NCBI RefSeq assembly: GCF_018200035.1
Contig: NZ_CP073582.1
Span: 128,821 to 192,820 of the forward strand
Length of the DNA stretch: 64,000 nucleotides
Direction of reading: 5' to 3'
Source: Sulfitobacter albidus
Lineage (GTDB): Bacteria > Pseudomonadota > Alphaproteobacteria > Rhodobacterales > Rhodobacteraceae
The first letter of the stretch is position 1; each line of letters begins with the position of its first letter. The position numbers were made by a program, and so were the translations under genes. This document shows positions 1 through 64,000 of the stretch, piece by piece. Under the pieces are notes generated by a model. That model was not told the DNA's origin. It saw nothing but the letters and a program-made list of their open reading frames with translations, and searched no databases.

Positions 1-366
1 TCGACATCAACGGCGGGAGCACGGCGGCGATCGAGAACACGGGTGGGGCCGTGGAGATCGGCGGCGGGACGGTTGCCAGCCTGGACAATACCTCGGGCAC
101 CGGCACGCTCACGGCGGGGAATATCGCTGGCGCATTGAACGTGGATGCAGGCGAAGTGACGAACTCCGGCACCGCAGTCGCGGGCGCCACCACCGTCACC
201 GGCGGCGAGTTGATCGTCGATGGGACAGGCGCGCTGAACGGAGCGTCGACCGTATCGGGTGGCACGCTCGACATTGACGGCGGGAGCACAGCGGCAGTCG
301 AGAACACCGGCGGCACCGTGGAGATCGGCGGCGGGACGGTTGCCAGCCTCGACAACACCTCTGGGG
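1..366 (+). repeat. 267-bp in-frame tandem duplication in the autotransporter passenger
   Basis: Bases 1-99 recur almost unchanged at 268-366, a period of 267 bases or exactly 89 codons. Both copies encode the GGSTAA...ENTGG...VEIGGGTVASLDNTSG segment. The first copy begins at the window edge, so more copies may lie upstream. The period is in frame, so copy-number change would keep the passenger open. Confidence 0.85.
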
Positions 367-3300
367 CGTTTGTCATGTCGGCGGGAACGGTGATGCAGGG
401 CGTCCGTATCGTCGCAGGGTCAGCGAATATCGCTGGCGGCACGATCGGTGGTGATCTGGAAATCGCCAGCGGCGACGTCACGACGACCGGCGGAACGGTC
501 GAAGGTGCCTTGTCGCAAACCGGCGGCGCGCTGGCCCTTGGTAGCGCCGTCGTCGGTGATGTTACGGTGAGCGGCGGAACGCTCGACCTGAACGACGGAG
601 CAGTCGTTGGCAGGTTGAGCAACGCCGGTACGGTGCTTTTCGATGGTGGTTCTGTTGGAACGGTCGACAATTTCGGGGCCTTTTCGATCGCGGGAACGCG
701 CAGCGTGTCGGGCGATTTCAGCAATGCAGGAACGCTTGATGCGACAACTCCGGGCGCGGACACCCTGAACGTCGGCGGCGCCTTTACGAGCAGCGGCGAC
801 ATTCGCAACGATGCGGAAACTGGGCTGACCATTATTTCCGAGACGATTACCATTGCGGAGGGAGCCACCTTTGGTGGCGCACAGTCAATCGACGGAACGC
901 TTGTCCTTGATGGTGCAACGACGCTTGCGACAAATTCCACCATCGCGGGCGACGTGACCGTCACCCAAAGTCTTTCCAACACAGGGCAGACCGGTGTCTC
1001 GGGAAGTCTTACGCTGACGAACGATGCTCTGGACAATACCGGTGCCCTGAGCGTCGCGGAAAATGGCCGCATTTCCGGCGTTTCGGTTCTGACCAATCGT
1101 GACGGTGGACAGGTGGACATCGCAGCCGGAGGCAGCATCGCGACCGGCAGCACGATTAACGATGGCGCGGGTTCCGTACTGCGCATCACAGGTGCCCTCA
1201 CAACCGACTCCGGCGTCTTCAACCGGAACGGTGGCCAGCTTGTGACCCTTCAGGGGGCCGATGTTTCCGGCCAGATCACGAATGATGCGGATCTGGACCT
1301 TGCCGGTGGTCGCACGGGAACACTATCCAACGCGGTTGGCGGGACGACTGACGTCAGTGCAGATACGACCGTCCAAGGTTCTGTTGTGAATGCGGGCCAA
1401 CTTGATGTCACCGGAGGCACGCTTACGGTGACAGAGGGCCCGGTCACAAACCTCTCCGGCGCGGCATTGACCGTGGCACGGGATGGCACACTGGGAAGCG
1501 GATTGTTGAACCGCGCCGGCGCCACCGCAACCCTGGCTGGTACGGTCACGGGAAATGTCGACAACCTGGCCTCGGCCACGCTGACCGGAGCTGGCGGCCG
1601 AATTGCGGGCGCGCTGCGCAATCTGGGCACGGTCAATGTCGCCGACGGTGAACCATTCGCCGTCGATGGTGGACTTGCCAATCTTGCCGAGGCAACGCTC
1701 GTGCTTTCTGGAGGGCTCGACGGCGCTGTCGAGAACTTTGGGACTGTCACGCTTGGCGATAGTGACGCGGCCATCACCGGTGCTTTTGACACCAACGGCG
1801 ATTTGACGGTGACTGCCGGGCAGACCCTGGATGTTGGTGGCGGCACATTCCTGCAAAACGGCAGCACCAATACGATCGATGGCACCCTCAGCGGGGCGGT
1901 GCGTGCAAACGCCGGATCAACCTTGCGCCTGGGGGCAGACGGGATTTTGGGCAGTGCCGGGCAGCGCGTTGTCAACGCTGGCGCCGACGTCTTTGCGATT
2001 AACGGTACCGTGTTGGGGACCCTTGCCACAACCGGTGGTTCGCTGACGCAACTTGGCGACGGTGCGGTTCTGGGAGGGCTCGACAGCGGCGGCGGCACAT
2101 TCTCGTTGCAGGACGGAACGGTGGGTACCGTGGTACGCATTGCGGGCGACGCGCGCTTTGCCGGGACCATCGCGTTTGACGCCGATCTTTCGACAGGCTC
2201 AGTCTCAAGCGACCGGATTGACGTGGGCGGCGACCTGTCTGGCGAGAACGTTACGCTCAGCTTTGCCAACATTGGCGGGGATTCGGGCGACATCGACGGC
2301 TTGGTCCTGTTCAATTACGAGGGCGACAATACGTTGTCCTTCGGCACGATTGAGGGAACGCCAGAGTTCGGCCGATTTGAGTATTTCGTTCAGGACAACG
2401 GGGCTGGCAGCATCACGTTGCAAAGCCAGGTCAATTCGGGCATCGCGAGCCTCGCGGCGACGGTTGGCCTGACCCAGACACTGGTCGGTGCGGTGATCAA
2501 CCGGCCCACGCCACCCTTTGTTACCGGGCTTGCGGACGATCCGGGTGAAAGCCCCTGCGGCGGCGGCGGGTGGGCGCGTCTGACCGGCGGCCAGGCAAAC
2601 GCGGAAGGGGATTTCCGCGACGTACGCCGTGGGTCCGGTGGCCGGACACCGGTCGATCTGAGCTATCAGGGCATCCAGCTTGGCGGGGATTTTGCTTGCT
2701 TTGATGACCGCTATTTCAATGGCTTCGACATGGCATTCGGCGCGGTCGGCGGCTATAACCGCGGGTCGAGCGTCAACGAAGTGCGCACGCTTGATCCGCT
2801 GACGGGTCAGGCCACCGGCCCGCTTGGATCGGTGACGAACACGGACTTCACCCAAACCTACGGCGGGATCTACGCCACCGCATCGCGTGGACCGCTGTTC
2901 GTCGATTTGCAGTACCGGCTCGAGACAACGAAATACGACTCGTCGAACATTGAGCTTATCCCCGGCGCTGCCTTTGATCTGGACGATCAGCGATACGAAA
3001 CCAAGGGGCAGACCCTATCGGGAGCGGTCTCCTACTCCTGGCCGATCAAGGCATTCGAAGGGATGAGCTTTGTCGGGTCGGCCGGTTTCTCTTTCTCGAA
3101 TTACGAGACAGACGAAATCGACCTGGGAACGGACGGCAGGCTGGAGCTGGCCGATGGCGAAGCGCGTCTGGGCTTCATCAGCGGAACGGTTTCGCAAACC
3201 AAATTCCTGCCCGACGAAGTCAGCCTGATCAACTATTTCGCGACAGCAACCTACTACAACGATTTTGGTGATGATCCGTCGGCGGTCTTTACCGACAATC

Positions 3301-3500
3301 AGGGCCGTGCGAACGAAATTGCGCTGTCGAACCTTGGTAGCTACGGAGAGCTGAGCGCGGGCCTGAACTATGTCCGCCTGCTCGATCCCGTCGGCACCGT
3401 ATCGCCGCGACAACTGAACGCGGCAATCCGGATTGATGCCCGCACGGGCAGCAATGTCGAAAGCTGGGGTGTCACTGGCCAGGTTCGCCTGCAATTCTAG
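3..3500 (+). CDS. Autotransporter outer-membrane protein, 3' part (5' end outside window)
   Basis: The frame is open from base 3, so the start and signal peptide lie upstream. About 830 residues form a passenger of short Gly/Thr/Asn-rich repeats (GGTV, NTGT, VSGG types), the usual look of a parallel beta-helix adhesin. From about base 2500 the composition changes to roughly 320 residues of alternating aromatic and polar strands ending in VRLQF, the terminal-Phe signature of an outer-membrane beta-barrel recognised by BAM. The protein should secrete its passenger to the cell surface (type V secretion). Two cysteines in the barrel region (SPCGG and FACFD) could form a disulfide. The passenger carries an 89-residue internal duplication (see repeat). 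The gene is followed at once by a bidirectional terminator. The adhesion target is unknown. Confidence 0.88.
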   Translation, partial: DINGGSTAAIENTGGAVEIGGGTVASLDNTSGTGTLTAGNIAGALNVDAGEVTNSGTAVAGATTVTGGELIVDGTGALNGASTVSGGTLDIDGGSTAAVENTGGTVEIGGGTVASLDNTSGAFVMSAGTVMQGVRIVAGSANIAGGTIGGDLEIASGDVTTTGGTVEGALSQTGGALALGSAVVGDVTVSGGTLDLNDGAVVGRLSNAGTVLFDGGSVGTVDNFGAFSIAGTRSVSGDFSNAGTLDATTPGADTLNVGGAFTSSGDIRNDAETGLTIISETITIAEGATFGGAQSIDGTLVLDGATTLATNSTIAGDVTVTQSLSNTGQTGVSGSLTLTNDALDNTGALSVAENGRISGVSVLTNRDGGQVDIAAGGSIATGSTINDGAGSVLRITGALTTDSGVFNRNGGQLVTLQGADVSGQITNDADLDLAGGRTGTLSNAVGGTTDVSADTTVQGSVVNAGQLDVTGGTLTVTEGPVTNLSGAALTVARDGTLGSGLLNRAGATATLAGTVTGNVDNLASATLTGAGGRIAGALRNLGTVNVADGEPFAVDGGLANLAEATLVLSGGLDGAVENFGTVTLGDSDAAITGAFDTNGDLTVTAGQTLDVGGGTFLQNGSTNTIDGTLSGAVRANAGSTLRLGADGILGSAGQRVVNAGADVFAINGTVLGTLATTGGSLTQLGDGAVLGGLDSGGGTFSLQDGTVGTVVRIAGDARFAGTIAFDADLSTGSVSSDRIDVGGDLSGENVTLSFANIGGDSGDIDGLVLFNYEGDNTLSFGTIEGTPEFGRFEYFVQDNGAGSITLQSQVNSGIASLAATVGLTQTLVGAVINRPTPPFVTGLADDPGESPCGGGGWARLTGGQANAEGDFRDVRRGSGGRTPVDLSYQGIQLGGDFACFDDRYFNGFDMAFGAVGGYNRGSSVNEVRTLDPLTGQATGPLGSVTNTDFTQTYGGIYATASRGPLFVDLQYRLETTKYDSSNIELIPGAAFDLDDQRYETKGQTLSGAVSYSWPIKAFEGMSFVGSAGFSFSNYETDEIDLGTDGRLELADGEARLGFISGTVSQTKFLPDEVSLINYFATATYYNDFGDDPSAVFTDNQGRANEIALSNLGSYGELSAGLNYVRLLDPVGTVSPRQLNAAIRIDARTGSNVESWGVTGQVRLQF

Positions 3501-3523
3501 CCCCGGCACAGAAACGAAAAAGG

Positions 3524-3553
3524 GGGCCTGCTGGATCAGTAGGCCCTTTTTTT
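3524..3553. terminator. Bidirectional rho-independent terminator
   Basis: A 10-bp stem (3524-3533 with 3537-3546, one G-T mismatch) and a 3-base loop are followed by seven T on the plus strand and preceded by a run of A at 3517-3521, which reads as T on the minus strand. It sits between the stop codons of the convergent autotransporter gene and the 3569-4066 gene and can end both. Confidence 0.9.
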
Positions 3554-3568
3554 ATTCCCGACGGTTTT

Positions 3569-4066
3569 CTAACGCCAGGGATTCCCCTGGTCCCGCAGGT
3601 TTGCGAGAAAGGTTTCCCCATGTCCCTGCATGGGATCCTTTGCCGTGGAGGATATTGGAAAGACACGCTTGATCTCGGCTATTTGCACACGGGAAAATTC
3701 ATGCGGATGGGGCAAGACGGGATCAACCGGTGTCGCAAAATCGTTCAGCACGTGCTCAATACTGCGCCAGTAAACATCAGGCCAGCCGCGCGCGGCGAGA
3801 ACTGCCGGAATGATCTGTTCCTGCGCAAGCAACTCTCGCAAGCGTATTGCCGACAAGCGCACGACTTTTGCGTATTCCTCAAGCGCAGGCGCGATCACAT
3901 CAGGATCCTGCGTCAGAAGACGCGCGCGTTGGGATACCGCCAGCGGACGCTTTTCTGTCAGACGTAAAACGACATCGTGGGAAAATTGTTGGATCCTTCG
4001 CGCGTATGGATCACTGAGTGCGAGCACCCCATTGAATGCCGCCACCCTTTCTTCAAAACTGATCAC
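3569..4066 (-). CDS. Uncharacterised 165-aa protein, possible T6SS cargo partner
   Basis: I do not recognise this family. The protein is soluble and mostly helical in appearance, with no signal peptide or membrane segment. The start is GTG at 4066, overlapping the upstream gene's stop by 14 bases, so the two are probably co-translated. It is last in a minus-strand run that begins with a DUF4123 adaptor gene (4474-5908). In T6SS cargo loci the genes after such an adaptor are often an effector and its immunity protein, so this could be either. That role is inferred from position only. Confidence 0.5.
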   Translation of the reverse strand: MISFEERVAAFNGVLALSDPYARRIQQFSHDVVLRLTEKRPLAVSQRARLLTQDPDVIAPALEEYAKVVRLSAIRLRELLAQEQIIPAVLAARGWPDVYWRSIEHVLNDFATPVDPVLPHPHEFSRVQIAEIKRVFPISSTAKDPMQGHGETFLANLRDQGNPWR

Positions 4067-4364
4067 GGATCACATTCCCCACGATTTGCGACGCGGCTCG
4101 TCCCCGGTCGGCCCGGTTCAGCACCGCTTTTGCGAGCGCCACCACCGTCGGTAACGGCAATCGCTGGGCGTTTGATACAGGTGCGGTCATCCTACCGGAT
4201 TGCTCCTTAATACAGGCGACGGGCCCTGTCGGAGCATCGTACACAAATTCGTGCTGCGCATTCGGCCCGATCAAGGTTACTCCTTCGGCGAGAACCGTGC
4301 CGTCCGGTTGGCGGTTCCGCAGTGTCTGCATCAGATAAGACCGCGTCTGTGACTGAATTGCCAT
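4053..4364 (-). CDS. Uncharacterised 103-aa protein, possible T6SS cargo partner
   Basis: Family not recognised. The ATG at 4364 gives a product starting MAIQSQTRSYLMQTL. A GTG at 4421 would add 19 residues and has a slightly better upstream purine stretch, so the start is uncertain. No signal peptide or transmembrane segment is evident. It overlaps the 3569-4066 gene by 14 bases and lies about 110 bases downstream of a DUF4123 adaptor on the same strand. That placement suggests an effector/immunity pair, but no catalytic motif is visible. Confidence 0.45.
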   Translation of the reverse strand: MAIQSQTRSYLMQTLRNRQPDGTVLAEGVTLIGPNAQHEFVYDAPTGPVACIKEQSGRMTAPVSNAQRLPLPTVVALAKAVLNRADRGRAASQIVGNVIRDQF

Positions 4365-4473
4365 CGGTGCATTCGCGGCGCAACTATCCAAAATTGCCAA
4401 TATCGCACAGCAGCTATGCACATCATTTCCGCTTTGCGGGGCCTTTGCGACCTGCGCCCGGTCATATCTTACG

Positions 4474-5908
4474 TCAGCCGCCCGGCTGCTTCAGGACCCC
4501 TTCGCCCAACCGCCCGGAAAGCGTTTCGATCAACCGTGCCTCGATACCCTCCGAAGCATCCTGAAAGAGGGCGAGGAGCTGAGCATGCGCAGGGTCGTCC
4601 AGGAAAAACGGGGTCCACAGACAGGCGATGGCAGTGTGCGCCGCACGGTGATACGTCGTACCCGCCGCTGGCAGACCGTGATGATCCTGCTGATCCTCGC
4701 ACACCCGGCGAAACCGCGCACGCGTTCGCGCATCTTCAAAATGCCAACCCGCATCCGCGTCGTGTCCGCGGCGCACGTGGGCGCGCAGGTTCGCGAGGAC
4801 CCGCGCCAGACCCGCATCTTCGGTGATCGCACCGTGGTCGGCCCGCGCCTTGAGACCTTCTTCGAACCGAAGCGCGCGCAGGGCCGGACTGCGGTCTTCC
4901 GCACCCAGCGTGCTGCGCGCGAGCGCCACGTTGCGCGGATCCCACATGACCCACCGCCCGTAAAAGAAGGCAATCGTCGCAAGGCGCGCGATATCGCTCT
5001 TGCGACGGAATCCGACCCCCGCAACATCCTCAAGGATTGCCTCGACGCTGGCACTTACGGCATCCGCGTCGGGGTCTCCCAGCCGACGCTGTTGCGCCGG
5101 TGCGGTCTCACGCAGCGTTCTGGCAAAATCCCGAACGAACCGCCGCTCCACCACCTTGTCGAGCGACGTTCGGTCCTGCGCGCGCAAGGACGGTTGCGAC
5201 GGCCCCTGCGGGACAGGCTCAAGATCGATGATCGTGGCCGCGTCGCCCACCGGCGCCACAACCCGGCGCAGACACGATGGCCCCGCCAGAAGAAAGGAGA
5301 GGCATCCGTGCCGAGCATAGTTTCAACGGCCGCAGGCTCCCAAAATCGCTGATAAAACCAGCCCCCTGCTCACCCCGGATGCGGGTATAGCGACGCAGGT
5401 GCTTGTGGACGTCCTCAAGGCGCCCCCGTGCGCGCAGAAAAATGCCACCGTCCAGACCCCACAAATGCCAGGACGCGTCGGAAGCGGTGAATAATTTCGC
5501 GGTGAAGCTGCTGGTTTCGTCCAGCGCCACAAGCCAGGGGGCGACCCCGTTCATCTCGTCAAAAATCTCACCCGTGAAGAGGCACAGATGCGGCAGACCC
5601 GATGTTTCGAGCAGTTCCGGCAGATCCGGGATCCGCGCCGCGTCAAGCACAGCAAAAGTGCCCAGAGGCGGCACGCTATCCCCTCCAATTTCCCCAGTTT
5701 CGGCTGGCAGAGGCTTGGGCTGGTCGAACAGGGGGGCCATCAACGCGTCCGGTGCGCACACCCGCCCGCTCAGCGGTGCATTGGCGGCCAAGGGAGTGAT
5801 ACCGCCAATTTTTCGCACCACAAAGACGGGCGCCGTGGACGGGCTGGCCGCCTTCTGTTCCTGCGTCCAGATATCGTGCCTTTGATCTGAGGGCGGCATG
5901 CCGGACAT
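4474..5908 (-). pseudogene. DUF4123 T6SS effector-adaptor gene, broken by two frameshifts
   Basis: The N-terminal part (5908 to about 5355) holds the DUF4123 core: FAVLDAARIPDLPELLETSG, APWLVAL, then HLRRYTRIR. DUF4123 proteins are chaperone-adaptors that load effectors onto VgrG spikes. Against the two other copies in this window (8864-9877 and 10026-11023), the expected RFWEP motif appears only after adding one base in the A-run at 5354-5357 (T-run in coding sense). A second missing base near 5287-5308 brings in the C-terminal half, read from about 5259 to 4474. Both changes are minus-one, like the others in this window, so sequencing error is likelier than decay. The ATG at 5908 was chosen; an ATG at 5986 is also open. 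It would serve the two genes downstream. Confidence 0.72.
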
Positions 5909-6100
5909 GGGTAAAACTTCATCGCTCTGAAACGGTTGCGTGAAGTGTACTGAATTCGGGGCAGAACCCAAGCGCATTCGCCGCAAACGGCCCTGTGTCT
6001 TGCGGTATCCGTGCGTGCAACCTTGCGAGACACGGATCCGATCTGTCGGCTTTTCGCACCCAGAAAACCGTGCTAGCGTCGATGCATAGCGGGGTTATTC

Positions 6101-6865
6101 ATGGCAACTTACAGCGCAATGCCCGACGCCGAGGCGTCGATCGACAGGATCCTGTCCGAGCGGGGTCCGCTGGCCCAGGCGCTTGAGGTGCCGGAGAAAT
6201 TCATCACGCCAAACTTGGGGCGGGTCCCCGCCATCATGCTCGATTTCTGGGCAAAAGCCGGTGTTGGTGATCTGGCGGACGGGATGCTGCGCCTGTGCCT
6301 GCCACGCGAGTTGGAGACCGAAATTGCCCAGCTCTTTCGTAATGACCCTGATTTCGGCTTCCCGATCCTGCCGGAAGGCGTCGAGAAAGAGGAGACACAG
6401 GCCGATACCGAACCGCGCATTACCGATGTCCACGCGCTGGCGCATACCGCTTTCGGAAACCTGCTGCTCTGGAGTGAGCGACACGGGCTTGTGCATGTTG
6501 ATATCGTGCAGGGCCTGGTCGAGGCCCCCTTTCTCTTTAATCCGGAAGCGGCCCCCGCGCCCGACCGCGCGGCCCTCGATTTCATCCTTGGCGCCGATCC
6601 CTTCATTCTCGATATGGACGACCGGGATCAGCAGCCGATGTTCGACCGCGCGGTGACCAAATTCGGGCCCATGAAACGGATGTTCATCTATGCACCGGGG
6701 CCCGCCGCCACGGGCGATCCCATCCCAGACGTCGACGACCTCTTCCCAGCCCCCTACCCCGAATGGCTGGAGGAGCGCATCATGACAAAACGCTTCACCC
6801 TCGTGGATCTCGCAACAGGTCGGTTCGATGTGCGACCGATCGGCGCGCGAAAGCTGCGCCCATGA
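6101..6865 (+). CDS. GAD-like/DUF1851 domain protein, putative T6SS immunity protein
   Basis: This 254-aa cytoplasmic protein has an N-terminal region resembling the GAD-like domain (about residues 15-110, including VPAIMLDFWAKAG) and a C-terminal region resembling DUF1851 (about 140-254, with LGADPFILDMDD and a KFG segment). This pair of domains is known from Tdi1-type immunity proteins and related T6SS-linked proteins. It is the first gene of a plus-strand operon with a lipoprotein and a DUF2235 phospholipase-like gene. Its stop overlaps the next start (ATGA). The domain call is by pattern recognition and the immunity role is inferred. Confidence 0.7.
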   Translation: MATYSAMPDAEASIDRILSERGPLAQALEVPEKFITPNLGRVPAIMLDFWAKAGVGDLADGMLRLCLPRELETEIAQLFRNDPDFGFPILPEGVEKEETQADTEPRITDVHALAHTAFGNLLLWSERHGLVHVDIVQGLVEAPFLFNPEAAPAPDRAALDFILGADPFILDMDDRDQQPMFDRAVTKFGPMKRMFIYAPGPAATGDPIPDVDDLFPAPYPEWLEERIMTKRFTLVDLATGRFDVRPIGARKLRP

Positions 6866-7440
6866 TCCGGGCCGCGGTATTTGCCTTGGCGTTTATCCTG
6901 TCTGGGTGTCTGGCAAAGACGCCCGATAACCTGGTTTTGTCTTTTGGCACGTACAGCGCGGTCCCCGTGATGCTGGTCGATTTTCGGATCAACGACAGCA
7001 CCGGCGGTGCCTCTTTGCCATCGGTGCACTCCAGCAAGGCGGATCAGCGGCAAATCCGGACTTCGGGCAGAAATCTTGGGGCGTGGCCCGGGGGCAGGAC
7101 AGCGCGTGTGGAGGCGGTCTGGGTCGAGCTTTTGAGCAATCGCGCGTATCGGGCAGATGTCACGCTGGATGCAGGTGACCTGCCCCGCACGGCATCACTG
7201 GGGGAGACGGTCGAGCTCAAGGTGATCTTCGGGCCGCACGGTTTGTTGGTGATCGGCGGGGAGCGCACCGAGGCGAACCCCCAACCGATCGATCTGGAAA
7301 TGATCTGCGGGGCGCGCAGCCCCGCCAATGACCGTGACTACTCCAAAAACCCGCGCGAATTCGCGGGATTGTTCGAAGCTTACTCGGACACTTATCCGCC
7401 CGTATCCCCCCAGACCCACTGCCCGGAGCCGCGCGCATGA
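6862..7440 (+). CDS. Lipoprotein, candidate periplasmic immunity protein for the Tle1-like effector
   Basis: The start at 6862 gives a classic lipoprotein signal (MIRAAVFALAFILSGCLAK) with lipobox LSGC and Cys at residue 16. An upstream in-frame ATG at 6763 would bury this signal. The ATGA start overlaps the previous stop, and the gene's own stop overlaps the next start. The mature part (DFRINDSTGG, then VEAVWVELLSNRAYRADVTL) resembles the DUF2931 lipoproteins found beside T6SS lipases. I am only moderately sure of that family. A periplasmic lipoprotein next to a phospholipase effector is a common immunity arrangement. Confidence 0.72.
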   Translation: MIRAAVFALAFILSGCLAKTPDNLVLSFGTYSAVPVMLVDFRINDSTGGASLPSVHSSKADQRQIRTSGRNLGAWPGGRTARVEAVWVELLSNRAYRADVTLDAGDLPRTASLGETVELKVIFGPHGLLVIGGERTEANPQPIDLEMICGARSPANDRDYSKNPREFAGLFEAYSDTYPPVSPQTHCPEPRA

Positions 7441-8894
7441 GCACACCATCCGTCAGCCAGCAAGCCGCCGCATCAAACCAATCCTCGGGTGCGGCCGGGA
7501 CGGCGGGCAATACTGCCGCGACCTGCCCCGCTACCAAGCTGGAAATCGGCGTCTTTTTTGACGGGACGAACAACAACACCGCAAACGTCGCCGCTGGTGA
7601 GCGCGGCGAGGGCGCGGGAGGCGCCAGCTATGACAACGGTCGCTCGAACGTCTCGCTGCTCAGCGATCTGTACAAACGCAAATCCGATGACTGGGAACAG
7701 GACGGGACGGGATACTGCAAGAAATTCGGCCGGATTTACGTCTCGGGCATCGGCACCACGGATAACGTGAGCGATTACCGGCCCGACAATATAGCCGGCG
7801 CCACCTTTGGCACCGGACCTTCGGGGGTGGAAGCACGCGTGTTTCAGGCCTGTCTGGATCTGGGTCATCTCATCACCCAGCTATCAGGCGGCAATGAACC
7901 CGAAGAAATCACCGTGGACGTCTTTGGTTTTAGCCGGGGTGCTGCGGCGGCACGTTATTTTGTCAATTGTTTCCGCCAGGGGTTTATCAAATACAACGCC
8001 GTCGACTGGAGTATCTGGCGCGGCATACACATCGACGAAAACGAGGCGTCAGTGCCCGAGGGGCGCAATGTCGTCTTTCGCTTCGTCGGTATCTTTGACA
8101 CGGTCGCAGCCATCGGTTTGGGCACCAACGACGACAACGGCCCCGTGAATGTGCACTGCAGCAGCGCACAGGCCGAAATGATCTATCACCTCACGGCGGC
8201 AAACGAATACCGCGAGAACTTCCGTCTCAATCACAACAAACCGGGCGGCGGGCAGACGCGCGAGCTTCCGGGAGCGCATTCGGACGTTGGTGGAGGCTAT
8301 AGGGCCGGGCCGGAAAACGTGCTTTTGGAAAGCGCACAAGATCGTACTTTTCACAGTCGCGCCCAAGCGGAGGCCGCACGGTCCGTCGATATCGCCGCCG
8401 CCCGGAAGGCCCAGACCGCGCAAACCAGCTTTTGGGTCAGCGAGGGCTGGATCGAGCCCGGCAATCCGTCTGGCGCCTTGCAGAACATGCCCACAGAAAT
8501 CGTCGAGCGGCGCGTGCGGGGCGTGACCGGGTTGATGCTGGGCGCGCATACCTACACCTACACGAATTCCCTGCGCATGCAGCGCGACCATGTGAAGGCC
8601 GGCCTCAACACAATTCCGCTTCGGATCATGTACAACAAGGCAATCGCGCAGAAGGTGCCGTTCAAATCCTTCCCATCGGGAAGCCTGTATGCGCCCCCTT
8701 CGGATATGCCCGCTGGCGTGGCCGCGCGGATGATTTCGGGGGGTGAACCCACAGAGGCAGAGCGCCGCGCGCTCTTGCAGGGGTGGGGGCATATTTCTTC
8801 CCGGCGCGATTCATTCATCGACAGGCTGGGTTTCGCGCCGGACGTAGGCTTTCAGCGCGTTATCTATCCCAACGAGCCGGGCAAGGCGAAGTGA
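7437..8894 (+). CDS. DUF2235 alpha/beta-hydrolase, Tle1-family T6SS phospholipase effector
   Basis: This 485-aa protein begins its domain with KLEIGVFFDGTNNN, the typical DUF2235 opening. It has the nucleophile elbow GFSRG (Ser166), an acid in GIFDTVA (Asp221) and the histidine motif GAHSDVGGGY (His281), so a full Ser-Asp-His triad is present. Tle1 enzymes hydrolyse membrane phospholipids of target cells after T6SS delivery. The start overlaps the lipoprotein stop (ATGA). The 3' end overlaps the convergent DUF4123 gene by 31 bases. The adjacent DUF4123 adaptor and the immunity candidates upstream support the effector role. There is no signal peptide, consistent with T6SS export. Confidence 0.88.
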   Translation: MSTPSVSQQAAASNQSSGAAGTAGNTAATCPATKLEIGVFFDGTNNNTANVAAGERGEGAGGASYDNGRSNVSLLSDLYKRKSDDWEQDGTGYCKKFGRIYVSGIGTTDNVSDYRPDNIAGATFGTGPSGVEARVFQACLDLGHLITQLSGGNEPEEITVDVFGFSRGAAAARYFVNCFRQGFIKYNAVDWSIWRGIHIDENEASVPEGRNVVFRFVGIFDTVAAIGLGTNDDNGPVNVHCSSAQAEMIYHLTAANEYRENFRLNHNKPGGGQTRELPGAHSDVGGGYRAGPENVLLESAQDRTFHSRAQAEAARSVDIAAARKAQTAQTSFWVSEGWIEPGNPSGALQNMPTEIVERRVRGVTGLMLGAHTYTYTNSLRMQRDHVKAGLNTIPLRIMYNKAIAQKVPFKSFPSGSLYAPPSDMPAGVAARMISGGEPTEAERRALLQGWGHISSRRDSFIDRLGFAPDVGFQRVIYPNEPGKAK

Positions 8895-9877
8895 TCCCGC
8901 TCGAGCGTATCCATACGCTCGGTTATCAATTCAAAGCGTTCCTCCACCGATAGCGGCAGCGCCATCAGGCGCGCAACCTCGCCTTTGGGATCGCGCGCGA
9001 TGAAATCCACACCGAAATGCAGCGCCCACGCGCAAAAGGTGAAAAGCATATCGCGCCGCCAAAACCCGGCACCGACGCAGGCATCAACCGTTTCGTGCAC
9101 GATCGGACGCAAATCATCTCCCGCGGCTTTGGCCTTGTGAGGAAAGGTTTGTGCCAGCCGCTCTGCAAGCGCTTGTCGGTCGCGGCGCCATTGCAGCGCA
9201 CCGAACGCCTCAACCTCCTCTTCGGTAAGCGCAAAACGGCCGCGCGGCGGCGGCGGCGGGTCTGGCAGATCGACGGGCACTGCGCACAACAACTCTGGCC
9301 CGTCCAGCCAGACCGGAAAGAAAAACGCGTCGATCCCCGCCGGTGCGCCGTGCGGACACATCCACCGCACGACAGTCTCAGACCGCTCAGCGACGGTACG
9401 GAAATAGACCGCCGCCGCTTCAGGCTCCCAAAACCGAAAGAAGAAGTTTCGCTCGTGCGCGTCCTTTACCCGCATGAAACGGCGCAGATGTTGACGCAAG
9501 ACCGCGATCTCAAGCTCCGAGCGCAGCAGGATCCCTGCCCCGCGCCGCAACACGCCGTGAACCCCGGCGTGGTCGCCTTCAACATCGCACAGCATCCGGT
9601 AAAGCAATGGATTCTTCGCATCAAACGCCACAAGCCAGGGCGCGCTATCCCCCGCCTCCTCGGTCATGCGTTCCGAGAATAACGAGTGATGCGCGACACC
9701 CAGCGCGGCAAGACGTTCGCGCAGCCCGTCGATCCGCCCGGCGTCAAGCACGGCAAAGATCGTATCGCATTCGCCGAACAACACCTGTTCAAGCGCGGGC
9801 GGCAGCGTTTTCTCGACACCGGGGCCCGCCGGCAGCGGCAGGGTGACCGGTTCCGATGAAATCTCCAGTCGGCTCAT
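8864..9877 (-). CDS. DUF4123 T6SS effector-adaptor (intact copy)
   Basis: This is the only unbroken DUF4123 gene of the three here (337 aa). The core runs from about residue 40: IFAVLDAGRIDGLRERLAAL, APWLVAF, then HLRRFMRVKD and the RFWEPE motif. A C-terminal helical region follows (about 200-337; GFWRRDMLFTF). The family recruits specific effectors to VgrG or PAAR. It is convergent with the Tle1-like gene, whose 3' end it overlaps by 31 bases. That neighbour is its likely client, although the opposite orientation is less usual. Confidence 0.85.
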   Translation of the reverse strand: MSRLEISSEPVTLPLPAGPGVEKTLPPALEQVLFGECDTIFAVLDAGRIDGLRERLAALGVAHHSLFSERMTEEAGDSAPWLVAFDAKNPLLYRMLCDVEGDHAGVHGVLRRGAGILLRSELEIAVLRQHLRRFMRVKDAHERNFFFRFWEPEAAAVYFRTVAERSETVVRWMCPHGAPAGIDAFFFPVWLDGPELLCAVPVDLPDPPPPPRGRFALTEEEVEAFGALQWRRDRQALAERLAQTFPHKAKAAGDDLRPIVHETVDACVGAGFWRRDMLFTFCAWALHFGVDFIARDPKGEVARLMALPLSVEERFELITERMDTLERDHFALPGSLG

Positions 9878-10025
9878 CCGCGCTCATTCCCGTCAGCTTG
9901 CTTAACCATCCGCGCAGCCTGCCGAAAAAGCGACCCCGGCGCAACGGGTTGGAATGCGTTTGTCGTTTGCGGCCCGGTCCTATTACCGCATAATGTCAGA
10001 CGACAGCGTCCAGCCTGAGGCAGTG

Positions 10026-11023
10026 ATGGATTACAACACAGATCCCTGGGATCCCGAGGCCCGCCGTAAGGAGACGGCCACTGACGCGCCGGACCTCGAC
10101 GTGCGGGTGGTTCCGGATGTCGAACCCATCGCCCTCGCAGACGCAACGCGCACGCAGGCTTGCGTGCCGGTTGCGCTTCAAGACGCGATTTTTGGAACAC
10201 GCACAGCGGCGCGCTTCAGCTTTGCCGTGATAGACGGGGCCAAGATCGACGGCCTTGCCGAATTGCTTGAGACATCGGGCCTGCCGCATCGCTGCCTGTA
10301 CACCAAAGACAGCGGTTTGCAGGATGTAGCCCCCTGGCTTGTCGAACTCCACGATGGCACGCCCTTTGTACGCAGCCTTTTCACCGTGGGCGACGCCCCT
10401 TGGGCGCTTTGGGGGCGTGGTTGGGGAACGGTGCTGCGCAGCGCGATGCCGCTCGACGCACTCTACGCCCATCTTCGCCACTTTACTCAGGTCAGGCTCG
10501 ATGGTCCCAAGCCCGTCTTTTTCCGTTTCTGGGAGCCACGGGTCATGGCGCGCTACCTGTTCAATCATCACGACACAGCCCGTGAAAATCTGCTGGCCCT
10601 GATGGGGGAGGGAGAGATCATCTGCGTGGATTGGTGGAACGATATCGCCGTACACGCGCAAGCGCGCGTTGCCGCGGAGAGGCCGCGCCACTGGCCTCAT
10701 CTGCGAGAGGATCTGGATCGGATCCGGCTTCAGATCTACTGCGAGACCCTGACCGATGAGCTGGGCGAACGCGTCCCCCGCTGGGCGATATTGATAAATC
10801 CGAGCGGCTTGAAACAGTGACGGATCTGGTCATGGCGGCCCGGCAAATGGGATGGCGTTCGGAAAAATCGGTTGAGCGCTATTGCCTTGCCGCGATCCTG
10901 CTGGGCACACTGCCCCAGCAGGATCCGCGTTTCGACAAGGTCCTCAACAGCGACAAACACGAACTTGACCGCTCGCGCTTGACGCTCAAACTTGCCATTG
11001 ACCTCACGGGGGAAAGCGGATGA
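10026..11023 (+). pseudogene. DUF4123 T6SS effector-adaptor gene, broken by one frameshift
   Basis: The first frame (to 10820) holds the DUF4123 core: FSFAVIDGAKIDGLAELLET, APWLVELHDG, LRHFTQVR, RFWEP. The C-terminal helical module seen in the intact copy lies in the next frame, ending at 11023 (QMGWRSEKSVERYCLAAILL). Adding one C in the run at 10775-10779 gives a continuous reading PPLGDIDKSERLETVTDLV that joins both parts. The GTG at 10817 would otherwise start a free 68-aa protein. The ATG at 10026 has a GAGG box; an ATG at 9993 is possible. The end overlaps the next start (ATGA), so the adaptor is coupled to the candidate pore-former at 11020. Confidence 0.75.
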
Positions 11024-12330
11024 ATGCAATCAATTGCGACGACAGCGAAGCCCGCTGCGCAGAGGGCAACCTTTTTCGCTTTAACGGCGAAGACGCGAAT
11101 TTCACCGTAGAGGGTTTGGTGAACGGACAATCGACCGGTCCACTGCCCCACGGGGAGCGAATGATCCTGCCCAATACCCTTGCCGGAACAACCAATACAC
11201 TGGCGGTCCGACTGCGCGGGACCACGCATAACATATGCAATCTGAATGATTTCAACATTACATCCCCGCAGGATGTCGGCGTTTTGATCAGCGAAGTCGG
11301 TCCAAACACGCGCGGCGGTGGCGGCGGCGGGACAGAAGAGGATCTGCTCGTCTGCGAAATTCCGGCATCCCTGGAAAGCATGATCACGCAAGAGGGCGAT
11401 ATCGACATCGACACGGCGCCAAATGACGTGTTGCTGCGCGTCGCCTCCGCTATTCTGATTGTCCTCGAAGTCGTTGATGAGGCCACGCTGACGCAATCGC
11501 TTTTTGATGCAACCGATGGCTATGTCGATCTGCGCATGACCGGGACGGACGGCGCGCCTGCGGTGGCCGAGGCGGTTCAGGCCCTTGCCGGACGCAACGG
11601 ACGCGCGGCGCTGCGTGCCATCGTGCAGGGCGGTCAGGGTGCGCTGCGCGTGATGCGCAACGGCATCGGGTCGCTGGTCATCGTCGCCCGACTGAATTCA
11701 GGCATTTCGCGCCAATTGGCGGTCGGTGTTGCCGCCGGCCTGGCGCGGTCACGGTTGTCGACAGTCGTTGCGGGCACGCGCGGGCAGATAGGTGCACCCG
11801 GCACCGCACCCGCCATGTCGCGGGTGCCCGTCGTGGGGTTTGTGATCGTGGGGACCATCAACTTTTTGCAATGGTACGAAAATCCCAGCTCTCGCGGGGA
11901 TTGGAACCGTTTGTTCAGCATGCTGGTGGTCGACGGGACTGCATTGGTGATCTCGACCGTGGCTGCGAACATGGTCATCGGTGGCTTGATCACAATGCTG
12001 GGGGGCGCCGCGATGTTGACCGTTGGCACGGGCCTGCTGGTTGTCGGTGCGGGACTGGTCGCCGGGCTTGTTGTCGGGGCGATCGTGACCGCCGTGGCCC
12101 GACACTTCGGTCTCGAAGATCAGTTTTACAAGCTGATGGGAAAAGTCAGCAGCGGACTGGGGGCAGTGGCCCAGGGCGCGGTCGAGATTACCGGCAGATT
12201 TGCGGATACGCTCGGCCAGATCGCCGATGACCTGCGCGAAACCGGTGGCGAAATTCGGCGCGAGTGGAACAGCGGCTGGGGCCAGGTCAGACGAAATCTG
12301 ATGAGCGGGCGCGGCAGCGGATTATTCTAG
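11020..12330 (+). CDS. Glycine-rich membrane-inserting protein, candidate T6SS pore-forming effector
   Basis: Family not recognised. In this 436-aa protein the N-terminal third is soluble and Cys-containing, ending in a TRGGGGGGTEED linker (about residues 95-108). The C-terminal half has hydrophobic segments: VPVVGFVIVGTINFL (about 270-285) and a long Gly/Ala/Val stretch (about 308-365) with glycine-zipper spacing such as VVGAGLVAGLVVGAIV. It ends in an amphipathic helical region. There is no signal peptide. It is translationally coupled (ATGA) to a DUF4123 adaptor, the usual place for the adaptor's cargo, and is followed 2 bases later by a multi-spanning membrane protein. The toxin role is an inference from this context. 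Confidence 0.6.
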   Translation: MNAINCDDSEARCAEGNLFRFNGEDANFTVEGLVNGQSTGPLPHGERMILPNTLAGTTNTLAVRLRGTTHNICNLNDFNITSPQDVGVLISEVGPNTRGGGGGGTEEDLLVCEIPASLESMITQEGDIDIDTAPNDVLLRVASAILIVLEVVDEATLTQSLFDATDGYVDLRMTGTDGAPAVAEAVQALAGRNGRAALRAIVQGGQGALRVMRNGIGSLVIVARLNSGISRQLAVGVAAGLARSRLSTVVAGTRGQIGAPGTAPAMSRVPVVGFVIVGTINFLQWYENPSSRGDWNRLFSMLVVDGTALVISTVAANMVIGGLITMLGGAAMLTVGTGLLVVGAGLVAGLVVGAIVTAVARHFGLEDQFYKLMGKVSSGLGAVAQGAVEITGRFADTLGQIADDLRETGGEIRREWNSGWGQVRRNLMSGRGSGLF

Positions 12331-12332
12331 CG

Positions 12333-13112
12333 ATGCCGCTTCGGCACCTTCTCAGGACACGTTTCGCGCTTGGCGACCCGCCGGAAGCGATCCCCCCGAT
12401 CTTTCGCTGGCAGGTTTTGGTCATGGTGCTGATCCTGCCGTGCTATTTCCTTGCCTCACTGACGCAACTGGCCCAGCCATTCGCAGTATTCACCGATGCA
12501 GCGCCGCCGATTATCCGGGCGGCATCCGTGATGGGCACTGTCTTGTTGACGATCGGGGGAGTGATAGCGTGGGCCCTCGTGCTCGCCCGGCGCGCAATCG
12601 GCATCGGTGCGATGGTCGCGATGATGCTGTATGTGGGGCCAATGATTGCGGCCCTCCTGATCGCCCTTGTCCCCATCGGATCGCTGACACTGCTTGCCGG
12701 AACGACGTTGGTGATCGCGTGGTCCGTCCGCGCGCTCTTTCGGGTCAACGCTGGCGTCAGCGCACACACGCTTGAGGCGCTGCGGGCAGAAAGGCTCCGC
12801 GTCGGAGCCGATGGACACCCCGAATTCGTTCTGGCCGCAATGGTGCCGGGCGGCGGCAGGATCGCAACTGCCTTTGACGGATTGCGCAGCCCCTTTGCAA
12901 CGGTCTTGGAATTCGCAGGGGTTGCGCTGGTGGCGGCCACCGGGTTTGCGCTGGTGCCTGTCGCCATCGCCACGGATTTTGGTCAGCGTGGCCTTATTGC
13001 GCCACTCTTATGGGGGCTTTTATTGGCCATCATGCTGGGCGCACGTGGCACGGTAAATCAATGGCTCTTGCTGGCCCGCGTCATGGCAAAGGGTCCAATA
13101 CTCCCGGAATGA
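12333..13112 (+). CDS. Multi-spanning membrane protein, candidate immunity protein
   Basis: The ATG at 12333 lies two bases after the stop of the upstream effector candidate; an earlier in-frame ATG at 12264 lies inside that gene and was rejected. The 259-aa product has about six hydrophobic segments (VLVMVLILPCYFLASL, VMGTVLLTIGGVIAWALVLA, AMVAMMLYVGPMIAALLIAL, LAGTTLVIAWSV, and two near the C-terminus). Family not recognised. Immunity proteins against inner-membrane pore-formers are typically polytopic membrane proteins coded directly after the toxin, which fits here. Confidence 0.6.
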   Translation: MPLRHLLRTRFALGDPPEAIPPIFRWQVLVMVLILPCYFLASLTQLAQPFAVFTDAAPPIIRAASVMGTVLLTIGGVIAWALVLARRAIGIGAMVAMMLYVGPMIAALLIALVPIGSLTLLAGTTLVIAWSVRALFRVNAGVSAHTLEALRAERLRVGADGHPEFVLAAMVPGGGRIATAFDGLRSPFATVLEFAGVALVAATGFALVPVAIATDFGQRGLIAPLLWGLLLAIMLGARGTVNQWLLLARVMAKGPILPE

Positions 13113-13143
13113 CCATCGCGCGCCACCGCCGACGCCACGCGGC

Positions 13144-13407
13144 TCAGGGCAAGACCTTGGCGGTCGGGGACCCGGTAATGATAACGCCGCCATGCGATGT
13201 GGTCGATCCAAGGTAGGCCACCGGCTTTCCATCCGCAGTCGCCATTGATGACCCTTTCACGATGGTCGCTCCGCAGGCGGTCTTGTCCCCCACCCGCGCC
13301 ACGGGGAGCTGATCGCACGTGGATTGCGGGCTGCCCTTGATGATAGGCGTCACGATCTTGCAACGGGGACAGACGTGTTTGTCAGTCACGCGGGCAACGG
13401 GCAGCAT
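13144..13407 (-). CDS. PAAR-domain spike-tip protein
   Basis: This 87-aa protein has the PAAR pattern: LPVARVTDKHVCPRC at the start, then LPVARVGDKTACGATIVKGS, and SHGGVIITGSPTAKVLP at the end. PAAR proteins cap the VgrG trimer with a zinc-stabilised cone and sharpen the T6SS spike. The CPRC and CDQ/CGA cysteines are extra and might bind metal. It starts 5 bases after the vgrG stop, with its GAGGAG ribosome-binding site overlapping the end of vgrG. The two are surely one transcript and likely one spike. Confidence 0.9.
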   Translation of the reverse strand: MLPVARVTDKHVCPRCKIVTPIIKGSPQSTCDQLPVARVGDKTACGATIVKGSSMATADGKPVAYLGSTTSHGGVIITGSPTAKVLP

Positions 13408-13411
13408 GGCG

Positions 13412-15469
13412 CTACTCCTCTTTCTGGGTCAGGCATTCCTCGACCAGAGGCAACGCATCGCGCGCGGCGCCCTGCAACGTCGGAACCTGGGCGCTGCCGC
13501 CCCCGCCCATCGATACCGAGCCCTTGAGATTGATCCGCGCAGCCTCAAGCGTGATGCCGCTGCCGTCGATGGTGATCTTGCCACCCGGACCCTTGATCGT
13601 AAACTTTTCAAAGGCCATCAGCGTATGCTTGCCGGTGTTGTTGGTGATGGACTGCGTCACGTCGAGCGTGGATTTACCCAAAACGGTCTCTTCACGGTTG
13701 CGTCCGACCTGCACGATATGGTCGGCAAAGATATCCTGTTTGTGGATGTTGCCCACATTGTGCACGTGGTCCTTGCCGTATTTTTCCTGCTGGTTGCGCT
13801 TGACCTCGTAATAGACGTCCTGGCCGACGGTCTCGCGCTGGTCACGGCCCACGTTCATCGTTTCATCCTGGCCCACGACCTGACTGCGGTCGCGTGCGAT
13901 GGTGTTACTTTCGTCCCTGCCGATGGATTTGCGACGATCGTTCAGGATTTCGATCTCCTGATCCTTTTGGCCGTGCATATAGATCAGCTCTTCATCGCGT
14001 AGATCCTCGAACATCAGCTCATTGAAACCGCTGCCTTCGTGTGTATCGGTCTTGAAGGTCGAACGTGTCTTGTTGGCCGGTAGATCATAGGGCACCGGGT
14101 TCGCGCCGTTGTAGACACAGCCCGTGACCAGCGGTTTGTCGGGATCCCCCTCAAGAAACTCGACCACGACCTCCATGCCGATGCGAGGGATCACCATTCC
14201 GCCCCAGCCGCGCCCGGCCCAATTCTGGCTGACACGGCAGCGCATCGAATAAGCACCGTCAAGATCCCAATGAAACTGCACGAGAATCCTACCGTATTCA
14301 TCGCAGTCGATCTCACCGGAGCCCACGACGACAGCCGTTTGCGGGCCGTGCACCAGCGGCACACGGGTGCGCCGTTCGGGGCGCATCGGCGCAGTATCGG
14401 GCATCAGCACATAGGATCCTTCGTATGCCTCTTCGCCACCTTTCGCATCGCCCGAGCCGTAGGCCTGTGCGCGGTAGATATGCTGCGCCCGCAGACACAA
14501 CATACGCTGTCCTGTCACGCCCGGGATCGTGTCACCCGTCGGCGTGACACACCAACCCGCGCCAAGGCTCGCAACATCACCTTTCGCAAGATAGCGAATC
14601 GCCTGTCCTGTTTCAGCCTGCACGCGGGTATTGACGACGCCGCGCCCCTCGCTTTGCTTGAGGTAGTCGCCCGGCCAGTCGAAGCTTTCGATCTGGCCCT
14701 GTGCGTGCGTTGCCTCACCGACCTGATCGACCTCTTGCGCAGCGTGTGGTGATTTGAAGTTATATTCTGTCAGCCGTACTGCACCCGTGGTCAGGCGCGA
14801 ACCGCCGCGGAAGCCGTCAAAATGCTCCTCATCGTGCATGTGATAGCCTTCGACGCCGTAGTAGGGTCGGTTGCCGCCGGAAACATCGGGCTGCTGGCTC
14901 ACACGGTCCGTCAGGACAAGCTTGTGATTGCCGTTCTCATGCACCCAGTGCCAGGTGATGCCAAACCGCTCCATCTGGCGGCGGGCAAAATCCGCGTCGC
15001 TTTCGTTGTATTGAACGGTATATTCGAGGGTCGGATAGTCATCGGTCAATTCCAGCTCAAGATGAGGATTCCCCAACTCGGCATAGACGCCAAGAAGCTC
15101 CTTGAGGATCTGATCTACGCTCATCCGGTGAAAAATCCGCTGATTGCGGCGCAGGCCCGCCACATGCAACCATGGCCGAAGAACAATGTCGTAGCGGTTG
15201 CCGTTTTCGTCCATCCCGCACCATTGCGCGGCGGTGACAATCCCGTCGAAATAGCGCTGCCCACCCGCAACATCCATCTCGATCGTTGCGTGTGTGCCGA
15301 GCAATGCGTTGAGATCGACATCGGGATCGGCGGATAACGCTTCAACCGTCCAGGTAAAATCGCCCGACAACTCCTCGTGCCCATCCATACGAAGCAATAC
15401 CAGCGTGTTGATCGCCAGTGACGTGGTCAATCGCGCGCGGCGGTTTTCCTGAATAAAAGGGACGTTCAT
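13412..15469 (-). CDS. vgrG: Type VI secretion spike protein VgrG
   Basis: This 685-aa protein has the full VgrG order. The gp27-like N-terminal region contains ATIEMDV, RRNQRIFHRMSVDQILKELL and YNESDADFARRQMERFGITW. Next comes a gp5-type OB fold with VPLVHGPQTAVVVG, YGRILVQFHWD and VSQNWAGRGWGG. A C-terminal needle of short repeats of the type GRDxxxxVGxD follows, then the DUF2345-like KGPGGKITIDGSGI. It forms the trimeric spike that carries effectors. The ATG at 15469 was chosen for its GGAG box; the frame stays open to 15544. No hcp or tss gene is nearby, so this is an orphan spike locus with PAAR downstream. Confidence 0.95.
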   Translation of the reverse strand: MNVPFIQENRRARLTTSLAINTLVLLRMDGHEELSGDFTWTVEALSADPDVDLNALLGTHATIEMDVAGGQRYFDGIVTAAQWCGMDENGNRYDIVLRPWLHVAGLRRNQRIFHRMSVDQILKELLGVYAELGNPHLELELTDDYPTLEYTVQYNESDADFARRQMERFGITWHWVHENGNHKLVLTDRVSQQPDVSGGNRPYYGVEGYHMHDEEHFDGFRGGSRLTTGAVRLTEYNFKSPHAAQEVDQVGEATHAQGQIESFDWPGDYLKQSEGRGVVNTRVQAETGQAIRYLAKGDVASLGAGWCVTPTGDTIPGVTGQRMLCLRAQHIYRAQAYGSGDAKGGEEAYEGSYVLMPDTAPMRPERRTRVPLVHGPQTAVVVGSGEIDCDEYGRILVQFHWDLDGAYSMRCRVSQNWAGRGWGGMVIPRIGMEVVVEFLEGDPDKPLVTGCVYNGANPVPYDLPANKTRSTFKTDTHEGSGFNELMFEDLRDEELIYMHGQKDQEIEILNDRRKSIGRDESNTIARDRSQVVGQDETMNVGRDQRETVGQDVYYEVKRNQQEKYGKDHVHNVGNIHKQDIFADHIVQVGRNREETVLGKSTLDVTQSITNNTGKHTLMAFEKFTIKGPGGKITIDGSGITLEAARINLKGSVSMGGGGSAQVPTLQGAARDALPLVEECLTQKEE

Positions 15470-15739
15470 TCGGTATCTCCGAATTAAAGGGCATGGTTTC
15501 GTGATCAATCTATCAAGGAATCGCAGGGATGTCGCCCCCGTCAAGCGTTAGGTTGGAAACCTTGTTAGAACTTCGCGCCCCGTTTGGCGAAAGCCCGGCG
15601 CAAAGCGTCTCGAGGAACCGTAGCGACCTACCTCTTCCCAGTTAAAGGGTGGCAACAGCTTACATCGACTTTTGCCTATTCACCGTGTGGCTTCAGGGAA
15701 AACTAACAAACCTCTGATAGCTGCCAAAGCCCTGAAAAA

Positions 15740-18700
15740 GTGGCTTGGGTGAAAAACGTGGCAACGCATATCGTTACATCGTCAAATTGGAATAATCCGG
15801 CGTTCTGGTCTGGGATCAATCAGTCGACCGCGGGGCACACCCTTGATTTTGACAGCCTGCCCAGCAATTTCACGGTCAATCTTGATCAGGCGACCGGTAA
15901 GTTGACGCTGTCGGATGGCACCACGACCTTTGTGGTTGGAGAATCCGGGGTCAGCGGTGTGGATGCCAATCTTGGCGGTGCAACGCTATTCGATTTCTTC
16001 ACGATCCTGAGCGGCACGCTCGGCGATGATACGCTGCTCGGAACCGCGGGGAATGACATCATCAATGCCGGGTCGGGCGATGATACGGTCCTTGGCGGGC
16101 TGGGGGATGATACGCTCGACGGCGGTGCGGGGGTGGACCGCATCTTTGCCGGGGAAGGTGCCGACAGCGTGGATGGCGGCGCCAATGCCGACCTTATCAC
16201 TGGCGACGGTGGTGCCGACTTTATCAAGGGCGGGAGCGGCAATGATACACTCTTTGGTGGTCAGGACAGTGCAACCTCATCTGGCGGCAGCGACGCGCCC
16301 TCGCTGAGCTTCGGCGTCTTTCATCTGGGCTACGCCCCCGAAATGGACACCACTGACGGCAACACTGTCAATGAGAACGCCGCCGCGATCCTCGGCACAT
16401 TCGGCAGCGCGCAAAACGCGCTTTACCACAGCCTGCAAACCGCCGTTGCCTCCGATACGGACGGCAATACCTGGATAAACATCGGCGATACCGAAACGGC
16501 CGAGACGATCACGATTGACGGCACCGCCCGTGAGATTGACGTCGCTTCATTCTACGACGCGACCGTTACCTTCACCGACGGAACCACAGGCAATTTCAAC
16601 ACTGTCGTCCTTCAGACGACTGACGGGCATCTCTACATGATGCCTGAAACCACGAACAACGCCGATCACGCGCTTCTGACCAGCAAGCCGATTGAATCCG
16701 TTACACTGGATGCGGTTTCTGTCAACTATACCAATGTGTCTGCCACCCGGATGGACGGTAACTATGCCCTGCCTGGCGATACCGATACCTCAAACGACAC
16801 CCTTGAGGGTGGGTCCGGCGACGATGTGCTCTACGGCGGGGGCGGCGACGATGCGCTTTATTCCAACCTTGGCAACGATACCATGTACGGCGGGGATGGA
16901 GATGATTATCTCCAGTCGGGCTCCAGCACAGGTACCGCCGCTTTCGGTGAGGGCGGCAATGATCTGTTCAATATCTCTGTCGGTTTGCAGGACGGCGGTG
17001 ATGACGACGACATTTTCCGCGCCATCTTTGGCTTCAGGGCAGCTACGATTGTAGGCGGAGAGGGCGGTACGGATTTTGACATCATCGACCTGAGTTCGGT
17101 TTCTGCGACACTTTCCGTCGACTGGACCGGCGCCGAAGCAGGCACAATCATCAGCGGCTCCGACACACTCACCTTTTCCGAAATTGAACGGATCACCCTC
17201 GGCTCCAACACCGATACTGTCGATGCGCGCGCCGAAACCCGTGGCGTCAATCTCGACACAGGAGCGGGCAACGATTCAATCCGCGATGGTCAGGGCAACG
17301 ATACCATTTACGGCGGCGCTGGAAATGACCGCGCCACTCTTTTTGGTGGGCAGGGCGATGATCTGCTCGTCGATGTCGAGACCGTGTATGTCGAAGGTGA
17401 AGCCGGGAATGACACGATCATTGCCGGGACGGGCGGAGGATTCGTCGGGCTGGACGAGAACTGGAATCTCAGCTTTTCCGACGGCCAGAATGCGATCTCC
17501 AGCGATGGCACCTACACGCTTACGCTCACGGATGTGTATTCCTTCGACGCCTACGGAACAGCGAGCTTCGTCGATGCGTCCGGCGCAGGTCAGGGGATTT
17601 CCTTTTTTGCCTACGACGGGACGGATACAGTTGTCGGCTCGAACTTTGATGATCAGGTTTTCGGGTTCGGCAGCGGGTCGCTGAATGTCTCGGCAGGGGC
17701 GGGCAACGACGCTATCGACGGCAGCCTGAGCGCAGGGGACACATTGTCGGGTCAGGCAGGCAATGACAGCCTGCAGGGCTTTGGCGGCGACGATGTTCTG
17801 TCAGGCGGGTCAGGAAACGACACACTCGAGGGTGGGGATGGCAACGACCTTTTGGACGGCGGCGAGGGGGATGATATCGTCAACGCCGGGGCGGGCGATG
17901 ACACGGTTCTGAGTAACTTCAGCAGCTTCGACGGCAGCACTGACGACGTCTACGACGGTGGCAGCGGCGTTGACACATTCACCATCGGCGGCACCGGGAC
18001 GGACGGCTTCAGCTATTCGATCAACCTCGAAACCGGTGCGGGAAGCTACGGGAACACTTATCTTAACTTCGAGAATGTGACCGGCGGGTCCGGCGATGAT
18101 ACCTTCCTCGGCACGTCCGATGACAACATCCTCATTGGCAACGGTGGCAACGACATTCTGCTTGGCGGAGACGGGGCCGACACCATCGCGGGCGGCGACG
18201 GGGACGACTATATCGAAGGCGGCGCAGGCGATGACTTTCTGACCACTGGCCTAGGTCAGGACACGCTGTTGGGCGGCGACGGCAATGACACGCTGCTGAA
18301 CTCTGACGGCGACGACAGCCTCGATGGCGGCGCGGGTGACGACAGTATCGTTGCCACCGGTGGCGAAGATACCCTGCGCGGCGGTACCGGGGCCGATACG
18401 ATGGAGGGTGGCGACGATGCCGACACCTTTATCATCGAGGACAACTTCGGCAACGACGTCATTATCGGCGGCGAAGGAACCACGGACGGTACGGACCGGG
18501 ATTTCGACATCATCGATCTGACAGCGCTGACGGGTCCCGTCACCGTAACCTACACCGGTGACGAGGCGGGCACGATCACTGATGGCACCCATACAATCAC
18601 CTTTTCCGAGATCGAGCAGATCATCACCACCGATCAGAACGACAGCATCAATGCTGTCGATGACACCTCAGGGAGCTTTCTGGACGCAAGGGGTGGCGAC

Positions 18701-20903
18701 GACGAAATTAGGGGCGGTCAGGGCAACGACACAATCCTTGGCGGATCTGGCCGGGATACGATCTCTGACGGAGAGGGCGACGACTCAGTTGATGCCGGTT
18801 CGGGCGATGACATTATTGGCGGTTGGTCCGGCAATGATACATTCGACGGGGGACGGGTAACGACAGTATCGAGGGGGCGATGGCGCCGACAACATTCAGG
18901 GCGGCGCCGGTGATGACCTTTTGGTGGGCTATGATGCCGCAAATCTCGGCGGGGGCTCAACCGATGTCGCGATAGATGATGGAGCAGCCGATACGATTGA
19001 AGGAGGGACAGGCGCAGATACCATTGCGGGGGGGCGTGGTGCCGACAGCTTGTCGGGGGGCGATGATGCCGACACCTTCGTAATTCATGACAATTTTGGC
19101 AACGACACCATCTCGGGTGGCGAAGGCGGCATCGATGACGACGTAATTGATCTCAGCGCAATGACGGGCCCCGTCACCGTCAGCTTTACCGGTGACGAGG
19201 CGGGCACGATCACTGATGGCACCGATACGATCACCTTTTCCGAGATCGAGCAGGTCATCACCACCGATCAGGCGGATATCGTCGATGCGACCGGCAAGGC
19301 CGGCACAGGTGGGATCAGTGTCGACACCCGCTCGGGCAACGACACCATCACTGGCGGGAATGGCGACGATACGATCGTCGCGGGCGACGGGGATGACAAC
19401 GTCGATGGTGGCTCCGGCGCGGACAGGGTCGAGGGCGGCGCGGGCGCCGATACCGTATCGGGCGGCGGCGGGAGCGATACACTCATCGGCGGTGCTGGCG
19501 ATGACAGCCTGAATGGCGGCGGCAATGCCGACAGCATTGAGGGCGGCGACGGACAAGACACGATTCAGGGCGGTGCAGGTGGCGATACCATCGACGGTGG
19601 GGCCGGGGCTGACAGCATCGAGGGTGGCGGCGGCAATGATTTCATCCGCCACGCGGTCGGAGGTGACACAGTTGACGGCGGGGCCGGGAGCGACACAATT
19701 TACGGCGGATTTGCGCCAGGCGATGACGACGCCGTGCTGCGGGGTGGCGATGGCAACGACAGCATCGTCACCTACGGCGCGAATGACACGGTCTTCGGCG
19801 ATGCGGGCAACGACACGATTGTCGGAGACGCGGGGAACGAAAGCTTCGACGGCGGCGCCGATGACGACGACATCTGGGGCGGCGACGGCGATGATACGAT
19901 CACCGGCGGCACGGGCCGTGACACGGTCGAAGGGGGCGCAGGGAACGACAGTCTTTCAGGCGGCGACGGTGATGATGTCTTTGTCTACGCCCAGGCCGAA
20001 GGCGCCGACACCATCACTGATTTCAACTTTGGCAACTCCGGTGCCATCGGGGACGGCGATACGACCAACAACGATTTTATCGATCTGTCCGGATTCTATG
20101 ACCGGGTAGGTGAACTGCGCGAAGATTTCGATGACGACGGCGTTCTCAACCAATCAAACAGCACAGCCAACGGGGGTGATGTTGATTATTCGGATAACGC
20201 CCAGATGGACGCGAGCAATAACCTCACGTTCCAGGGGGCGAGCCGCGACAGCTTTACCGCCGACAATACCGGCGTAGTCTGCTTCGCCAAAGGCATGCGG
20301 ATTGCCACGCCCAGAGGTCCGCGCGCGGTCGAAAGCCTTGAGGCTGGAGATGTCGTCTGCACCCACAGCGGCGCCCTGCTGCCGTTGGTCTGGACCGGGA
20401 AAACGGAGCTGGCCCTGCAATCAGGTCACCGCGACCCGCGCCGTACCCCGGTTCGTATCAAGCCTGTTTCCGGCGGCGGCAATCGCGCCCTTCTTGTCTC
20501 ACCGCAGCACTGCATGCTCATGACCCTCTCCGACGGCAGCGAGGCTTTCGCACGCGCGCGACACCTGGCCGAAGAAACCAAACTGGCCTCCTATGCCCTG
20601 AGCCGCCCGCGCGTAAGCTACGTGCATCTTTGTCTCGCGCGGCATGACATCCTGATTTGCGAGGGCCGCCCGAGTGAGAGCTTTTATCCCGGCCGCTGGG
20701 CGCTGCGCAGCTTGCCAGAGCCCGATCTTGGCCGCCTCCTGCGGGCCGTCCCGACGGTGCGGCCAGGTGCCGGGGAGACGGGATACGGGCCGCGGGCCGC
20801 ACCGATCCTCGCCCGTCACGAAATCCGCAAATTAACAGCCGCAGGGACCCTTGCCTTTGCGCCGCTTGCGATGCCCGACACGCCGGTTCAGGTCGCGAGA
20901 TAG
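15740..20903 (+). pseudogene. Giant RTX (haemolysin-type calcium-binding) protein with C-terminal Hint domain, two frameshifts
   Basis: A GTG at 15740 starts MAWVKNVATHIVTSSNWNNP. Dozens of GGxGxDxUx nonapeptides follow in blocks, and they fold as calcium-binding parallel beta-rolls outside the cell. A Hint (hedgehog/intein-type) domain lies near the C-terminus (from VCFAKGMRIATPRGPRAVES, about base 20278), with LVSPQHCML. This combination is common in Rhodobacterales and is usually exported by type I secretion. The frame breaks at 18848-18852 and 18873-18877: adding one G to each G-run restores GGxGNDSIEGGDGADNIQGG without interruption. The repaired product is about 1,720 residues. The repeat offset (634 found, 636 expected for in-frame duplication) agrees with two lost bases. 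Confidence 0.85.
18419..19274 (+). repeat. Large internal duplication in the RTX gene
   Basis: Bases 18419-18640 and 19068-19274 are near-identical copies of a module that begins DADTFIIxDNFGNDxI and ends with a shared stretch through FSEIEQxITTDQ. A more diverged version is seen at about 17060-17200. The modules separate blocks of calcium-binding nonapeptides. Confidence 0.75.
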
Positions 20904-21006
20904 CGGCTGGATCATCCAATCGCTACCGGATCTTGCGTTTTGCAGGGCCCCCTGCCCTGACCGGCGGCCCGTTGCGGCCCGTCGAAATAAGTGTTCCTCG
21001 CAAAGT

Positions 21007-21771
21007 CTAGAGAGACGCGGTGATCCCACCGTCGACAAAAAGGGTGTGCCCGTTGACAAAGCTCGATGACGGACCCGACAGGAAAACCGCCGCACCAACC
21101 AGCTCTTCAACCTTGCCCCAACGGCCCGCAGGGGTTCGTTTTTCCAGCCAGTTGGTAAATTCGGGATCGGCGACGAGAGCCGCGTTCAGCGGCGTCTCGA
21201 AATAGCCCGGCGCGATGGCATTGCACTGCAGCCCATGGCGCGCCCAATCCGTCGCCATCCCCTTGGTCAGGTTCGCGACAGCCCCTTTGGTGGCGGTATA
21301 GGGCGCGATGCCCGGCCGCGCGAGCGCGGTCTGCACCGACGCGATGTTGATGATCTTGCCCGCCCCGCGCCCGATCATGTGACGCGCGACGGCCTGTCCC
21401 ACGTGGAAAACACTTGCGACATTGGTTTGCAACAAACGCTCGAAAGCGTCGGCTGGAAAATCCTCAAGCGTGCTGCGGTGCTGCATCCCGGCATTGTTGA
21501 TCAGGATGTCGATCGCGCCTGTCTCAGCCTCAAAGCGGTCCACGGCGGCACGCACCGCCGCGTGATCGGTCGCATCGAAGGCAAGTTCATGCACCGTCGC
21601 CCCATCCGCCCGCAAAGTCTCTGCCGCATCCGTCAGCTTTTCGGCGTCACGCCCGTTCAAAACGATTTCCGCGCCCGCCTCCGAAAGACCGCGCGCCAGC
21701 GCATACCCGATCCCCTGCGAGGATCCGGTGATCAGGGCGCGACGCCCGGTGAGATCAAAAAGGCTGGACAT
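21007..21771 (-). CDS. idnO: Gluconate 5-dehydrogenase (SDR family)
   Basis: This 254-aa classical short-chain dehydrogenase has the cofactor motif GSSQGIG (residues 16-22), NNAG (about 91), catalytic Ser in IASVQT and YTATK for the Tyr/Lys pair, and ends FVDGGITASL. The NAGMQHR and GYFETPLN segments are typical of IdnO/Gno. It interconverts 5-keto-D-gluconate and D-gluconate in the cytoplasm. The GGAG box just before the ATG supports the start. It is divergent from the idonate dehydrogenase gene, with 116 bases between starts, so the two form a small idonate/5-ketogluconate module with a shared control region. Confidence 0.85.
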   Translation of the reverse strand: MSSLFDLTGRRALITGSSQGIGYALARGLSEAGAEIVLNGRDAEKLTDAAETLRADGATVHELAFDATDHAAVRAAVDRFEAETGAIDILINNAGMQHRSTLEDFPADAFERLLQTNVASVFHVGQAVARHMIGRGAGKIINIASVQTALARPGIAPYTATKGAVANLTKGMATDWARHGLQCNAIAPGYFETPLNAALVADPEFTNWLEKRTPAGRWGKVEELVGAAVFLSGPSSSFVNGHTLFVDGGITASL

Positions 21772-21887
21772 GGACGGCTCCGGAATGAGGTAGCGGGATT
21801 GACCGCCGGACAGTTGTCGATACCTTGGTCACGCCCCCCCATGCTGTCAACTCACCCGGCAGCCTTCCTGGCCCTGAAAGGTCTGCC

Positions 21888-22916
21888 ATGAAAGTCGTCG
21901 TTGTCCATGCCGCGCGGGATTTGCGTGTTGAGACCCGCGAGATGCCCAAACCCGGCCCCGGTCAGGTGTTGGTCAAGCTGGCGGCAGGCGGGATCTGCGG
22001 ATCAGATCTGCATTACGTCAATCACGGTGGCTTCGGCACCGTGCGGCTACGCGAGCCGATGATCCTCGGCCACGAAGTTGCGGGCCATATTGAAAGCGTG
22101 GGCGCGGGCGTCGCGGATCTGATGCCCGGCACGCTTGTCGCCGTCTCGCCCTCGCGACCTTGCGGCAGCTGCAGCTTTTGCAACGAGGGTCGTCAGAACC
22201 ACTGCCTGAACATGCGCTTTTACGGCTCCGCGATGCCGTTCCCGCATATTCAGGGTGCGTTTCGGGAGTACATCGTGGCGGATGCGGCGCAATGTGCGGA
22301 TGCGGGCGCGCTGACGCCCGGTGAGGCCGCAATGGCCGAGCCCCTCGCCGTCGTGCTGCACGCCGCGCGGCAAGTCGGTGATCTGATGGGGCGTCGGGTG
22401 CTGGTGACGGGCTGCGGGCCGATTGGCCTGCTCGCCGTACTGGTCGCGCGCGCCGCAGGCGCGGTCGAGATCGTGGCGACCGATATTTCAGACTTCACGC
22501 TTGCCAAAGCGCGCGAGGTCGGGGCGGATGCGACAGTAAACGTGGCGCGCGAGGATCAAAGCCTGGATCGATTCAGCGCGGGCAAAGGGTATTTCGATAC
22601 GCTGTTCGAATGTTCTGGCGTGGCCTCCGCGCTTGCCGCCGCGGTACCCGTCCTGCGCCCCGGTGCGACGATCGCGCAGCTTGGCCTTGGCGGAGACATG
22701 ACACTGCCCCTGCAAGCCATGACCGCCAAGGAACTTCAGCTTAAGGGCTCGTTCCGCTTTCACGCGGAGTTTTTCACGGGGGTCGAGATGATGCGTCGCG
22801 GCAGGCTGAACACGGCGCCACTGATCACGCACCGCTATTCCATCGACGAGGCGCAGGCCGCCTTCGCCATGGCATCGGACCGCACACAGGCGATCAAGGT
22901 CAATCTGACCCTCTGA
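21888..22916 (+). CDS. idnD: L-idonate 5-dehydrogenase (zinc-dependent MDR family)
   Basis: This 342-aa medium-chain dehydrogenase has the catalytic zinc region CGSDLHY and GHEVAG, a structural-zinc cysteine cluster CGSCSFCNEGRQNHC, and the nucleotide-binding GCGPIGLLA. The GICGSDLHYVNHGGFG and LREPMILGHE pattern matches IdnD rather than general sorbitol dehydrogenase. It oxidises L-idonate to 5-keto-D-gluconate, which the divergent IdnO product reduces to gluconate. The ATG at 21888 was preferred over 21825 because it has an AAGG box and begins the conserved domain. Confidence 0.85.
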   Translation: MKVVVVHAARDLRVETREMPKPGPGQVLVKLAAGGICGSDLHYVNHGGFGTVRLREPMILGHEVAGHIESVGAGVADLMPGTLVAVSPSRPCGSCSFCNEGRQNHCLNMRFYGSAMPFPHIQGAFREYIVADAAQCADAGALTPGEAAMAEPLAVVLHAARQVGDLMGRRVLVTGCGPIGLLAVLVARAAGAVEIVATDISDFTLAKAREVGADATVNVAREDQSLDRFSAGKGYFDTLFECSGVASALAAAVPVLRPGATIAQLGLGGDMTLPLQAMTAKELQLKGSFRFHAEFFTGVEMMRRGRLNTAPLITHRYSIDEAQAAFAMASDRTQAIKVNLTL

Positions 22917-23054
22917 CCACACAGATTGCGGCCCTGGCGGTCACATTTCCGATCCCATACCGCTGATTCGCCGCGCGATCCGGATGCAATTCTTGCACCT
23001 TAACAAATAGTTAACGCGGCCCTGCCTCAGCGGTCACGATCCGGTCACGCCGCT

Positions 23055-23078
23055 CCTGTCTTTTAGACCAAAGACAGG
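23055..23078 (+). promoter_or_regulatory. Perfect 9-bp stem-loop abutting the haloperoxidase ribosome-binding site
   Basis: Bases 23055-23063 pair perfectly with 23070-23078 across a 6-base loop. The distal arm ends within the AGGAGG ribosome-binding site (23076-23081), which lies 5 bases before the ATG at 23087. The hairpin could hide part of that site in the mRNA, or the DNA palindrome could be an operator. There is no T-run, so it is not a terminator. Confidence 0.6.
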
Positions 23079-23086
23079 AGGACGCC

Positions 23087-25105
23087 ATGAAAGATCACTG
23101 CCCCTATAGCCAGCCGACACCCTCGCCTGATGCACGCGCGCATGTGGCCGAAGGTCACGCACGGCGCGCACAGGCGGCAGATCACGCCGCCACACCGCTG
23201 GTGTCGGCGCACAACGGCGAGGCCGAGGATTTTGCCCAAAGCTGGCCTACGAATTTTACCAAAGGGCTGCCGCACGATTGCTACGGCAATGTCGACCCGA
23301 CGGCCTATGCCACGTTCTTTCGCGAGGTTGCGCGGCCGACCTACACGAGCCCGAACGGGCAACGCCGCGCCGCGTTCGATGTGCCGCGCTACACGGGCTC
23401 GTTCCGCACGGCACCCACCCGCGGCGAGACCCCATTTGACTGGCGCGGCTGGGAAAGCCCACTCGCAGGCCATCAGTTCACGCTCGAAGGTCCCGGCCCT
23501 GCCGCCGTCGGCATGGCACCCGCGCCGCGCCTTGGCTCGGATGAGCTTGCGGGCGAGATGGCCGAGCTTTATGCCATGGCGCATCTGCGCGATCTGTCGT
23601 TCGAGGATATGCGCGACGGGGCGGGTGATGCCGGTGTTGTCACCGATGCGCTGTGCAAATTGCCCTGGTTCCAGCCCGGCGGCGATGCGCGCGACGCGGA
23701 TGGCGCACCGCTTGATCCTGTCTCGACCGCGCGGCGGGCCCGCGACGGTGGCCCACTGTGCACACAAACGCTTTTTCGCGGTTCCAGCCCCGGCTGTGCG
23801 GCGGGGCCGTATCTGTCGCAATTCATACTGCAGGGCCACGACAGCCGCGGCGGCGGTCGGGCACAAATGGAAGCTGTGCAGCAAATCCACGGCCGCGCCC
23901 GGCGCAGTGACGGCACCCGCATCAGCGCCCGCGACGGGATGATCCTGTTTGGCGCGCAGCGCATTGATCAGCGGATCGAGCCGCAGACGCCCGGCGTCGA
24001 CTATCTGCGCGACTGGGCCGAATGGCTCGACGTCCAGAACGGCGCCAACACCAAGAACGAACAGGCGTTCGATCCCGATATCCCGCTCAAGTTCATTGAA
24101 ACGCCACGCGATCTGGCAAGCTACGTGCATTTCGATGCGCTTTATCAGGCCTATCTCAACGCCTGCCTGCTGATGCTCAGCTGGGGCACGCCGATGGATC
24201 CGGGCTTGCCCGAGCCGAACACATCGCTCAGCCGCACACCCTTTGCCACATGGGGCGGGCCACATATCCTGACGCTGGTGACAGAGGTCGCCACCCGCGC
24301 GCTGCGCGCCGTGCGCCGTCAGAAATTTCAGATCCACAACCGTGCCCGCCCGGAAAAGCTGGGTCAGGTAGCAAGCCTTGTCGCCAACGGTCACGGCGAC
24401 ACGCTGGGGCTGGCGAGTGATCCGGCGCAGGCACACCTGGAAAAGCTGGGTGCGGCAAAGCACCACGATTTCGACCTGCTGCACGCCATCGCACAGGCTG
24501 ACGAATCCCCGCAATTTGCCCAAAGCGAAGGGGCGTGGGGCGGTTTGCCCGACAACGGTTGCAATCTGTTGCTCCCCATGGCCTACCCCGAAGGCTCGCC
24601 CATGCATCCTTCCTACGGGGCCGGTCACGCGACGGTGGCGGGCGCTTGCGTCACGGTGCTCAAGGCGTTTTTTGCCACACGCGCCACCGACGGCAGCGCG
24701 CTGACGCTCGAACAGGCTGGCGCGCCTGCGGTGTTCGTGCCCGCGCCGGGCGGTCTGGCGCTGAGCGAATGCACGCGGCAGGGCGACACCACGCAAGCGC
24801 TTACGTTGGAGGGAGAACTCAACAAGCTCGCCGCCAACATCTCCATCGGGCGCAACATGGCCGGTGTGCACTTCTACAGCGACTATTTCGACAGTCTGCG
24901 GCTGGGCGAGCGTATCGCCGTCGGCATCCTGGCAGAGCAGATGGTAACCTATACCGAAGGTGTGACCCTCTCGCTCGACAGTTTTGACGGGGACGCACTC
25001 AAGATCCACGGTGACGGGCTGGGCGGGTTTGGCGTCGACGTGGCTGGGGGCGATTACGACAGCTGGCGGCTGCGCCACGTGCCGCAATCCCCCGCGGGAG
25101 TGTAA
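23087..25105 (+). CDS. Vanadium-dependent bromoperoxidase/haloperoxidase
   Basis: This 672-aa protein has an acid-phosphatase-type core in its C-terminal half. Vanadate-binding residues expected from algal enzymes are seen as Lys413 and Arg421 (QKFQIHNRARPE), the HPSYGAGHAT motif with His514, and Arg589/His595 in ISIGRNMAGVHFYSDY. These enzymes use hydrogen peroxide to oxidise bromide or chloride to hypohalous acid. The residue before Gly-His is Ala512, where characterised algal enzymes have Ser. No signal peptide is obvious. A strong AGGAGG box and a stem-loop lie just upstream. A 70-aa membrane protein gene starts 3 bases after the stop, and a terminator closes the pair. Confidence 0.93.
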   Translation: MKDHCPYSQPTPSPDARAHVAEGHARRAQAADHAATPLVSAHNGEAEDFAQSWPTNFTKGLPHDCYGNVDPTAYATFFREVARPTYTSPNGQRRAAFDVPRYTGSFRTAPTRGETPFDWRGWESPLAGHQFTLEGPGPAAVGMAPAPRLGSDELAGEMAELYAMAHLRDLSFEDMRDGAGDAGVVTDALCKLPWFQPGGDARDADGAPLDPVSTARRARDGGPLCTQTLFRGSSPGCAAGPYLSQFILQGHDSRGGGRAQMEAVQQIHGRARRSDGTRISARDGMILFGAQRIDQRIEPQTPGVDYLRDWAEWLDVQNGANTKNEQAFDPDIPLKFIETPRDLASYVHFDALYQAYLNACLLMLSWGTPMDPGLPEPNTSLSRTPFATWGGPHILTLVTEVATRALRAVRRQKFQIHNRARPEKLGQVASLVANGHGDTLGLASDPAQAHLEKLGAAKHHDFDLLHAIAQADESPQFAQSEGAWGGLPDNGCNLLLPMAYPEGSPMHPSYGAGHATVAGACVTVLKAFFATRATDGSALTLEQAGAPAVFVPAPGGLALSECTRQGDTTQALTLEGELNKLAANISIGRNMAGVHFYSDYFDSLRLGERIAVGILAEQMVTYTEGVTLSLDSFDGDALKIHGDGLGGFGVDVAGGDYDSWRLRHVPQSPAGV

Positions 25106-25108
25106 TCG

Positions 25109-25321
25109 ATGCTCAAGGTTCTGCCCACCCGCCTGCCCCTACGTGTCGAGGCGCCGACTGTCCGGTCGCTGGGGCATGCGCTCTCAACCGTGCTGATCCT
25201 CATGATGATGGGGCTGATTGCCCTTGTCATCCTCTACCTCATTTCGTGCGTTCCCGACCTTTTGCGCACGTATTCCCATGACGGGGCAAGACTGGGTGTG
25301 AGCTTCTTCCCTCACACCTGA
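25109..25321 (+). CDS. Small single-span membrane protein in the haloperoxidase operon
   Basis: This 70-aa protein has one clear transmembrane helix (about residues 27-48, STVLILMMMGLIALVILYLI) flanked by a basic N-terminal segment with several Arg residues. Its ATG lies 3 bases after the haloperoxidase stop and a strong terminator follows 18 bases after its own stop, so it belongs to that operon. Family not recognised. It may anchor or assist the peroxidase, but that is inferred from position only. Confidence 0.65.
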   Translation: MLKVLPTRLPLRVEAPTVRSLGHALSTVLILMMMGLIALVILYLISCVPDLLRTYSHDGARLGVSFFPHT

Positions 25322-25338
25322 CGCTGCCCTGCCACTGG

Positions 25339-25376
25339 GGGACCGCGGTGCACTCCCCTCCGCGGTCCCTCTTTTT
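25339..25376 (+). terminator. Rho-independent terminator of the haloperoxidase operon
   Basis: A perfect 10-bp GC-rich stem (25339-25348 with 25360-25369) and an 11-base loop are followed by TCTTTTT. It ends the haloperoxidase/small-membrane-protein transcript and separates it from the unknown gene at 25400. Confidence 0.9.
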
Positions 25377-25399
25377 CCATCATAGAACCGGAACGCTAC

Positions 25400-26644
25400 A
25401 TGCCCTACTCCTTCTCTCCCGGTCAGGCCGATCCCGGCATAAACCCGGATACGCTTGCTGCTTGGCAGGGCCAGATCACGCGGACGCTCGCGCAGCTGGA
25501 CGCTGCGGCCCCCAATCCATTGCTCTGCGTCGATCCGCACGACCTCGAGGCGCGGGGTCCCGCAATTCCTGTCACATGGTCCGGCAGCCCACGCGACGCG
25601 CGCGACTGCCTCGGCGACACGCTCGCAGCAGAGCTTGCGGATTGCGGATGGCCGGGCCGGGCCGAACTGCAAAACGAGCATCTGGAGTATACCCTGCTGA
25701 TGCGCCCTGATGCCTCCGGCACCCTGCGCCCGAAAAGATTTGTCGCCACGACCGAGCTGGCTGAGTGGTGGCGGCTGATGGCGCTGCACGACATCGACGG
25801 ATTTCTGCGCAGCATTCACCGCACCCTGCGCCAGCGCTACAGCTGTGCAGCACTTTTCGGGATCAGTGCCGATTGCTGGCGTGGTCTGTCAATCGACCGC
25901 CGGACCGCGCTTTTTGACCGGCGGCTGATCGGGCGCGGGCCACATCAGCCACCTGAACATCCGCTGAACGTGCAGCACGCCCTGTTTCTGAGCAATCCGG
26001 CAAATTCGCTGATCGCTTTTCTCGAAATGGTGCATGCGGGCGCGCGCGCCTTCGTGAGTGGCACTGCAGACCGCCCGCGCCGCGCGCGCATCGAGGAAGT
26101 TTTCGCCGCGACCGACCGGGCCGACGCCTATTGCCGGGCTGCCCCGGCGGCCCTGACACGCGGGATCCGTGATCTGATCCTCCCGGACCCAACTGGGCCT
26201 GCACGCCGCGCGGCGATGGCCGAACCGTTCGGCATTTATATGCACGGGATCGATACCCAGCGCTTTACGCTCGGCGGCGCCCCCCTGCCCGGAAGCTGGA
26301 CACGCTTTAGCCGGGGGCGCGACGGGCGGTTCATGCGTCTCGAATTCGGGCCGACGGATGCCGAACCTCTCTTCTTGGATGATATTCGCGTGGGCACGCA
26401 AACCGGAGCACCACCGCTGCGCGGCTACGATCTGGCCGCTGCAATCTCCGTTGGGCCCATCCTGTGCGTCGAAGGGCGCGCCTGCCAAGAGGCGCCGCGC
26501 ACCCACGTACCCGCCTGCGCGCCCGGCACGCTGGTTTGCGGCCTGCCCGACAGCCCGCGCAGCCGGACACTCGCGGCTTTTGCCGATCTGTTCGAGATGC
26601 CACCCGATTGGAACCACCTCAACGGAGTGCTTCGGGTTGGCTGA
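25400..26644 (+). CDS. Uncharacterised 414-aa protein next to a YcaO gene
   Basis: Family not recognised. The protein is soluble, rich in Arg, Ala and Pro, with no signal peptide or membrane span. Cysteines are scattered singly (LLCVDPHD, YSCAALFG, ADCWRG, ILCVEGRACQE, VCGLPD). It follows a terminator, so it needs its own promoter in the short gap, where none is obvious. Its last 26 bases overlap the convergent YcaO gene. It may be a partner in the putative peptide-modification locus, but I see no E1-like or TfuA-like motif in it. Confidence 0.6.
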   Translation: MPYSFSPGQADPGINPDTLAAWQGQITRTLAQLDAAAPNPLLCVDPHDLEARGPAIPVTWSGSPRDARDCLGDTLAAELADCGWPGRAELQNEHLEYTLLMRPDASGTLRPKRFVATTELAEWWRLMALHDIDGFLRSIHRTLRQRYSCAALFGISADCWRGLSIDRRTALFDRRLIGRGPHQPPEHPLNVQHALFLSNPANSLIAFLEMVHAGARAFVSGTADRPRRARIEEVFAATDRADAYCRAAPAALTRGIRDLILPDPTGPARRAAMAEPFGIYMHGIDTQRFTLGGAPLPGSWTRFSRGRDGRFMRLEFGPTDAEPLFLDDIRVGTQTGAPPLRGYDLAAAISVGPILCVEGRACQEAPRTHVPACAPGTLVCGLPDSPRSRTLAAFADLFEMPPDWNHLNGVLRVG

Positions 26645-27590
26645 GCGTCCTCTGTTCGACCGGTACGGCCTTGAACACCGGCAACGGCAGCTCCTGTGCC
26701 GTCATGTCAAACACCGCCACGGGTTGGCCAAGCACATCCGCAGCCGCGCGCAGCGCATCACCAAGGCTCGGATTGGCAGGGCTAATCCCGCTCGCCTCAG
26801 TGTCCGCATCGGGGCAGGCTGGGCGATCCGCACGGGCCCCACGGTAAAGGGCAAAAAGCCGCGCTTCGGTTTGGGCCAGGCCCTGTGCCAACACGCCGCG
26901 ATGCTCCAGCGCGGCCATGTTGCGCCAGGACACGATCGCCTCCTCGATTGCGCGGCGCACGGTTTCTTCAAGGGCACCCCCAAAGGCACTGCCGTAGGTC
27001 GGACGCCCGCCGTCGAAATCCGCGCAAACCGCGCGCACCAGTACCCCGACCCCCGCATACGGCGTTACGTGCAGATCAATCCCGCGCAAATGCGTCTTAA
27101 GCCAATCGGCGAGCGGGCTTTGCCAGCCCGTCAGCCGGTGGGTGAGCCCCCGTGCCTCCAGCCCGTGTTCGAGACATTCCAATACCGCCCACATCGCCGC
27201 CGCTTCCGGCGAGGGACCGGCTGCCGCCCCTTTGGAGGACACAGTTCCCGCCGTCCCCGGAGCCCCCAGCGCAAGCGCAGTACGCGGCATCCTGTAGATC
27301 TCGCCATCGGACGCCATCACACTTTCGAGCGTTTCGCTGGCATCGCTGCTGAATTGCAGGGCATAGCGTTCGATTGCCTCAAACCCGGCGAGCCGCGCTG
27401 CAGCCGGCGCCGTGGCACCACAGCCAAACGCGACGCGCAGGCCCACCGCATCCTCGGGCGGCCGCGCGCCTGCGCGCAGATGCACGATGCGCACCGCAGC
27501 ACTCAACGGCGCATTGGGCGGCACAGCGAGGGCCTGCGCGCCGGAAATCAGCCCGCGCTGCTCGGCCAGATCAATCCAATCATCCGTCAT
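26619..27590 (-). CDS. YcaO-domain protein (ATP-dependent backbone modification of a peptide or protein)
   Basis: This 323-aa protein has YcaO hallmarks: ARLAGFEAIERYAL (Glu71, Glu74, Arg75), SKGAAAGPSPEAAAMWAVLE leading to a second E-x-x-E (Glu138, Glu141), and YGSAFGGALEETVRRAIEEA (Glu216/217), which correspond to the Mg-ATP site glutamates. The end region VAVFDMTAQELPLPVFKAVP resembles stand-alone or TfuA-associated YcaOs. YcaO enzymes phosphorylate backbone amides to form azolines, thioamides or amidines. The frame extends upstream to 27842, but the ATG at 27590 is the sensible start because the rest would lie antisense to the peptide gene. It is divergent from that gene by 70 bases. No E1-like or TfuA gene was found in the window. 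Confidence 0.8.
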   Translation of the reverse strand: MTDDWIDLAEQRGLISGAQALAVPPNAPLSAAVRIVHLRAGARPPEDAVGLRVAFGCGATAPAAARLAGFEAIERYALQFSSDASETLESVMASDGEIYRMPRTALALGAPGTAGTVSSKGAAAGPSPEAAAMWAVLECLEHGLEARGLTHRLTGWQSPLADWLKTHLRGIDLHVTPYAGVGVLVRAVCADFDGGRPTYGSAFGGALEETVRRAIEEAIVSWRNMAALEHRGVLAQGLAQTEARLFALYRGARADRPACPDADTEASGISPANPSLGDALRAAADVLGQPVAVFDMTAQELPLPVFKAVPVEQRTLSQPEALR

Positions 27591-27660
27591 TTCACTTTCA
27601 TAAATGACATACACCGCCCTATAGTACCACGGGGCACAACACCAAGAGGGGGAACGCCAG

Positions 27661-27960
27661 ATGGCGAGACTAGAGCTAAATCCAGAATTCAAACTCAAGG
27701 ACCTTGGCAAGGAGGTCCTGAATGCTGGCCGCGCAGCCGCGGCGGGCGACATCAGTATCGCGGAAGAGGCCGAGGAACGTATCACGGGCATGTTCCCCGA
27801 AGAAAAGCGCAGGCCCACGATCAAATTCGTGCGCGATACCAAGGACCTTATCCATATCGTGATCCCCTATCTGCCCGATGGCGGCGGTGCGGGCAGCTAC
27901 GCGGACGAGCTTGCGGGCGAGGCGATGGGCCAGATCGTGGTCTACGGCTGCGGCCGGTAA
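27661..27960 (+). CDS. 99-aa peptide, candidate RiPP precursor for the YcaO enzyme
   Basis: A strong AGAGGGGG box precedes the ATG. The product has a charged, helix-prone first half (LKDLGKEVLNAGRAAAAGD, AEEAEERITGMF), a strand-like middle (KDLIHIVIPYLPDG), a glycine-rich turn (DGGGAGSY) and an acidic helix. It ends in IVVYGCGR with a single cysteine (Cys97). A leader-like front and a short Gly-Cys-Gly tail beside a divergent YcaO gene suggest a ribosomally made, modified peptide. Family not recognised, and it may instead be a small folded regulator. Reading continues 22 bases later into a transcription-factor gene on the same strand. Confidence 0.6.
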   Translation: MARLELNPEFKLKDLGKEVLNAGRAAAAGDISIAEEAEERITGMFPEEKRRPTIKFVRDTKDLIHIVIPYLPDGGGAGSYADELAGEAMGQIVVYGCGR

Positions 27961-27964
27961 ACGC

Positions 27965-27977
27965 GTCTCCTAGAGAC
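27965..27977 (+). promoter_or_regulatory. Small inverted repeat between peptide and regulator genes
   Basis: A 5-bp arm at 27965-27969 is mirrored at 27973-27977 across three bases, in the 22-base gap between the peptide stop and the next ATG (27983). It is too short to be a terminator and has no T-run. It could set the ratio of peptide to regulator translation, or be chance. Confidence 0.25.
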
Positions 27978-27982
27978 ACCGC

Positions 27983-29602
27983 ATGGCCGCGGCAAAAACC
28001 AAGATATTTCTGTCCGGCCCGCTGCAAATTATCTGCGACGACGGGCGCGACGCAACGCCGCCTGGCACCAAGGCCAAGGCGCTGCTTGCGCTCGTCGTCC
28101 TTTCCAAAAACGCGGTACGCAGCCGCGCATGGTTGCAAGACCACCTGTGGAGCACCAGCGCCCCCGCGCAGGGGGCGGCCTCCCTGCGAAAGGAACTCAG
28201 CCGTCTGAGTAAGTTTTTCGGGGCGCAAGATCTGTCCTGGTTCACCATCGCACGCGATACCGTCAGTATTGATCTGGGCGCGGTCGAGGTCGACATATTT
28301 GACACTGACCTCCCCCCCGACCGGGCCGAGCTGCTCGAAGGGCTCGACGTAGGGGATCCCGAGTTCGAGGACTGGCTCGCCATCGAGCGGCAGGCCTTCT
28401 GGAGCGTCGACACAGGCGAAGGCGACGACACCCCGATTCCCGCACAACGCCCCGCCCATTGGGGCCGCCAGCGCCCCATCCTCGTGCTGGAGCCGATGGA
28501 GACGGTGGGCGACACTGCGGACGTCGCCATCACCGCCGCCGCCATCCACGACGAGCTGATGTTCCTGCTGGGCACGCTTTCGGACGTAATCGAACTCCGC
28601 GATGCCCGCCGCCAGACCGCCCCCGTCGAAGGCTATATCCTCAGCGGCAGCGTGGTGGGGGCAGATACGCTGCGGGTGGGCGCGCAGCTGACGTCAACCG
28701 CCGATGACAGTTGTCTGTGGAATGGCCGCTTCCGCTTCCGGCAGGGTGACAGTTTCGACGCCGTCGAAGAAATCGCGATGGAGCTTGTCGCAGCGCTACA
28801 ACTGCGTCTGCGCGACGGGCACTGGGCCGACATCTGGTCCGCGCGCGCCACATCGACCGAAGCCTGGACCGAATTCCAGCGCGGCCGTGTCAAGGAAGGT
28901 CATACCACCTACGACGGGCTCTCCACGGCGATCAGGCACTACGAACACTGTCTGACACATGACCCCGAATATCTGCCCGCGCAGGTCGCGATCGGGTTTT
29001 GCAAGCTGGACCTCATCCGCCTTGGCATGGCCCGCGATCCCGACAGTTTTCTCTCGGAAGTGCAGACACTATCGGCGCGCCTTCGGGCGGAGCATCCCGA
29101 TGACGCCTATTGCATCGCCCTCGAGGCGTTCACGCATAACGTCGCAGGGCACACCGAGGAAGCCTGCGAACTGATGCGCCCCGTGATCGACCGCTGGCGG
29201 AACAGTCCCGAATTGCTGGGATACTACGGGACGCTTTTGGGATACGACGGGCGCTATGAGGCCGAAATCGCGGTCTGCCGAAAGGCCCTCGCCCTGACGC
29301 CGCACCCACCGATCTGGATCGAATCAAATCTGGCGATCTCCATGGCGCAGGTGGGGGACAAGGCCGCCTGGCATCATGCGCACAACGTTCTACGCAATGA
29401 CGCCGGAAACGTACGTGCGCGTATGGTTCTTTGCGCCCTTTCGGCCGAGGCCGGAAACACCTCGCTCGCGCGTCGCCACGCCCGACGGATCCTTGAGCTT
29501 GAGCCCGATTTCACCGCCGAAACATGGGCCTGGGCGCCGTGTTTTCGCGACCCCGATCATCACGCTCATATGGCCCGGCTGCTGGCATCCGCCGGGCTGT
29601 AA
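27983..29602 (+). CDS. Winged-helix transcriptional regulator with TolB-N-like and TPR regions (CadC/SARP type)
   Basis: In this 539-aa protein residues 1-95 form an OmpR/SARP-like winged helix (KIFLSGPLQIICDDGRDATP, KAKALLALVVLS, RSRAWLQDHLWS, AAASLRKELSRLSKFFG in outline). Residues about 160-290 resemble the TolB N-terminal-like domain of CadC-type regulators (RPILVLEPM, EGYILSGSVVG, WNGRFRFRQGD). The rest carries TPR-type helices (AIRHYEHCLTHDPEYLPAQ, AEIAVCRKALALTPHPP, ARRHARRILELEPDF). No membrane span is seen, so it is cytoplasmic. It lies 22 bases after the peptide gene and could sense the peptide or a modified product through the TPR region. That link is inferred. Confidence 0.72.
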   Translation: MAAAKTKIFLSGPLQIICDDGRDATPPGTKAKALLALVVLSKNAVRSRAWLQDHLWSTSAPAQGAASLRKELSRLSKFFGAQDLSWFTIARDTVSIDLGAVEVDIFDTDLPPDRAELLEGLDVGDPEFEDWLAIERQAFWSVDTGEGDDTPIPAQRPAHWGRQRPILVLEPMETVGDTADVAITAAAIHDELMFLLGTLSDVIELRDARRQTAPVEGYILSGSVVGADTLRVGAQLTSTADDSCLWNGRFRFRQGDSFDAVEEIAMELVAALQLRLRDGHWADIWSARATSTEAWTEFQRGRVKEGHTTYDGLSTAIRHYEHCLTHDPEYLPAQVAIGFCKLDLIRLGMARDPDSFLSEVQTLSARLRAEHPDDAYCIALEAFTHNVAGHTEEACELMRPVIDRWRNSPELLGYYGTLLGYDGRYEAEIAVCRKALALTPHPPIWIESNLAISMAQVGDKAAWHHAHNVLRNDAGNVRARMVLCALSAEAGNTSLARRHARRILELEPDFTAETWAWAPCFRDPDHHAHMARLLASAGL

Positions 29603-29661
29603 CTGGACGCAGACGCCCGCGCGCCCTAGGCTTTGCCCACCCCACCAACCAAGCGGACCCC

Positions 29662-31368
29662 ATGACCCAGAAAGACCCGCATAACCGTCAGCATTTGATC
29701 GAAAGCATCTATCGCATCGCGCTTGAGCCGCAGAGCTACGATGATTTCATCGGCGAATGGGACACCTTCATCCGCAAGCGGCTCGACGATCTGACCACGC
29801 TGCGCGCCAGCACCGAGGAAGGGGCACTCGACACAGATGAGGTGGCGGGGCATTTCACCCTCGCGATGCAGCTGCTTGAGCAGGCAGGTCGGCCCGAGAT
29901 TCGGGATGCCGACACCGGCACGCATCCGCGCATGATGGTGGCGGGAGACGGCACGCTGTTGTGGAGCAATGCCTCCGCCGAGCGCCAGCTCGGCGCGCGC
30001 AGCGGCATGTCGATTGAGGATCTCAAACTCGGGGCGCAAGCCTGCACCGATATTCTGTCCCTTCCGAAAAAGACCGATGACGCTGTCAGGATCGTGCAAA
30101 TGCCAACGCGGAAGGGCGCGCAGTTGCCGATGGCCTTTCGCTGCACGTCTGGAAGGGGGACGGACCGGCTTATCGAGGCGCGCCAGATGCGCCAGCACTG
30201 GCCAAAGGCGACCGATGCCCTGTTGGAGCAGGGATTTGGTCTTAGCCCCTCGGAAACTGCGATCTGCGCGCATATCGCCGCTGGACGCGGCGCGTCTGAA
30301 ATCGCCACCCAGCGTGACAGCGCGGTGGGCACCGTGCGTACCCAGATCAAACGCATCCTGCAAAAAACCGGCTGCGCGGGTCAGGTCGAGCTTGTCGGGC
30401 TTTTGTACGCCACCATGCGCCTTGCCGAACGGGAGACGATCCGCACCGTGCCCACGGCGCGCATTCCCGACAGGGTTCTGTCAATTGATCTGCCTGGCCG
30501 CACCATGCCCGTTGAGACCTTTGGCGATCCCGATGGAACCCCGGTGATTTTCTTTCACGGGATGCTGGACGGCAACACGATGACCCACGCCATGCGCGCC
30601 CTGCTTGAACGGCATGGCTTCTGCCTGATCTGTCCCGTGCGCCCCCATTTCGGCACCGCTGCACCGGACAACAGCGGCCCGATCCAGACAGCGCCCACGC
30701 GTTTTGCCCGCGACATCGCCACGCTGCTGGACCAGACCGGACAGCGTGACCCTATCCTGCTGGGCCACATGGGCGGGGCGATCTACGCCTACGCTGCCGC
30801 GGCACACCTGGGCACCCGCGCGCGGGGCGTCCTATCTGTTGCAGGTGCCGTGCCGCTGGTTTCGGGTGCGCAGTTTCGCGCCATGTCCGCCCGCCAGCGG
30901 GTTGTCGCGCTGACCGCGCGCTACACCCCACAATTGCTGCCCTTTGTGGTCCGCGCGGGTATCAGCCAGCTCGACAACAAGGGCGAACGGCAATTCATGA
31001 ATTCGCTCTACCAGACCTGCCCTGCGGATCTGAACGTCGCCGCCGATCCCGACATCGGCGATCTGCTCTTTTCCGGCTATCGCTTTACCGTCGCACAGGG
31101 GCACCGCGCGTTTGAGACCGATAGCTATCACGTGGTCCGCGACTGGTCCGCCAGCGTTTCCGCCAGCGCCCAGCCGATTGAACTGGTGCACGGGGTGCAC
31201 GACCCGGTCATCAGCTACGCCTCGGTCAAGGCATTTCACGACCGGCTGGGCGGGCGGGCGCAACTGACAACGATGCCCGAATCGGGGCAGTTGATCTGCT
31301 ATACGCATCCCGAAACCGTCATTGCGGCCCTTGAGCGGCTGCGTGATACGCCCGTTTCACCCGAGTGA
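29662..31368 (+). CDS. LuxR-type regulator fused to a degenerate alpha/beta-hydrolase (copy 1)
   Basis: This 568-aa protein has an N-terminal region (1-95, ESIYRIALEPQSYDDFIGEW), a PAS-like stretch (about 90-180, MVAGDGTLLWSNASAERQLG), a LuxR-type helix-turn-helix (about 190-255, LSPSETAICAHIAAGRGASE, VGTVRTQIKRIL) and an alpha/beta-hydrolase fold (about 270-565, HGMLDGNTMTH). At the nucleophile elbow the motif is GHMGG, with Met370 in place of Ser. The catalytic-His position reads SGQLICY (Gln543). The acid Asp514 remains. Such a fold may bind a ligand without hydrolysing it. The next gene is a close paralogue starting 5 bases after this stop. The ATG at 29662 was chosen because it begins the region shared with the paralogue. 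Confidence 0.8.
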   Translation: MTQKDPHNRQHLIESIYRIALEPQSYDDFIGEWDTFIRKRLDDLTTLRASTEEGALDTDEVAGHFTLAMQLLEQAGRPEIRDADTGTHPRMMVAGDGTLLWSNASAERQLGARSGMSIEDLKLGAQACTDILSLPKKTDDAVRIVQMPTRKGAQLPMAFRCTSGRGTDRLIEARQMRQHWPKATDALLEQGFGLSPSETAICAHIAAGRGASEIATQRDSAVGTVRTQIKRILQKTGCAGQVELVGLLYATMRLAERETIRTVPTARIPDRVLSIDLPGRTMPVETFGDPDGTPVIFFHGMLDGNTMTHAMRALLERHGFCLICPVRPHFGTAAPDNSGPIQTAPTRFARDIATLLDQTGQRDPILLGHMGGAIYAYAAAAHLGTRARGVLSVAGAVPLVSGAQFRAMSARQRVVALTARYTPQLLPFVVRAGISQLDNKGERQFMNSLYQTCPADLNVAADPDIGDLLFSGYRFTVAQGHRAFETDSYHVVRDWSASVSASAQPIELVHGVHDPVISYASVKAFHDRLGGRAQLTTMPESGQLICYTHPETVIAALERLRDTPVSPE

Positions 31369-31372
31369 TCGC

Positions 31373-33106
31373 ATGTCCGGCCCTGTCCCTCCTGCCCCGG
31401 ATCAAAATAGCTCTGACACGTCGGAGCTGATTGAAAGCATCTACCGTATCGCACTGGAGCCGCAAACCTACGATGATTTCATGGGCCAGTGGGACGACTT
31501 CATCCAGGGCCAGATCGACCGGTTGCACCAGTTGCACACAAATACCGCGCGGAAAAATACCGTCGAGAATACGGAGATCGAGAACCATTTCGGCATCGCC
31601 CTGCGGCTCTTGGAGCAGGCGGGCCGACCCGAGGCCCGACAGGTCGATCCGGCACACCGTACCCGTTTGCCACAGATGATGTTTTCGGGAAGCGGTGCAG
31701 TCGTCTGGCATAACAACGCCGCGCGCACCGCGTTCGATCTGCGGCCCGGCCGGATGCTGGACGATTTCACCATGTCGGTCCCGCACCGCGCCCAGCTTGA
31801 CGCGCTGTTCTCCGGGCAATCGCCGTCGCGGGTCGTGCTGGTCAAACTGGCGCACGGCACGGATAGCCCGCCGCTGCCCATCGCGTTTCAACCCAGCCCG
31901 CACGACGGCGGCGAAGCACTTTTCATGGCCACCGAAGTGCGTCAACGCTGGCCCGAAAGCACAGGCGCGCTTCTGGCAAAAGGGTTCGCGCTAACCGAGG
32001 CCGAAATCGATATCTGCTCGCATATCGTCGAAGGGCATGCCGCCTCTGACATCGCCAGCGCGCGCGGGGCTGCCCTGGGAACGGTGCGCACGCAGATCAA
32101 ACGAATCCTGCATAAAACCGGCTCCGCCACACAGGTCGAACTTGTGGGACTGTTGCATGCGACGATGCGGTTGGCCGAAAACGAAGCCCCCCCCGCGCAG
32201 CCGCAGGCCCGCATCCCCGACAGCGTCATCAACGTACAGCTTGCCGAACGGCGGATGCCGGTTGAAACCTTCGGAGACCCCAAGGGGCGGCCGATCATTT
32301 TCTTCCACGGAATGCTCGACGGGAACACCATGACACGAGAAATGCGCGCCGAACTGGTTGCACGTGGTTTTTATCTGCTGGCGCCGGTGCGGCCTTTTTT
32401 CGGTATGGCTGAACCCGACGACGGCGCGGGGATCGAGGATGCCCCCCAACGTCTTGCAGGCGACATTGAAGCGATGGTGAAACAACTCAGGATCAAGGCG
32501 CCGGTGTTGATGGGGCACATGGCCGGCGCGGTCTACAGCTTTGCCGCCGCCGGACGCCTCGGCAGACGGGTGCGTGGAATCGTAAATGTCGCGGGCGGTG
32601 TTCCGATTCATTCCGCCGCGCAATTCGCGACCATGTCCGTGCGCCAGCGCATCGTCGCGCTGACCGCGCGCTATACGCCCCGCGTGCTGCCCTTTGTCAT
32701 CCGTGCGGGCATGCAGCAGCTCGATAATCGTGGTGAGCAACAGTTCCTGCAATCGCTCTACGAACATGCCCCGGTGGACATGGCGACACTGCGCGATCCC
32801 GAGCTGCGCGAGACGGTGATTGCCGGGTACCACTTTACCATCGCACAGGGGCATCGCGCGTTCGAAATCGACAGCTATCATGTGGTGCGGGACTGGTCCG
32901 AACTGGTCACGCAAAGCAGTGTCCCGGTCGAGTTGGTGCACGGCATCCATGATCCGGTCGTCTCGATCGCTTCTGTCGAGGCATTCGCGCAGACACTTGG
33001 CGCACGCGCGTGCCTTACCCGTGTCGAGGATGCAGGCCAACTCCTGTTCTATGCGCAGCCCAGAACCATCCTCGATGCAGTGGATCGATTGATGGACGGC
33101 CCATAG
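31373..33106 (+). CDS. LuxR-type regulator fused to a degenerate alpha/beta-hydrolase (copy 2)
   Basis: This 577-aa tandem paralogue of the preceding gene has the same domain order and about half or more identical residues across its length (ESIYRIALEPQTYDDFMGQW; VGTVRTQIKRILHKTGSATQ; VETFGDP, FFHGMLDGNTMT). The same two catalytic positions are lost: GHMAG has Met383 instead of Ser, and DAGQLLFY has Gln556 instead of His, while Asp527 is kept. The shared losses mean the fold was already non-catalytic before duplication or is kept so by selection. It starts 5 bases after copy 1 and is surely co-transcribed. The ligand and DNA targets are unknown. Confidence 0.8.
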   Translation: MSGPVPPAPDQNSSDTSELIESIYRIALEPQTYDDFMGQWDDFIQGQIDRLHQLHTNTARKNTVENTEIENHFGIALRLLEQAGRPEARQVDPAHRTRLPQMMFSGSGAVVWHNNAARTAFDLRPGRMLDDFTMSVPHRAQLDALFSGQSPSRVVLVKLAHGTDSPPLPIAFQPSPHDGGEALFMATEVRQRWPESTGALLAKGFALTEAEIDICSHIVEGHAASDIASARGAALGTVRTQIKRILHKTGSATQVELVGLLHATMRLAENEAPPAQPQARIPDSVINVQLAERRMPVETFGDPKGRPIIFFHGMLDGNTMTREMRAELVARGFYLLAPVRPFFGMAEPDDGAGIEDAPQRLAGDIEAMVKQLRIKAPVLMGHMAGAVYSFAAAGRLGRRVRGIVNVAGGVPIHSAAQFATMSVRQRIVALTARYTPRVLPFVIRAGMQQLDNRGEQQFLQSLYEHAPVDMATLRDPELRETVIAGYHFTIAQGHRAFEIDSYHVVRDWSELVTQSSVPVELVHGIHDPVVSIASVEAFAQTLGARACLTRVEDAGQLLFYAQPRTILDAVDRLMDGP

Positions 33107-33161
33107 CCAAGCCCAGAGAATCTTGTCATAAGCCTGTCGGTTCTTTCTGCGAAGGTCTGCC

Positions 33162-33812
33162 ATGTCAGCATCCGTCCCCCTGCCCACCCATGAGATCACC
33201 TACCGCCGCGCCCGTGATCTGGTCCTGTTCGGAGAGTTGCTTCCCGGCGAGGCTGTCACCATTCAGGGCATTGTCGATCGTCTGGACGCCGGCGTCACAC
33301 CCGCGCGCGAGGCGATCCGCCGCCTGACCGCAGAGGGCGCCCTGCAAGCGCAGGACAATCGCCGCGTGCTGGTCCCTCATTTGACGATGGAGCAGTTGCA
33401 GGAACTGACCTACGCCCGCACCGGGATCGAGCCACAACTGGCCCGATTGGCGGGCGTCGATATGGCAGCCGAAGATATCGAGACGCTGGCCCGGATTGAT
33501 GGGCTCGTCACGGACGCGCTCGATACAGGGGACATTCGTGCCTATCTACGCCACAATCACGCGTTCCACATGACGCTCTACAGCCACGCGGAAGCTGAGA
33601 TCTTGCAGACCGTGGCTGCCGCGCTGTGGCTGCGGGTCGGCCCGTCCCTGCGCGCCGTCTGCGCGCAAGAAGGCACCGAGGTCATGCCGGACATGCATCA
33701 GGTCGCGATCTCAGCCCTGCGCGACGGCGATGCAGAGGCGGTTGGCGAGGCGATCCACCAGGATATCCTGCAAGGCCACGCGCATATCGCCCGCGCGCTG
33801 GAAGCTGGCTGA
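33162..33812 (+). CDS. GntR-family transcriptional regulator with FCD domain
   Basis: This 216-aa protein has an N-terminal winged helix (residues 10-75, GELLPGEAVTIQGIVDRLDA, TPAREAIRRLTAEGAL) and an all-helical FCD ligand-binding domain (about 85-210) with conserved metal-ligand positions (HNHAFHMTLY, DMHQVAISAL). FadR-subfamily members of this kind sense small carboxylates and repress catabolic operons. It follows the second LuxR-type gene by 55 bases on the same strand and is convergent with fbp. Its target genes cannot be told from the sequence. Confidence 0.85.
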   Translation: MSASVPLPTHEITYRRARDLVLFGELLPGEAVTIQGIVDRLDAGVTPAREAIRRLTAEGALQAQDNRRVLVPHLTMEQLQELTYARTGIEPQLARLAGVDMAAEDIETLARIDGLVTDALDTGDIRAYLRHNHAFHMTLYSHAEAEILQTVAAALWLRVGPSLRAVCAQEGTEVMPDMHQVAISALRDGDAEAVGEAIHQDILQGHAHIARALEAG

Positions 33813-33827
33813 AAACGCGCCTTGGCG

Positions 33828-34805
33828 TCAGCGGCTGTGGTAGTCGTCAATCAGCGCAACCTCGTCACGCGATCCCAGAATGACCGCGACCCGCTGGTGA
33901 TGACCCGTCGGCGCGACCTCCAGAATACGCCCCGCGCCGGTTGATGCGGCGCCGCCTGCTGCCTCGACCAGCAGACCCATCGGATTGGCTTCGTACATCA
34001 GCCGCAGCTTGCCACCCTGTTCGGCGTTGCCGCTGTCCTTGGGATACAGAAAAACCCCGCCCCGGGTCAGGATCCGGTGCACATCGGCGACCATGGAGGC
34101 GCACCACCGCATGTTGAACTTGCGGCCCCGGGGACCATCGGCACCGCGCAGGCAATCGTCGATATAGGCGCGCACGGGTGGCTCCCACATATCATAGCGC
34201 GACGCATTGATCGCAAATTCGCTGGTCTGTTCAGGGATGCGCATCTGCGGGGTCGTCAGCAGGAATTCCCCGCTTCCGGGATGATGGGTATAGGCCTGCA
34301 CGCCCTGCCCCACCGTTACGACCAACTGTGTGGAGGGGCCGTAAATGGCGTAGCCCGCTGCAATCTGTTCGGTGCCCGGGATCCGTGTGGTGGTGTCATC
34401 GCGCGCCACATCCGTGGTCAGACGAACGATGGAAAAAATCGTGCCGACCGACAGATTCACATCTAAATTGGACGATCCATCAAGCGGGTCGTAGTAGACG
34501 ATGAACTGCCCGGCATTGGGCGCGTCCACCAGCCAATTCACGGTCTCGACCTCCTCCGACACGAGTGCCGCCACGCCAGAGCTAACCATATCGGCAAAGA
34601 TCTCATCCGAGATCACGTCGAGTTCCTTTTGCGTCTCACCCTGTACGTTTTTGCTGTCCGCAGCACCCAGAATGCCGGCAAAGGCGCCGTGCCGGACCTC
34701 ATCACCGATCCGGCGGCAGGCGCTGGCGATATCCTCGATCAGGCGGATCAGATCGTCGGGTGTGGTCTGGGTGGTCAGCTGTTTACGCAAGGTGGGTTGA
34801 GACAT
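33828..34805 (-). CDS. fbp: Class I fructose-1,6-bisphosphatase
   Basis: This 325-aa protein has the FBPase metal and substrate motifs YYDPLDGSSNLDVN (about residues 103-116), SEEVE for an acidic metal ligand, and GGVFLYPKD and AGGAAS further on. It removes the 1-phosphate from fructose-1,6-bisphosphate in gluconeogenesis and, where present, the Calvin cycle. A GAGGA box precedes the ATG. It is the only gene of its unit and converges with the GntR gene 16 bases away. Confidence 0.95.
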   Translation of the reverse strand: MSQPTLRKQLTTQTTPDDLIRLIEDIASACRRIGDEVRHGAFAGILGAADSKNVQGETQKELDVISDEIFADMVSSGVAALVSEEVETVNWLVDAPNAGQFIVYYDPLDGSSNLDVNLSVGTIFSIVRLTTDVARDDTTTRIPGTEQIAAGYAIYGPSTQLVVTVGQGVQAYTHHPGSGEFLLTTPQMRIPEQTSEFAINASRYDMWEPPVRAYIDDCLRGADGPRGRKFNMRWCASMVADVHRILTRGGVFLYPKDSGNAEQGGKLRLMYEANPMGLLVEAAGGAASTGAGRILEVAPTGHHQRVAVILGSRDEVALIDDYHSR

Positions 34806-34987
34806 CGGGGTCCTCGATATTCAATTCATTTTCGCGACTGTGGCCCCGCCCGCACAGGAGGGCAAGGAACTTGCGGGGTCTCCCTTTTGAACTTGTCGCG
34901 GCTAAAGGCAGTTCCAAATTTTCTGAACGCCCCCGCAGTACGACGCGTCACGCAAATGTCGCTTGTTTTCAATTGCGATCCGGCGCT

Positions 34988-35662
34988 TCAGGCGCTTTTC
35001 AGATCTGCAAGCGCGTCGCGCATGTGGGCCAACGTCGTTGCCTTGATTTCGCGCTTGTTCTTGCTGAATACGGCCGGCATCGCGGCAAAGGTCTTTGCGT
35101 GGGCCATGGCCAATTCAACGACAGTATCCGCCGCGCCGGTTTCGTCCAGCAACCCGGCCTCCCGAGCTTGCGCGATGTCCAATTCTTCCGAAAGGACGGC
35201 CATCCGCGTCAGATATTTTGGCGTGATGCGCGATTGTGCAATCGCGATCAGAAACGCACCAAGATCGAGACCGATGCGGCTTTCGGGCATGCTGAACTTA
35301 AAATCACCCTCTGCCCCGACCCGATAGTCACAAACCATCAACAAAAATGCACCCATGCCGATGCCATGTCCGGTACAGGCGGCAATTGTCGGACGTGGGT
35401 GCGCCATCAAGCGCAGCAAAAGGTCGAACCCGCCCAGCACCTGCGCCCGGGTCGCATCGGCCCCCTTGCTGAATTCGCGCAGATCGAACCCCGCAGAGAA
35501 TACGCCGCCGCGCCCCGCAAGAACGACAGCCTTGGCTTTCGCAGCGTCAGCCTCATCCAGCGCGGCATTCATGCCCTGAATGAAGGCGGGGTTCACGACG
35601 TTCAACTTTGCGTCGTCCATCTGCACGAACGCGATGTTATCCTGGATCTCTACGAAAATCAT
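34988..35662 (-). CDS. Enoyl-CoA hydratase/isomerase (crotonase) family protein
   Basis: This 224-aa protein is short for the family (usually about 255-270). It has the oxyanion-hole segments GRGGVFSAGFDL (about residues 50-61) and CTGHGIGMGAFLLMVCDYR (about 95-113), followed by PESRIGL. The C-terminal trimerisation helices are present but short. It probably acts on an acyl-CoA in fatty-acid or amino-acid catabolism; the exact substrate is not evident. A GAAGG box supports the start. Confidence 0.85.
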   Translation of the reverse strand: MIFVEIQDNIAFVQMDDAKLNVVNPAFIQGMNAALDEADAAKAKAVVLAGRGGVFSAGFDLREFSKGADATRAQVLGGFDLLLRLMAHPRPTIAACTGHGIGMGAFLLMVCDYRVGAEGDFKFSMPESRIGLDLGAFLIAIAQSRITPKYLTRMAVLSEELDIAQAREAGLLDETGAADTVVELAMAHAKTFAAMPAVFSKNKREIKATTLAHMRDALADLKSA

Positions 35663-35776
35663 GTGACCTTCTTTCTTTGACTGACGGCCATCTTGCCCAG
35701 TTCACCGCATGGATCAATCCTAACCCTACGAAAACAGCCGCAGAGGATGATTTAGCCCGCCAGAGCCCCCGGCGGC

Positions 35777-37312
35777 CTAATCCGTGAAACTGCGGATCGT
35801 GCGCAAAGCCCCCTCCAGCGCGCGGCCTTCGGGGTCCTGCAATGCGGCCTCGCGCAAGCGCGCCATCCATTCGGCCGCATCCGCGCGCCCGGCAAGCAAT
35901 TCAAGCGCCCCCATGACGCGCGCGAATTTGCTGAGCCCGCGCGCGTGTGTATCGGAATACCCCTTGACCAGACGCCGGTTGCGCACCAGCTCAACGGCCA
36001 GCTTATAGTCAGCCTGCGCCGTATCGAGACAGGTGGTGAGCCACGCGTCGAGGTGTGCGGTCTCAATTTCATGCCGACGGGTGCGCAGCCGGTAGGATTT
36101 CAGCCCGCCTAGAAGGTAAAGAGTGGCAAACGCCCGCAGCCTATGCGTGCGCAGTCGCCGGCCCTTTCCAAAAAGCCTGCCAAGCAGCGCCATCCGGCGC
36201 GGTGAGGCTTCCCAACGGGCGCCCATCGCGGCGGGCAAAAGGCTGGCGATTTCTTCGGCCCGGGGATGAAAGAACTCTGTTAGCGCCAAAATCTGCCCAT
36301 CTTTGGCGTTCATCTGATCGTGGATTCTGTCGAAACGGCTGGCACGCGTTTTCAGATCGGCCACGCGGATGATATCGTCATACGCCATGGCGTTCGCGAT
36401 ATGTTTTGCGCCCTCAAAGGTCAGAGCGTATTCCTGCCCGGCGCTGTCGTGGCTGGCAACCTGCGCCACCCGGTCAAGGTAGACCGAACCGTAAGCCAGG
36501 TCCTGAAAATCAACGACCTTGCGCAACCCGGCCCGGATCATATCCTGGGCCGGCGCTGGAAGCGTGTCGACGCGCGCGATCAGAGCGTCCCAATCGCGTT
36601 GCAACGAGGCGGGACCGACCAGGCGCGGCGCTGCCTGTGTTTGTGCCAAAGGCGCGGCGGGAGGACCGTTGATCGCCGCGTCAAAGCCCACGGCAAAGGC
36701 GCGCAGCGATGCCTCAACGCCCTTTCCGCCCGCACGAATAGCGTCCTCGAAGGCGTGTCGTTCAAATGGCAGGGCACCGGATCCCGCAAGCGCGCCGAAG
36801 AGGCTTGCAGAGATTACCGATCCCGCGCTGACCGCAAGCGCTTCCATATCCCCCAGGATCAACTGGCGCGCGGCGATCTCTGCCGCGGCGCGGACCTCGC
36901 CTGCGTCGGCGGTGCCATCGCCGGGCACGGTTTTCTCGGATACCGCAAGCGCGCGGTGGGTCGAACCGATCAGCACCGTACGGTCCGGCGTCACAAAGCC
37001 GCGCATGATCGCGCGCCCGACCTCCATCATCTCGGCCGCGATCAGGATATCGACATCCCCGCCCGCAGGCGCGAGCGAGAACACCGGCTGGCGGCCCGTA
37101 TCCGGCGTCATTTCTATATAGTAGATGGTGGCCCCGGTGCGCTGTGCGACACCCGCGACGCTGGTGGCCTGACAGGCATAGCCCTGCGCGCGGGCCAGCC
37201 CTTCGATCCAGCCGGTCAGCACGCCACCGCCCTGCCCGCCAACGGCCATCACGGCAAGCTTGATGATCTGCGCGCTGGCGGCATCGGGAGTCTCTGGCGT
37301 CATCATATTCAT
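35777..37312 (-). CDS. Indolepyruvate oxidoreductase subunit beta-like protein (iorB type, extended C-terminus)
   Basis: This 511-aa protein begins KLAVMAVGGQGGGVLTGWI, the gamma-type domain of 2-oxoacid:ferredoxin oxidoreductases (about residues 15-205). A long C-terminal extension follows (about 225-511), probably the DUF6537-type region found in aromatic 2-oxoacid oxidoreductases. With the alpha gene it would oxidatively decarboxylate aryl pyruvates to aryl-acetyl-CoA. The ATG at 37312 overlaps the alpha stop (ATGA), showing translational coupling. An earlier in-frame ATG (37366) lies inside the alpha gene and was rejected. Confidence 0.85.
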   Translation of the reverse strand: MNMMTPETPDAASAQIIKLAVMAVGGQGGGVLTGWIEGLARAQGYACQATSVAGVAQRTGATIYYIEMTPDTGRQPVFSLAPAGGDVDILIAAEMMEVGRAIMRGFVTPDRTVLIGSTHRALAVSEKTVPGDGTADAGEVRAAAEIAARQLILGDMEALAVSAGSVISASLFGALAGSGALPFERHAFEDAIRAGGKGVEASLRAFAVGFDAAINGPPAAPLAQTQAAPRLVGPASLQRDWDALIARVDTLPAPAQDMIRAGLRKVVDFQDLAYGSVYLDRVAQVASHDSAGQEYALTFEGAKHIANAMAYDDIIRVADLKTRASRFDRIHDQMNAKDGQILALTEFFHPRAEEIASLLPAAMGARWEASPRRMALLGRLFGKGRRLRTHRLRAFATLYLLGGLKSYRLRTRRHEIETAHLDAWLTTCLDTAQADYKLAVELVRNRRLVKGYSDTHARGLSKFARVMGALELLAGRADAAEWMARLREAALQDPEGRALEGALRTIRSFTD

Positions 37313-39459
37313 GGCGCCGCCCCCGTCAGCCGCATCCGCCGTGCGTCGCGGCGGGTTTGCAGCCAACCCGCCACACGGGTGCGCATACCCGCCCGCCAGC
37401 GTTCAAACCCACCCGGATTATGCACCACATCCGCGCGGTAGAACGACGGGCACAGCACGGCGGCATCCGCCACCTCACCGCAGTTGCCGCAGCCCACGCA
37501 GGTCTGATCGATATGGGCGATCGGATCATCGCGCAGCGGATCGTCAAGTTTCTTGAGCGACAGCGACGGGCAGCCAGACAGCCGAATACAGGCGTGATCG
37601 CCGGTGCAGATATCCTCATCGATGCCAAAGCGTGGCACATCCACGCGGCGCCCCTCCTTGATCGCCGCGTTGCGAATGGGCTTTTCGCGCCGCTGCTTGT
37701 TGAGCATACATTCCGACGAGGCCACGATCACCTTGGGCCCTTTGAAATCCGTCGTCAGCGCCTCGCGCAGCGTATCGCGCACCTTTGCCACGTCATAGGT
37801 GCGGTCAATCTGGCGGATCCATTCGACGCCCACACCTTCCAGCGCCTTGGCAATCGGGTTGTTGGTGGCCTTGGTCGCATTGTCAGCGCGGGACGACAGG
37901 ATGTCCTGCCCGCCAGTGGCAGCGGAATAGTAGTTGTCGACGATCATCACCACGTTGTCGGACTTGTTGAACACCATGTTGCCGATGCTGCTCGACAGCC
38001 CGTTGTGCCAGAACCCCCCGTCGCCAAGAATGCTGATGGCGCGCCGCTCCCCGCCGCCGTCAAATGCCGCGTTGGCCGCTGGCCCCAGCCCGTAGCCCAT
38101 CGTCGCCCCGCCAATCTCGAACGGTGGCAGGGAACCGAACAGGTGGCAACCGATGTCTGCGGTGATCTGGTGCTTGCCCAGTTCCTGTTCGACCAGCTTC
38201 ATGCCGGCAAAAATCGGGCGTTCGGGGCAGCCCGTACAAAACCCCGGCGGGCGGATCGGGACGGTGTTGCTGAGGTCAGGGATCTGCGGCGCCTCTTGAT
38301 TGGGCGCGCGGATCTGGTCGGGCAGCAGATCGGGCGCCGCTTCGCGCAGGAAGGCCGTCACCCCGTCGAGCATCACCTGACCGGTATACTCCCCAGCCAT
38401 CGGCAGCACGCCCTTGCCGTGCAGCTTCAGGCTGGCGCCGCCCCGATAGAGGAAGGCGGCAAGCTGTTGTTCGATATGTTCGGGCTGGCCTTCCTCGACC
38501 ACCAACAGATGATCCTTTCCGGCAGTGAATTCGTCGAATTCGGAGCGCACGAGCGGATAGGTTACGTTGAGGCAATAAATCGGGATCTCGGTATCGCCGT
38601 AGATATCGGCAAGACCCAGCCGTTGCAGCGCGCGGATCACACCGTTGTACATGCCACCCTGCACCGCGATACCAAGCGGGGCATTCTGAGGCCCGAACAC
38701 CTCGTTCAGCCCGTTTTCAACGATGAATTTCTCAGCCGCGGGCCAGCGATTGTCGATCTTGTCCCGCTCGTGGATATAGCTCATCGGCGGCAGCACGACG
38801 CGGTTGAAATCGGATTGCGGATTGGCAATCGCTTCTGCCACGCTCAAGGGCGGGGGCACGTTATCGCGGGTCTGAAAACTACCGGTGACATGGCACGAGC
38901 GAATGCGCACCATCAGCATCACCGGCGTGTTCGACGCCTCCGACAGCTCGAACCCATCGCGCACGGCCTTGGTGATCGAGGGCAGGTTGGGGCGCGGGTC
39001 CAACATCCAGAACTGCGATTTCATCGCAAACCCGTGAGAGCGTTCCTGCATGATCGACGATCCCTCACCGTAATCCTCGCCCACGATGATCAGCGCGCCC
39101 CCGTTCACGCCCGATGAGCACAGATTGGCCAGCGCGTCCGAGGCGACATTGACGCCCACCGGCCCCTTGAACGTCACCGCGCCGCGGATGGGGTAATGCA
39201 CCGACGCCGCCAACATCGCCGCCGCTGCCGCCTCTGACGCATTGGCCTCATAGCGCACGCCCAGCTCGCCCAGCAGTTCCTGCGCATCGGCGAGCACGTC
39301 CATCAGATGGCTGATCGGCGCGCCCTGATAGCCGCCAACATAGCCGACACCGTTCTCCAGCAGCGCCTTGGTGATCGCCAAAATCCCTTCGCCGGTGAAG
39401 GTCTCCCCGTCCCCTTTGCGCAGGTGCTCCACCTCGGCCTTGAACGAACGCTCCGCCAT
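37309..39459 (-). CDS. Indolepyruvate ferredoxin oxidoreductase alpha-like subunit (TPP-binding)
   Basis: This 716-aa protein starts with a pyrimidine-binding domain (GYQGAPISHLMDVL, RYEANASEAAAAAML, TFKGPVGVNVASDALANL). A TPP domain follows (GDGGFWHNGLSSSIGNMVFN, DNYYSAATGGQD), and the C-terminal ferredoxin-like part has cysteine clusters (CTGDHACIRLSGC, CVGCGNCGEVADAAVLC). It catalyses decarboxylation of indolepyruvate or related aryl 2-oxoacids. It lies 11 bases after the MarR gene stop on the same strand, so transport of electrons and regulation are likely organised in one operon with MarR and a cyclase-family gene. Confidence 0.88.
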   Translation of the reverse strand: MAERSFKAEVEHLRKGDGETFTGEGILAITKALLENGVGYVGGYQGAPISHLMDVLADAQELLGELGVRYEANASEAAAAAMLAASVHYPIRGAVTFKGPVGVNVASDALANLCSSGVNGGALIIVGEDYGEGSSIMQERSHGFAMKSQFWMLDPRPNLPSITKAVRDGFELSEASNTPVMLMVRIRSCHVTGSFQTRDNVPPPLSVAEAIANPQSDFNRVVLPPMSYIHERDKIDNRWPAAEKFIVENGLNEVFGPQNAPLGIAVQGGMYNGVIRALQRLGLADIYGDTEIPIYCLNVTYPLVRSEFDEFTAGKDHLLVVEEGQPEHIEQQLAAFLYRGGASLKLHGKGVLPMAGEYTGQVMLDGVTAFLREAAPDLLPDQIRAPNQEAPQIPDLSNTVPIRPPGFCTGCPERPIFAGMKLVEQELGKHQITADIGCHLFGSLPPFEIGGATMGYGLGPAANAAFDGGGERRAISILGDGGFWHNGLSSSIGNMVFNKSDNVVMIVDNYYSAATGGQDILSSRADNATKATNNPIAKALEGVGVEWIRQIDRTYDVAKVRDTLREALTTDFKGPKVIVASSECMLNKQRREKPIRNAAIKEGRRVDVPRFGIDEDICTGDHACIRLSGCPSLSLKKLDDPLRDDPIAHIDQTCVGCGNCGEVADAAVLCPSFYRADVVHNPGGFERWRAGMRTRVAGWLQTRRDARRMRLTGAAP

Positions 39460-39470
39460 CTTCGGTCCTC

Positions 39471-39947
39471 TCAGAAGTCATGTTTGCGCACGTTGCGCAG
39501 GATGGTTTGCAAGGTGGCGATGAAGGCCGCGCGCTCAGCTTCGGGAACGCCCGCGAACATCTGCGCCTCTGCCCCCGACATCAGCGGCCAGAGCCGGGCA
39601 AAGGCCGCCGCCCCGTCGCGCGTGAGATGCACGCGCAGCCCGCGCCCGTCGGCGGCATCCGTATCGCGGCGAATGAGGCCCGCGTCCTCCAACGCATCCA
39701 GCGCACGGCTGAGCGTGGAGGGTTGCACAACCGTGTAGACCGCCAATTCGCGGATCAGCGGGCCATCAACCACCGACAGCACGGCCAAAGCGCGCATCTG
39801 TGGGGTTGTCAGCCCCAGCGCGGTCATCTCTGCCTGCAGCGCCGCGTTATAGCGGCCCATGATCCGGTTCATCAGATAGGGGGCAAAAGCCTCCAGCCCG
39901 ATGTCGGCCAGATCCGGCAGCGGATCAATCTGCGTGGACTGGTTCAT
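39471..39947 (-). CDS. MarR-family transcriptional regulator
   Basis: This 158-aa protein has a MarR winged helix: LGLTTPQMRALAVLSVVDG, IRELAVYTVVQPSTLSRALD, AGLIRRDTDAADGRGLRVHL (wing), and flanking dimerisation helices. These regulators often respond to aromatic carboxylates, which fits the indolepyruvate oxidoreductase genes directly downstream. Its ATG overlaps the cyclase stop (ATGA). The frame stays open upstream to 40208, but that part lies inside the cyclase gene. Confidence 0.88.
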   Translation of the reverse strand: MNQSTQIDPLPDLADIGLEAFAPYLMNRIMGRYNAALQAEMTALGLTTPQMRALAVLSVVDGPLIRELAVYTVVQPSTLSRALDALEDAGLIRRDTDAADGRGLRVHLTRDGAAAFARLWPLMSGAEAQMFAGVPEAERAAFIATLQTILRNVRKHDF

Positions 39948-40738
39948 GCGCCCGATGGCACCAGCGCCAGCGCACGGATAGGAGAGCCGGTGCCGCGTTT
40001 GATCTTGAGCGGCGCGGCGATCAGGATCGCGCCCTTTGCCGGCAGCTTGTCGAGATTGGCAAGCGAGGCGAGGCCAAAGCAATTGTCGCGGTGCAGCAGA
40101 TTGTGCGCGGGGTACGGTGGCTCCATCCCCCCGGCCTGGCCTGCATCGGTGCCGATGCACTGCGTCCCCCACCCGACGATTTTCTTGCTCAGCAGGTATT
40201 CGATGCAATCGGGGGTGGGGCCGGGGCTGTGCGGTCCGGTCTCATCGGCATTGAGGAACTTGTCCTCATCGTTCACGCGGGCATCCCAATCGGTGCGCAT
40301 CACGACCCACTCGCCGGCGTTGATCTCGCCGTGCTCGGCCTCCCACGCCTTCACGGCATCGGCGGTCAGTAGGAAATCCTCGTCCTCCGCCGCCTGCGCA
40401 GAACAGTCGATGACGTTCACCGGGGCCACCAGACGCTGCACGTCAAGCGTATCGGTATAGCCGTCGTCGTAGTCCTTGCCGGTGATCCAATGGTGTGGCG
40501 CGTCGAAATGGGTACCGGAATGCTCACCCAGCTTCATCCAGTTCCAGGCAAAGAACGGGCCGTCCGCGTCGTATTCCGAAATCTTGTGAATCTCGACCTT
40601 GGGCGTGTTTTTGGCGAAATCCGGCGGCAGTTGCAGGATCGGCGTCTCGGGGCCGAGAACCCCCGAACAATCCACAACCTCCACCCCGCCCAAGGCCAGC
40701 ATCGCCCCCAACCCGCTGACAATATCCGATGCGCTCAT
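39944..40738 (-). CDS. Cyclase-family protein (kynurenine-formamidase-like hydrolase)
   Basis: This 264-aa protein has the metal-binding signature HSGTHFDAPHHW (about residues 73-84) and further conserved VVMRTDWD and GTDAGQAGG segments. The family hydrolyses formamides or lactam/lactone-like bonds with a divalent metal. A GGGAGAA box precedes the ATG. As the first gene before MarR and the indolepyruvate oxidoreductase genes, it may act on a tryptophan or indole derivative, which is an inference from neighbours. Confidence 0.85.
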   Translation of the reverse strand: MSASDIVSGLGAMLALGGVEVVDCSGVLGPETPILQLPPDFAKNTPKVEIHKISEYDADGPFFAWNWMKLGEHSGTHFDAPHHWITGKDYDDGYTDTLDVQRLVAPVNVIDCSAQAAEDEDFLLTADAVKAWEAEHGEINAGEWVVMRTDWDARVNDEDKFLNADETGPHSPGPTPDCIEYLLSKKIVGWGTQCIGTDAGQAGGMEPPYPAHNLLHRDNCFGLASLANLDKLPAKGAILIAAPLKIKRGTGSPIRALALVPSGA

Positions 40739-40860
40739 GTCCCGTTCTCCCTGATGTGCCGTTTTGGCGTATCAGGTCAGGCTAGGCAGATTTAGATGCA
40801 TTTGCAATTAATTTGAACGGCCCGCGCAGGCGACGGTGATCCGGCGCCCGATTTGCAGGC

Positions 40861-41373
40861 TCAGGCCGTGCCGCGCACGGGACGGTTGTTGTCGATGTTG
40901 AAGATCATGCCGTCCAGCAACTCTTCGAGATCGGGGCGTGAGGCCGGACCGTTCGAGATATCGACCAGCATCAGCGTGCCGTCGGGCTGGATCGCGAATG
41001 TGCCCGGCTCCGCAAAGCGGTCGGTCGTCTCGGCCTCAGACAGCGGATCAGAGACGTAGAGGCCAAGGCTGCGCATCTGGTCCTCGGTCAGCCCGTAGCA
41101 CAGATCGAACGACCAGCCGAACTCCGCCAGATCGGCCTGCGCCTTTTCCAGCGTGTCGGCGGAAACGACGATCACATCCATCTTGGCCGTCCAATCGGCC
41201 AGCGCCGCGTCCAGCTTGTTGAGGTATCGTTTGCAGCGCGGGCAGTGTTTGCCACGGTAGACAAACAGCATCGTCCAGCGTTCCGTCGGTGAACCGATGG
41301 CGCGGCTTGAACCGTCCACACGGGCAAAGGTCATTTTCGGGATTGCAACGCCCACGCGGGGTTTATCGGTCAT
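40861..41373 (-). CDS. Peroxiredoxin-like (AhpC/TSA-type thioredoxin-fold) protein
   Basis: This 170-aa thioredoxin-fold protein has a CPRC pair in YRGKHCPRCKRYLNKLDAAL (about residues 40-59), followed by VIVVSADTLEKAQADLAEFG and a later strand with GTFAIQPDGTL. The spacing resembles AhpC/TSA redoxin-family proteins in which both cysteines of the CxxC can form a disulfide. It likely reduces peroxides or protein disulfides in the cytoplasm. A GAGGA box precedes the ATG. Confidence 0.82.
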   Translation of the reverse strand: MTDKPRVGVAIPKMTFARVDGSSRAIGSPTERWTMLFVYRGKHCPRCKRYLNKLDAALADWTAKMDVIVVSADTLEKAQADLAEFGWSFDLCYGLTEDQMRSLGLYVSDPLSEAETTDRFAEPGTFAIQPDGTLMLVDISNGPASRPDLEELLDGMIFNIDNNRPVRGTA

Positions 41374-41430
41374 GTCGAACTTCCTCTTTCAGACGGTCAC
41401 AGGGTAGAGTGATGCGACGCAGAGGGACAC

Positions 41431-42258
41431 TCACGCCTGCGTGACCCCTTCGAACAGGATCTCGTGGCGCCGCGCCGCATCCTCACGACACAGGGCAAAA
41501 TCCTCCGGGTGCAGGCGCCCCCGTGGGCGGTCCGCAAGGGTAAAATGGCCGTAGTCATCGCGCCCGGCCACCAGCGTCACCAGCGACTTCGCCCCGTTTT
41601 GCTGACGCATTGCGGGTTTGATAAACCGGATTGCCGCCCCGATGCGCCGGTCATCGGTGCGGTTCGGGCCGGAGGCGTGGAACAGATGCCCGTGATGCAT
41701 CGACGCCTGTCCGGCCCGCAGCGGTGCTGCAACAGCCTCATCGTCACGCACCTCCACGGCGATCTCCTGCCCGCGTGACAAAAGATTTCTTGCGTCAAAC
41801 GTATCGCGGTGCGGCACGATGCGCTGTTTGTGACTGCCGGGCACAAAGGACATGCAGCCGCTTTGTTCGGATGCATGTGACAGGGCCAGCCACAGCGTTG
41901 TCTCCTCTGCATCATCCAGACCCCAATAGGTCAGGTCCTGGTGCCACGATACGATCTTCTCCGACTGCGGCTCCTTGATGAACAATGCGCCGCTCCACAC
42001 CATCAAATCAGGGCCAAGCGCCTCTGATGCGGCGGCAATCAATGCGGGATGACGGATGATAGCATCGAAGGAAGGCAGCAAACGGTCCGGGTAGGATTTC
42101 AGCAGGCCAAGCCGTTCTGCATCGCCTTCCAGTTCCGTCTCGGCTGCCTCGTAGTCGTCGCGCAGTGCACGGGCGTCGGCGGCGTCCAGGATATCAATCG
42201 GGGCGACAAACCCCGCCTCGGCGTAGCGATCTGCAAAACTTTGCGGTGCATCTTTCAT
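41431..42258 (-). CDS. Phytanoyl-CoA dioxygenase (PhyH) family protein
   Basis: This 275-aa Fe(II)/2-oxoglutarate oxygenase has the iron-binding HxD in SWHQDLTYWG, a conserved SGCMSFVPGSHK segment, the distal His in HHGHLFHASGPNRTDDRR and an Arg that would bind 2-oxoglutarate (RRIGAAIRF). PhyH-type enzymes hydroxylate a range of small molecules. The substrate cannot be read from the sequence. A GGAGGAG box precedes the ATG. Confidence 0.88.
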   Translation of the reverse strand: MKDAPQSFADRYAEAGFVAPIDILDAADARALRDDYEAAETELEGDAERLGLLKSYPDRLLPSFDAIIRHPALIAAASEALGPDLMVWSGALFIKEPQSEKIVSWHQDLTYWGLDDAEETTLWLALSHASEQSGCMSFVPGSHKQRIVPHRDTFDARNLLSRGQEIAVEVRDDEAVAAPLRAGQASMHHGHLFHASGPNRTDDRRIGAAIRFIKPAMRQQNGAKSLVTLVAGRDDYGHFTLADRPRGRLHPEDFALCREDAARRHEILFEGVTQA

Positions 42259-42318
42259 CCTGATCTCCTCCCCCTGCGCCCAAATCCTAGGCCCGGACCA
42301 CCCCCTGCGCCAAGCGAT

Positions 42319-42909
42319 TTATGTCTGCGCAAGAAGCGCCACCGCAACGACGATCACCATCGACAACGCCATGGCGATGTTGATCGCGCGCTGTGACGCC
42401 GGGCGAAGATCAAGTTGTCGCAGCCGCACACCGACCAGCAGCCAGATGAGATGCACCGGCACCCAGATCGCATGAAACACAACCACCTTGACCGTAATCT
42501 CCCACCCCGGCGCCTGCGGCAGAAAGGCAAAGCCGGAAAAAAGCGTCGTCGCGACCACATATGCCTTGGGATTGACGAATTGCAGCGCCAGCCCGTTGCG
42601 AAATCCCAGCGGCTGCCGTGCGGGCGCAAAGCCGATACGTGATCCCGCAAGGGCGATGCGCAGCGCGAGATAGAGCAGATAGGCCACCGAGGCGATCAGC
42701 AGCGCGCCGCGTAACCACGGCACCGAGAACACAACCGCCGCCAGCCCAGACACCACCACCATCATCGTGATGAAACCGCCCAAACACAGCCCGACCAAAA
42801 ACCCGAAACCTGCGCGAAACCCGTAGGCCGCGCCGATCCCCGCAGTCGTCAGCACACCCGGCCCCGGTGTGATCAGAAGAAAGAAAACGGCGATAACGAA
42901 TTCAATCAT
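42319..42909 (-). CDS. LysE/RhtB-family amino-acid exporter
   Basis: This 196-aa membrane protein has the typical start IEFVIAVFFLLITPGPGVLT (PGP motif in helix 1), followed by about five more helices including GFLVGLCLGGFITMMVVVSG and ALLIASVAYLLYLALRIA. The family exports amino acids or their derivatives. It is the last gene of the minus-strand run that starts with the SDR at 47260. Confidence 0.87.
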   Translation of the reverse strand: MIEFVIAVFFLLITPGPGVLTTAGIGAAYGFRAGFGFLVGLCLGGFITMMVVVSGLAAVVFSVPWLRGALLIASVAYLLYLALRIALAGSRIGFAPARQPLGFRNGLALQFVNPKAYVVATTLFSGFAFLPQAPGWEITVKVVVFHAIWVPVHLIWLLVGVRLRQLDLRPASQRAINIAMALSMVIVVAVALLAQT

Positions 42910-42926
42910 CCGTTACCGCCTACAGG

Positions 42927-43850
42927 TCACAGATGCGCGCATTCGGGCACGGGGGTCAGCACCGTGCCGTCTTTGAGATGCTGAAGCAGGTTGTCGACCG
43001 TCAGCGCGCCCATGGCCGCCCGCGTCTCATGCGTGGCGCTGCCGACGTGTGGCAGCAATACCGTGTTGGGCAGATCGCGCAACGCCTGCGGCACCTTCGG
43101 CTCCTGCGCGAACACGTCAAGGCCTGCCCAGCCCAGCGTGCCGTTTTGCAGCGCGGAAATCATCGCCGCCTCATCCACGACAGAGCCACGGCTGACGTTG
43201 ATCAGCGTGCCCTGCGGCCCCAAGGCGGCGATCACATCCGCATTGATCAGCTTTTCCGTCGCCTGGCCACCCGGCGTGATGCAGATCAGCGTGTCACAGG
43301 CCTGCGCCATCTCCACAAGGTTGTCGTAATAGCGGTAGGCGACATCTTTCTGTGTACGGGTGTGGTAGACAATCGTGGGGGTCCACGGCGCCAGCTTGTC
43401 GGCAATCGCTTGCCCGATGCGGCCAAGGCCCACGATCCCGATGGTCTGATTGTCCGCCGAGCGCGTCAGCGGCGCGCCGCCCCTCGCCTCCCAGTTGCCA
43501 GACCGCACGTGCGCGTCGTCCCGCAAAAGCTCGCGGTAGCACGCAAGCATCAGCAGCACTGCCGTTGTCGCGACCTCTTCGTTCAGGACATTGGGTGTGT
43601 GGGTCACGAGGATGCCGCGCCGCGCGGCTTCCTCCGCGTCGACTGCATCATAGCCCACGCCGTAGCCGCTGATCGCCTTGAGGTTCGTGAGCTTGGCCAT
43701 CAGATCGGGGCTCACCCCATCGTGGCCGTTGGTGATCACATGGGTGATCGCCTCTGCGTCGAAATCGTCGATCTGGTGGATGGTGAATGCCTCTTCGAGC
43801 CGTTCACGCATTTCGTCGGTGATGCCACCGATTTGCAATAGATCAGGCAT
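42927..43850 (-). CDS. D-isomer-specific 2-hydroxyacid dehydrogenase (hydroxypyruvate/glyoxylate reductase type)
   Basis: This 307-aa protein has the nucleotide fold GIVGLGRIGQA (about residues 138-148) and the catalytic triad: Arg in INVSRGSVVDE, Glu in FAQEP and His in LPHVGS. It reduces 2-oxoacids such as hydroxypyruvate or glyoxylate with NAD(P)H. The ATG at 43850 overlaps the FAH-family stop by 8 bases; an ATG at 43880 is also open. Position after the FAH gene suggests it handles a 2-oxoacid product of that pathway. Confidence 0.88.
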   Translation of the reverse strand: MPDLLQIGGITDEMRERLEEAFTIHQIDDFDAEAITHVITNGHDGVSPDLMAKLTNLKAISGYGVGYDAVDAEEAARRGILVTHTPNVLNEEVATTAVLLMLACYRELLRDDAHVRSGNWEARGGAPLTRSADNQTIGIVGLGRIGQAIADKLAPWTPTIVYHTRTQKDVAYRYYDNLVEMAQACDTLICITPGGQATEKLINADVIAALGPQGTLINVSRGSVVDEAAMISALQNGTLGWAGLDVFAQEPKVPQALRDLPNTVLLPHVGSATHETRAAMGALTVDNLLQHLKDGTVLTPVPECAHL

Positions 43851-44691
43851 CTTGCCCCACTTTCTGCCGTTGTTGGCCAAGCCCCGCGATGGTCAGCTCC
43901 ATCACATCGCCCTCTTTGAGGAAAACCGGTTCCGGCTTGATCCCCATGCCCACCCCGGGGGGCGTGCCCGTGGTGATCACGTCACCGGGATGCAGGGTGA
44001 AGAGCGCGCTGAGGTGTTCGATGATCTGCGCCACGGTAAAGATCATGGTGGACGTGTTGCCCGTCTGCATCCGCGTGCCGTTGACATCCAGCGCCATGTC
44101 GAGCGTCTGCGGATCGCCCACTTCGTCGCGTGTCACCAGCCACGGACCCGTCGGCCCGAAGGTGTCACAGGATTTGCCCTTGGTCCACTGCCCGGTCAGC
44201 TGGGTCTGAAAATGCCGCTCCGACACGTCATTGACGATGCAATAGCCCGCCACATGATCCAGCGCATCGGCGGCAGAGACGTATTTCGCCCGCTTGCCAA
44301 TCACCACGCCCAGCTCGACTTCCCAGTCGGTGTGTGTCGATCCGCGCGGCATCATCACATCGTCATTCGGCCCGACGATGGCGGAGTTTGCCTTGAAAAA
44401 CAGGATGGGATGCTCGGGGATCGCCGCACCCGTTTCCGCTGCGTGGTCTGAATAATTCAACCCGATGCACAGAAACTTGCCGATGTTGCCGACGCAGGGG
44501 CCAATGCGCGGGGTGCCCTCGACCGCCGGAAGGGAGGTGGGGTCCAACGCCCGCAGCCGCGCCAGCGTCGCATCATCAATCGTGTCGCCGGTAATGTCAG
44601 CCACATGATCCGACAGATCGCGCAGCGTGCCGCCCGCATCTATCATCCCGGGTTTCTCGGCGCCCTCGGGGCCGTAGCGCAGCAGTTTCAT
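43843..44691 (-). CDS. Fumarylacetoacetate hydrolase family protein (2,4-diketo-3-deoxy-L-fuconate hydrolase-like)
   Basis: This 282-aa protein has the FAH metal-binding pattern: FLCIGLNYSDHAAETG, HPILFFKANSAIVGP, DWEVELGVVIGKRAKYV, YCIVNDVSERHFQ, GDVITTGTPPGVGMG. The overall sequence resembles the hydrolase that cleaves 2,4-diketo-3-deoxy-L-fuconate to pyruvate and lactate. The neighbouring SDR looks like the enzyme that makes that diketo acid, which supports the assignment. It lies just downstream of the IlvD/Edd gene and overlaps the next dehydrogenase gene. Confidence 0.83.
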   Translation of the reverse strand: MKLLRYGPEGAEKPGMIDAGGTLRDLSDHVADITGDTIDDATLARLRALDPTSLPAVEGTPRIGPCVGNIGKFLCIGLNYSDHAAETGAAIPEHPILFFKANSAIVGPNDDVMMPRGSTHTDWEVELGVVIGKRAKYVSAADALDHVAGYCIVNDVSERHFQTQLTGQWTKGKSCDTFGPTGPWLVTRDEVGDPQTLDMALDVNGTRMQTGNTSTMIFTVAQIIEHLSALFTLHPGDVITTGTPPGVGMGIKPEPVFLKEGDVMELTIAGLGQQRQKVGQDA

Positions 44692-44703
44692 TGCCTGTCC
44701 TTT

Positions 44704-46502
44704 CTAGTGATTGTCGCGCGGCATGGAGCGGCGGGCGATGTCGCGGTAGCGGTCCGCCCCTTCCAGTGTCATGCCCTGATCAAGGCGCCCGACCCGCTCG
44801 CGGAAAATCTCCTGCCAGGGGGATTGGCTTTCGGGCATGTCATAGCCGCCGTTCGCCGCAAGCGCGCGCGCCCGCTCGTTCAGCTCGTCGAGCGGGACAA
44901 GCATGTCGGCGGTGCCGCGGCCCAGATCGATGCGCACCCGATCACCTGTTTGCAACAGCGCCAGCCCCCGCCATCCGCCGCCTCAGGCGAGGCATTCAGG
45001 ATCGACGGCGAGCCTGACGTGCCCGATTGCCGTCCGTCCCCGATACACGGCAGCGCCTGCACGCCCTGTTTGATCAGGTAGGAGGGCGGGCGCATGTTCA
45101 CGACCTCGGCCGCACCGGGATAGCCCTTTGGCCCCGCGCCGCGCATGAACAGAACGCAGGTGGCGTCGATATTCTCGGAAGGGTCATCAATGCGGTGGTG
45201 GAAATCCTCAGGCCCGTCGAACACGATTGCCCGGCCCTCAAACGCTTCAGGATCATCGGGGTTGCTGAGATAGCGCGCCCGAAAATCCTCCGAGATCACA
45301 GAGGTTTTCATGATCGCGCTCTCAAAGAGGTTGCCCGACAGGTTCAGGAACCCCGCCTCGGCCACCATCGGATTGTCGGCGCTGCGGATCACATCCGTGT
45401 TGCGGCTGCGCAAAAGCGCGCAGTTATCCGCAAGGCTGTGGCCATTGGCAGTCACCGCATCCGGGTGCGGCAGAAGCCCCGCTGAAATCAACTCCCCGAT
45501 CACGGCAGGCACGCCGCCGGCCTGCTGGTAATCCTCCCCGAGATATTTGCCTGCCGGCTGCATGTTCACCAGCAGCGGAATATGATGCCCCACGCGCTGC
45601 CAGTCGTCATTGTCCAAGGGCACGCCAAGGTGGCGCGCGATGGCGTTGAGGTGGATGGGCGCGTTTGTCGATCCGCCGATGGCCGAGTTGATGACGATCG
45701 CGTTCTCGAACGCTTCGCGGGTCATCACATCGCTCGGGCGCAGATCCTCCCACACCATTTCGACGGCGCGCTTGCCGGTCTCATAGGCGATCTGGCCGCG
45801 TTCGCGGTAGGGCGCGGGGATCGCCGCCGATCCGGGCAGCTGCATCCCCAGGGCCTCGGCAAGGCTGTTCATCGTGGTGGCCGTGCCCATGGTGTTGCAA
45901 TAGCCGACCGAGGGCGAGGACGCAGCCGCTATCTCCATGAATTCATCGGTGTCAATGTTGCCTGCGGCCAATTGCTCGCGCGCTTTCCAGATCACGGTGC
46001 CAGAGCCCGCACGCTCCCCCTTCCACCAGCCGTTGAGCATCGGGCCAACGGACAAGGCAATGGCAGGAATGTTCACGGTCGCCGCAGCCATCAGAAGCGC
46101 GGGTGTCGTCTTGTCACAGCCGATGTTCAGCACGACCCCGTCGAGCGGATAGCCATAGAGCGTTTCGACCAGCGACAGATAGGCCAGATTGCGATCCAGC
46201 GAAGCAGTGGGGCGTTTGCCGGTTTCCTGAATGGGGTGCACGGGCACTTCGATACAGGTGCCGCCCGCCGCGATGATACCGTCGCGCACGCGCTTGCTCA
46301 GCTCGATGTGGTGGCGGTTGCAGGGGCTCAGATCACTGCCCGTCTGTGCGATGGCAATGATCGGCTTGCCCGATTGCAGTTCCTCGCGGGTCAGCCCGTA
46401 GTTGAGATAGCGTTCGAGATAAAGCGCCGTCATCTCAAGATTGTCGGGGTTCATGAACCATTTGCGCGAACGCAGGTCGTCCTTTGTGATCTGCTTGGTC
46501 AT
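44704..46502 (-). pseudogene. IlvD/Edd-family sugar-acid dehydratase, one frameshift near the 3' end
   Basis: The main frame (46502 to about 44960) has the iron-sulfur cysteines in [19 protein letters not shown] and [12 protein letters not shown], as in dihydroxyacid and sugar-acid dehydratases (arabonate/xylonate type). Adding one base in the C-run at 44965-44969 (G-run in coding sense) joins GGG to [20 protein letters not shown] and the C-terminus at 44704, giving about 599 residues, the normal family length. Its ATG overlaps the SDR stop (ATGA). It would dehydrate an aldonate to a 2-keto-3-deoxy acid for the SDR and FAH enzymes beside it. Confidence 0.85.
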
Positions 46503-47260
46503 TGGCCTGACCATCCTCCGTCGATGATGTGAGTGTGTCCGGTGGTGAAGGCGCTTTCGTCACTGGCAAGGTAGACCACAAGCGCCGCGATTTCCTCGGC
46601 ACTGGCGACCCGCCCCATCGGCTGGCGCGCCACGAATTGCGCCATCGCCGCGTCGTAGCTGCCCAGCTCTTCGCCCAGTGCCTTTACCCGGTCGTGCCAG
46701 CTGGGGCTTTCCACCGTGCCGGGGCAGATGCAGTTACAGCGGATACCCTGTTTGATGTAGTCGACCGCGACCGATTTTGTCAGCCCGACCACTGCCGCCT
46801 TGGTGGTGCCATAGACGAACCTGTTGGGCGCCCCGATGATCGATCCCAGTGCCGACGACATATTGATGATCGACCCGCCGCCGCGCTCAAGCATGCCGGG
46901 CAGCGCAGCCCGGATGCTGCGCACCATAGATTGGACGTTGAGATCAAAGGCAAAGTCAATTTCGTCATCCGTAGCGTCCAATATGGTGCCGTGGTGCACG
47001 AAACCCGCACAATTGAACAAGACGTCGGGCGCGGCCCGCGCGACCCCTTCCTTCACGCTGTCGGTATCACGGGCGTCGAGCACGAAACTTTCAATATTTT
47101 CGAGATTCTCATCGCGAATCGTGGATAGCGTCTCGGCGTTTACATCTGTCGCAAACACCCGTGCGCCTTCGCGCGCCATGGCAATCGCACTTGCGCGACC
47201 GATGCCCTGACCGGCAGCCGTCACCAGCACCCGCTTTCCTGCAAGTCTTTGTCCTGTCAC
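46499..47260 (-). CDS. Short-chain dehydrogenase, 2-keto-3-deoxy-L-fuconate dehydrogenase-like
   Basis: This 253-aa SDR starts at a GTG (47260), placing [20 protein letters not shown] at its front; upstream in-frame codons lack a good box. It has [19 protein letters not shown], Ser in [14 protein letters not shown] for Tyr/Lys and ends IIDGGWSGQ. The [18 protein letters not shown] segment is typical of 2-keto-3-deoxy-L-fuconate dehydrogenases and related BDH2-type enzymes. It would oxidise C4 of a 2-keto-3-deoxy acid made by the dehydratase gene that follows. It is first in the minus-strand operon. Confidence 0.83.
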
Positions 47261-47432
47261 GATATCTCGTTCTCTCTGTTTCCTCGCGACCGACCATTGC
47301 CGTGTCCCGGGGGGCCTCCCGTTGATCTGCACACCAAGGTGCTACTGGCACTTTAGCCGGATACGGTTAGCGTATGACAGAGAATATGATTTGACCATAA
47401 CCTGCCGCAGATACGCGGCGAAAGGACCGACC

Positions 47433-48317
47433 ATGACGACGCCCCGCAAGATTACCCTGATCGGCACCGGCCTGATGGGCCTGCCGATGTCGCGCAACCT
47501 GATGAAGGCCGGGCACGACCTGACCGTCTGGAACCGCAACCCGGAAAAGGCCGCCCCGCTGGTGGCCGAAGGGGCCGCCACAGCAGCGACTGCGGGCGAG
47601 GCGATTGCGGGCGCAGAGGTGGTGATCGCGATGCTGTCGGACGGGGTGGCGACGCAGGCGTTGCTCGATGATCCGGGCGTCGACGCGGCGCTGACAAAGG
47701 GCATGGTCTGGATCGACATGAGCAGTGCCAAACCCGATCACGCACGCGCCCAATCCGCAGCCCTCGCCGCGCGCGGCATCGCCCATCTCGACGCGCCCGT
47801 ATCCGGCGGCACCAAAGGGGCCGAGGCCGGCAGCCTAGCCATCATGGTCGGCGGCGATGCGCAGATCTGTGAGAGCGTGCGCAGCGTATTTGATGCCATG
47901 GGCCGCGCGGTTCACGTCGGCCCTTCGGGCGCGGGACAGCTGTGCAAGCTGGCAAATCAGACCATCGTGGCGGTGACGATCTCTGCCGTGGCGGAGGCGA
48001 CATTGCTCGCCGAAAAGGGCGGCGCTGATCCGGCGGCCCTGCGCGCGGCCCTTCGCGGCGGATTTGCCGACAGCGTGATCCTGCAGCAGCATGGGGAGCG
48101 TATGTCGGAGGGCAATTTCACCCCCGGCGGACTGTCGGTGCTGCAACTCAAAGACCTCGACAACACGCTGGCGGAGGCGGCGGCCGTGGGCCTCACCCTG
48201 CCCTCCACACAATCGGTGCGCGACCGGTTCGCGCGGTTCGTGCATGATCTGGACGGCGCCGAAAAGGATCACAGCGGCCTCTATCTTGAACTTAAGGAAA
48301 GGAACGGCCTGCAATGA
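47433..48317 (+). CDS. NAD(P)-dependent beta-hydroxyacid dehydrogenase (tartronate semialdehyde reductase-like)
   Basis: This 294-aa protein has GTGLMGLPMSRNL at the N-terminus, the substrate-binding DAPVSGGTKGAEAGSLAIMV segment and the catalytic Lys in GQLCKLANQ. It belongs to the 3-hydroxyisobutyrate/2-hydroxy-3-oxopropionate reductase family. The ATG at 47433 has an AAAGGA box. Its stop overlaps the start of the DenD-like gene (ATGA), so the two act together. It diverges from the SDR operon across a 172-base gap that must hold both promoters. Confidence 0.87.
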   Translation: MTTPRKITLIGTGLMGLPMSRNLMKAGHDLTVWNRNPEKAAPLVAEGAATAATAGEAIAGAEVVIAMLSDGVATQALLDDPGVDAALTKGMVWIDMSSAKPDHARAQSAALAARGIAHLDAPVSGGTKGAEAGSLAIMVGGDAQICESVRSVFDAMGRAVHVGPSGAGQLCKLANQTIVAVTISAVAEATLLAEKGGADPAALRAALRGGFADSVILQQHGERMSEGNFTPGGLSVLQLKDLDNTLAEAAAVGLTLPSTQSVRDRFARFVHDLDGAEKDHSGLYLELKERNGLQ

Positions 48318-49297
48318 CCAAGATCCTCGTTCTCGGAGGTGGCGGCATGATCGGGCAAAAGCTTGCCCAGCGGCTGCCGGGTGCCTACCCCGACGCGCAA
48401 GTCACCCTGTTTGACCGGGCGTTCCCGGCGATGGGCGCTCCCTGCAAACAGATCACCGGCGATGTGGCCGACCCGGCCACCGCAAAACGACTGGCGGCGG
48501 ATCGTCCCGACGTAATCTTTCACCTCGCCGCCATTGTCTCCGGTCAGGCCGAGGCTGAATTTGATCTGGGCTGGCAGATCAACATGATGGCGATGTGGCA
48601 CCTGCTGGGCGCGCTGAAGGATGAACACGACGCTTCGGGCGGCAGCTACCGACCCCGGCTCGTGTTCACATCGTCGATTGCCGTTTTTGGCGGCCCGTTC
48701 CCCGACAAGATCGACGACGAATTTCTCAGCGCGCCGCGCACCAGCTACGGTGCGCAAAAGGCTGCGTGCGAGCTGATGGTGAGCGATTTCAGCCGCAAAG
48801 GCTTTGTCGACGGTATCTCACTGCGGTTGCCCACGATCTGCGTGCGACCGGGCAAACCGAACGCCGCCGCCTCCGGCTTTTTCTCGGGGATCATCCGCGA
48901 GCCGCTCAACGGGCAGGACGCGATCCTGCCGGTGCCCGATACGGTACGCCATTGGCACGCGAGCCCCCGCGCCGCCGTGGGCTTCCTGTTGCACGCGACG
49001 GGGCTTGATACCGAACGGCTGGACGGGCGGCGCGCGTTGAACCTTCCAGGGTTCAGTTGCACCGTCGCCGAACAGATCGAGGCGCTGCGCCGGGCGGCAG
49101 GACAGGAGGCGGTCGATCGGATTAAACCAATGCCCGACCCCGCCATCATGGCCATCGTCGACGGCTGGCCCCGCGATTTTGCGCCAAACCGCGGCATCGC
49201 ACTGGGGTTCGAGGCGGAGCGGGATTTTGACGAGATTATCCGCGTCTACATCGAAGAGGAGATTTCGAGCTCCTCAAGCGTCTCTCCGGTCAGGTGA
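48314..49297 (+). CDS. denD: D-erythronate dehydrogenase-like NAD-dependent epimerase/dehydratase
   Basis: This 327-aa extended SDR has VLGGGGMIGQKLAQRL at the start, TSSIAVFGG, and YGAQK (Tyr/Lys catalytic pair in SYGAQKAACEL). The whole sequence resembles DenD, which oxidises D-erythronate to 2-keto-D-erythronate. It is coupled to the upstream beta-hydroxyacid dehydrogenase by an ATGA overlap. Its last 52 bases overlap the convergent GntR gene, giving SSSSS-rich residues at the end that are unusual and may reflect that overlap. Confidence 0.82.
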   Translation: MTKILVLGGGGMIGQKLAQRLPGAYPDAQVTLFDRAFPAMGAPCKQITGDVADPATAKRLAADRPDVIFHLAAIVSGQAEAEFDLGWQINMMAMWHLLGALKDEHDASGGSYRPRLVFTSSIAVFGGPFPDKIDDEFLSAPRTSYGAQKAACELMVSDFSRKGFVDGISLRLPTICVRPGKPNAAASGFFSGIIREPLNGQDAILPVPDTVRHWHASPRAAVGFLLHATGLDTERLDGRRALNLPGFSCTVAEQIEALRRAAGQEAVDRIKPMPDPAIMAIVDGWPRDFAPNRGIALGFEAERDFDEIIRVYIEEEISSSSSVSPVR

Positions 49298-49917
49298 CGC
49301 GCGAGATGTTCGTGAATGCGTGCACGGGTCAGTGCCTCGTCGCCTGATAGCGCCGCATCGAGGATGGCGGCGTGATGCGTGATGTTTTCCGAGATGAAAT
49401 CAAACCGCCGGTCGGCCACCATCAACTGCTGGCGAAACTGGTCGTAGACCCGTTCGTGCATCGTCTGGAGCGTCCCGGAGCCGCAGGCGGCGATCAGCGT
49501 CTGATGAAACTCCCGCTCCGCGCCAAACCAGATCGCGACGAGGTCGGGCTGGAAATCGCGCCCGCTAATCCGCGTCTCGATATGGCTCAGTTGGTGATGC
49601 GCCGCCGTCAGCCGGGCTTCCCAGGCGACGCCGCCGCGGCGGATCGAAAGCACCGTCCCCTCGCCCTCCAACAGCACGCGCAGATGGGTCAGTTCCGCTA
49701 GTTTTTGCGCGGAGCGTTCGGGCACCCGAAAGCCGCGCTGCTCCTGAAAAACCACGAGCCCGTCGGTAGACAGCCGAAACAGCGACTCACGCACTGTACT
49801 TGCTGAACAGCCAAAATCCTCACGCAGAACCTCAGCGCGCAATCGCGAACCATGCGGGAAGGCGTTTGTTATCAATCGATTTTTAAGGTCTTGGTAGATG
49901 TCGGTATCTTGTGCCAT
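49246..49917 (-). CDS. GntR-family transcriptional regulator with FCD domain (TRAP/sugar-acid operon control)
   Basis: This 223-aa protein has an N-terminal winged helix (DLKNRLITNAFPHGSRLRAE, FGCSASTVRESLFRLSTDGL) and an FCD domain (about 90-215, with HHQLSHIETR and FHQTLIAACG). It is divergent from the TRAP operon with 192 bases between starts; the AT-rich inverted repeats there are candidate binding sites. FCD regulators usually release DNA on binding a sugar acid. Its 3' end overlaps the convergent denD by 52 bases. Confidence 0.86.
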   Translation of the reverse strand: MAQDTDIYQDLKNRLITNAFPHGSRLRAEVLREDFGCSASTVRESLFRLSTDGLVVFQEQRGFRVPERSAQKLAELTHLRVLLEGEGTVLSIRRGGVAWEARLTAAHHQLSHIETRISGRDFQPDLVAIWFGAEREFHQTLIAACGSGTLQTMHERVYDQFRQQLMVADRRFDFISENITHHAAILDAALSGDEALTRARIHEHLARHLTGETLEELEISSSM

Positions 49918-49960
49918 GCTCGTCGCAGCTTTGATCGTTTCGCTTCACCCTACGCGATAA

Positions 49961-50003
49961 AATTTCGTGAATATATATAAATCTCGAAATTATTAGAAAT
50001 TTC
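49961..50003. promoter_or_regulatory. AT-rich inverted repeats in the GntR/TRAP divergent region
   Basis: AATTTCG at 49961-49967 is mirrored by CGAAATT at 49985-49991, and GAAATT at 49986-49991 is mirrored by AATTTC at 49998-50003. The stretch is strikingly AT-rich against a GC-rich background and lies between the GntR start (49917) and dctP start (50110). These half-sites are plausible operators for the adjacent GntR protein, or part of the promoter. Confidence 0.45.
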
Positions 50004-50109
50004 ACTTTTTTCTTGTCCCAAACGATTCCCCGGAATAACGTCGAGACAGCGTATCCAACTGGCAGCTGAATGATTGCCGGACCGCGCGCACAACGTCTGG
50101 GAGGACAAC

Positions 50110-51132
50110 ATGAAAATGATCAAAACAGCGGCCACGGTGGCCGTTGCTGCCGCTATGGCAGCGGGCACGGCGATGGCCGATGGCCACGCAAGCACCAACT
50201 TGCGCATTCAGACGCACTTCTCGCCCGAGACGCTGTCCGGCAAGATGGCGGCGAAATACATTGACGACGTGCAGACCATGTCGAACGGCGAAATCGCGAT
50301 CGAGATGTTTTATTCCTCGTCCGTGGTGAAATCGGTCGAGACCTTTGACGCCGCGGCGACAGGGATCCTTGATTGCGACATGACCGGCGGTGCGTATCAG
50401 ACCGGCAAGAACCCTGCGTTCCAGTTCGCGGGCGACCTGATGGGCGGCTACCAGAACCCCTACCAGCAGATGGCATGGTTGCTGCATGGCGATGGCCGCG
50501 CGGCGCTGAACGAGCTTTACAACGGCTACGACATGACCTTCATCGGCTGGTGGATTCCCGGCCCGGAATCGCTGGCGTCCACTGCTCCGATCCGCAACGC
50601 CGAAGACTTCAAGGACTGGAAATTCCGCTCCCCCCCCGGCCTCGCGACCAAAGTGTTCTCGGCCCTTGGTGCCTCGCCCATCGTGATGGATTTCAACGAG
50701 ATCTTTACGGCGCTGGAAACCGGCATCATCGACGGCGCGGATGCCGCCAACCTGACCAACAACGTCGGTCTGGGTCTCTATGACATCGCCACGCACACCA
50801 ACTTCCCCGGCTTCCACTCGATGCCCGCCGACCACCTGGCGTGTCGCACCGACGTCTGGGAAGCGATGCCGGACCATCACAAGCGCATCATGACCGTCGC
50901 CATGGACAGCCTCGCGCTGCACAACGCGTCGATCAACGAAGTGCAGAACGCCCAAACCGCGAAAGAGCTGACGGCAAAAGGCATTACCCTGCACGAATGG
51001 AGCCCTGAGGATCTGCAGAAATACCGCGATGCGGTGCAGACCGGCTGGACCGAGTTCGCCACCACACCCGAAGCCAAGGCGCTGCTGGAAAGCCACATCA
51101 GCTTCCTTCAGGACATGGGCGCGATGAAGTAA
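50110..51132 (+). CDS. dctP: TRAP transporter substrate-binding protein DctP
   Basis: This 340-aa protein has a clear Sec signal peptide (MKMIKTAATVAVAAAMAAGT, cleavage near AMA-DG). The mature DctP fold follows (FSPETLSGKMAAKYIDDVQT, KFRSPPGLATKVFSALGASP with the conserved Arg that binds carboxylate, and ALETGIIDGAD). It captures a carboxylate substrate in the periplasm. The GGGAGG box supports the ATG at 50110. It heads an operon whose other genes are sugar-acid dehydratases, so a hexonate or hexuronate is the likely substrate. Confidence 0.93.
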   Translation: MKMIKTAATVAVAAAMAAGTAMADGHASTNLRIQTHFSPETLSGKMAAKYIDDVQTMSNGEIAIEMFYSSSVVKSVETFDAAATGILDCDMTGGAYQTGKNPAFQFAGDLMGGYQNPYQQMAWLLHGDGRAALNELYNGYDMTFIGWWIPGPESLASTAPIRNAEDFKDWKFRSPPGLATKVFSALGASPIVMDFNEIFTALETGIIDGADAANLTNNVGLGLYDIATHTNFPGFHSMPADHLACRTDVWEAMPDHHKRIMTVAMDSLALHNASINEVQNAQTAKELTAKGITLHEWSPEDLQKYRDAVQTGWTEFATTPEAKALLESHISFLQDMGAMK

Positions 51133-51210
51133 ACGCGCGCCTCTGAAAAGGGACGTGCTGCGGCAAGGCTGTTGATCGATGGCCTTGCCGTTTTTGCCTC
51201 AGGAACCACG

Positions 51211-52380
51211 ATGAAAATCACCGCGATCATCAGCCATGTGTTGCAATACGACATGCCCGAGGTTCTGGGCTATTCGCAGCAATACTACGCCAAACGCACG
51301 GCGCATCTGGTCGAGGTGCAGACCGACGAAGGCGTGACCGGCTGGGGCGAATGTTTTGGGCCCGGCAACGTGGCGATCGCAAATAAAGCCATCGTTGAAA
51401 AGGTCATCCAACCGCTGGTTCTGGGCATGGACCCGATGGACCGCGACGTGATCTGGCACAAGGTCTATAACCTTTTGCGAGACCACGGACAAAAGGGGAT
51501 GCCGATGCAATCCCTGTCGGGCGTGGATATCGCCCTGTGGGACATTGCGGGCAAGGTGGCGGGGCTGCCGCTGCACCAGTTGATCGGCGGCGCGCACCGG
51601 CGTGATGTGCCCTGCTACGGCTACGGGATGATGCTGCGGGACGAACCCGTGGCCGATCTGGCCGCGCGGTTCGAGGATGAGGCAGCGGCGATCCGCGACG
51701 CCGGTTTCACCGCGACCAAGATGAAGGTGGGCTTTGGCCCCAAACCCGACGTGAAGCTGTGCGAGGCCGTGCGGCGCGGCGTCGGCGATGACTTCAAATT
51801 CATGGTCGACGCCAATCATTGCTACACCACGTCCGACGCGTTCTATGTCGGGCGCGCGCTGGAAGAGCTGGACGCCTATTGGTTTGAAGAACCCGTCGCC
51901 CCCGAAGACCACGACGGCTACCGCGAGCTACGCGCTGGCCTGCGCGTGAACATCTCGGGCGGCGAGGCGGAGTTCAATCGCTGGGGCTGGCGCGCGATAC
52001 TGGAAAACCGTGGCCTCGACATCGCGCAACCGGAGGTCTGCGCACTAGGGGGGATCAGCGAATATCTGCGGGTGCTAGCGCTGTGTCACGCGCATTTCAC
52101 GCCCGTCGTAAACCATGTCTGGGGCAGTGCCGTGGCCGTCGCCACCAATCTGCATCTGCTGGCGGCGATGCCCCCCCTGCCCGGCGGTCTGCACCCTTGG
52201 GAGCCGATGCTCGAATTCGATACCACCGACAATAAATTCCGCGACGACCTGCTGACCGATCCCCTGGATATCCAGGGGCAGGTCAAAGCCAACGGCGGCC
52301 GTGTCGCCATCCCCACCGGGCCCGGCATCGGGGTCGATCCCGACCGCGATTTCATCGCCCATCACCGCATCGACGCATAG
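51211..52380 (+). CDS. Enolase-superfamily sugar-acid dehydratase (mandelate racemase group)
   Basis: This 389-aa protein has the catalytic KMK pair (Lys170, Lys172), metal ligands Asp200 (VDANHC), Glu226 (WFEEPV) and Glu252 (GGEAE), and a catalytic His302 (VVNHVWG), which is the usual order for acid-sugar dehydratases of the MR group. The seventh-strand motif reads QPEV rather than the common QPDV. It would dehydrate an aldonate or aldarate brought in by the TRAP system. An AGGAA box supports the start. It lies between dctP and dctQ. Confidence 0.88.
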   Translation: MKITAIISHVLQYDMPEVLGYSQQYYAKRTAHLVEVQTDEGVTGWGECFGPGNVAIANKAIVEKVIQPLVLGMDPMDRDVIWHKVYNLLRDHGQKGMPMQSLSGVDIALWDIAGKVAGLPLHQLIGGAHRRDVPCYGYGMMLRDEPVADLAARFEDEAAAIRDAGFTATKMKVGFGPKPDVKLCEAVRRGVGDDFKFMVDANHCYTTSDAFYVGRALEELDAYWFEEPVAPEDHDGYRELRAGLRVNISGGEAEFNRWGWRAILENRGLDIAQPEVCALGGISEYLRVLALCHAHFTPVVNHVWGSAVAVATNLHLLAAMPPLPGGLHPWEPMLEFDTTDNKFRDDLLTDPLDIQGQVKANGGRVAIPTGPGIGVDPDRDFIAHHRIDA

Positions 52381-52390
52381 GAGACAGCCC

Positions 52391-53233
52391 ATGCAGAAAG
52401 CATCCGGCAGCATATCCGAATGGCTCATCCCGCTGGCGTTTGTCGCCACGGTCAGTTGGCTGGTCTGGCACCTGCCGGCCTTCATGCTCGATTGGGTGCC
52501 CTACACATCCGACAGCCTGCGCGGTCAGGTTGAGGCGATTTATCTGCGCGCCGACGTGACGCCCAACCTAGGCGGCATCTTTGGCGGGCATATCGACATC
52601 GTTGACATCGCGGCCCTGATCCTCGCGCCGGTGCTGGTGTTCTTTGGCACCCGCAGCGTGCAACCCGCCGCGATGGAGTTCGAAGGCGCCAGCGCCATTG
52701 ACCGCGTGGCCCTGTTCATAGGGCGCGCGACGATGATGGTGATCGCGATCATGACGGTCGTGATGCTCTATGAAGTGTTCATGCGCTACATCCTTGAGCG
52801 CCCTACCGAATGGGCCAACGAGATGACGCTGTGGTTTGCCAGCTTCACCTTCCTCACTTCCGGCTTTTACGCCATGCAGCAACGCAGCCACATCCGCATT
52901 TTCCTGCTCTACGACGCGGTGCCGCGCTGGTTGCAGCGGGTGTTCGACTGCATCTCGACCCTGCTGATCGTCACCTTCGCGTTCTTTCTGGTCTACGGCA
53001 GCTACAAACAGGTTTTCGTCAACAAGCTCTACAAATGGGAGCTCTACGGCTCTGCCTTCAACCCGCCGATCCCGGCGACGTTGCAGCCGATGGTGCTAAT
53101 CGTGATCACGCTGGTCGCGGTGCAGGCCATTCTGAATCTTATTCAGGATTGGAACAAGGAGCCCGAGATCCACACCGATGAGCCGGATCAGGAAGAAATC
53201 GACGCCCTCAAACGTGCAGTAGGACAAGACTGA
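52391..53233 (+). CDS. dctQ: TRAP transporter small permease DctQ
   Basis: This 280-aa membrane protein is longer than typical DctQ (about 160-200) because of an N-terminal extension with one or two hydrophobic segments (IPLAFVATVSWLVWHLP, DIAALILAPVLVFFG). The DctQ core (about 105-265) has RATMMVIAIMTVVMLYEVFM, WANEMTLWFASFTFLTSG and a C-terminal helix pair. It links DctP and DctM in the membrane. The ATG has an AGGAGA box, and the stop overlaps the dctM start by one base. Confidence 0.9.
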   Translation: MQKASGSISEWLIPLAFVATVSWLVWHLPAFMLDWVPYTSDSLRGQVEAIYLRADVTPNLGGIFGGHIDIVDIAALILAPVLVFFGTRSVQPAAMEFEGASAIDRVALFIGRATMMVIAIMTVVMLYEVFMRYILERPTEWANEMTLWFASFTFLTSGFYAMQQRSHIRIFLLYDAVPRWLQRVFDCISTLLIVTFAFFLVYGSYKQVFVNKLYKWELYGSAFNPPIPATLQPMVLIVITLVAVQAILNLIQDWNKEPEIHTDEPDQEEIDALKRAVGQD

Positions 53234-54854
53234 TGGATATTGGAACAATCTCGCTCGTCCTGATGCTGGCGCTGATCGCGCTGCTGGCCATCGGGATGCC
53301 GCTGGGCCTTGCCTCAGCCTCGCTGGCGGTGCTGGTGATGGTCATGAAGTTCGAGCCGCAGCTGCTCACCGCGCCGTGGACCTTTGGCGACGGGATCCTG
53401 ACCGGACGACCGGGGACAGGGCCGCTTTATATCCTTGCGCAAAAAATATACGGGCTCTTAACGGATTACGTCCTCATATCCGTGCCGCTGTTCATCTTCA
53501 TGGCCTCTTTGCTGGAGCGGTCGGGGATCGCGAAGGACATGTATTCATCGCTCAATGTCTGGCTGTCGCGCACCCGTGGGGGCATCGCCATCGTGACCTC
53601 GATCATGGCGGTGATCATGGCGGCCATGTCGGGGATCATCGGGGGCGAGGTCGTGTTGCTCGGCCTTATCGCGCTGCCGCAGATGTTGCGGCTGGGCTAT
53701 AACCAGAACCTCGCCATCGGCGTGATCTGCGCCAGTGGCAGCCTTGGCACGATGATCCCACCCTCGATCGTGCTGATCATCTACGGTCTGATTACCGAGA
53801 CATCGATCAAGGCGCTGTTCACCGCCTCGTTCATCCCGGGCTTCATGCTTGCGTCGATGATCATCACCTACATCGTGGTGCGCACGCAGCTGCACCCCGA
53901 GGATGCCCCCTGCCCGAACCTGACCCCGACGATCCGGAGCGCGGCGAGAAACGCAAGCTGTTCGGCGCTTTCCTCAGCATCGTAGTCGCGGGGTTCTGCA
54001 CGTTCCTCTTCGCGCGTGCCGCGTTTTTCGAGCTGTCGGGCTCGAACGCCGCCAGCGACGGCGACCCGGCGCGTCTGGGCACGGCGGCGCATATGCCGTG
54101 GCTGGCGGGCATCACGATTGTCTGCCTTGTGCTGATCTACTTTGTCTTTGGTCGCGAGCGCGCGCGCACCGGTTGGCACATGGGCAAAGGGCTTGTAGCA
54201 CCAATGGTGGTGATCGGGGTCGTCATGGGCTCGATCTACGGCGGGATCACGGGGATTACCGAAGCGGCCGGCATGGGCGCCTTTGCGGTGCTGATCATCG
54301 CCATCCTGCGCGGTGAGGGGTCGTTTGCCCTCGTGTGGGAAAGCCTGATGCGCACGCTGCGCTCTACCGGTACGATCATCTGGGTGACCATCGGCGCGGC
54401 CGCCCTTGCGGGCGCCTATACCATCGCTGGCGGTCCGCAGTATGTGGCCGATCTGATCGTCGGGAAAGATTTGCCGACGATGGGCGTAATCCTGACGATG
54501 ATGGTGATCCTACTGTTCATGGGCGCCTTCATGGATTGGGTCGGCATTGTGCTGCTGATCATCCCGGTGTTCCTACCCATCGTTTTGCGCCTGCCCATCG
54601 AAGAGATCGGCTACATCGGGCAGCTGGATCCAAGTCATGTAGCGATCTGGTTCGGGGTGGTGTTCTGTATGAACATGCAAGTGAGCTTCCTGTCGCCCCC
54701 CTTTGGTCCGGCGGCCTTCTACCTGAAATCGGTGGCGCCGCCGCACATCAGTCTGACCGACATTTTCCGCGGGTTCCTGCCGTTCATCGGTATTCAGATC
54801 CTCGCGTTGTCGGTCCTGCTGATCTGGCCAAACATCATCGCGATCCTGCTGTGA
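53233..54854 (+). pseudogene. dctM: TRAP transporter large permease DctM, one frameshift
   Basis: The first frame (53233 to about 53910) gives the N-terminal helices (LALIALLAIGMPLGLASASL, MAAMSGIIGGEVVLLGLIAL, GSLGTMIPPSIVLIIYG). Adding one C in the run at 53906-53910 joins it to LPEPDPDDPERGEKRKLFGA and the remaining helices ending at 54854 (GSIYGGITGITEAAGMGAFA, GAFMDWVGIVLLIIPVFLPI). The repaired protein has about 540 residues and the expected 12 or so spans; a long cytoplasmic loop holds the break. It forms the sodium-driven channel part of the transporter. Confidence 0.88.
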
Positions 54855-55027
54855 TGTTTACGCAGGATAAGGTTTCAGCGTTCGGGACGGTCGATTATCC
54901 TGTCGTCCCGAACGTCTTGCCACTCACCGTCGTGGAGGCGGTGCGGGAGGGCGCGGGCACCCGTCTCGCCCCCGCTTCGCATACCGACTTTCATCGCTGG
55001 AGCTCAGACGCGCCCCGGTGCGCCTGA
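54854..55027 (+). CDS. Possible 57-aa ORF after dctM (doubtful)
   Basis: An ATG overlapping the dctM stop (TGATG) opens a 57-codon frame (MFTQDKVSAFGTVDYPVVPN). No domain is recognised, and the frame contains the long inverted repeat at 54879-54914, which suggests the region is regulatory rather than coding. It is recorded because the position fits coupled translation. Confidence 0.2.
   Translation: MFTQDKVSAFGTVDYPVVPNVLPLTVVEAVREGAGTRLAPASHTDFHRWSSDAPRCA
54879..54914. promoter_or_regulatory. Perfect 11-bp inverted repeat after dctM
   Basis: Bases 54879-54889 pair perfectly with 54904-54914 across 14 bases. There is no T-run, so it is not a standard terminator. In mRNA it would form a stable stem 24 bases after the dctM stop and could set differential expression of transporter and enzyme genes, or protect the transporter mRNA from 3' decay. 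Confidence 0.5.
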
Positions 55028-55047
55028 CCCTGACGGAGCCCGCTGCC

Positions 55048-56549
55048 ATGGATTTCATCCGCCTTGACCCCGCCGATCACGTTGTGACCGCCACGCGCGC
55101 GCTGGCCGTGGGTGCGCAGATCGAAAGCACCGCAACCACGGCCCTGATCCCGTCGGGGCACAAGATCGCGACCGTGGCGATTACGGCGGGCGCGCCGGTG
55201 CGCAAATACGCCCAGATCATCGGCTACGCGGCAACCGACATCGCGCCGGGCGATCACGTGCACACCCACAACCTGGACTTTCGCGCGACCGATGCCGCCT
55301 ATGAGTTTGCCACCGATCTGCGCCCCGTGACGCCCGCCCCCACGCCCGATACCTTCATGGGCTTTCGGCGTGCGAACGGGCGGGTGGGCACGCGCAACTA
55401 CATCGCGATTGTCACTTCGGTGAACTGTTCGGCCACCGCCGCGCGCATGATCGCCGATCACTTCACCCCGAGGTGCTGGCAGACTATCCCAACGTCGACG
55501 GCGTCGCGGCCTTTGTGCACGGCACGGGTTGCGGCATGGCCGGGGACGGCGACGGGTTCGAGGCGTTGCAGCGGGTCATGTGGGGCTACGCCCGCCATCC
55601 CAACCACGCGGGCACGCTGATGGTGGGCCTCGGCTGCGAGATGAACCAGATCGATTGGCTGCTCGAGGCTTACGGCCTCGAACAGGGGCCGCTGTTCCAG
55701 ACGATGAACATCCAGAACGTTGCGGGCCTGCAGCGCACGGTCGAGATGGGGATCGCCAAGGTTGCTGCGATGCTGCCGCTCGCCAATGAAGCGACGCGCA
55801 CCCCCTGCCCCGCGTCCGAGCTGATGGTCGCGCTGCAATGCGGCGGCTCTGACGCGTGGTCGGGGATTACGGCCAATCCGGCGCTGGGGCACGCCTGCGA
55901 TCTGCTGGCCGCACAGGGCGCCACCGGCGTGCTGGCCGAAACGCCCGAAATCTACGGCGCCGAGCATCTGCTGACCCGCCGCGCGGTGGACCGCGCCACC
56001 GGCGACAAGCTGATCGGCCTCATCAAATGGTGGGAGGATTACACCGCGCGCAACCGCGGCTCGATGGACAACAACCCCTCCCCGGGCAACAAGGCAGGTG
56101 GGCTGACGACCATTCTAGAGAAATCACTGGGCGCTGCGGCCAAGGGGGGCACAAGCCCGCTCACCGGTGTCTACAAATACGCCGAGGCCGTGACGTCGCG
56201 CGGATTCACCTTCATGGACAGCCCCGGCTACGACCCCGCGTCGGTCACAGGTCAGATCGCGGGCGGCTGCACGCTGGTGTGTTTTACGACCGGGCGCGGC
56301 TCTGCCTTCGGCTCAAAACCCAGCCCCACGGTCAAGATCGCCACAAATTCCGAAATGGCCACCCGCATGTCAGAGGATATGGACATCGACGCAGGCGAAA
56401 TACTGTCAAAATCCGTCAGCATCGAAGAGAAGGGTCGCGAGATCTACCAAATGTTCCTGCGCGTCGCGTCTGGGGAAAAGACAAAATCCGAGGCGCAGGG
56501 ATTGGGAGACTACGAATTCGTGCCCTGGCAAATCGGAGCGGTGATGTGA
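55048..56549 (+). pseudogene. UxaA-family altronate/galactarate-type dehydratase, one frameshift
   Basis: The N-terminal SAF domain (MDFIRLDPADHVVTATRALA) is followed by NGRVGTRNYIAIVTSVNCSA in the first frame. Adding one C in the run at 55466-55469 joins HFTP to EVLADYPNVDGV and the large catalytic domain: GTGCGMAGDGDG, GLGCEMNQIDWLL, CGGSDAWSGITANPALGHAC, FGSKPSPTVKIATN. The repaired product is about 500 residues, like full-length UxaA. It dehydrates altronate or a related acid to a 2-keto-3-deoxy acid with an iron cofactor. Its stop overlaps the next GTG start. Confidence 0.87.
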
Positions 56550-57573
56550 AACGGATCCTTGTCGTCGGCGGCGGTCTGATCGGGATCCGCCATTTGCGCG
56601 CTGTGCAGGCACATCCGCGCTGTACGCTCGTGGGCCTCGCCGATCCCGATCCGACGATCGCCCCGGATGTGCCGCGCTTTGCCGACATGGCCGACGCCCC
56701 CGACGATATCGACGGTGTGATCCTTGCGACGCCCACGCATCTGCACGCGGCGCACGGCGCGCAGGCCGCCGCGCGCGGCTGGCACATGCTGGTGGAAAAA
56801 CCCGTGGCGGGCACCCTGAACGACGCGCGCCAGCTGGCACGGGACATCGCGGATGCGGGCGTAAGATCGCTGGTCGGGCATCACCGCCGCTACCACGCGC
56901 CAGTACAGCAGCTCAGACAGCTGATTGCCGAGGGTGCCATCGGCGACGTCGTCACCGCGACCCTGATCTGGGCCATGCGCAAACCAGATGCCTATTTTGC
57001 CGACAACTGGCGCACCGCGGGTGGATCGCCGGTCCTGATAAATCTAGTGCACGACATCGACATCCTGCGGTTCTGCATCGGTGAGATCACGGCAACAGCC
57101 GCCTTGCCCGGTGCGCGCCTGCGCGACAGTGGCCGCATCGAAAGCGGCGCGGTCGCGCTTGCCTTCGCCAATGGCGCGACAGGCACCATCAGCTTTGCCG
57201 ATACCGCGCCTTCTCCCTGGGGGTTTGAGGCCGCGACCGGGGAGAACCCCAACATCGGCACCACCGCTCAGGACATGATGTGGATCACCGGTACGCGCGG
57301 CGCGGTCAGCTTTCCCTCCCTGAGCCTGTGGCACGGGCGGGATTGGAGCGCGGCGGCACAGCAGGTGCCCCTGACCGCTGACATCAACACACGCGCGCCG
57401 CTTGAGGCGCAGCTCGATCACTTCGTCGACGTGATGGCGGGCGCCTCCTCCCTGATCGATGTGGCGGACGCTACGAAAACCCTCACCATCGCCGAAGCCA
57501 TTCAGGCGCAACTCACCTCCCCCGCTTCGCCGGAAACATCCGGCAAGAAACTCCTCGAAAGGACCCCTCATGA
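56546..57573 (+). pseudogene. Gfo/Idh/MocA-family oxidoreductase, likely frameshifted at 3' end
   Basis: A GTG start overlaps the UxaA stop. The protein has VVGGGLIGIRHL, LATPTHLHAAHG and MLVEKPVAG (the EKP motif) of the family, with GSPVLINLVHDIDILRF in the C-terminal domain. As read, the frame runs on to 57691, overlapping the next gene by 122 bases with low-complexity sequence. Adding one C in the run at 57519-57523 instead brings a stop at 57571-57573 that forms an ATGA overlap with the next start, as elsewhere in this operon. It would oxidise or epimerise a sugar acid with NAD(P). Confidence 0.78.
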
Positions 57574-58457
57574 GCAAACCCACAATCGGTTTCATCGGCC
57601 TCGGCCTGATGGGCGGCGCCATGGTCGGCCGCCTACAGGATCAGGGCTATGCGCTGCACGTTCTGGGCAACCGCGACCGCACCTACCTTGACGCCGCCAT
57701 CGCGCGCGGCGCGACAGAGGCCGCATCGGCCCGCGCGGTGGCAGAGGCAAGCGATATCGTGATGCTGTGCATGGGCACGTCAGATCATGTTGAATCCCGA
57801 ATGCGCGGCAACGACGGCGTGATCGCGGGCCTCAAGCCCGGCGCGACCGTGGTGGATTTCGGCACCTCCCTTCCCGGCTCAAGCCGTGCGCTCGCCGAGG
57901 AAGTCGCGGCTGCCGGGGGCACCTATCTGGATGCACCGCTGGGCCGCACGCCCTCGCACGCGAAGGACGGATTGCTCAACATCATGGCGTCGGGCGACCG
58001 GACCGCATTCGACAAGATCGAGCCCGTCCTCAAGGACCTGGGCGAGAATGTCTTTCACCTCGGCGACATCGGCTCGGGCCACACGATCAAACTGATCAAC
58101 AACTTCTTTGGCATGACCGTCGCCAACGCGATGGCCGAAGCCTTTGCCATGGCGGATGTCGCAGGCGTCGACCGCCAACAGCTCTACGAGGTGATGGCAG
58201 CGGGGCCGCTGCATTCCGGCATGATGGATTTCGTCAAGGCGTACGGCGTCGAGGGCGATCCAAGCATGCTTGCCTTTGCGATCAAGAACGCGGCCAAGGA
58301 TGTGGGGTATTATGCTCGCATGGCCGAAGAGGCGGGCGTCGACAGCATCATGAGCAAAGGCACGCTGAGCGCGCTTGAGACGGCGCGCGATACTGGTCAG
58401 GCGGATGAGATGGTCAGCCAGATGGTCGATTTCTACGTCAAGAAGTTCAAAGGCTGA
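57570..58457 (+). CDS. NAD(P)-dependent beta-hydroxyacid dehydrogenase family protein
   Basis: This 295-aa protein has GFIGLGLMGGAMVGRL at the start, DAPLGRTPSHAKDGLLNIMA as substrate-binding segment, and the catalytic Lys in GHTIKLINNFFGM. The family includes 3-hydroxyisobutyrate and 2-hydroxy-3-oxopropionate reductases. An AAAGGA box supports the ATG at 57570. It lies in the TRAP operon between the Gfo/Idh gene and a DMT transporter, so its substrate is probably an intermediate of the same sugar acid. Confidence 0.87.
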   Translation: MSKPTIGFIGLGLMGGAMVGRLQDQGYALHVLGNRDRTYLDAAIARGATEAASARAVAEASDIVMLCMGTSDHVESRMRGNDGVIAGLKPGATVVDFGTSLPGSSRALAEEVAAAGGTYLDAPLGRTPSHAKDGLLNIMASGDRTAFDKIEPVLKDLGENVFHLGDIGSGHTIKLINNFFGMTVANAMAEAFAMADVAGVDRQQLYEVMAAGPLHSGMMDFVKAYGVEGDPSMLAFAIKNAAKDVGYYARMAEEAGVDSIMSKGTLSALETARDTGQADEMVSQMVDFYVKKFKG

Positions 58458-58459
58458 GC

Positions 58460-59344
58460 GTGGCTGTCGCCGCCGGATCCACCGCCGATCTGCCACGCCT
58501 GGGTATCGTTCTGATGCTCTGTGCGTGGCTGATGTTTTCGGTGGTGGATACGGGGGCGAAATGGCTGGCAGTCGCGGGTATTCCGGCGGTCCAACTGGCG
58601 TTCATGCGCTACGCCGGGCATTTTGTGATCTCGATCGCGATGATTGCCCGCGGGGGCCTCACCGTCGACCGCTTTCGCACAGATCACGGCTGGCAGCTTG
58701 TCAGCCGGTCGTTCCTGCTGATTTCGGCCACACTATGCAATTTTTATGCATTGCAGTTTCTGCCGCTTACCGTGGTTTCGGCCATCGTGTTTTCCAGCCC
58801 TGTCATTGTCTGTTTCCTGTCGATTTACGTTCTGCGCGAATCCGTCGGACCGTGGCGGTGGGGCGCGATCATCCTTGGCTTTATCGGGGTGTTGATTGTC
58901 GTCCGGCCGTTCGGCACCGGATTTCATCCCGCGATGCTGTTGATCATCTACAATGCCACGGCGCTGGCATTCTATTCAATCATGACCCGCAAACTGTCGG
59001 GTTTGGTGGCGGTCGATACGATGCAATTCTACATGGGGCTTATCGGCACAGGTGTGCTCCTGCCCTTTGCGCTTCTGAATTGGACACCGCCGGATACGTC
59101 GATTGGGGTAGTCGTTTTGATCGGGCTTGGCGTTTTGGGGTGGGCCGGGCACCAGCTGCTGACAAACGCTCACCGCTTCGGGACGGCGAACCAGCTGATG
59201 CCCTTCACCTACTCGTTCCTCATTTACGTGGCCATCTGGGGCTATCTGCTGTTTGACACGGTGCCGGATCGCGCAACGCTCACCGGCGCCGGGGTCATCA
59301 TGATTGCGGGCCTCATCATCTGGAAAAGAGAGCGCACAGCATGA
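58460..59344 (+). CDS. EamA/DMT-family transporter
   Basis: This 294-aa membrane protein has about ten hydrophobic helices in two EamA halves (LMLCAWLMFSVVDTGAKWLA; FVISIAMIARGG; LLISATLCNFYALQFLPLTV; the second half from AMLLIIYNATALAFYSIMTR). A GTG start lies two bases after the previous stop. Members export metabolites or import small solutes. Its stop overlaps the KDG kinase start (ATGA), so it is part of the operon and may move a pathway acid. Confidence 0.87.
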   Translation: MAVAAGSTADLPRLGIVLMLCAWLMFSVVDTGAKWLAVAGIPAVQLAFMRYAGHFVISIAMIARGGLTVDRFRTDHGWQLVSRSFLLISATLCNFYALQFLPLTVVSAIVFSSPVIVCFLSIYVLRESVGPWRWGAIILGFIGVLIVVRPFGTGFHPAMLLIIYNATALAFYSIMTRKLSGLVAVDTMQFYMGLIGTGVLLPFALLNWTPPDTSIGVVVLIGLGVLGWAGHQLLTNAHRFGTANQLMPFTYSFLIYVAIWGYLLFDTVPDRATLTGAGVIMIAGLIIWKRERTA

Positions 59345-60201
59345 AAATCGCCTGCATCGGGGAAGCCATGATCGAGCTGTCGATGGACGGTGCTGCGGCA
59401 CAGATCGGCGTCGCGGGCGATACGCTCAATACGGCGATCTATCTGCACCGTGTCGCGCCGGACTGTCAGGTTGAGTACATCACCTGCCTCGGAGACGATC
59501 CGTTTTCCGACAGAATTGCGGAGTTTATTTCCCGCGCCGGTATCGGCACCGGCGCTATCCGCCGGATTTCCGGCGCACAAGCGGGGCTTTACGCCATCAC
59601 GACGACGCCCGAGGGCGAACGCAGTTTCACCTACTGGCGCGAGAGTTCGGCGGCGCGACGTCTTTTCTCGGATCACGCATTCGACGTTCTGTCGGACTAT
59701 GATGCGGTCTATTTTTCGGGGATATCCTTGGCGATTTTGCCCCACGCAGTGCGCCTTGCACTGATCGACTGGCTCGCACGCGCGTCCGTCACGGTTATCT
59801 ACGACAGCAATTACCGCCCACGCTTGTGGGAAAACCTGCACATCGCCCGCGACGTGACGCGGGCCATGTGGGCACGAGCCGAAATCGCGCTGCCCTCCAT
59901 CGACGACGAGATGACCCTGTTTTCCGAGGACGCCGCTGCGGTGACAGCCCGGTTTTCCGCCCATCCCGGCACCGGGGCGCTGAAACGTGGCGCGCAGGGG
60001 CCGCTATCGATCGGCGAACCGGTCAGCCAGACTTATACCGCAGCCCCACATGTCGTCGATACCACCGCCGCCGGTGACAGTTTCAACGCCGGTTATCTGG
60101 GCACAGTCCTGACAAGCGGGGATCAGGCGCGCGCCCTGATGGTGGGCCATGATCTCGCGTCGCGCGTCGTGCAGCACCGGGGTGCGATCATTCCGGGATG
60201 A
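59341..60201 (+). CDS. kdgK: 2-keto-3-deoxygluconate kinase (PfkB family)
   Basis: This 286-aa kinase has the PfkB start ACIGEAMIELS, a GDTLNTAIYL substrate-binding segment typical of KDG kinases, and the signature DTTAAGDSFNAGYL (about residues 240-253), whose Asp is the catalytic base. It phosphorylates 2-keto-3-deoxy-D-gluconate, the common product of the hexuronate dehydratases in this region. It is last in the TRAP operon and converges with the uxuB-like gene, with a 14-base overlap. Confidence 0.9.
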   Translation: MKIACIGEAMIELSMDGAAAQIGVAGDTLNTAIYLHRVAPDCQVEYITCLGDDPFSDRIAEFISRAGIGTGAIRRISGAQAGLYAITTTPEGERSFTYWRESSAARRLFSDHAFDVLSDYDAVYFSGISLAILPHAVRLALIDWLARASVTVIYDSNYRPRLWENLHIARDVTRAMWARAEIALPSIDDEMTLFSEDAAAVTARFSAHPGTGALKRGAQGPLSIGEPVSQTYTAAPHVVDTTAAGDSFNAGYLGTVLTSGDQARALMVGHDLASRVVQHRGAIIPG

Positions 60202-61379
60202 GTGCGCCAAGGTCTTCCGCGCCGATCAGTGCCAGAAGCGCGGCCCTGCCGCCCTCCCCGACCAGCGCCTCGGTAACCTGTGCAGCTTTCGGATCATTCA
60301 GCAGGCGCCCCGCGCGACCTCCGCCGCGCAAAATTCCAGCCACGCCGCGATGCCACCCGCTGCGGCTGTCGCACCCTCGCGCAGCGGGGCGACCAGCCGA
60401 TATGGCAGCTTTTGCGTGCCATCCATCGCGATCTGCTCCAGCCGGTGCCGGATCTCTTCATTTTCAAACCGCGCAATCAGCGCCCTCGCGTAGGCAGGCG
60501 CCTCATCCCGCACCGACACCGGCAGGGTCCGCCCGGCGTCGTCCATAAACGCCCCGATCTGCGCCCGGATCTGCGGATCAGCGACCGCTTCGTGCACAAA
60601 GGTGTGTCCCCGCACCAGACCCGCATAGGCCATAAGCGAATGGGCTCCGTTCAGCATCCGTAACTTGCGCAGCTCGTGCGGGGCGACGTCGGCCACAAAC
60701 TGCACCCCTGGCCAGACGGGGCGGGGGCCGGCAAAATCATCCTCAATCACCCACTCACGGAAAGGCTCGGTAGGGACGGCCATCGGATCTCCCTGCGCGC
60801 GACGCAGCGCATCGGTCGTCGCGGGTGTGATCCGGTCGACCATCGCATTCGGAAAGCGCACCGCGGCCCAGTCGATCTTGAGCCCAGCGGCCTGCGAAAA
60901 CCGCGCGACCGCAGCGCGCAATACCGCGCCGTTGCCCGTCCGATTGTCACAGCTCAGCACCGTGAGTGGTGTGGACCGGGTCGCAAGATGCCGGGCAAGC
61001 AATCCGATCAGCGTACTCGGCCCCTGCCCGGCCACATCTGCAGCGATCGACGGGTCAGTGAGGTTCAGCTGACCGCCTGTATCCAGGTGATATCCCTTTT
61101 CGGTCACCGTCGCCGAGATGATCTGAGCCTCCTGCATCGCCTCGAGTACCGCCCCCGGATCCTCGGGCGCGACCAAAACGTCGCGCAGCACCTCAATGCG
61201 CTTGGCTCCTTGCCCCTGTACGACCAGATCGTAGGCAAAATCCTGTGCCGCAAGCCCGTCACGCACGGTTGCCGAACGCAGACTGACCCCCACCACATCC
61301 CAGCCCCTGCATCAGCGGTGTAATCCAGCAGATGCGCGCGGGCAAAATTCCCCAGACCGATGTGCACGATCCGCCCCAT
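60188..61379 (-). pseudogene. uxuB: Fructuronate reductase/mannitol dehydrogenase family gene, two frameshifts
   Basis: The N-terminal frame begins MGRIVHIGLGNFARAHLLDY. Adding one base in the C-run at 61304-61307 (G-run in coding sense) joins it to WDVVGVSLRSATVRDG and the main frame with the catalytic Lys/His segment KLRMLNGAHSLMAYAGL. Near 60304-60310 a further lost base hides the true C-terminus (RLLNDPKAAQVTEALVGEGG to LIPE), whose stop is at 60188-60190. The repaired product is about 398 residues. It reduces D-fructuronate to D-mannonate (or tagaturonate to altronate). Its ATG overlaps the uxaC stop (TGATG). Confidence 0.83.
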
Positions 61380-62731
61380 CAGCGGGCAAGCCCGTAGACG
61401 TCGCGGGCCAGATCAACGGCGAGCAATCGTGCCAGACGCTCCGCATCGTCACGACCGAAGGCGCCGCGCGTGCATTGCTGGGCCAGATGTTCAGCCACGG
61501 CACGGCGCCAAAGATCATGGCGCGCCGGGATCGACAGGAAGGCACGGGTATCGTCATTGAACCCCGCAAGATTGTGATATCCCGCCGTCTCGACCACCCG
61601 GTCGAAATACCGCGCGATGCCGGCGGGGCTGTCGTGGAACCACCATGGCGGCCCGATCCGCAAGGCGGGCCAATGACCGGCCATCGGCGCCAGCTCGCGC
61701 GCGTAGGTGCTCTCATCAAGGGTAAAGAGGATGATCCGCAAACCGGGCGTGTTCCCGACACGGTTCAGCAACGGACCCAACCCGCGCACCCAATCGACCG
61801 CAATAGGCATATCCGCGCCGGTATCTGGCCCGAACTGGCGCTTTAGAGCCATATTCGTATTCCGCCTGCTGCCTGCATGGATCTGCATCGTCAGCCCGTC
61901 CTCAACCGACATCTGCGCCATTTCGATCAACATATGGCCGTAGAATGCTGACGCCTCCTGCGCATCGGCTGTCCCGGCCCGTACGCGCTGGTACAGCGTC
62001 TCTGGCTCCGGCAGCCATTCTGTGCGGATCTGTTCCACGGCGTGATCCGTCGCCGTCGCCCCATGGGCGGCAAAAAACGCACGCCGCTGTCGCAGCGCCT
62101 CAAGATAGCCCTCGAACTGGCCCAGATCGCAGCCCGTTTGCGTCTCTAACCCGGCAAGATTATCCATAAATCCGTCGTGAAGCGGATCCAAGACGCTATC
62201 GGGGCGAAACGTCGGGATGACCCGACCGCCCCAATCGCTCTGCGCAATGGCCGCGTGATGGGTAAGCGGGTCAAGCGCACCATCGGTGGTGGCCAGAACC
62301 TCTATCCCGAACCGATCAAACAATGCTCTGGGCCGGTGATCGGGTTGCATCAAGAGCGCGTCGATCAGGTCATAGATTGTATCGCTGGTCTGCGCCGAAA
62401 GCCGCTCTTCAATGCCCAGCGTCCGGTGCAAAACATGTTCGATCCAGATGCGCGACGGCGTTCCCAGAAACAAATCCCAGTGGTGGGCAAACAGACGGAA
62501 GACTTCGCGTGGATCGGCCCCCTCCCCCGGCGCGCCGATACCCAGTTGAGCAAGATCAACACCCTGCGAATAAAGCATCCGAAACACGTAGTGATCCGGA
62601 ATGACCAAAAGCTCCGCCGGGTTCGCGAACTTGCGGTCATCCGCAAACCACGCGGGATCGCAATGCCCGTGCGGCGACACGATGGGAAGCGTGCGAATAC
62701 CGTCGTAGATTTCTGCCGCATCAACGGCCAT
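61379..62731 (-). CDS. uxaC: Glucuronate/uronate isomerase
   Basis: This 450-aa protein opens with IVSPHGHCDPAWFADDR (metal-binding His-x-His-x-Asp), then FLGTPSRIWIEHVL, IQIHAGSRRNTNM in outline, and TLDESTYARELAPMAGH. It isomerises D-glucuronate to D-fructuronate or galacturonate to tagaturonate, the first step of uronate breakdown. A GGGAGGA box supports the ATG at 62731; the frame stays open to 62863. It forms an operon with the uxuB-like gene and diverges from the Gfo/Idh gene over a palindromic operator. Confidence 0.92.
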   Translation of the reverse strand: MAVDAAEIYDGIRTLPIVSPHGHCDPAWFADDRKFANPAELLVIPDHYVFRMLYSQGVDLAQLGIGAPGEGADPREVFRLFAHHWDLFLGTPSRIWIEHVLHRTLGIEERLSAQTSDTIYDLIDALLMQPDHRPRALFDRFGIEVLATTDGALDPLTHHAAIAQSDWGGRVIPTFRPDSVLDPLHDGFMDNLAGLETQTGCDLGQFEGYLEALRQRRAFFAAHGATATDHAVEQIRTEWLPEPETLYQRVRAGTADAQEASAFYGHMLIEMAQMSVEDGLTMQIHAGSRRNTNMALKRQFGPDTGADMPIAVDWVRGLGPLLNRVGNTPGLRIILFTLDESTYARELAPMAGHWPALRIGPPWWFHDSPAGIARYFDRVVETAGYHNLAGFNDDTRAFLSIPARHDLWRRAVAEHLAQQCTRGAFGRDDAERLARLLAVDLARDVYGLAR

Positions 62732-62769
62732 CGATCCGTTCCTCCCTTGGTTCGCCCCCAACTTGGCGC

Positions 62770-62788
62770 TTGCATCCATGGGATGCAA
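62770..62788. promoter_or_regulatory. Palindromic operator candidate between uxaC and the Gfo/Idh gene
   Basis: TTGCATCC at 62770-62777 and GGATGCAA at 62781-62788 are perfect mirror halves around a 3-base centre. A third half-site, GGATGCAA at 62809-62816, overlaps the ribosome-binding site of the divergent gene starting at 62819. This looks like a binding site for a LacI- or GntR-type repressor controlling both directions. Confidence 0.65.
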
Positions 62789-62818
62789 CGCCCCAGACTG
62801 CACGCGGAGGATGCAATA

Positions 62819-63827
62819 GTGAATATCGCTTTGATCGGCCTCGGCATGGTTGCGGACACACATGTGAACGCTGTAAAGGCCGCCGACGGGCTATCGATTG
62901 TCGGCGTGTTGGGCCGCGATCCGGCGCGCCGCGGGCGTTTGCGGACCGCCATGCGCTGCCCCTTTATTCCGATATCGAGGCGCTGTGTGCTGATGCACAG
63001 GTGGATTTTGTGCTGCCTCACCACACCACCGGATGCGCGCGCGCCACTCGTGGAGAGGCTGATCGCGGCGGGCAAGCCTATCCTGATGGAAAAGCCGATC
63101 GAAAGGGATCTGTCCTCAGCCCGGCGCATCGTAGCGGCCTGTGACCGCGCTAATCTGCCGATGGGGGTGATGTTTCAACACCGCACCCGAACCGCCGCCA
63201 CCGCACTGCGTACCGCGATTGACGCAGGCTCCCTTGGCGAGATTGCCACCGTCGATCTTCGTGTCCCCTGGTGGCGCGATCAGTCCTATTATGATGTCCC
63301 GGGACGCGGCAGCTTGCCCGCGACGGCGGTGGGGTATGATCTCGCAGGCCATTCACACCCTCGATCTGGCGCTCTGGCTTCTGGGCCCGATCACCTCGGT
63401 TCAAGCATGACGCGCACCACCGCACTGCACCGCCTTGAAGCTGAGGATTGGGCCGGTGCCCTGTTCGAGATGGACTGCGGCGCGGTTGGCAGTCTGATGG
63501 CAACTACTGCCGCTTTTCCCGGCCACGCGGAGAGCATTACGGTTCAAGGGACACGTGCTGCGGCACATCTCAGCGGTGGCGTCTTGACGCTGACGCATCT
63601 TGACGGCCATCTCGACCGCATCGGGGCCACTGCGGCCAGTGGCGGGGGGGCCGATCCGATGGCCTTTACCCATGAATGGCATCAGCGGGCAATCGAGGAT
63701 TTCGCCGATGCACTGCGGCACGGGAGGCCGCCAATCGCCTCGGGGCAAAGCGCGCTCGCGCGCATGCGGTCATCGACGCGATGCAGCGCGCCAGCAACAC
63801 CGTCAGCGGACAGAGGTGGCACGATGA
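62819..63827 (+). pseudogene. Gfo/Idh/MocA-family oxidoreductase, multiply frameshifted
   Basis: A GTG start has a GGAGG box and gives VNIALIGLGMVADTHVNAVK. The coding signal then changes frame repeatedly: AFADRHALPLYSDIEALCAD is reached after a lost base at 62933-62935, and LVERLIAAGKPILMEKPIER after a change near 63010-63030. RDGGG, MISQAIHTLDLALWLLGPIT and MTRTTALHRLEAEDWAGALF follow lost bases near 63315, 63331-63334 and 63406. Two more changes near 63758 and 63808 lead to a stop at 63825-63827 that overlaps the next start. The EKP motif and family layout are intact once repaired (about 339 residues). It is divergent from uxaC. Confidence 0.72.
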
Positions 63828-64000
63828 CGCTTGGCTGCGTAGCCATCGGTATCGATCACCGCCATATCTTCGGAATGATCGCGCAAATGCAACGGGTCGG
63901 TGTCCGGTGCCTCGGTTTCTGGACCGACGGCACGCCACCGACCCTGCCAGGTTCGTAAAGCGCTTTCCGGATCTGCACCGGTATACGCGGCTGGACGACG
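63824..64000 (+). CDS. Start of a second Gfo/Idh-like oxidoreductase (3' end outside window, one frameshift)
   Basis: The ATG at 63824 overlaps the previous stop (ATGA). The product starts MTLGCVAIGIDHRHIFGMIA and, after adding one base near 63950-63951, continues FVKRFPDLHRYTRLDD to the window end. As read, a stop appears at 63957. Only about 59 residues are visible, so the family call rests on the N-terminal pattern and the neighbour. Confidence 0.5.

Follow-up and report, generated by a model that had tools for sequence, protein, structure and literature searches.

A YcaO enzyme, a small protein with a constant C-terminal cysteine, and a TPR regulator as a candidate modification cassette in Sulfitobacter albidus and its relatives

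A gene for a YcaO enzyme and a divergent gene for a 99-amino-acid protein (P99) were found side by side in Sulfitobacter albidus and linked in all related loci. The same cysteine near the C-terminus of P99 was present in every relative, which suggests that P99 and the YcaO enzyme work as a pair with a dedicated regulator; on comparison of the loci, these three genes are the constant core of the cassette. With moderate confidence, P99 is read here as the dedicated substrate of a YcaO enzyme that needs neither an E1-like nor a TfuA partner, the predicted product being a thiazoline at Gly96-Cys97. The likely substrate and its site could be read from comparison alone, as one cysteine, a fixed spacing, and two proteins. 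If correct, this reading would add a partner-free YcaO that acts on a protein-sized partner at its C-terminal tail and is associated with a TPR regulator of its own and, in a single subtype, with a vanadium bromoperoxidase as well.

Layout, linkage, and distribution of the cassette

In the window (the whole 64,000-nucleotide stretch of DNA analyzed), the YcaO enzyme of 323 amino acids is encoded on the minus strand at 26619..27590 and P99 on the plus strand at 27661..27960, with the regulator of 539 amino acids (27983..29602, plus strand) starting 22 bp downstream of P99. Translation of the YcaO gene most likely begins with the ATG at 27590, which is in register with the first methionine of its relatives; a 407-amino-acid frame opening at a TTG was disfavored by the same alignment. 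The divergent intergenic stretch (27591..27660) is 70 bp long, as the first-pass annotation had it, and a comparison of 16 divergent loci gave a gap of 67-70 bp in 14 of them, 89 bp in one, and 96 bp in one with an uncertain YcaO start. On the other side, the 3' ends of the YcaO gene and the plus-strand gene for a 414-amino-acid protein (25400..26644) overlap by 26 bp.

After removal of duplicate copies, the set comprised 18 loci, where 10 had been found via the YcaO enzyme and then checked for P99, and the others via profile scans for either gene. Because the P99 proteins of loci L037-L039 differ at one residue only, the number of independent loci is closer to 16. The earlier proposal that the two genes form a pair was borne out, as P99 and YcaO were linked in 18 of the 18 loci and divergent in 17; in the remaining locus (L012), the YcaO gene was rearranged yet still linked, about 1.7 kb beyond the regulator. 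The layout typical of RiPPs, with a precursor-like gene adjoining a modifying enzyme, was thus present in every locus. The P99 frame had been taken for a gene from its translation, and its homologues in 17 further loci and signs of purifying selection agree with this. The dN/dS ratio was 0.02-0.21 in eight of 11 pairs, a rough value for four of the eight because dS was above 2, and the other three pairs were saturated at synonymous sites.

The distribution of the cassette is patchy, and it was probably acquired by transfer. None of the 57 other genomes searched in the genus contained the window YcaO, and a search of 98 relatives returned a match in its own genome only. A YcaO profile search of the genome collection identified 10 loci in Ruegeria, Shimia, Silicimonas, and Phaeobacter. 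Of 394 family genomes scanned, seven contained a member of the YcaO clade (at least 265 bits), and the same seven contained P99, which was detected by profile in six of them and, in the one that the profile missed (G393), by tblastn beside the YcaO gene. A wide occurrence of P99 without YcaO, set beforehand as refuting the pairing, was not seen, since all six profile-positive genomes of the 394 have the enzyme. Three further family genomes encode a distant YcaO (38.8-46.8 bits), and P99 was not found there. In the genus of genome G140, eight of 54 genomes contained P99, each with the YcaO, the regulator, and the 414-amino-acid gene alongside. A scan of 289 genomes across the class added one more P99, in genome G731 of another family, where a divergent YcaO gene is cut by the contig end.

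A relative of the regulator, a gene that the first-pass annotation did not mention, was observed downstream of P99 in 18 of 18 loci, the count being composed of 13 of 13 loci compared, L037-L039, L073, and L072 (C-terminal part). Regulator matches did not exceed 90 bits in 59 relatives that lack this YcaO, and in nine other cassette genomes, the gene beside P99 was itself the best match (138-828 bits); by these scores, the regulator is specific to cassette genomes. TPR repeats were found in the C-terminal part of the window regulator. Its front is weakly SARP-like (17.8 bits to the SARP AfsR model NF053617, far below the cut-off of 1430), and the relative in L019 scored 16.6 bits for PF00486, below the cut-off of 26.2. 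Because these SARP and winged-helix matches lie below cut-off, DNA binding by the regulator is only presumed. In G731, the only regulator match with an E-value up to 1e-10 adjoins P99, the aligned part being residues 162-539 (164 bits). The G731 protein has a nucleotide-cyclase domain as its front (PF00211, 27.0 bits, above the cut-off of 21.9), so that, relative to the window regulator, the front differs and the TPR end is retained.

This difference in the front with a conserved TPR end leads to a tentative and, on balance, unlikely extension of the substrate reading, by which the module would be an intracellular signaling device rather than a producer of antibiotics. The YcaO enzyme would mark the Gly-Cys backbone at the C-terminus of P99, and the TPR receptor would read the mark. 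The output of the receptor would be interchangeable, with the presumed DNA-binding SARP-like front in the family of the window and the adenylate/guanylate-cyclase front in the distant genome G731. The bromoperoxidase and 414-amino-acid protein, the alpha-oxoamine synthase relative, and other accompanying genes would then represent the regulated output.

The P99 tail, the YcaO enzyme, and the predicted modification

Nine positions of P99 were invariant across the 18 loci (M1, A2, R3, G16, D59, P69, E87, G90, and C97). The spacing Gly-x6-Cys from Gly90 to Cys97 was identical in all of them, and the proposed target, Cys97 (codon 27949..27951, plus strand), is the sole cysteine of the window protein, as had been pointed out before. 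The tail cysteine was the only one in seven of the 18 homologues. It stood third from the end in 17 of the 18; in L018, an arginine precedes it and one residue instead of two follows, which makes it the penultimate residue. Averaged over positions, the commonest residue had a share of 0.81 at positions 1-6, 0.74 at positions 85-97, 0.59 at positions 54-70, and 0.44 over the last two residues. Hence, the tail Gly-x6-Cys, together with the N-terminal MAR, was shown by the alignment to be under the strongest constraint. The expectation that the Gly-Cys-Gly tail is the most conserved part of P99 was confirmed for the tail around Cys97, besides MAR, but only half of the claim for the flanking glycines stood: the glycine before the cysteine was retained in 17 of 18 loci, and the one after it in only 10 of 18.

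The assignment of the enzyme itself was upheld, with PF02624 (35.4 bits, cut-off 25.7) as its sole Pfam domain above cut-off. The ATP-site glutamates noted in the first reading were invariant in 16 of 16 aligned sequences, the window included; they form the Glu-x-x-Glu motifs E71/E74-R75 and E138/E141, with E217 in addition, and line up with those of TruD and LynD. The third-motif glutamine of LynD and TruD could not be placed in the alignment. Against the SagD model TIGR03604, the window enzyme scored 8.3 bits, below the cut-off of 219. The YcaO of G731, from the most distant pair, scored 115.9 bits for SagD and 41.3 bits for the McrA-thioamidation model, both values being below cut-off for a protein cut by the contig end.

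That no E1-like or TfuA partner is visible was confirmed in a scan of eight window proteins (23087-33106), none of which matched E1-like/Ocin-ThiF or TfuA. An E1-like/Ocin-ThiF partner was likewise missing among the ten flanking proteins of L003, the flanks of other loci having been scanned in part. TfuA (PF07812) was searched for in 12 of 15 cassette genomes: nine of the 12 contained none above cut-off, with no match at all in eight and a sub-cut-off match on contig C1 in the genome of the window. The other three had a match above cut-off, always on a contig other than that of P99. By this distribution, TfuA is not part of the cassette, and the simplest reading of the gene content is a YcaO that acts partner-free.

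Under the preferred reading, the front and middle of P99 would dock straight onto the YcaO enzyme, and the C-terminal tail would enter its active site. The Gly96-Cys97 amide would be activated by ATP and then attacked by the Cys97 thiol, so that the antepenultimate residue of P99 would become a thiazoline with a loss of 18 Da. A thiazoline fits because the conserved cysteine has a glycine before it, as a cysteine azoline would need. The enzymes that vary between subtypes may act downstream, on or with the product; candidates are the bromoperoxidase and the 414-amino-acid protein in the window, and elsewhere the alpha-oxoamine synthase relative, which is accompanied by an acyltransferase-like gene in some cases only. 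No protease or transporter common to all loci was found, and the product may thus stay in the cell, either as a modified protein or as a short released peptide. Among the ten flanking proteins of L003, which are partly common to other Ruegeria loci, no protease or transporter was identified, and two were without any match.

Most YcaO proteins are of unknown function according to one genome-mining study (PMC8442711). The streptamidine family described there resembles the present cassette in having a standalone YcaO and a short precursor close to it and in having been found by genome mining. It differs in occurring in Actinobacteria and Firmicutes, in precursors without Ser/Thr/Cys-rich regions, and in the transporters and hydrolase of its main cluster type (PMC8442711). 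The thioamidated RiPPs of YcaO-TfuA clusters (PMC8120280) also have the YcaO beside the precursor, but TfuA is missing from the cassette here. In the open-licence PMC literature, no paper was found on YcaO together with Rhodobacteraceae, Roseobacter, or haloperoxidase, nor one that links YcaO, a TPR regulator, and a vanadium bromoperoxidase. The cassette was undescribed in the titles and abstract beginnings among the matches listed for YcaO, SARP, and divergent precursors in that literature, and the one paper found there on YcaO, RiPPs, and Ruegeria mentions Ruegeria only in a passage on Nif11-like peptides in TfuA-related clusters.

Alternative readings of the pair

An unlikely alternative is that P99 is a remote RiPP precursor of the proteusin/NHLP type, with a nitrile-hydratase-like leader and a core of about eight residues after Met-Gly-x that would be cleaved, exported, and tailored by the bromoperoxidase. 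Two P99 alignments, A3 with 11 members and A6 with 17, were compared with nine NHLP leaders (L040-L043). The middle of P99 was matched by hhalign at 74% (E 2.7e-5, score 31.6) with A3 and at 48% (score 27.3) with A6. In the controls, run for A6 only, the highest score among 100 column shuffles was 20.8, and reversal of the columns gave 9.9. A nitrile-hydratase-like leader is thereby suggested, not established. Nitrile hydratase alpha repeats, however, matched at only 0.5% (A3) and 0.3% (A6), and a combined set of NHLP leaders and these repeats lowers the match to 42% and 19%, respectively. The NHLP leader model (TIGR03793) gave no NCBIfam match at E-values up to 10 in any of the 11 members, no PDB profile matched P99, and its AlphaFold model consists of helices without strands at low confidence. 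The Gly-Gly at the helix end is found in only part of the family and is Gly-Gln in the window, and no protease or transporter common to the loci was found.

YcaO enzymes recognize NHLPs in folded form as their substrates, and the azoline-forming NHLP system MprC/MprE, in which the YcaO is able to read a folded NHLP leader, shares with the P99 cassette a YcaO and a long structured precursor with a cysteine in its C-terminal part (PMC12455567). MprC differs in having an RRE and an FMN oxidase partner, and the YcaO here has no recognized extra domain in its 323 amino acids. The constancy of the P99 tail also counts against the preferred substrate reading, as RiPP cores of related classes, those of NHLPs included, are described as hypervariable (PMC4603692). 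Near 1435-1734 of both L042 and L043, the NHLP leaders are followed, after a Ser-Ala-Gly end, by a core of about five residues, LCCCW.

It is quite unlikely that the YcaO makes a thioamide instead, in which case the site would most likely be Gly96 and Cys97 would serve recognition or sulfur delivery. Gly96 is kept in 17 of 18 loci, and a precedent exists in the E. coli YcaO, which is reported to work without an RRE and TfuA and to use sulfide to thioamidate the folded protein uL16 at Met82 (PMC13063428). The reading of a folded protein by a YcaO without RRE or TfuA is common to both systems, and in this respect the E. coli enzyme is also a precedent for the preferred partner-free reading, although its product is a thioamide. 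Unlike in E. coli, where the YcaO acts on a ribosomal protein whose gene is not in its vicinity (PMC13063428), the likely substrate here is a neighbor, and the constant residue is a cysteine. Against a thioamide, the foremost conserved residue is this cysteine (18 of 18), the cassette is without TfuA, and the G731 enzyme is a better match to SagD than to the McrA-thioamidation model. On these sequence comparisons, a thiazoline ranks first as the most likely product and a thioamide second, a choice that is weakly decided because the window enzyme scores only 8.3 bits for SagD and the argument from G731 is indirect.

It is similarly improbable that P99 is a helper rather than the substrate, namely a swinging-arm sulfur carrier whose tail cysteine gives sulfur to the YcaO enzyme, with another protein, such as the regulator, being modified. 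DsrC and TusE are swinging-arm sulfur carriers. One invariant cysteine near the C-terminus of a conserved, protein-sized partner would suit such a role, as would the fact that no leader family was recognized for P99, but the Pfam and NCBIfam results of 11 P99 members contained no DsrC/TusE match. The 414-amino-acid protein, for its part, is missing from five of the seven family genomes with the YcaO and cannot be the general substrate. Finally, an adjacency of YcaO and P99 by chance, without functional link, is barely tenable: the two genes are linked in all 18 loci, which come from two families of the class, the flanks vary from genus to genus, and in L012 the linkage persists despite a rearrangement.

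Genes that vary around the core

The 414-amino-acid protein carries the precomputed Pfam label PF26676, and no fold match was found for it. The first-pass annotation had offered this protein as a possible partner of the YcaO, which the distribution does not support: it is present in two of the seven family genomes that have the YcaO. Its profile matched only these two of the 394 genomes scanned, which leaves five with the YcaO but without this protein. In the window and in L003-L009, the gene is accompanied by a vanadium-dependent bromoperoxidase homologue of 672 amino acids (23087..25105, plus strand in the window). The 414-amino-acid protein and the bromoperoxidase therefore mark one subtype only, and the former is not an obligate partner. 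The window bromoperoxidase matched 5lpc with an E-value of 4.9e-112, and in the alignment it keeps QKFxxHxRxRPE, HPSYGAGHA, and GRxxAGVH, which we take to be the vanadate-binding motifs.

L019 (597-4801) represents a second subtype of the module. Downstream of its YcaO gene and in the same orientation lie genes for an alpha-oxoamine synthase relative (serine-palmitoyltransferase/BioF-like), a weakly FeeM-like protein (15.0 bits, below the cut-off of 27), and a 259-amino-acid protein without family assignment. One further genome carries a related synthase, in L073, where it adjoins the regulator. The neighbors in L011 and L012 differ from those of the other loci and gave no Pfam match above cut-off.

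In L020, a fusion gene (2342-5548), which joins a reductive dehalogenase (TIGR02486, 199 bits against a cut-off of 160) to a reductase/ferredoxin part, ends beside the YcaO gene, and a bromoperoxidase relative (9025-10776) lies downstream of the regulator. Two of the three vanadate motifs are not kept in this relative. In the window, two tandem proteins with a match to a LuxR-type helix-turn-helix and an alpha/beta hydrolase end (29656-33106) adjoin the cassette and have no match in ten related loci. Farther away, the window contains what are presumably type VI secretion-like genes (4474-15544), including a VgrG-like protein at 13412-15544.
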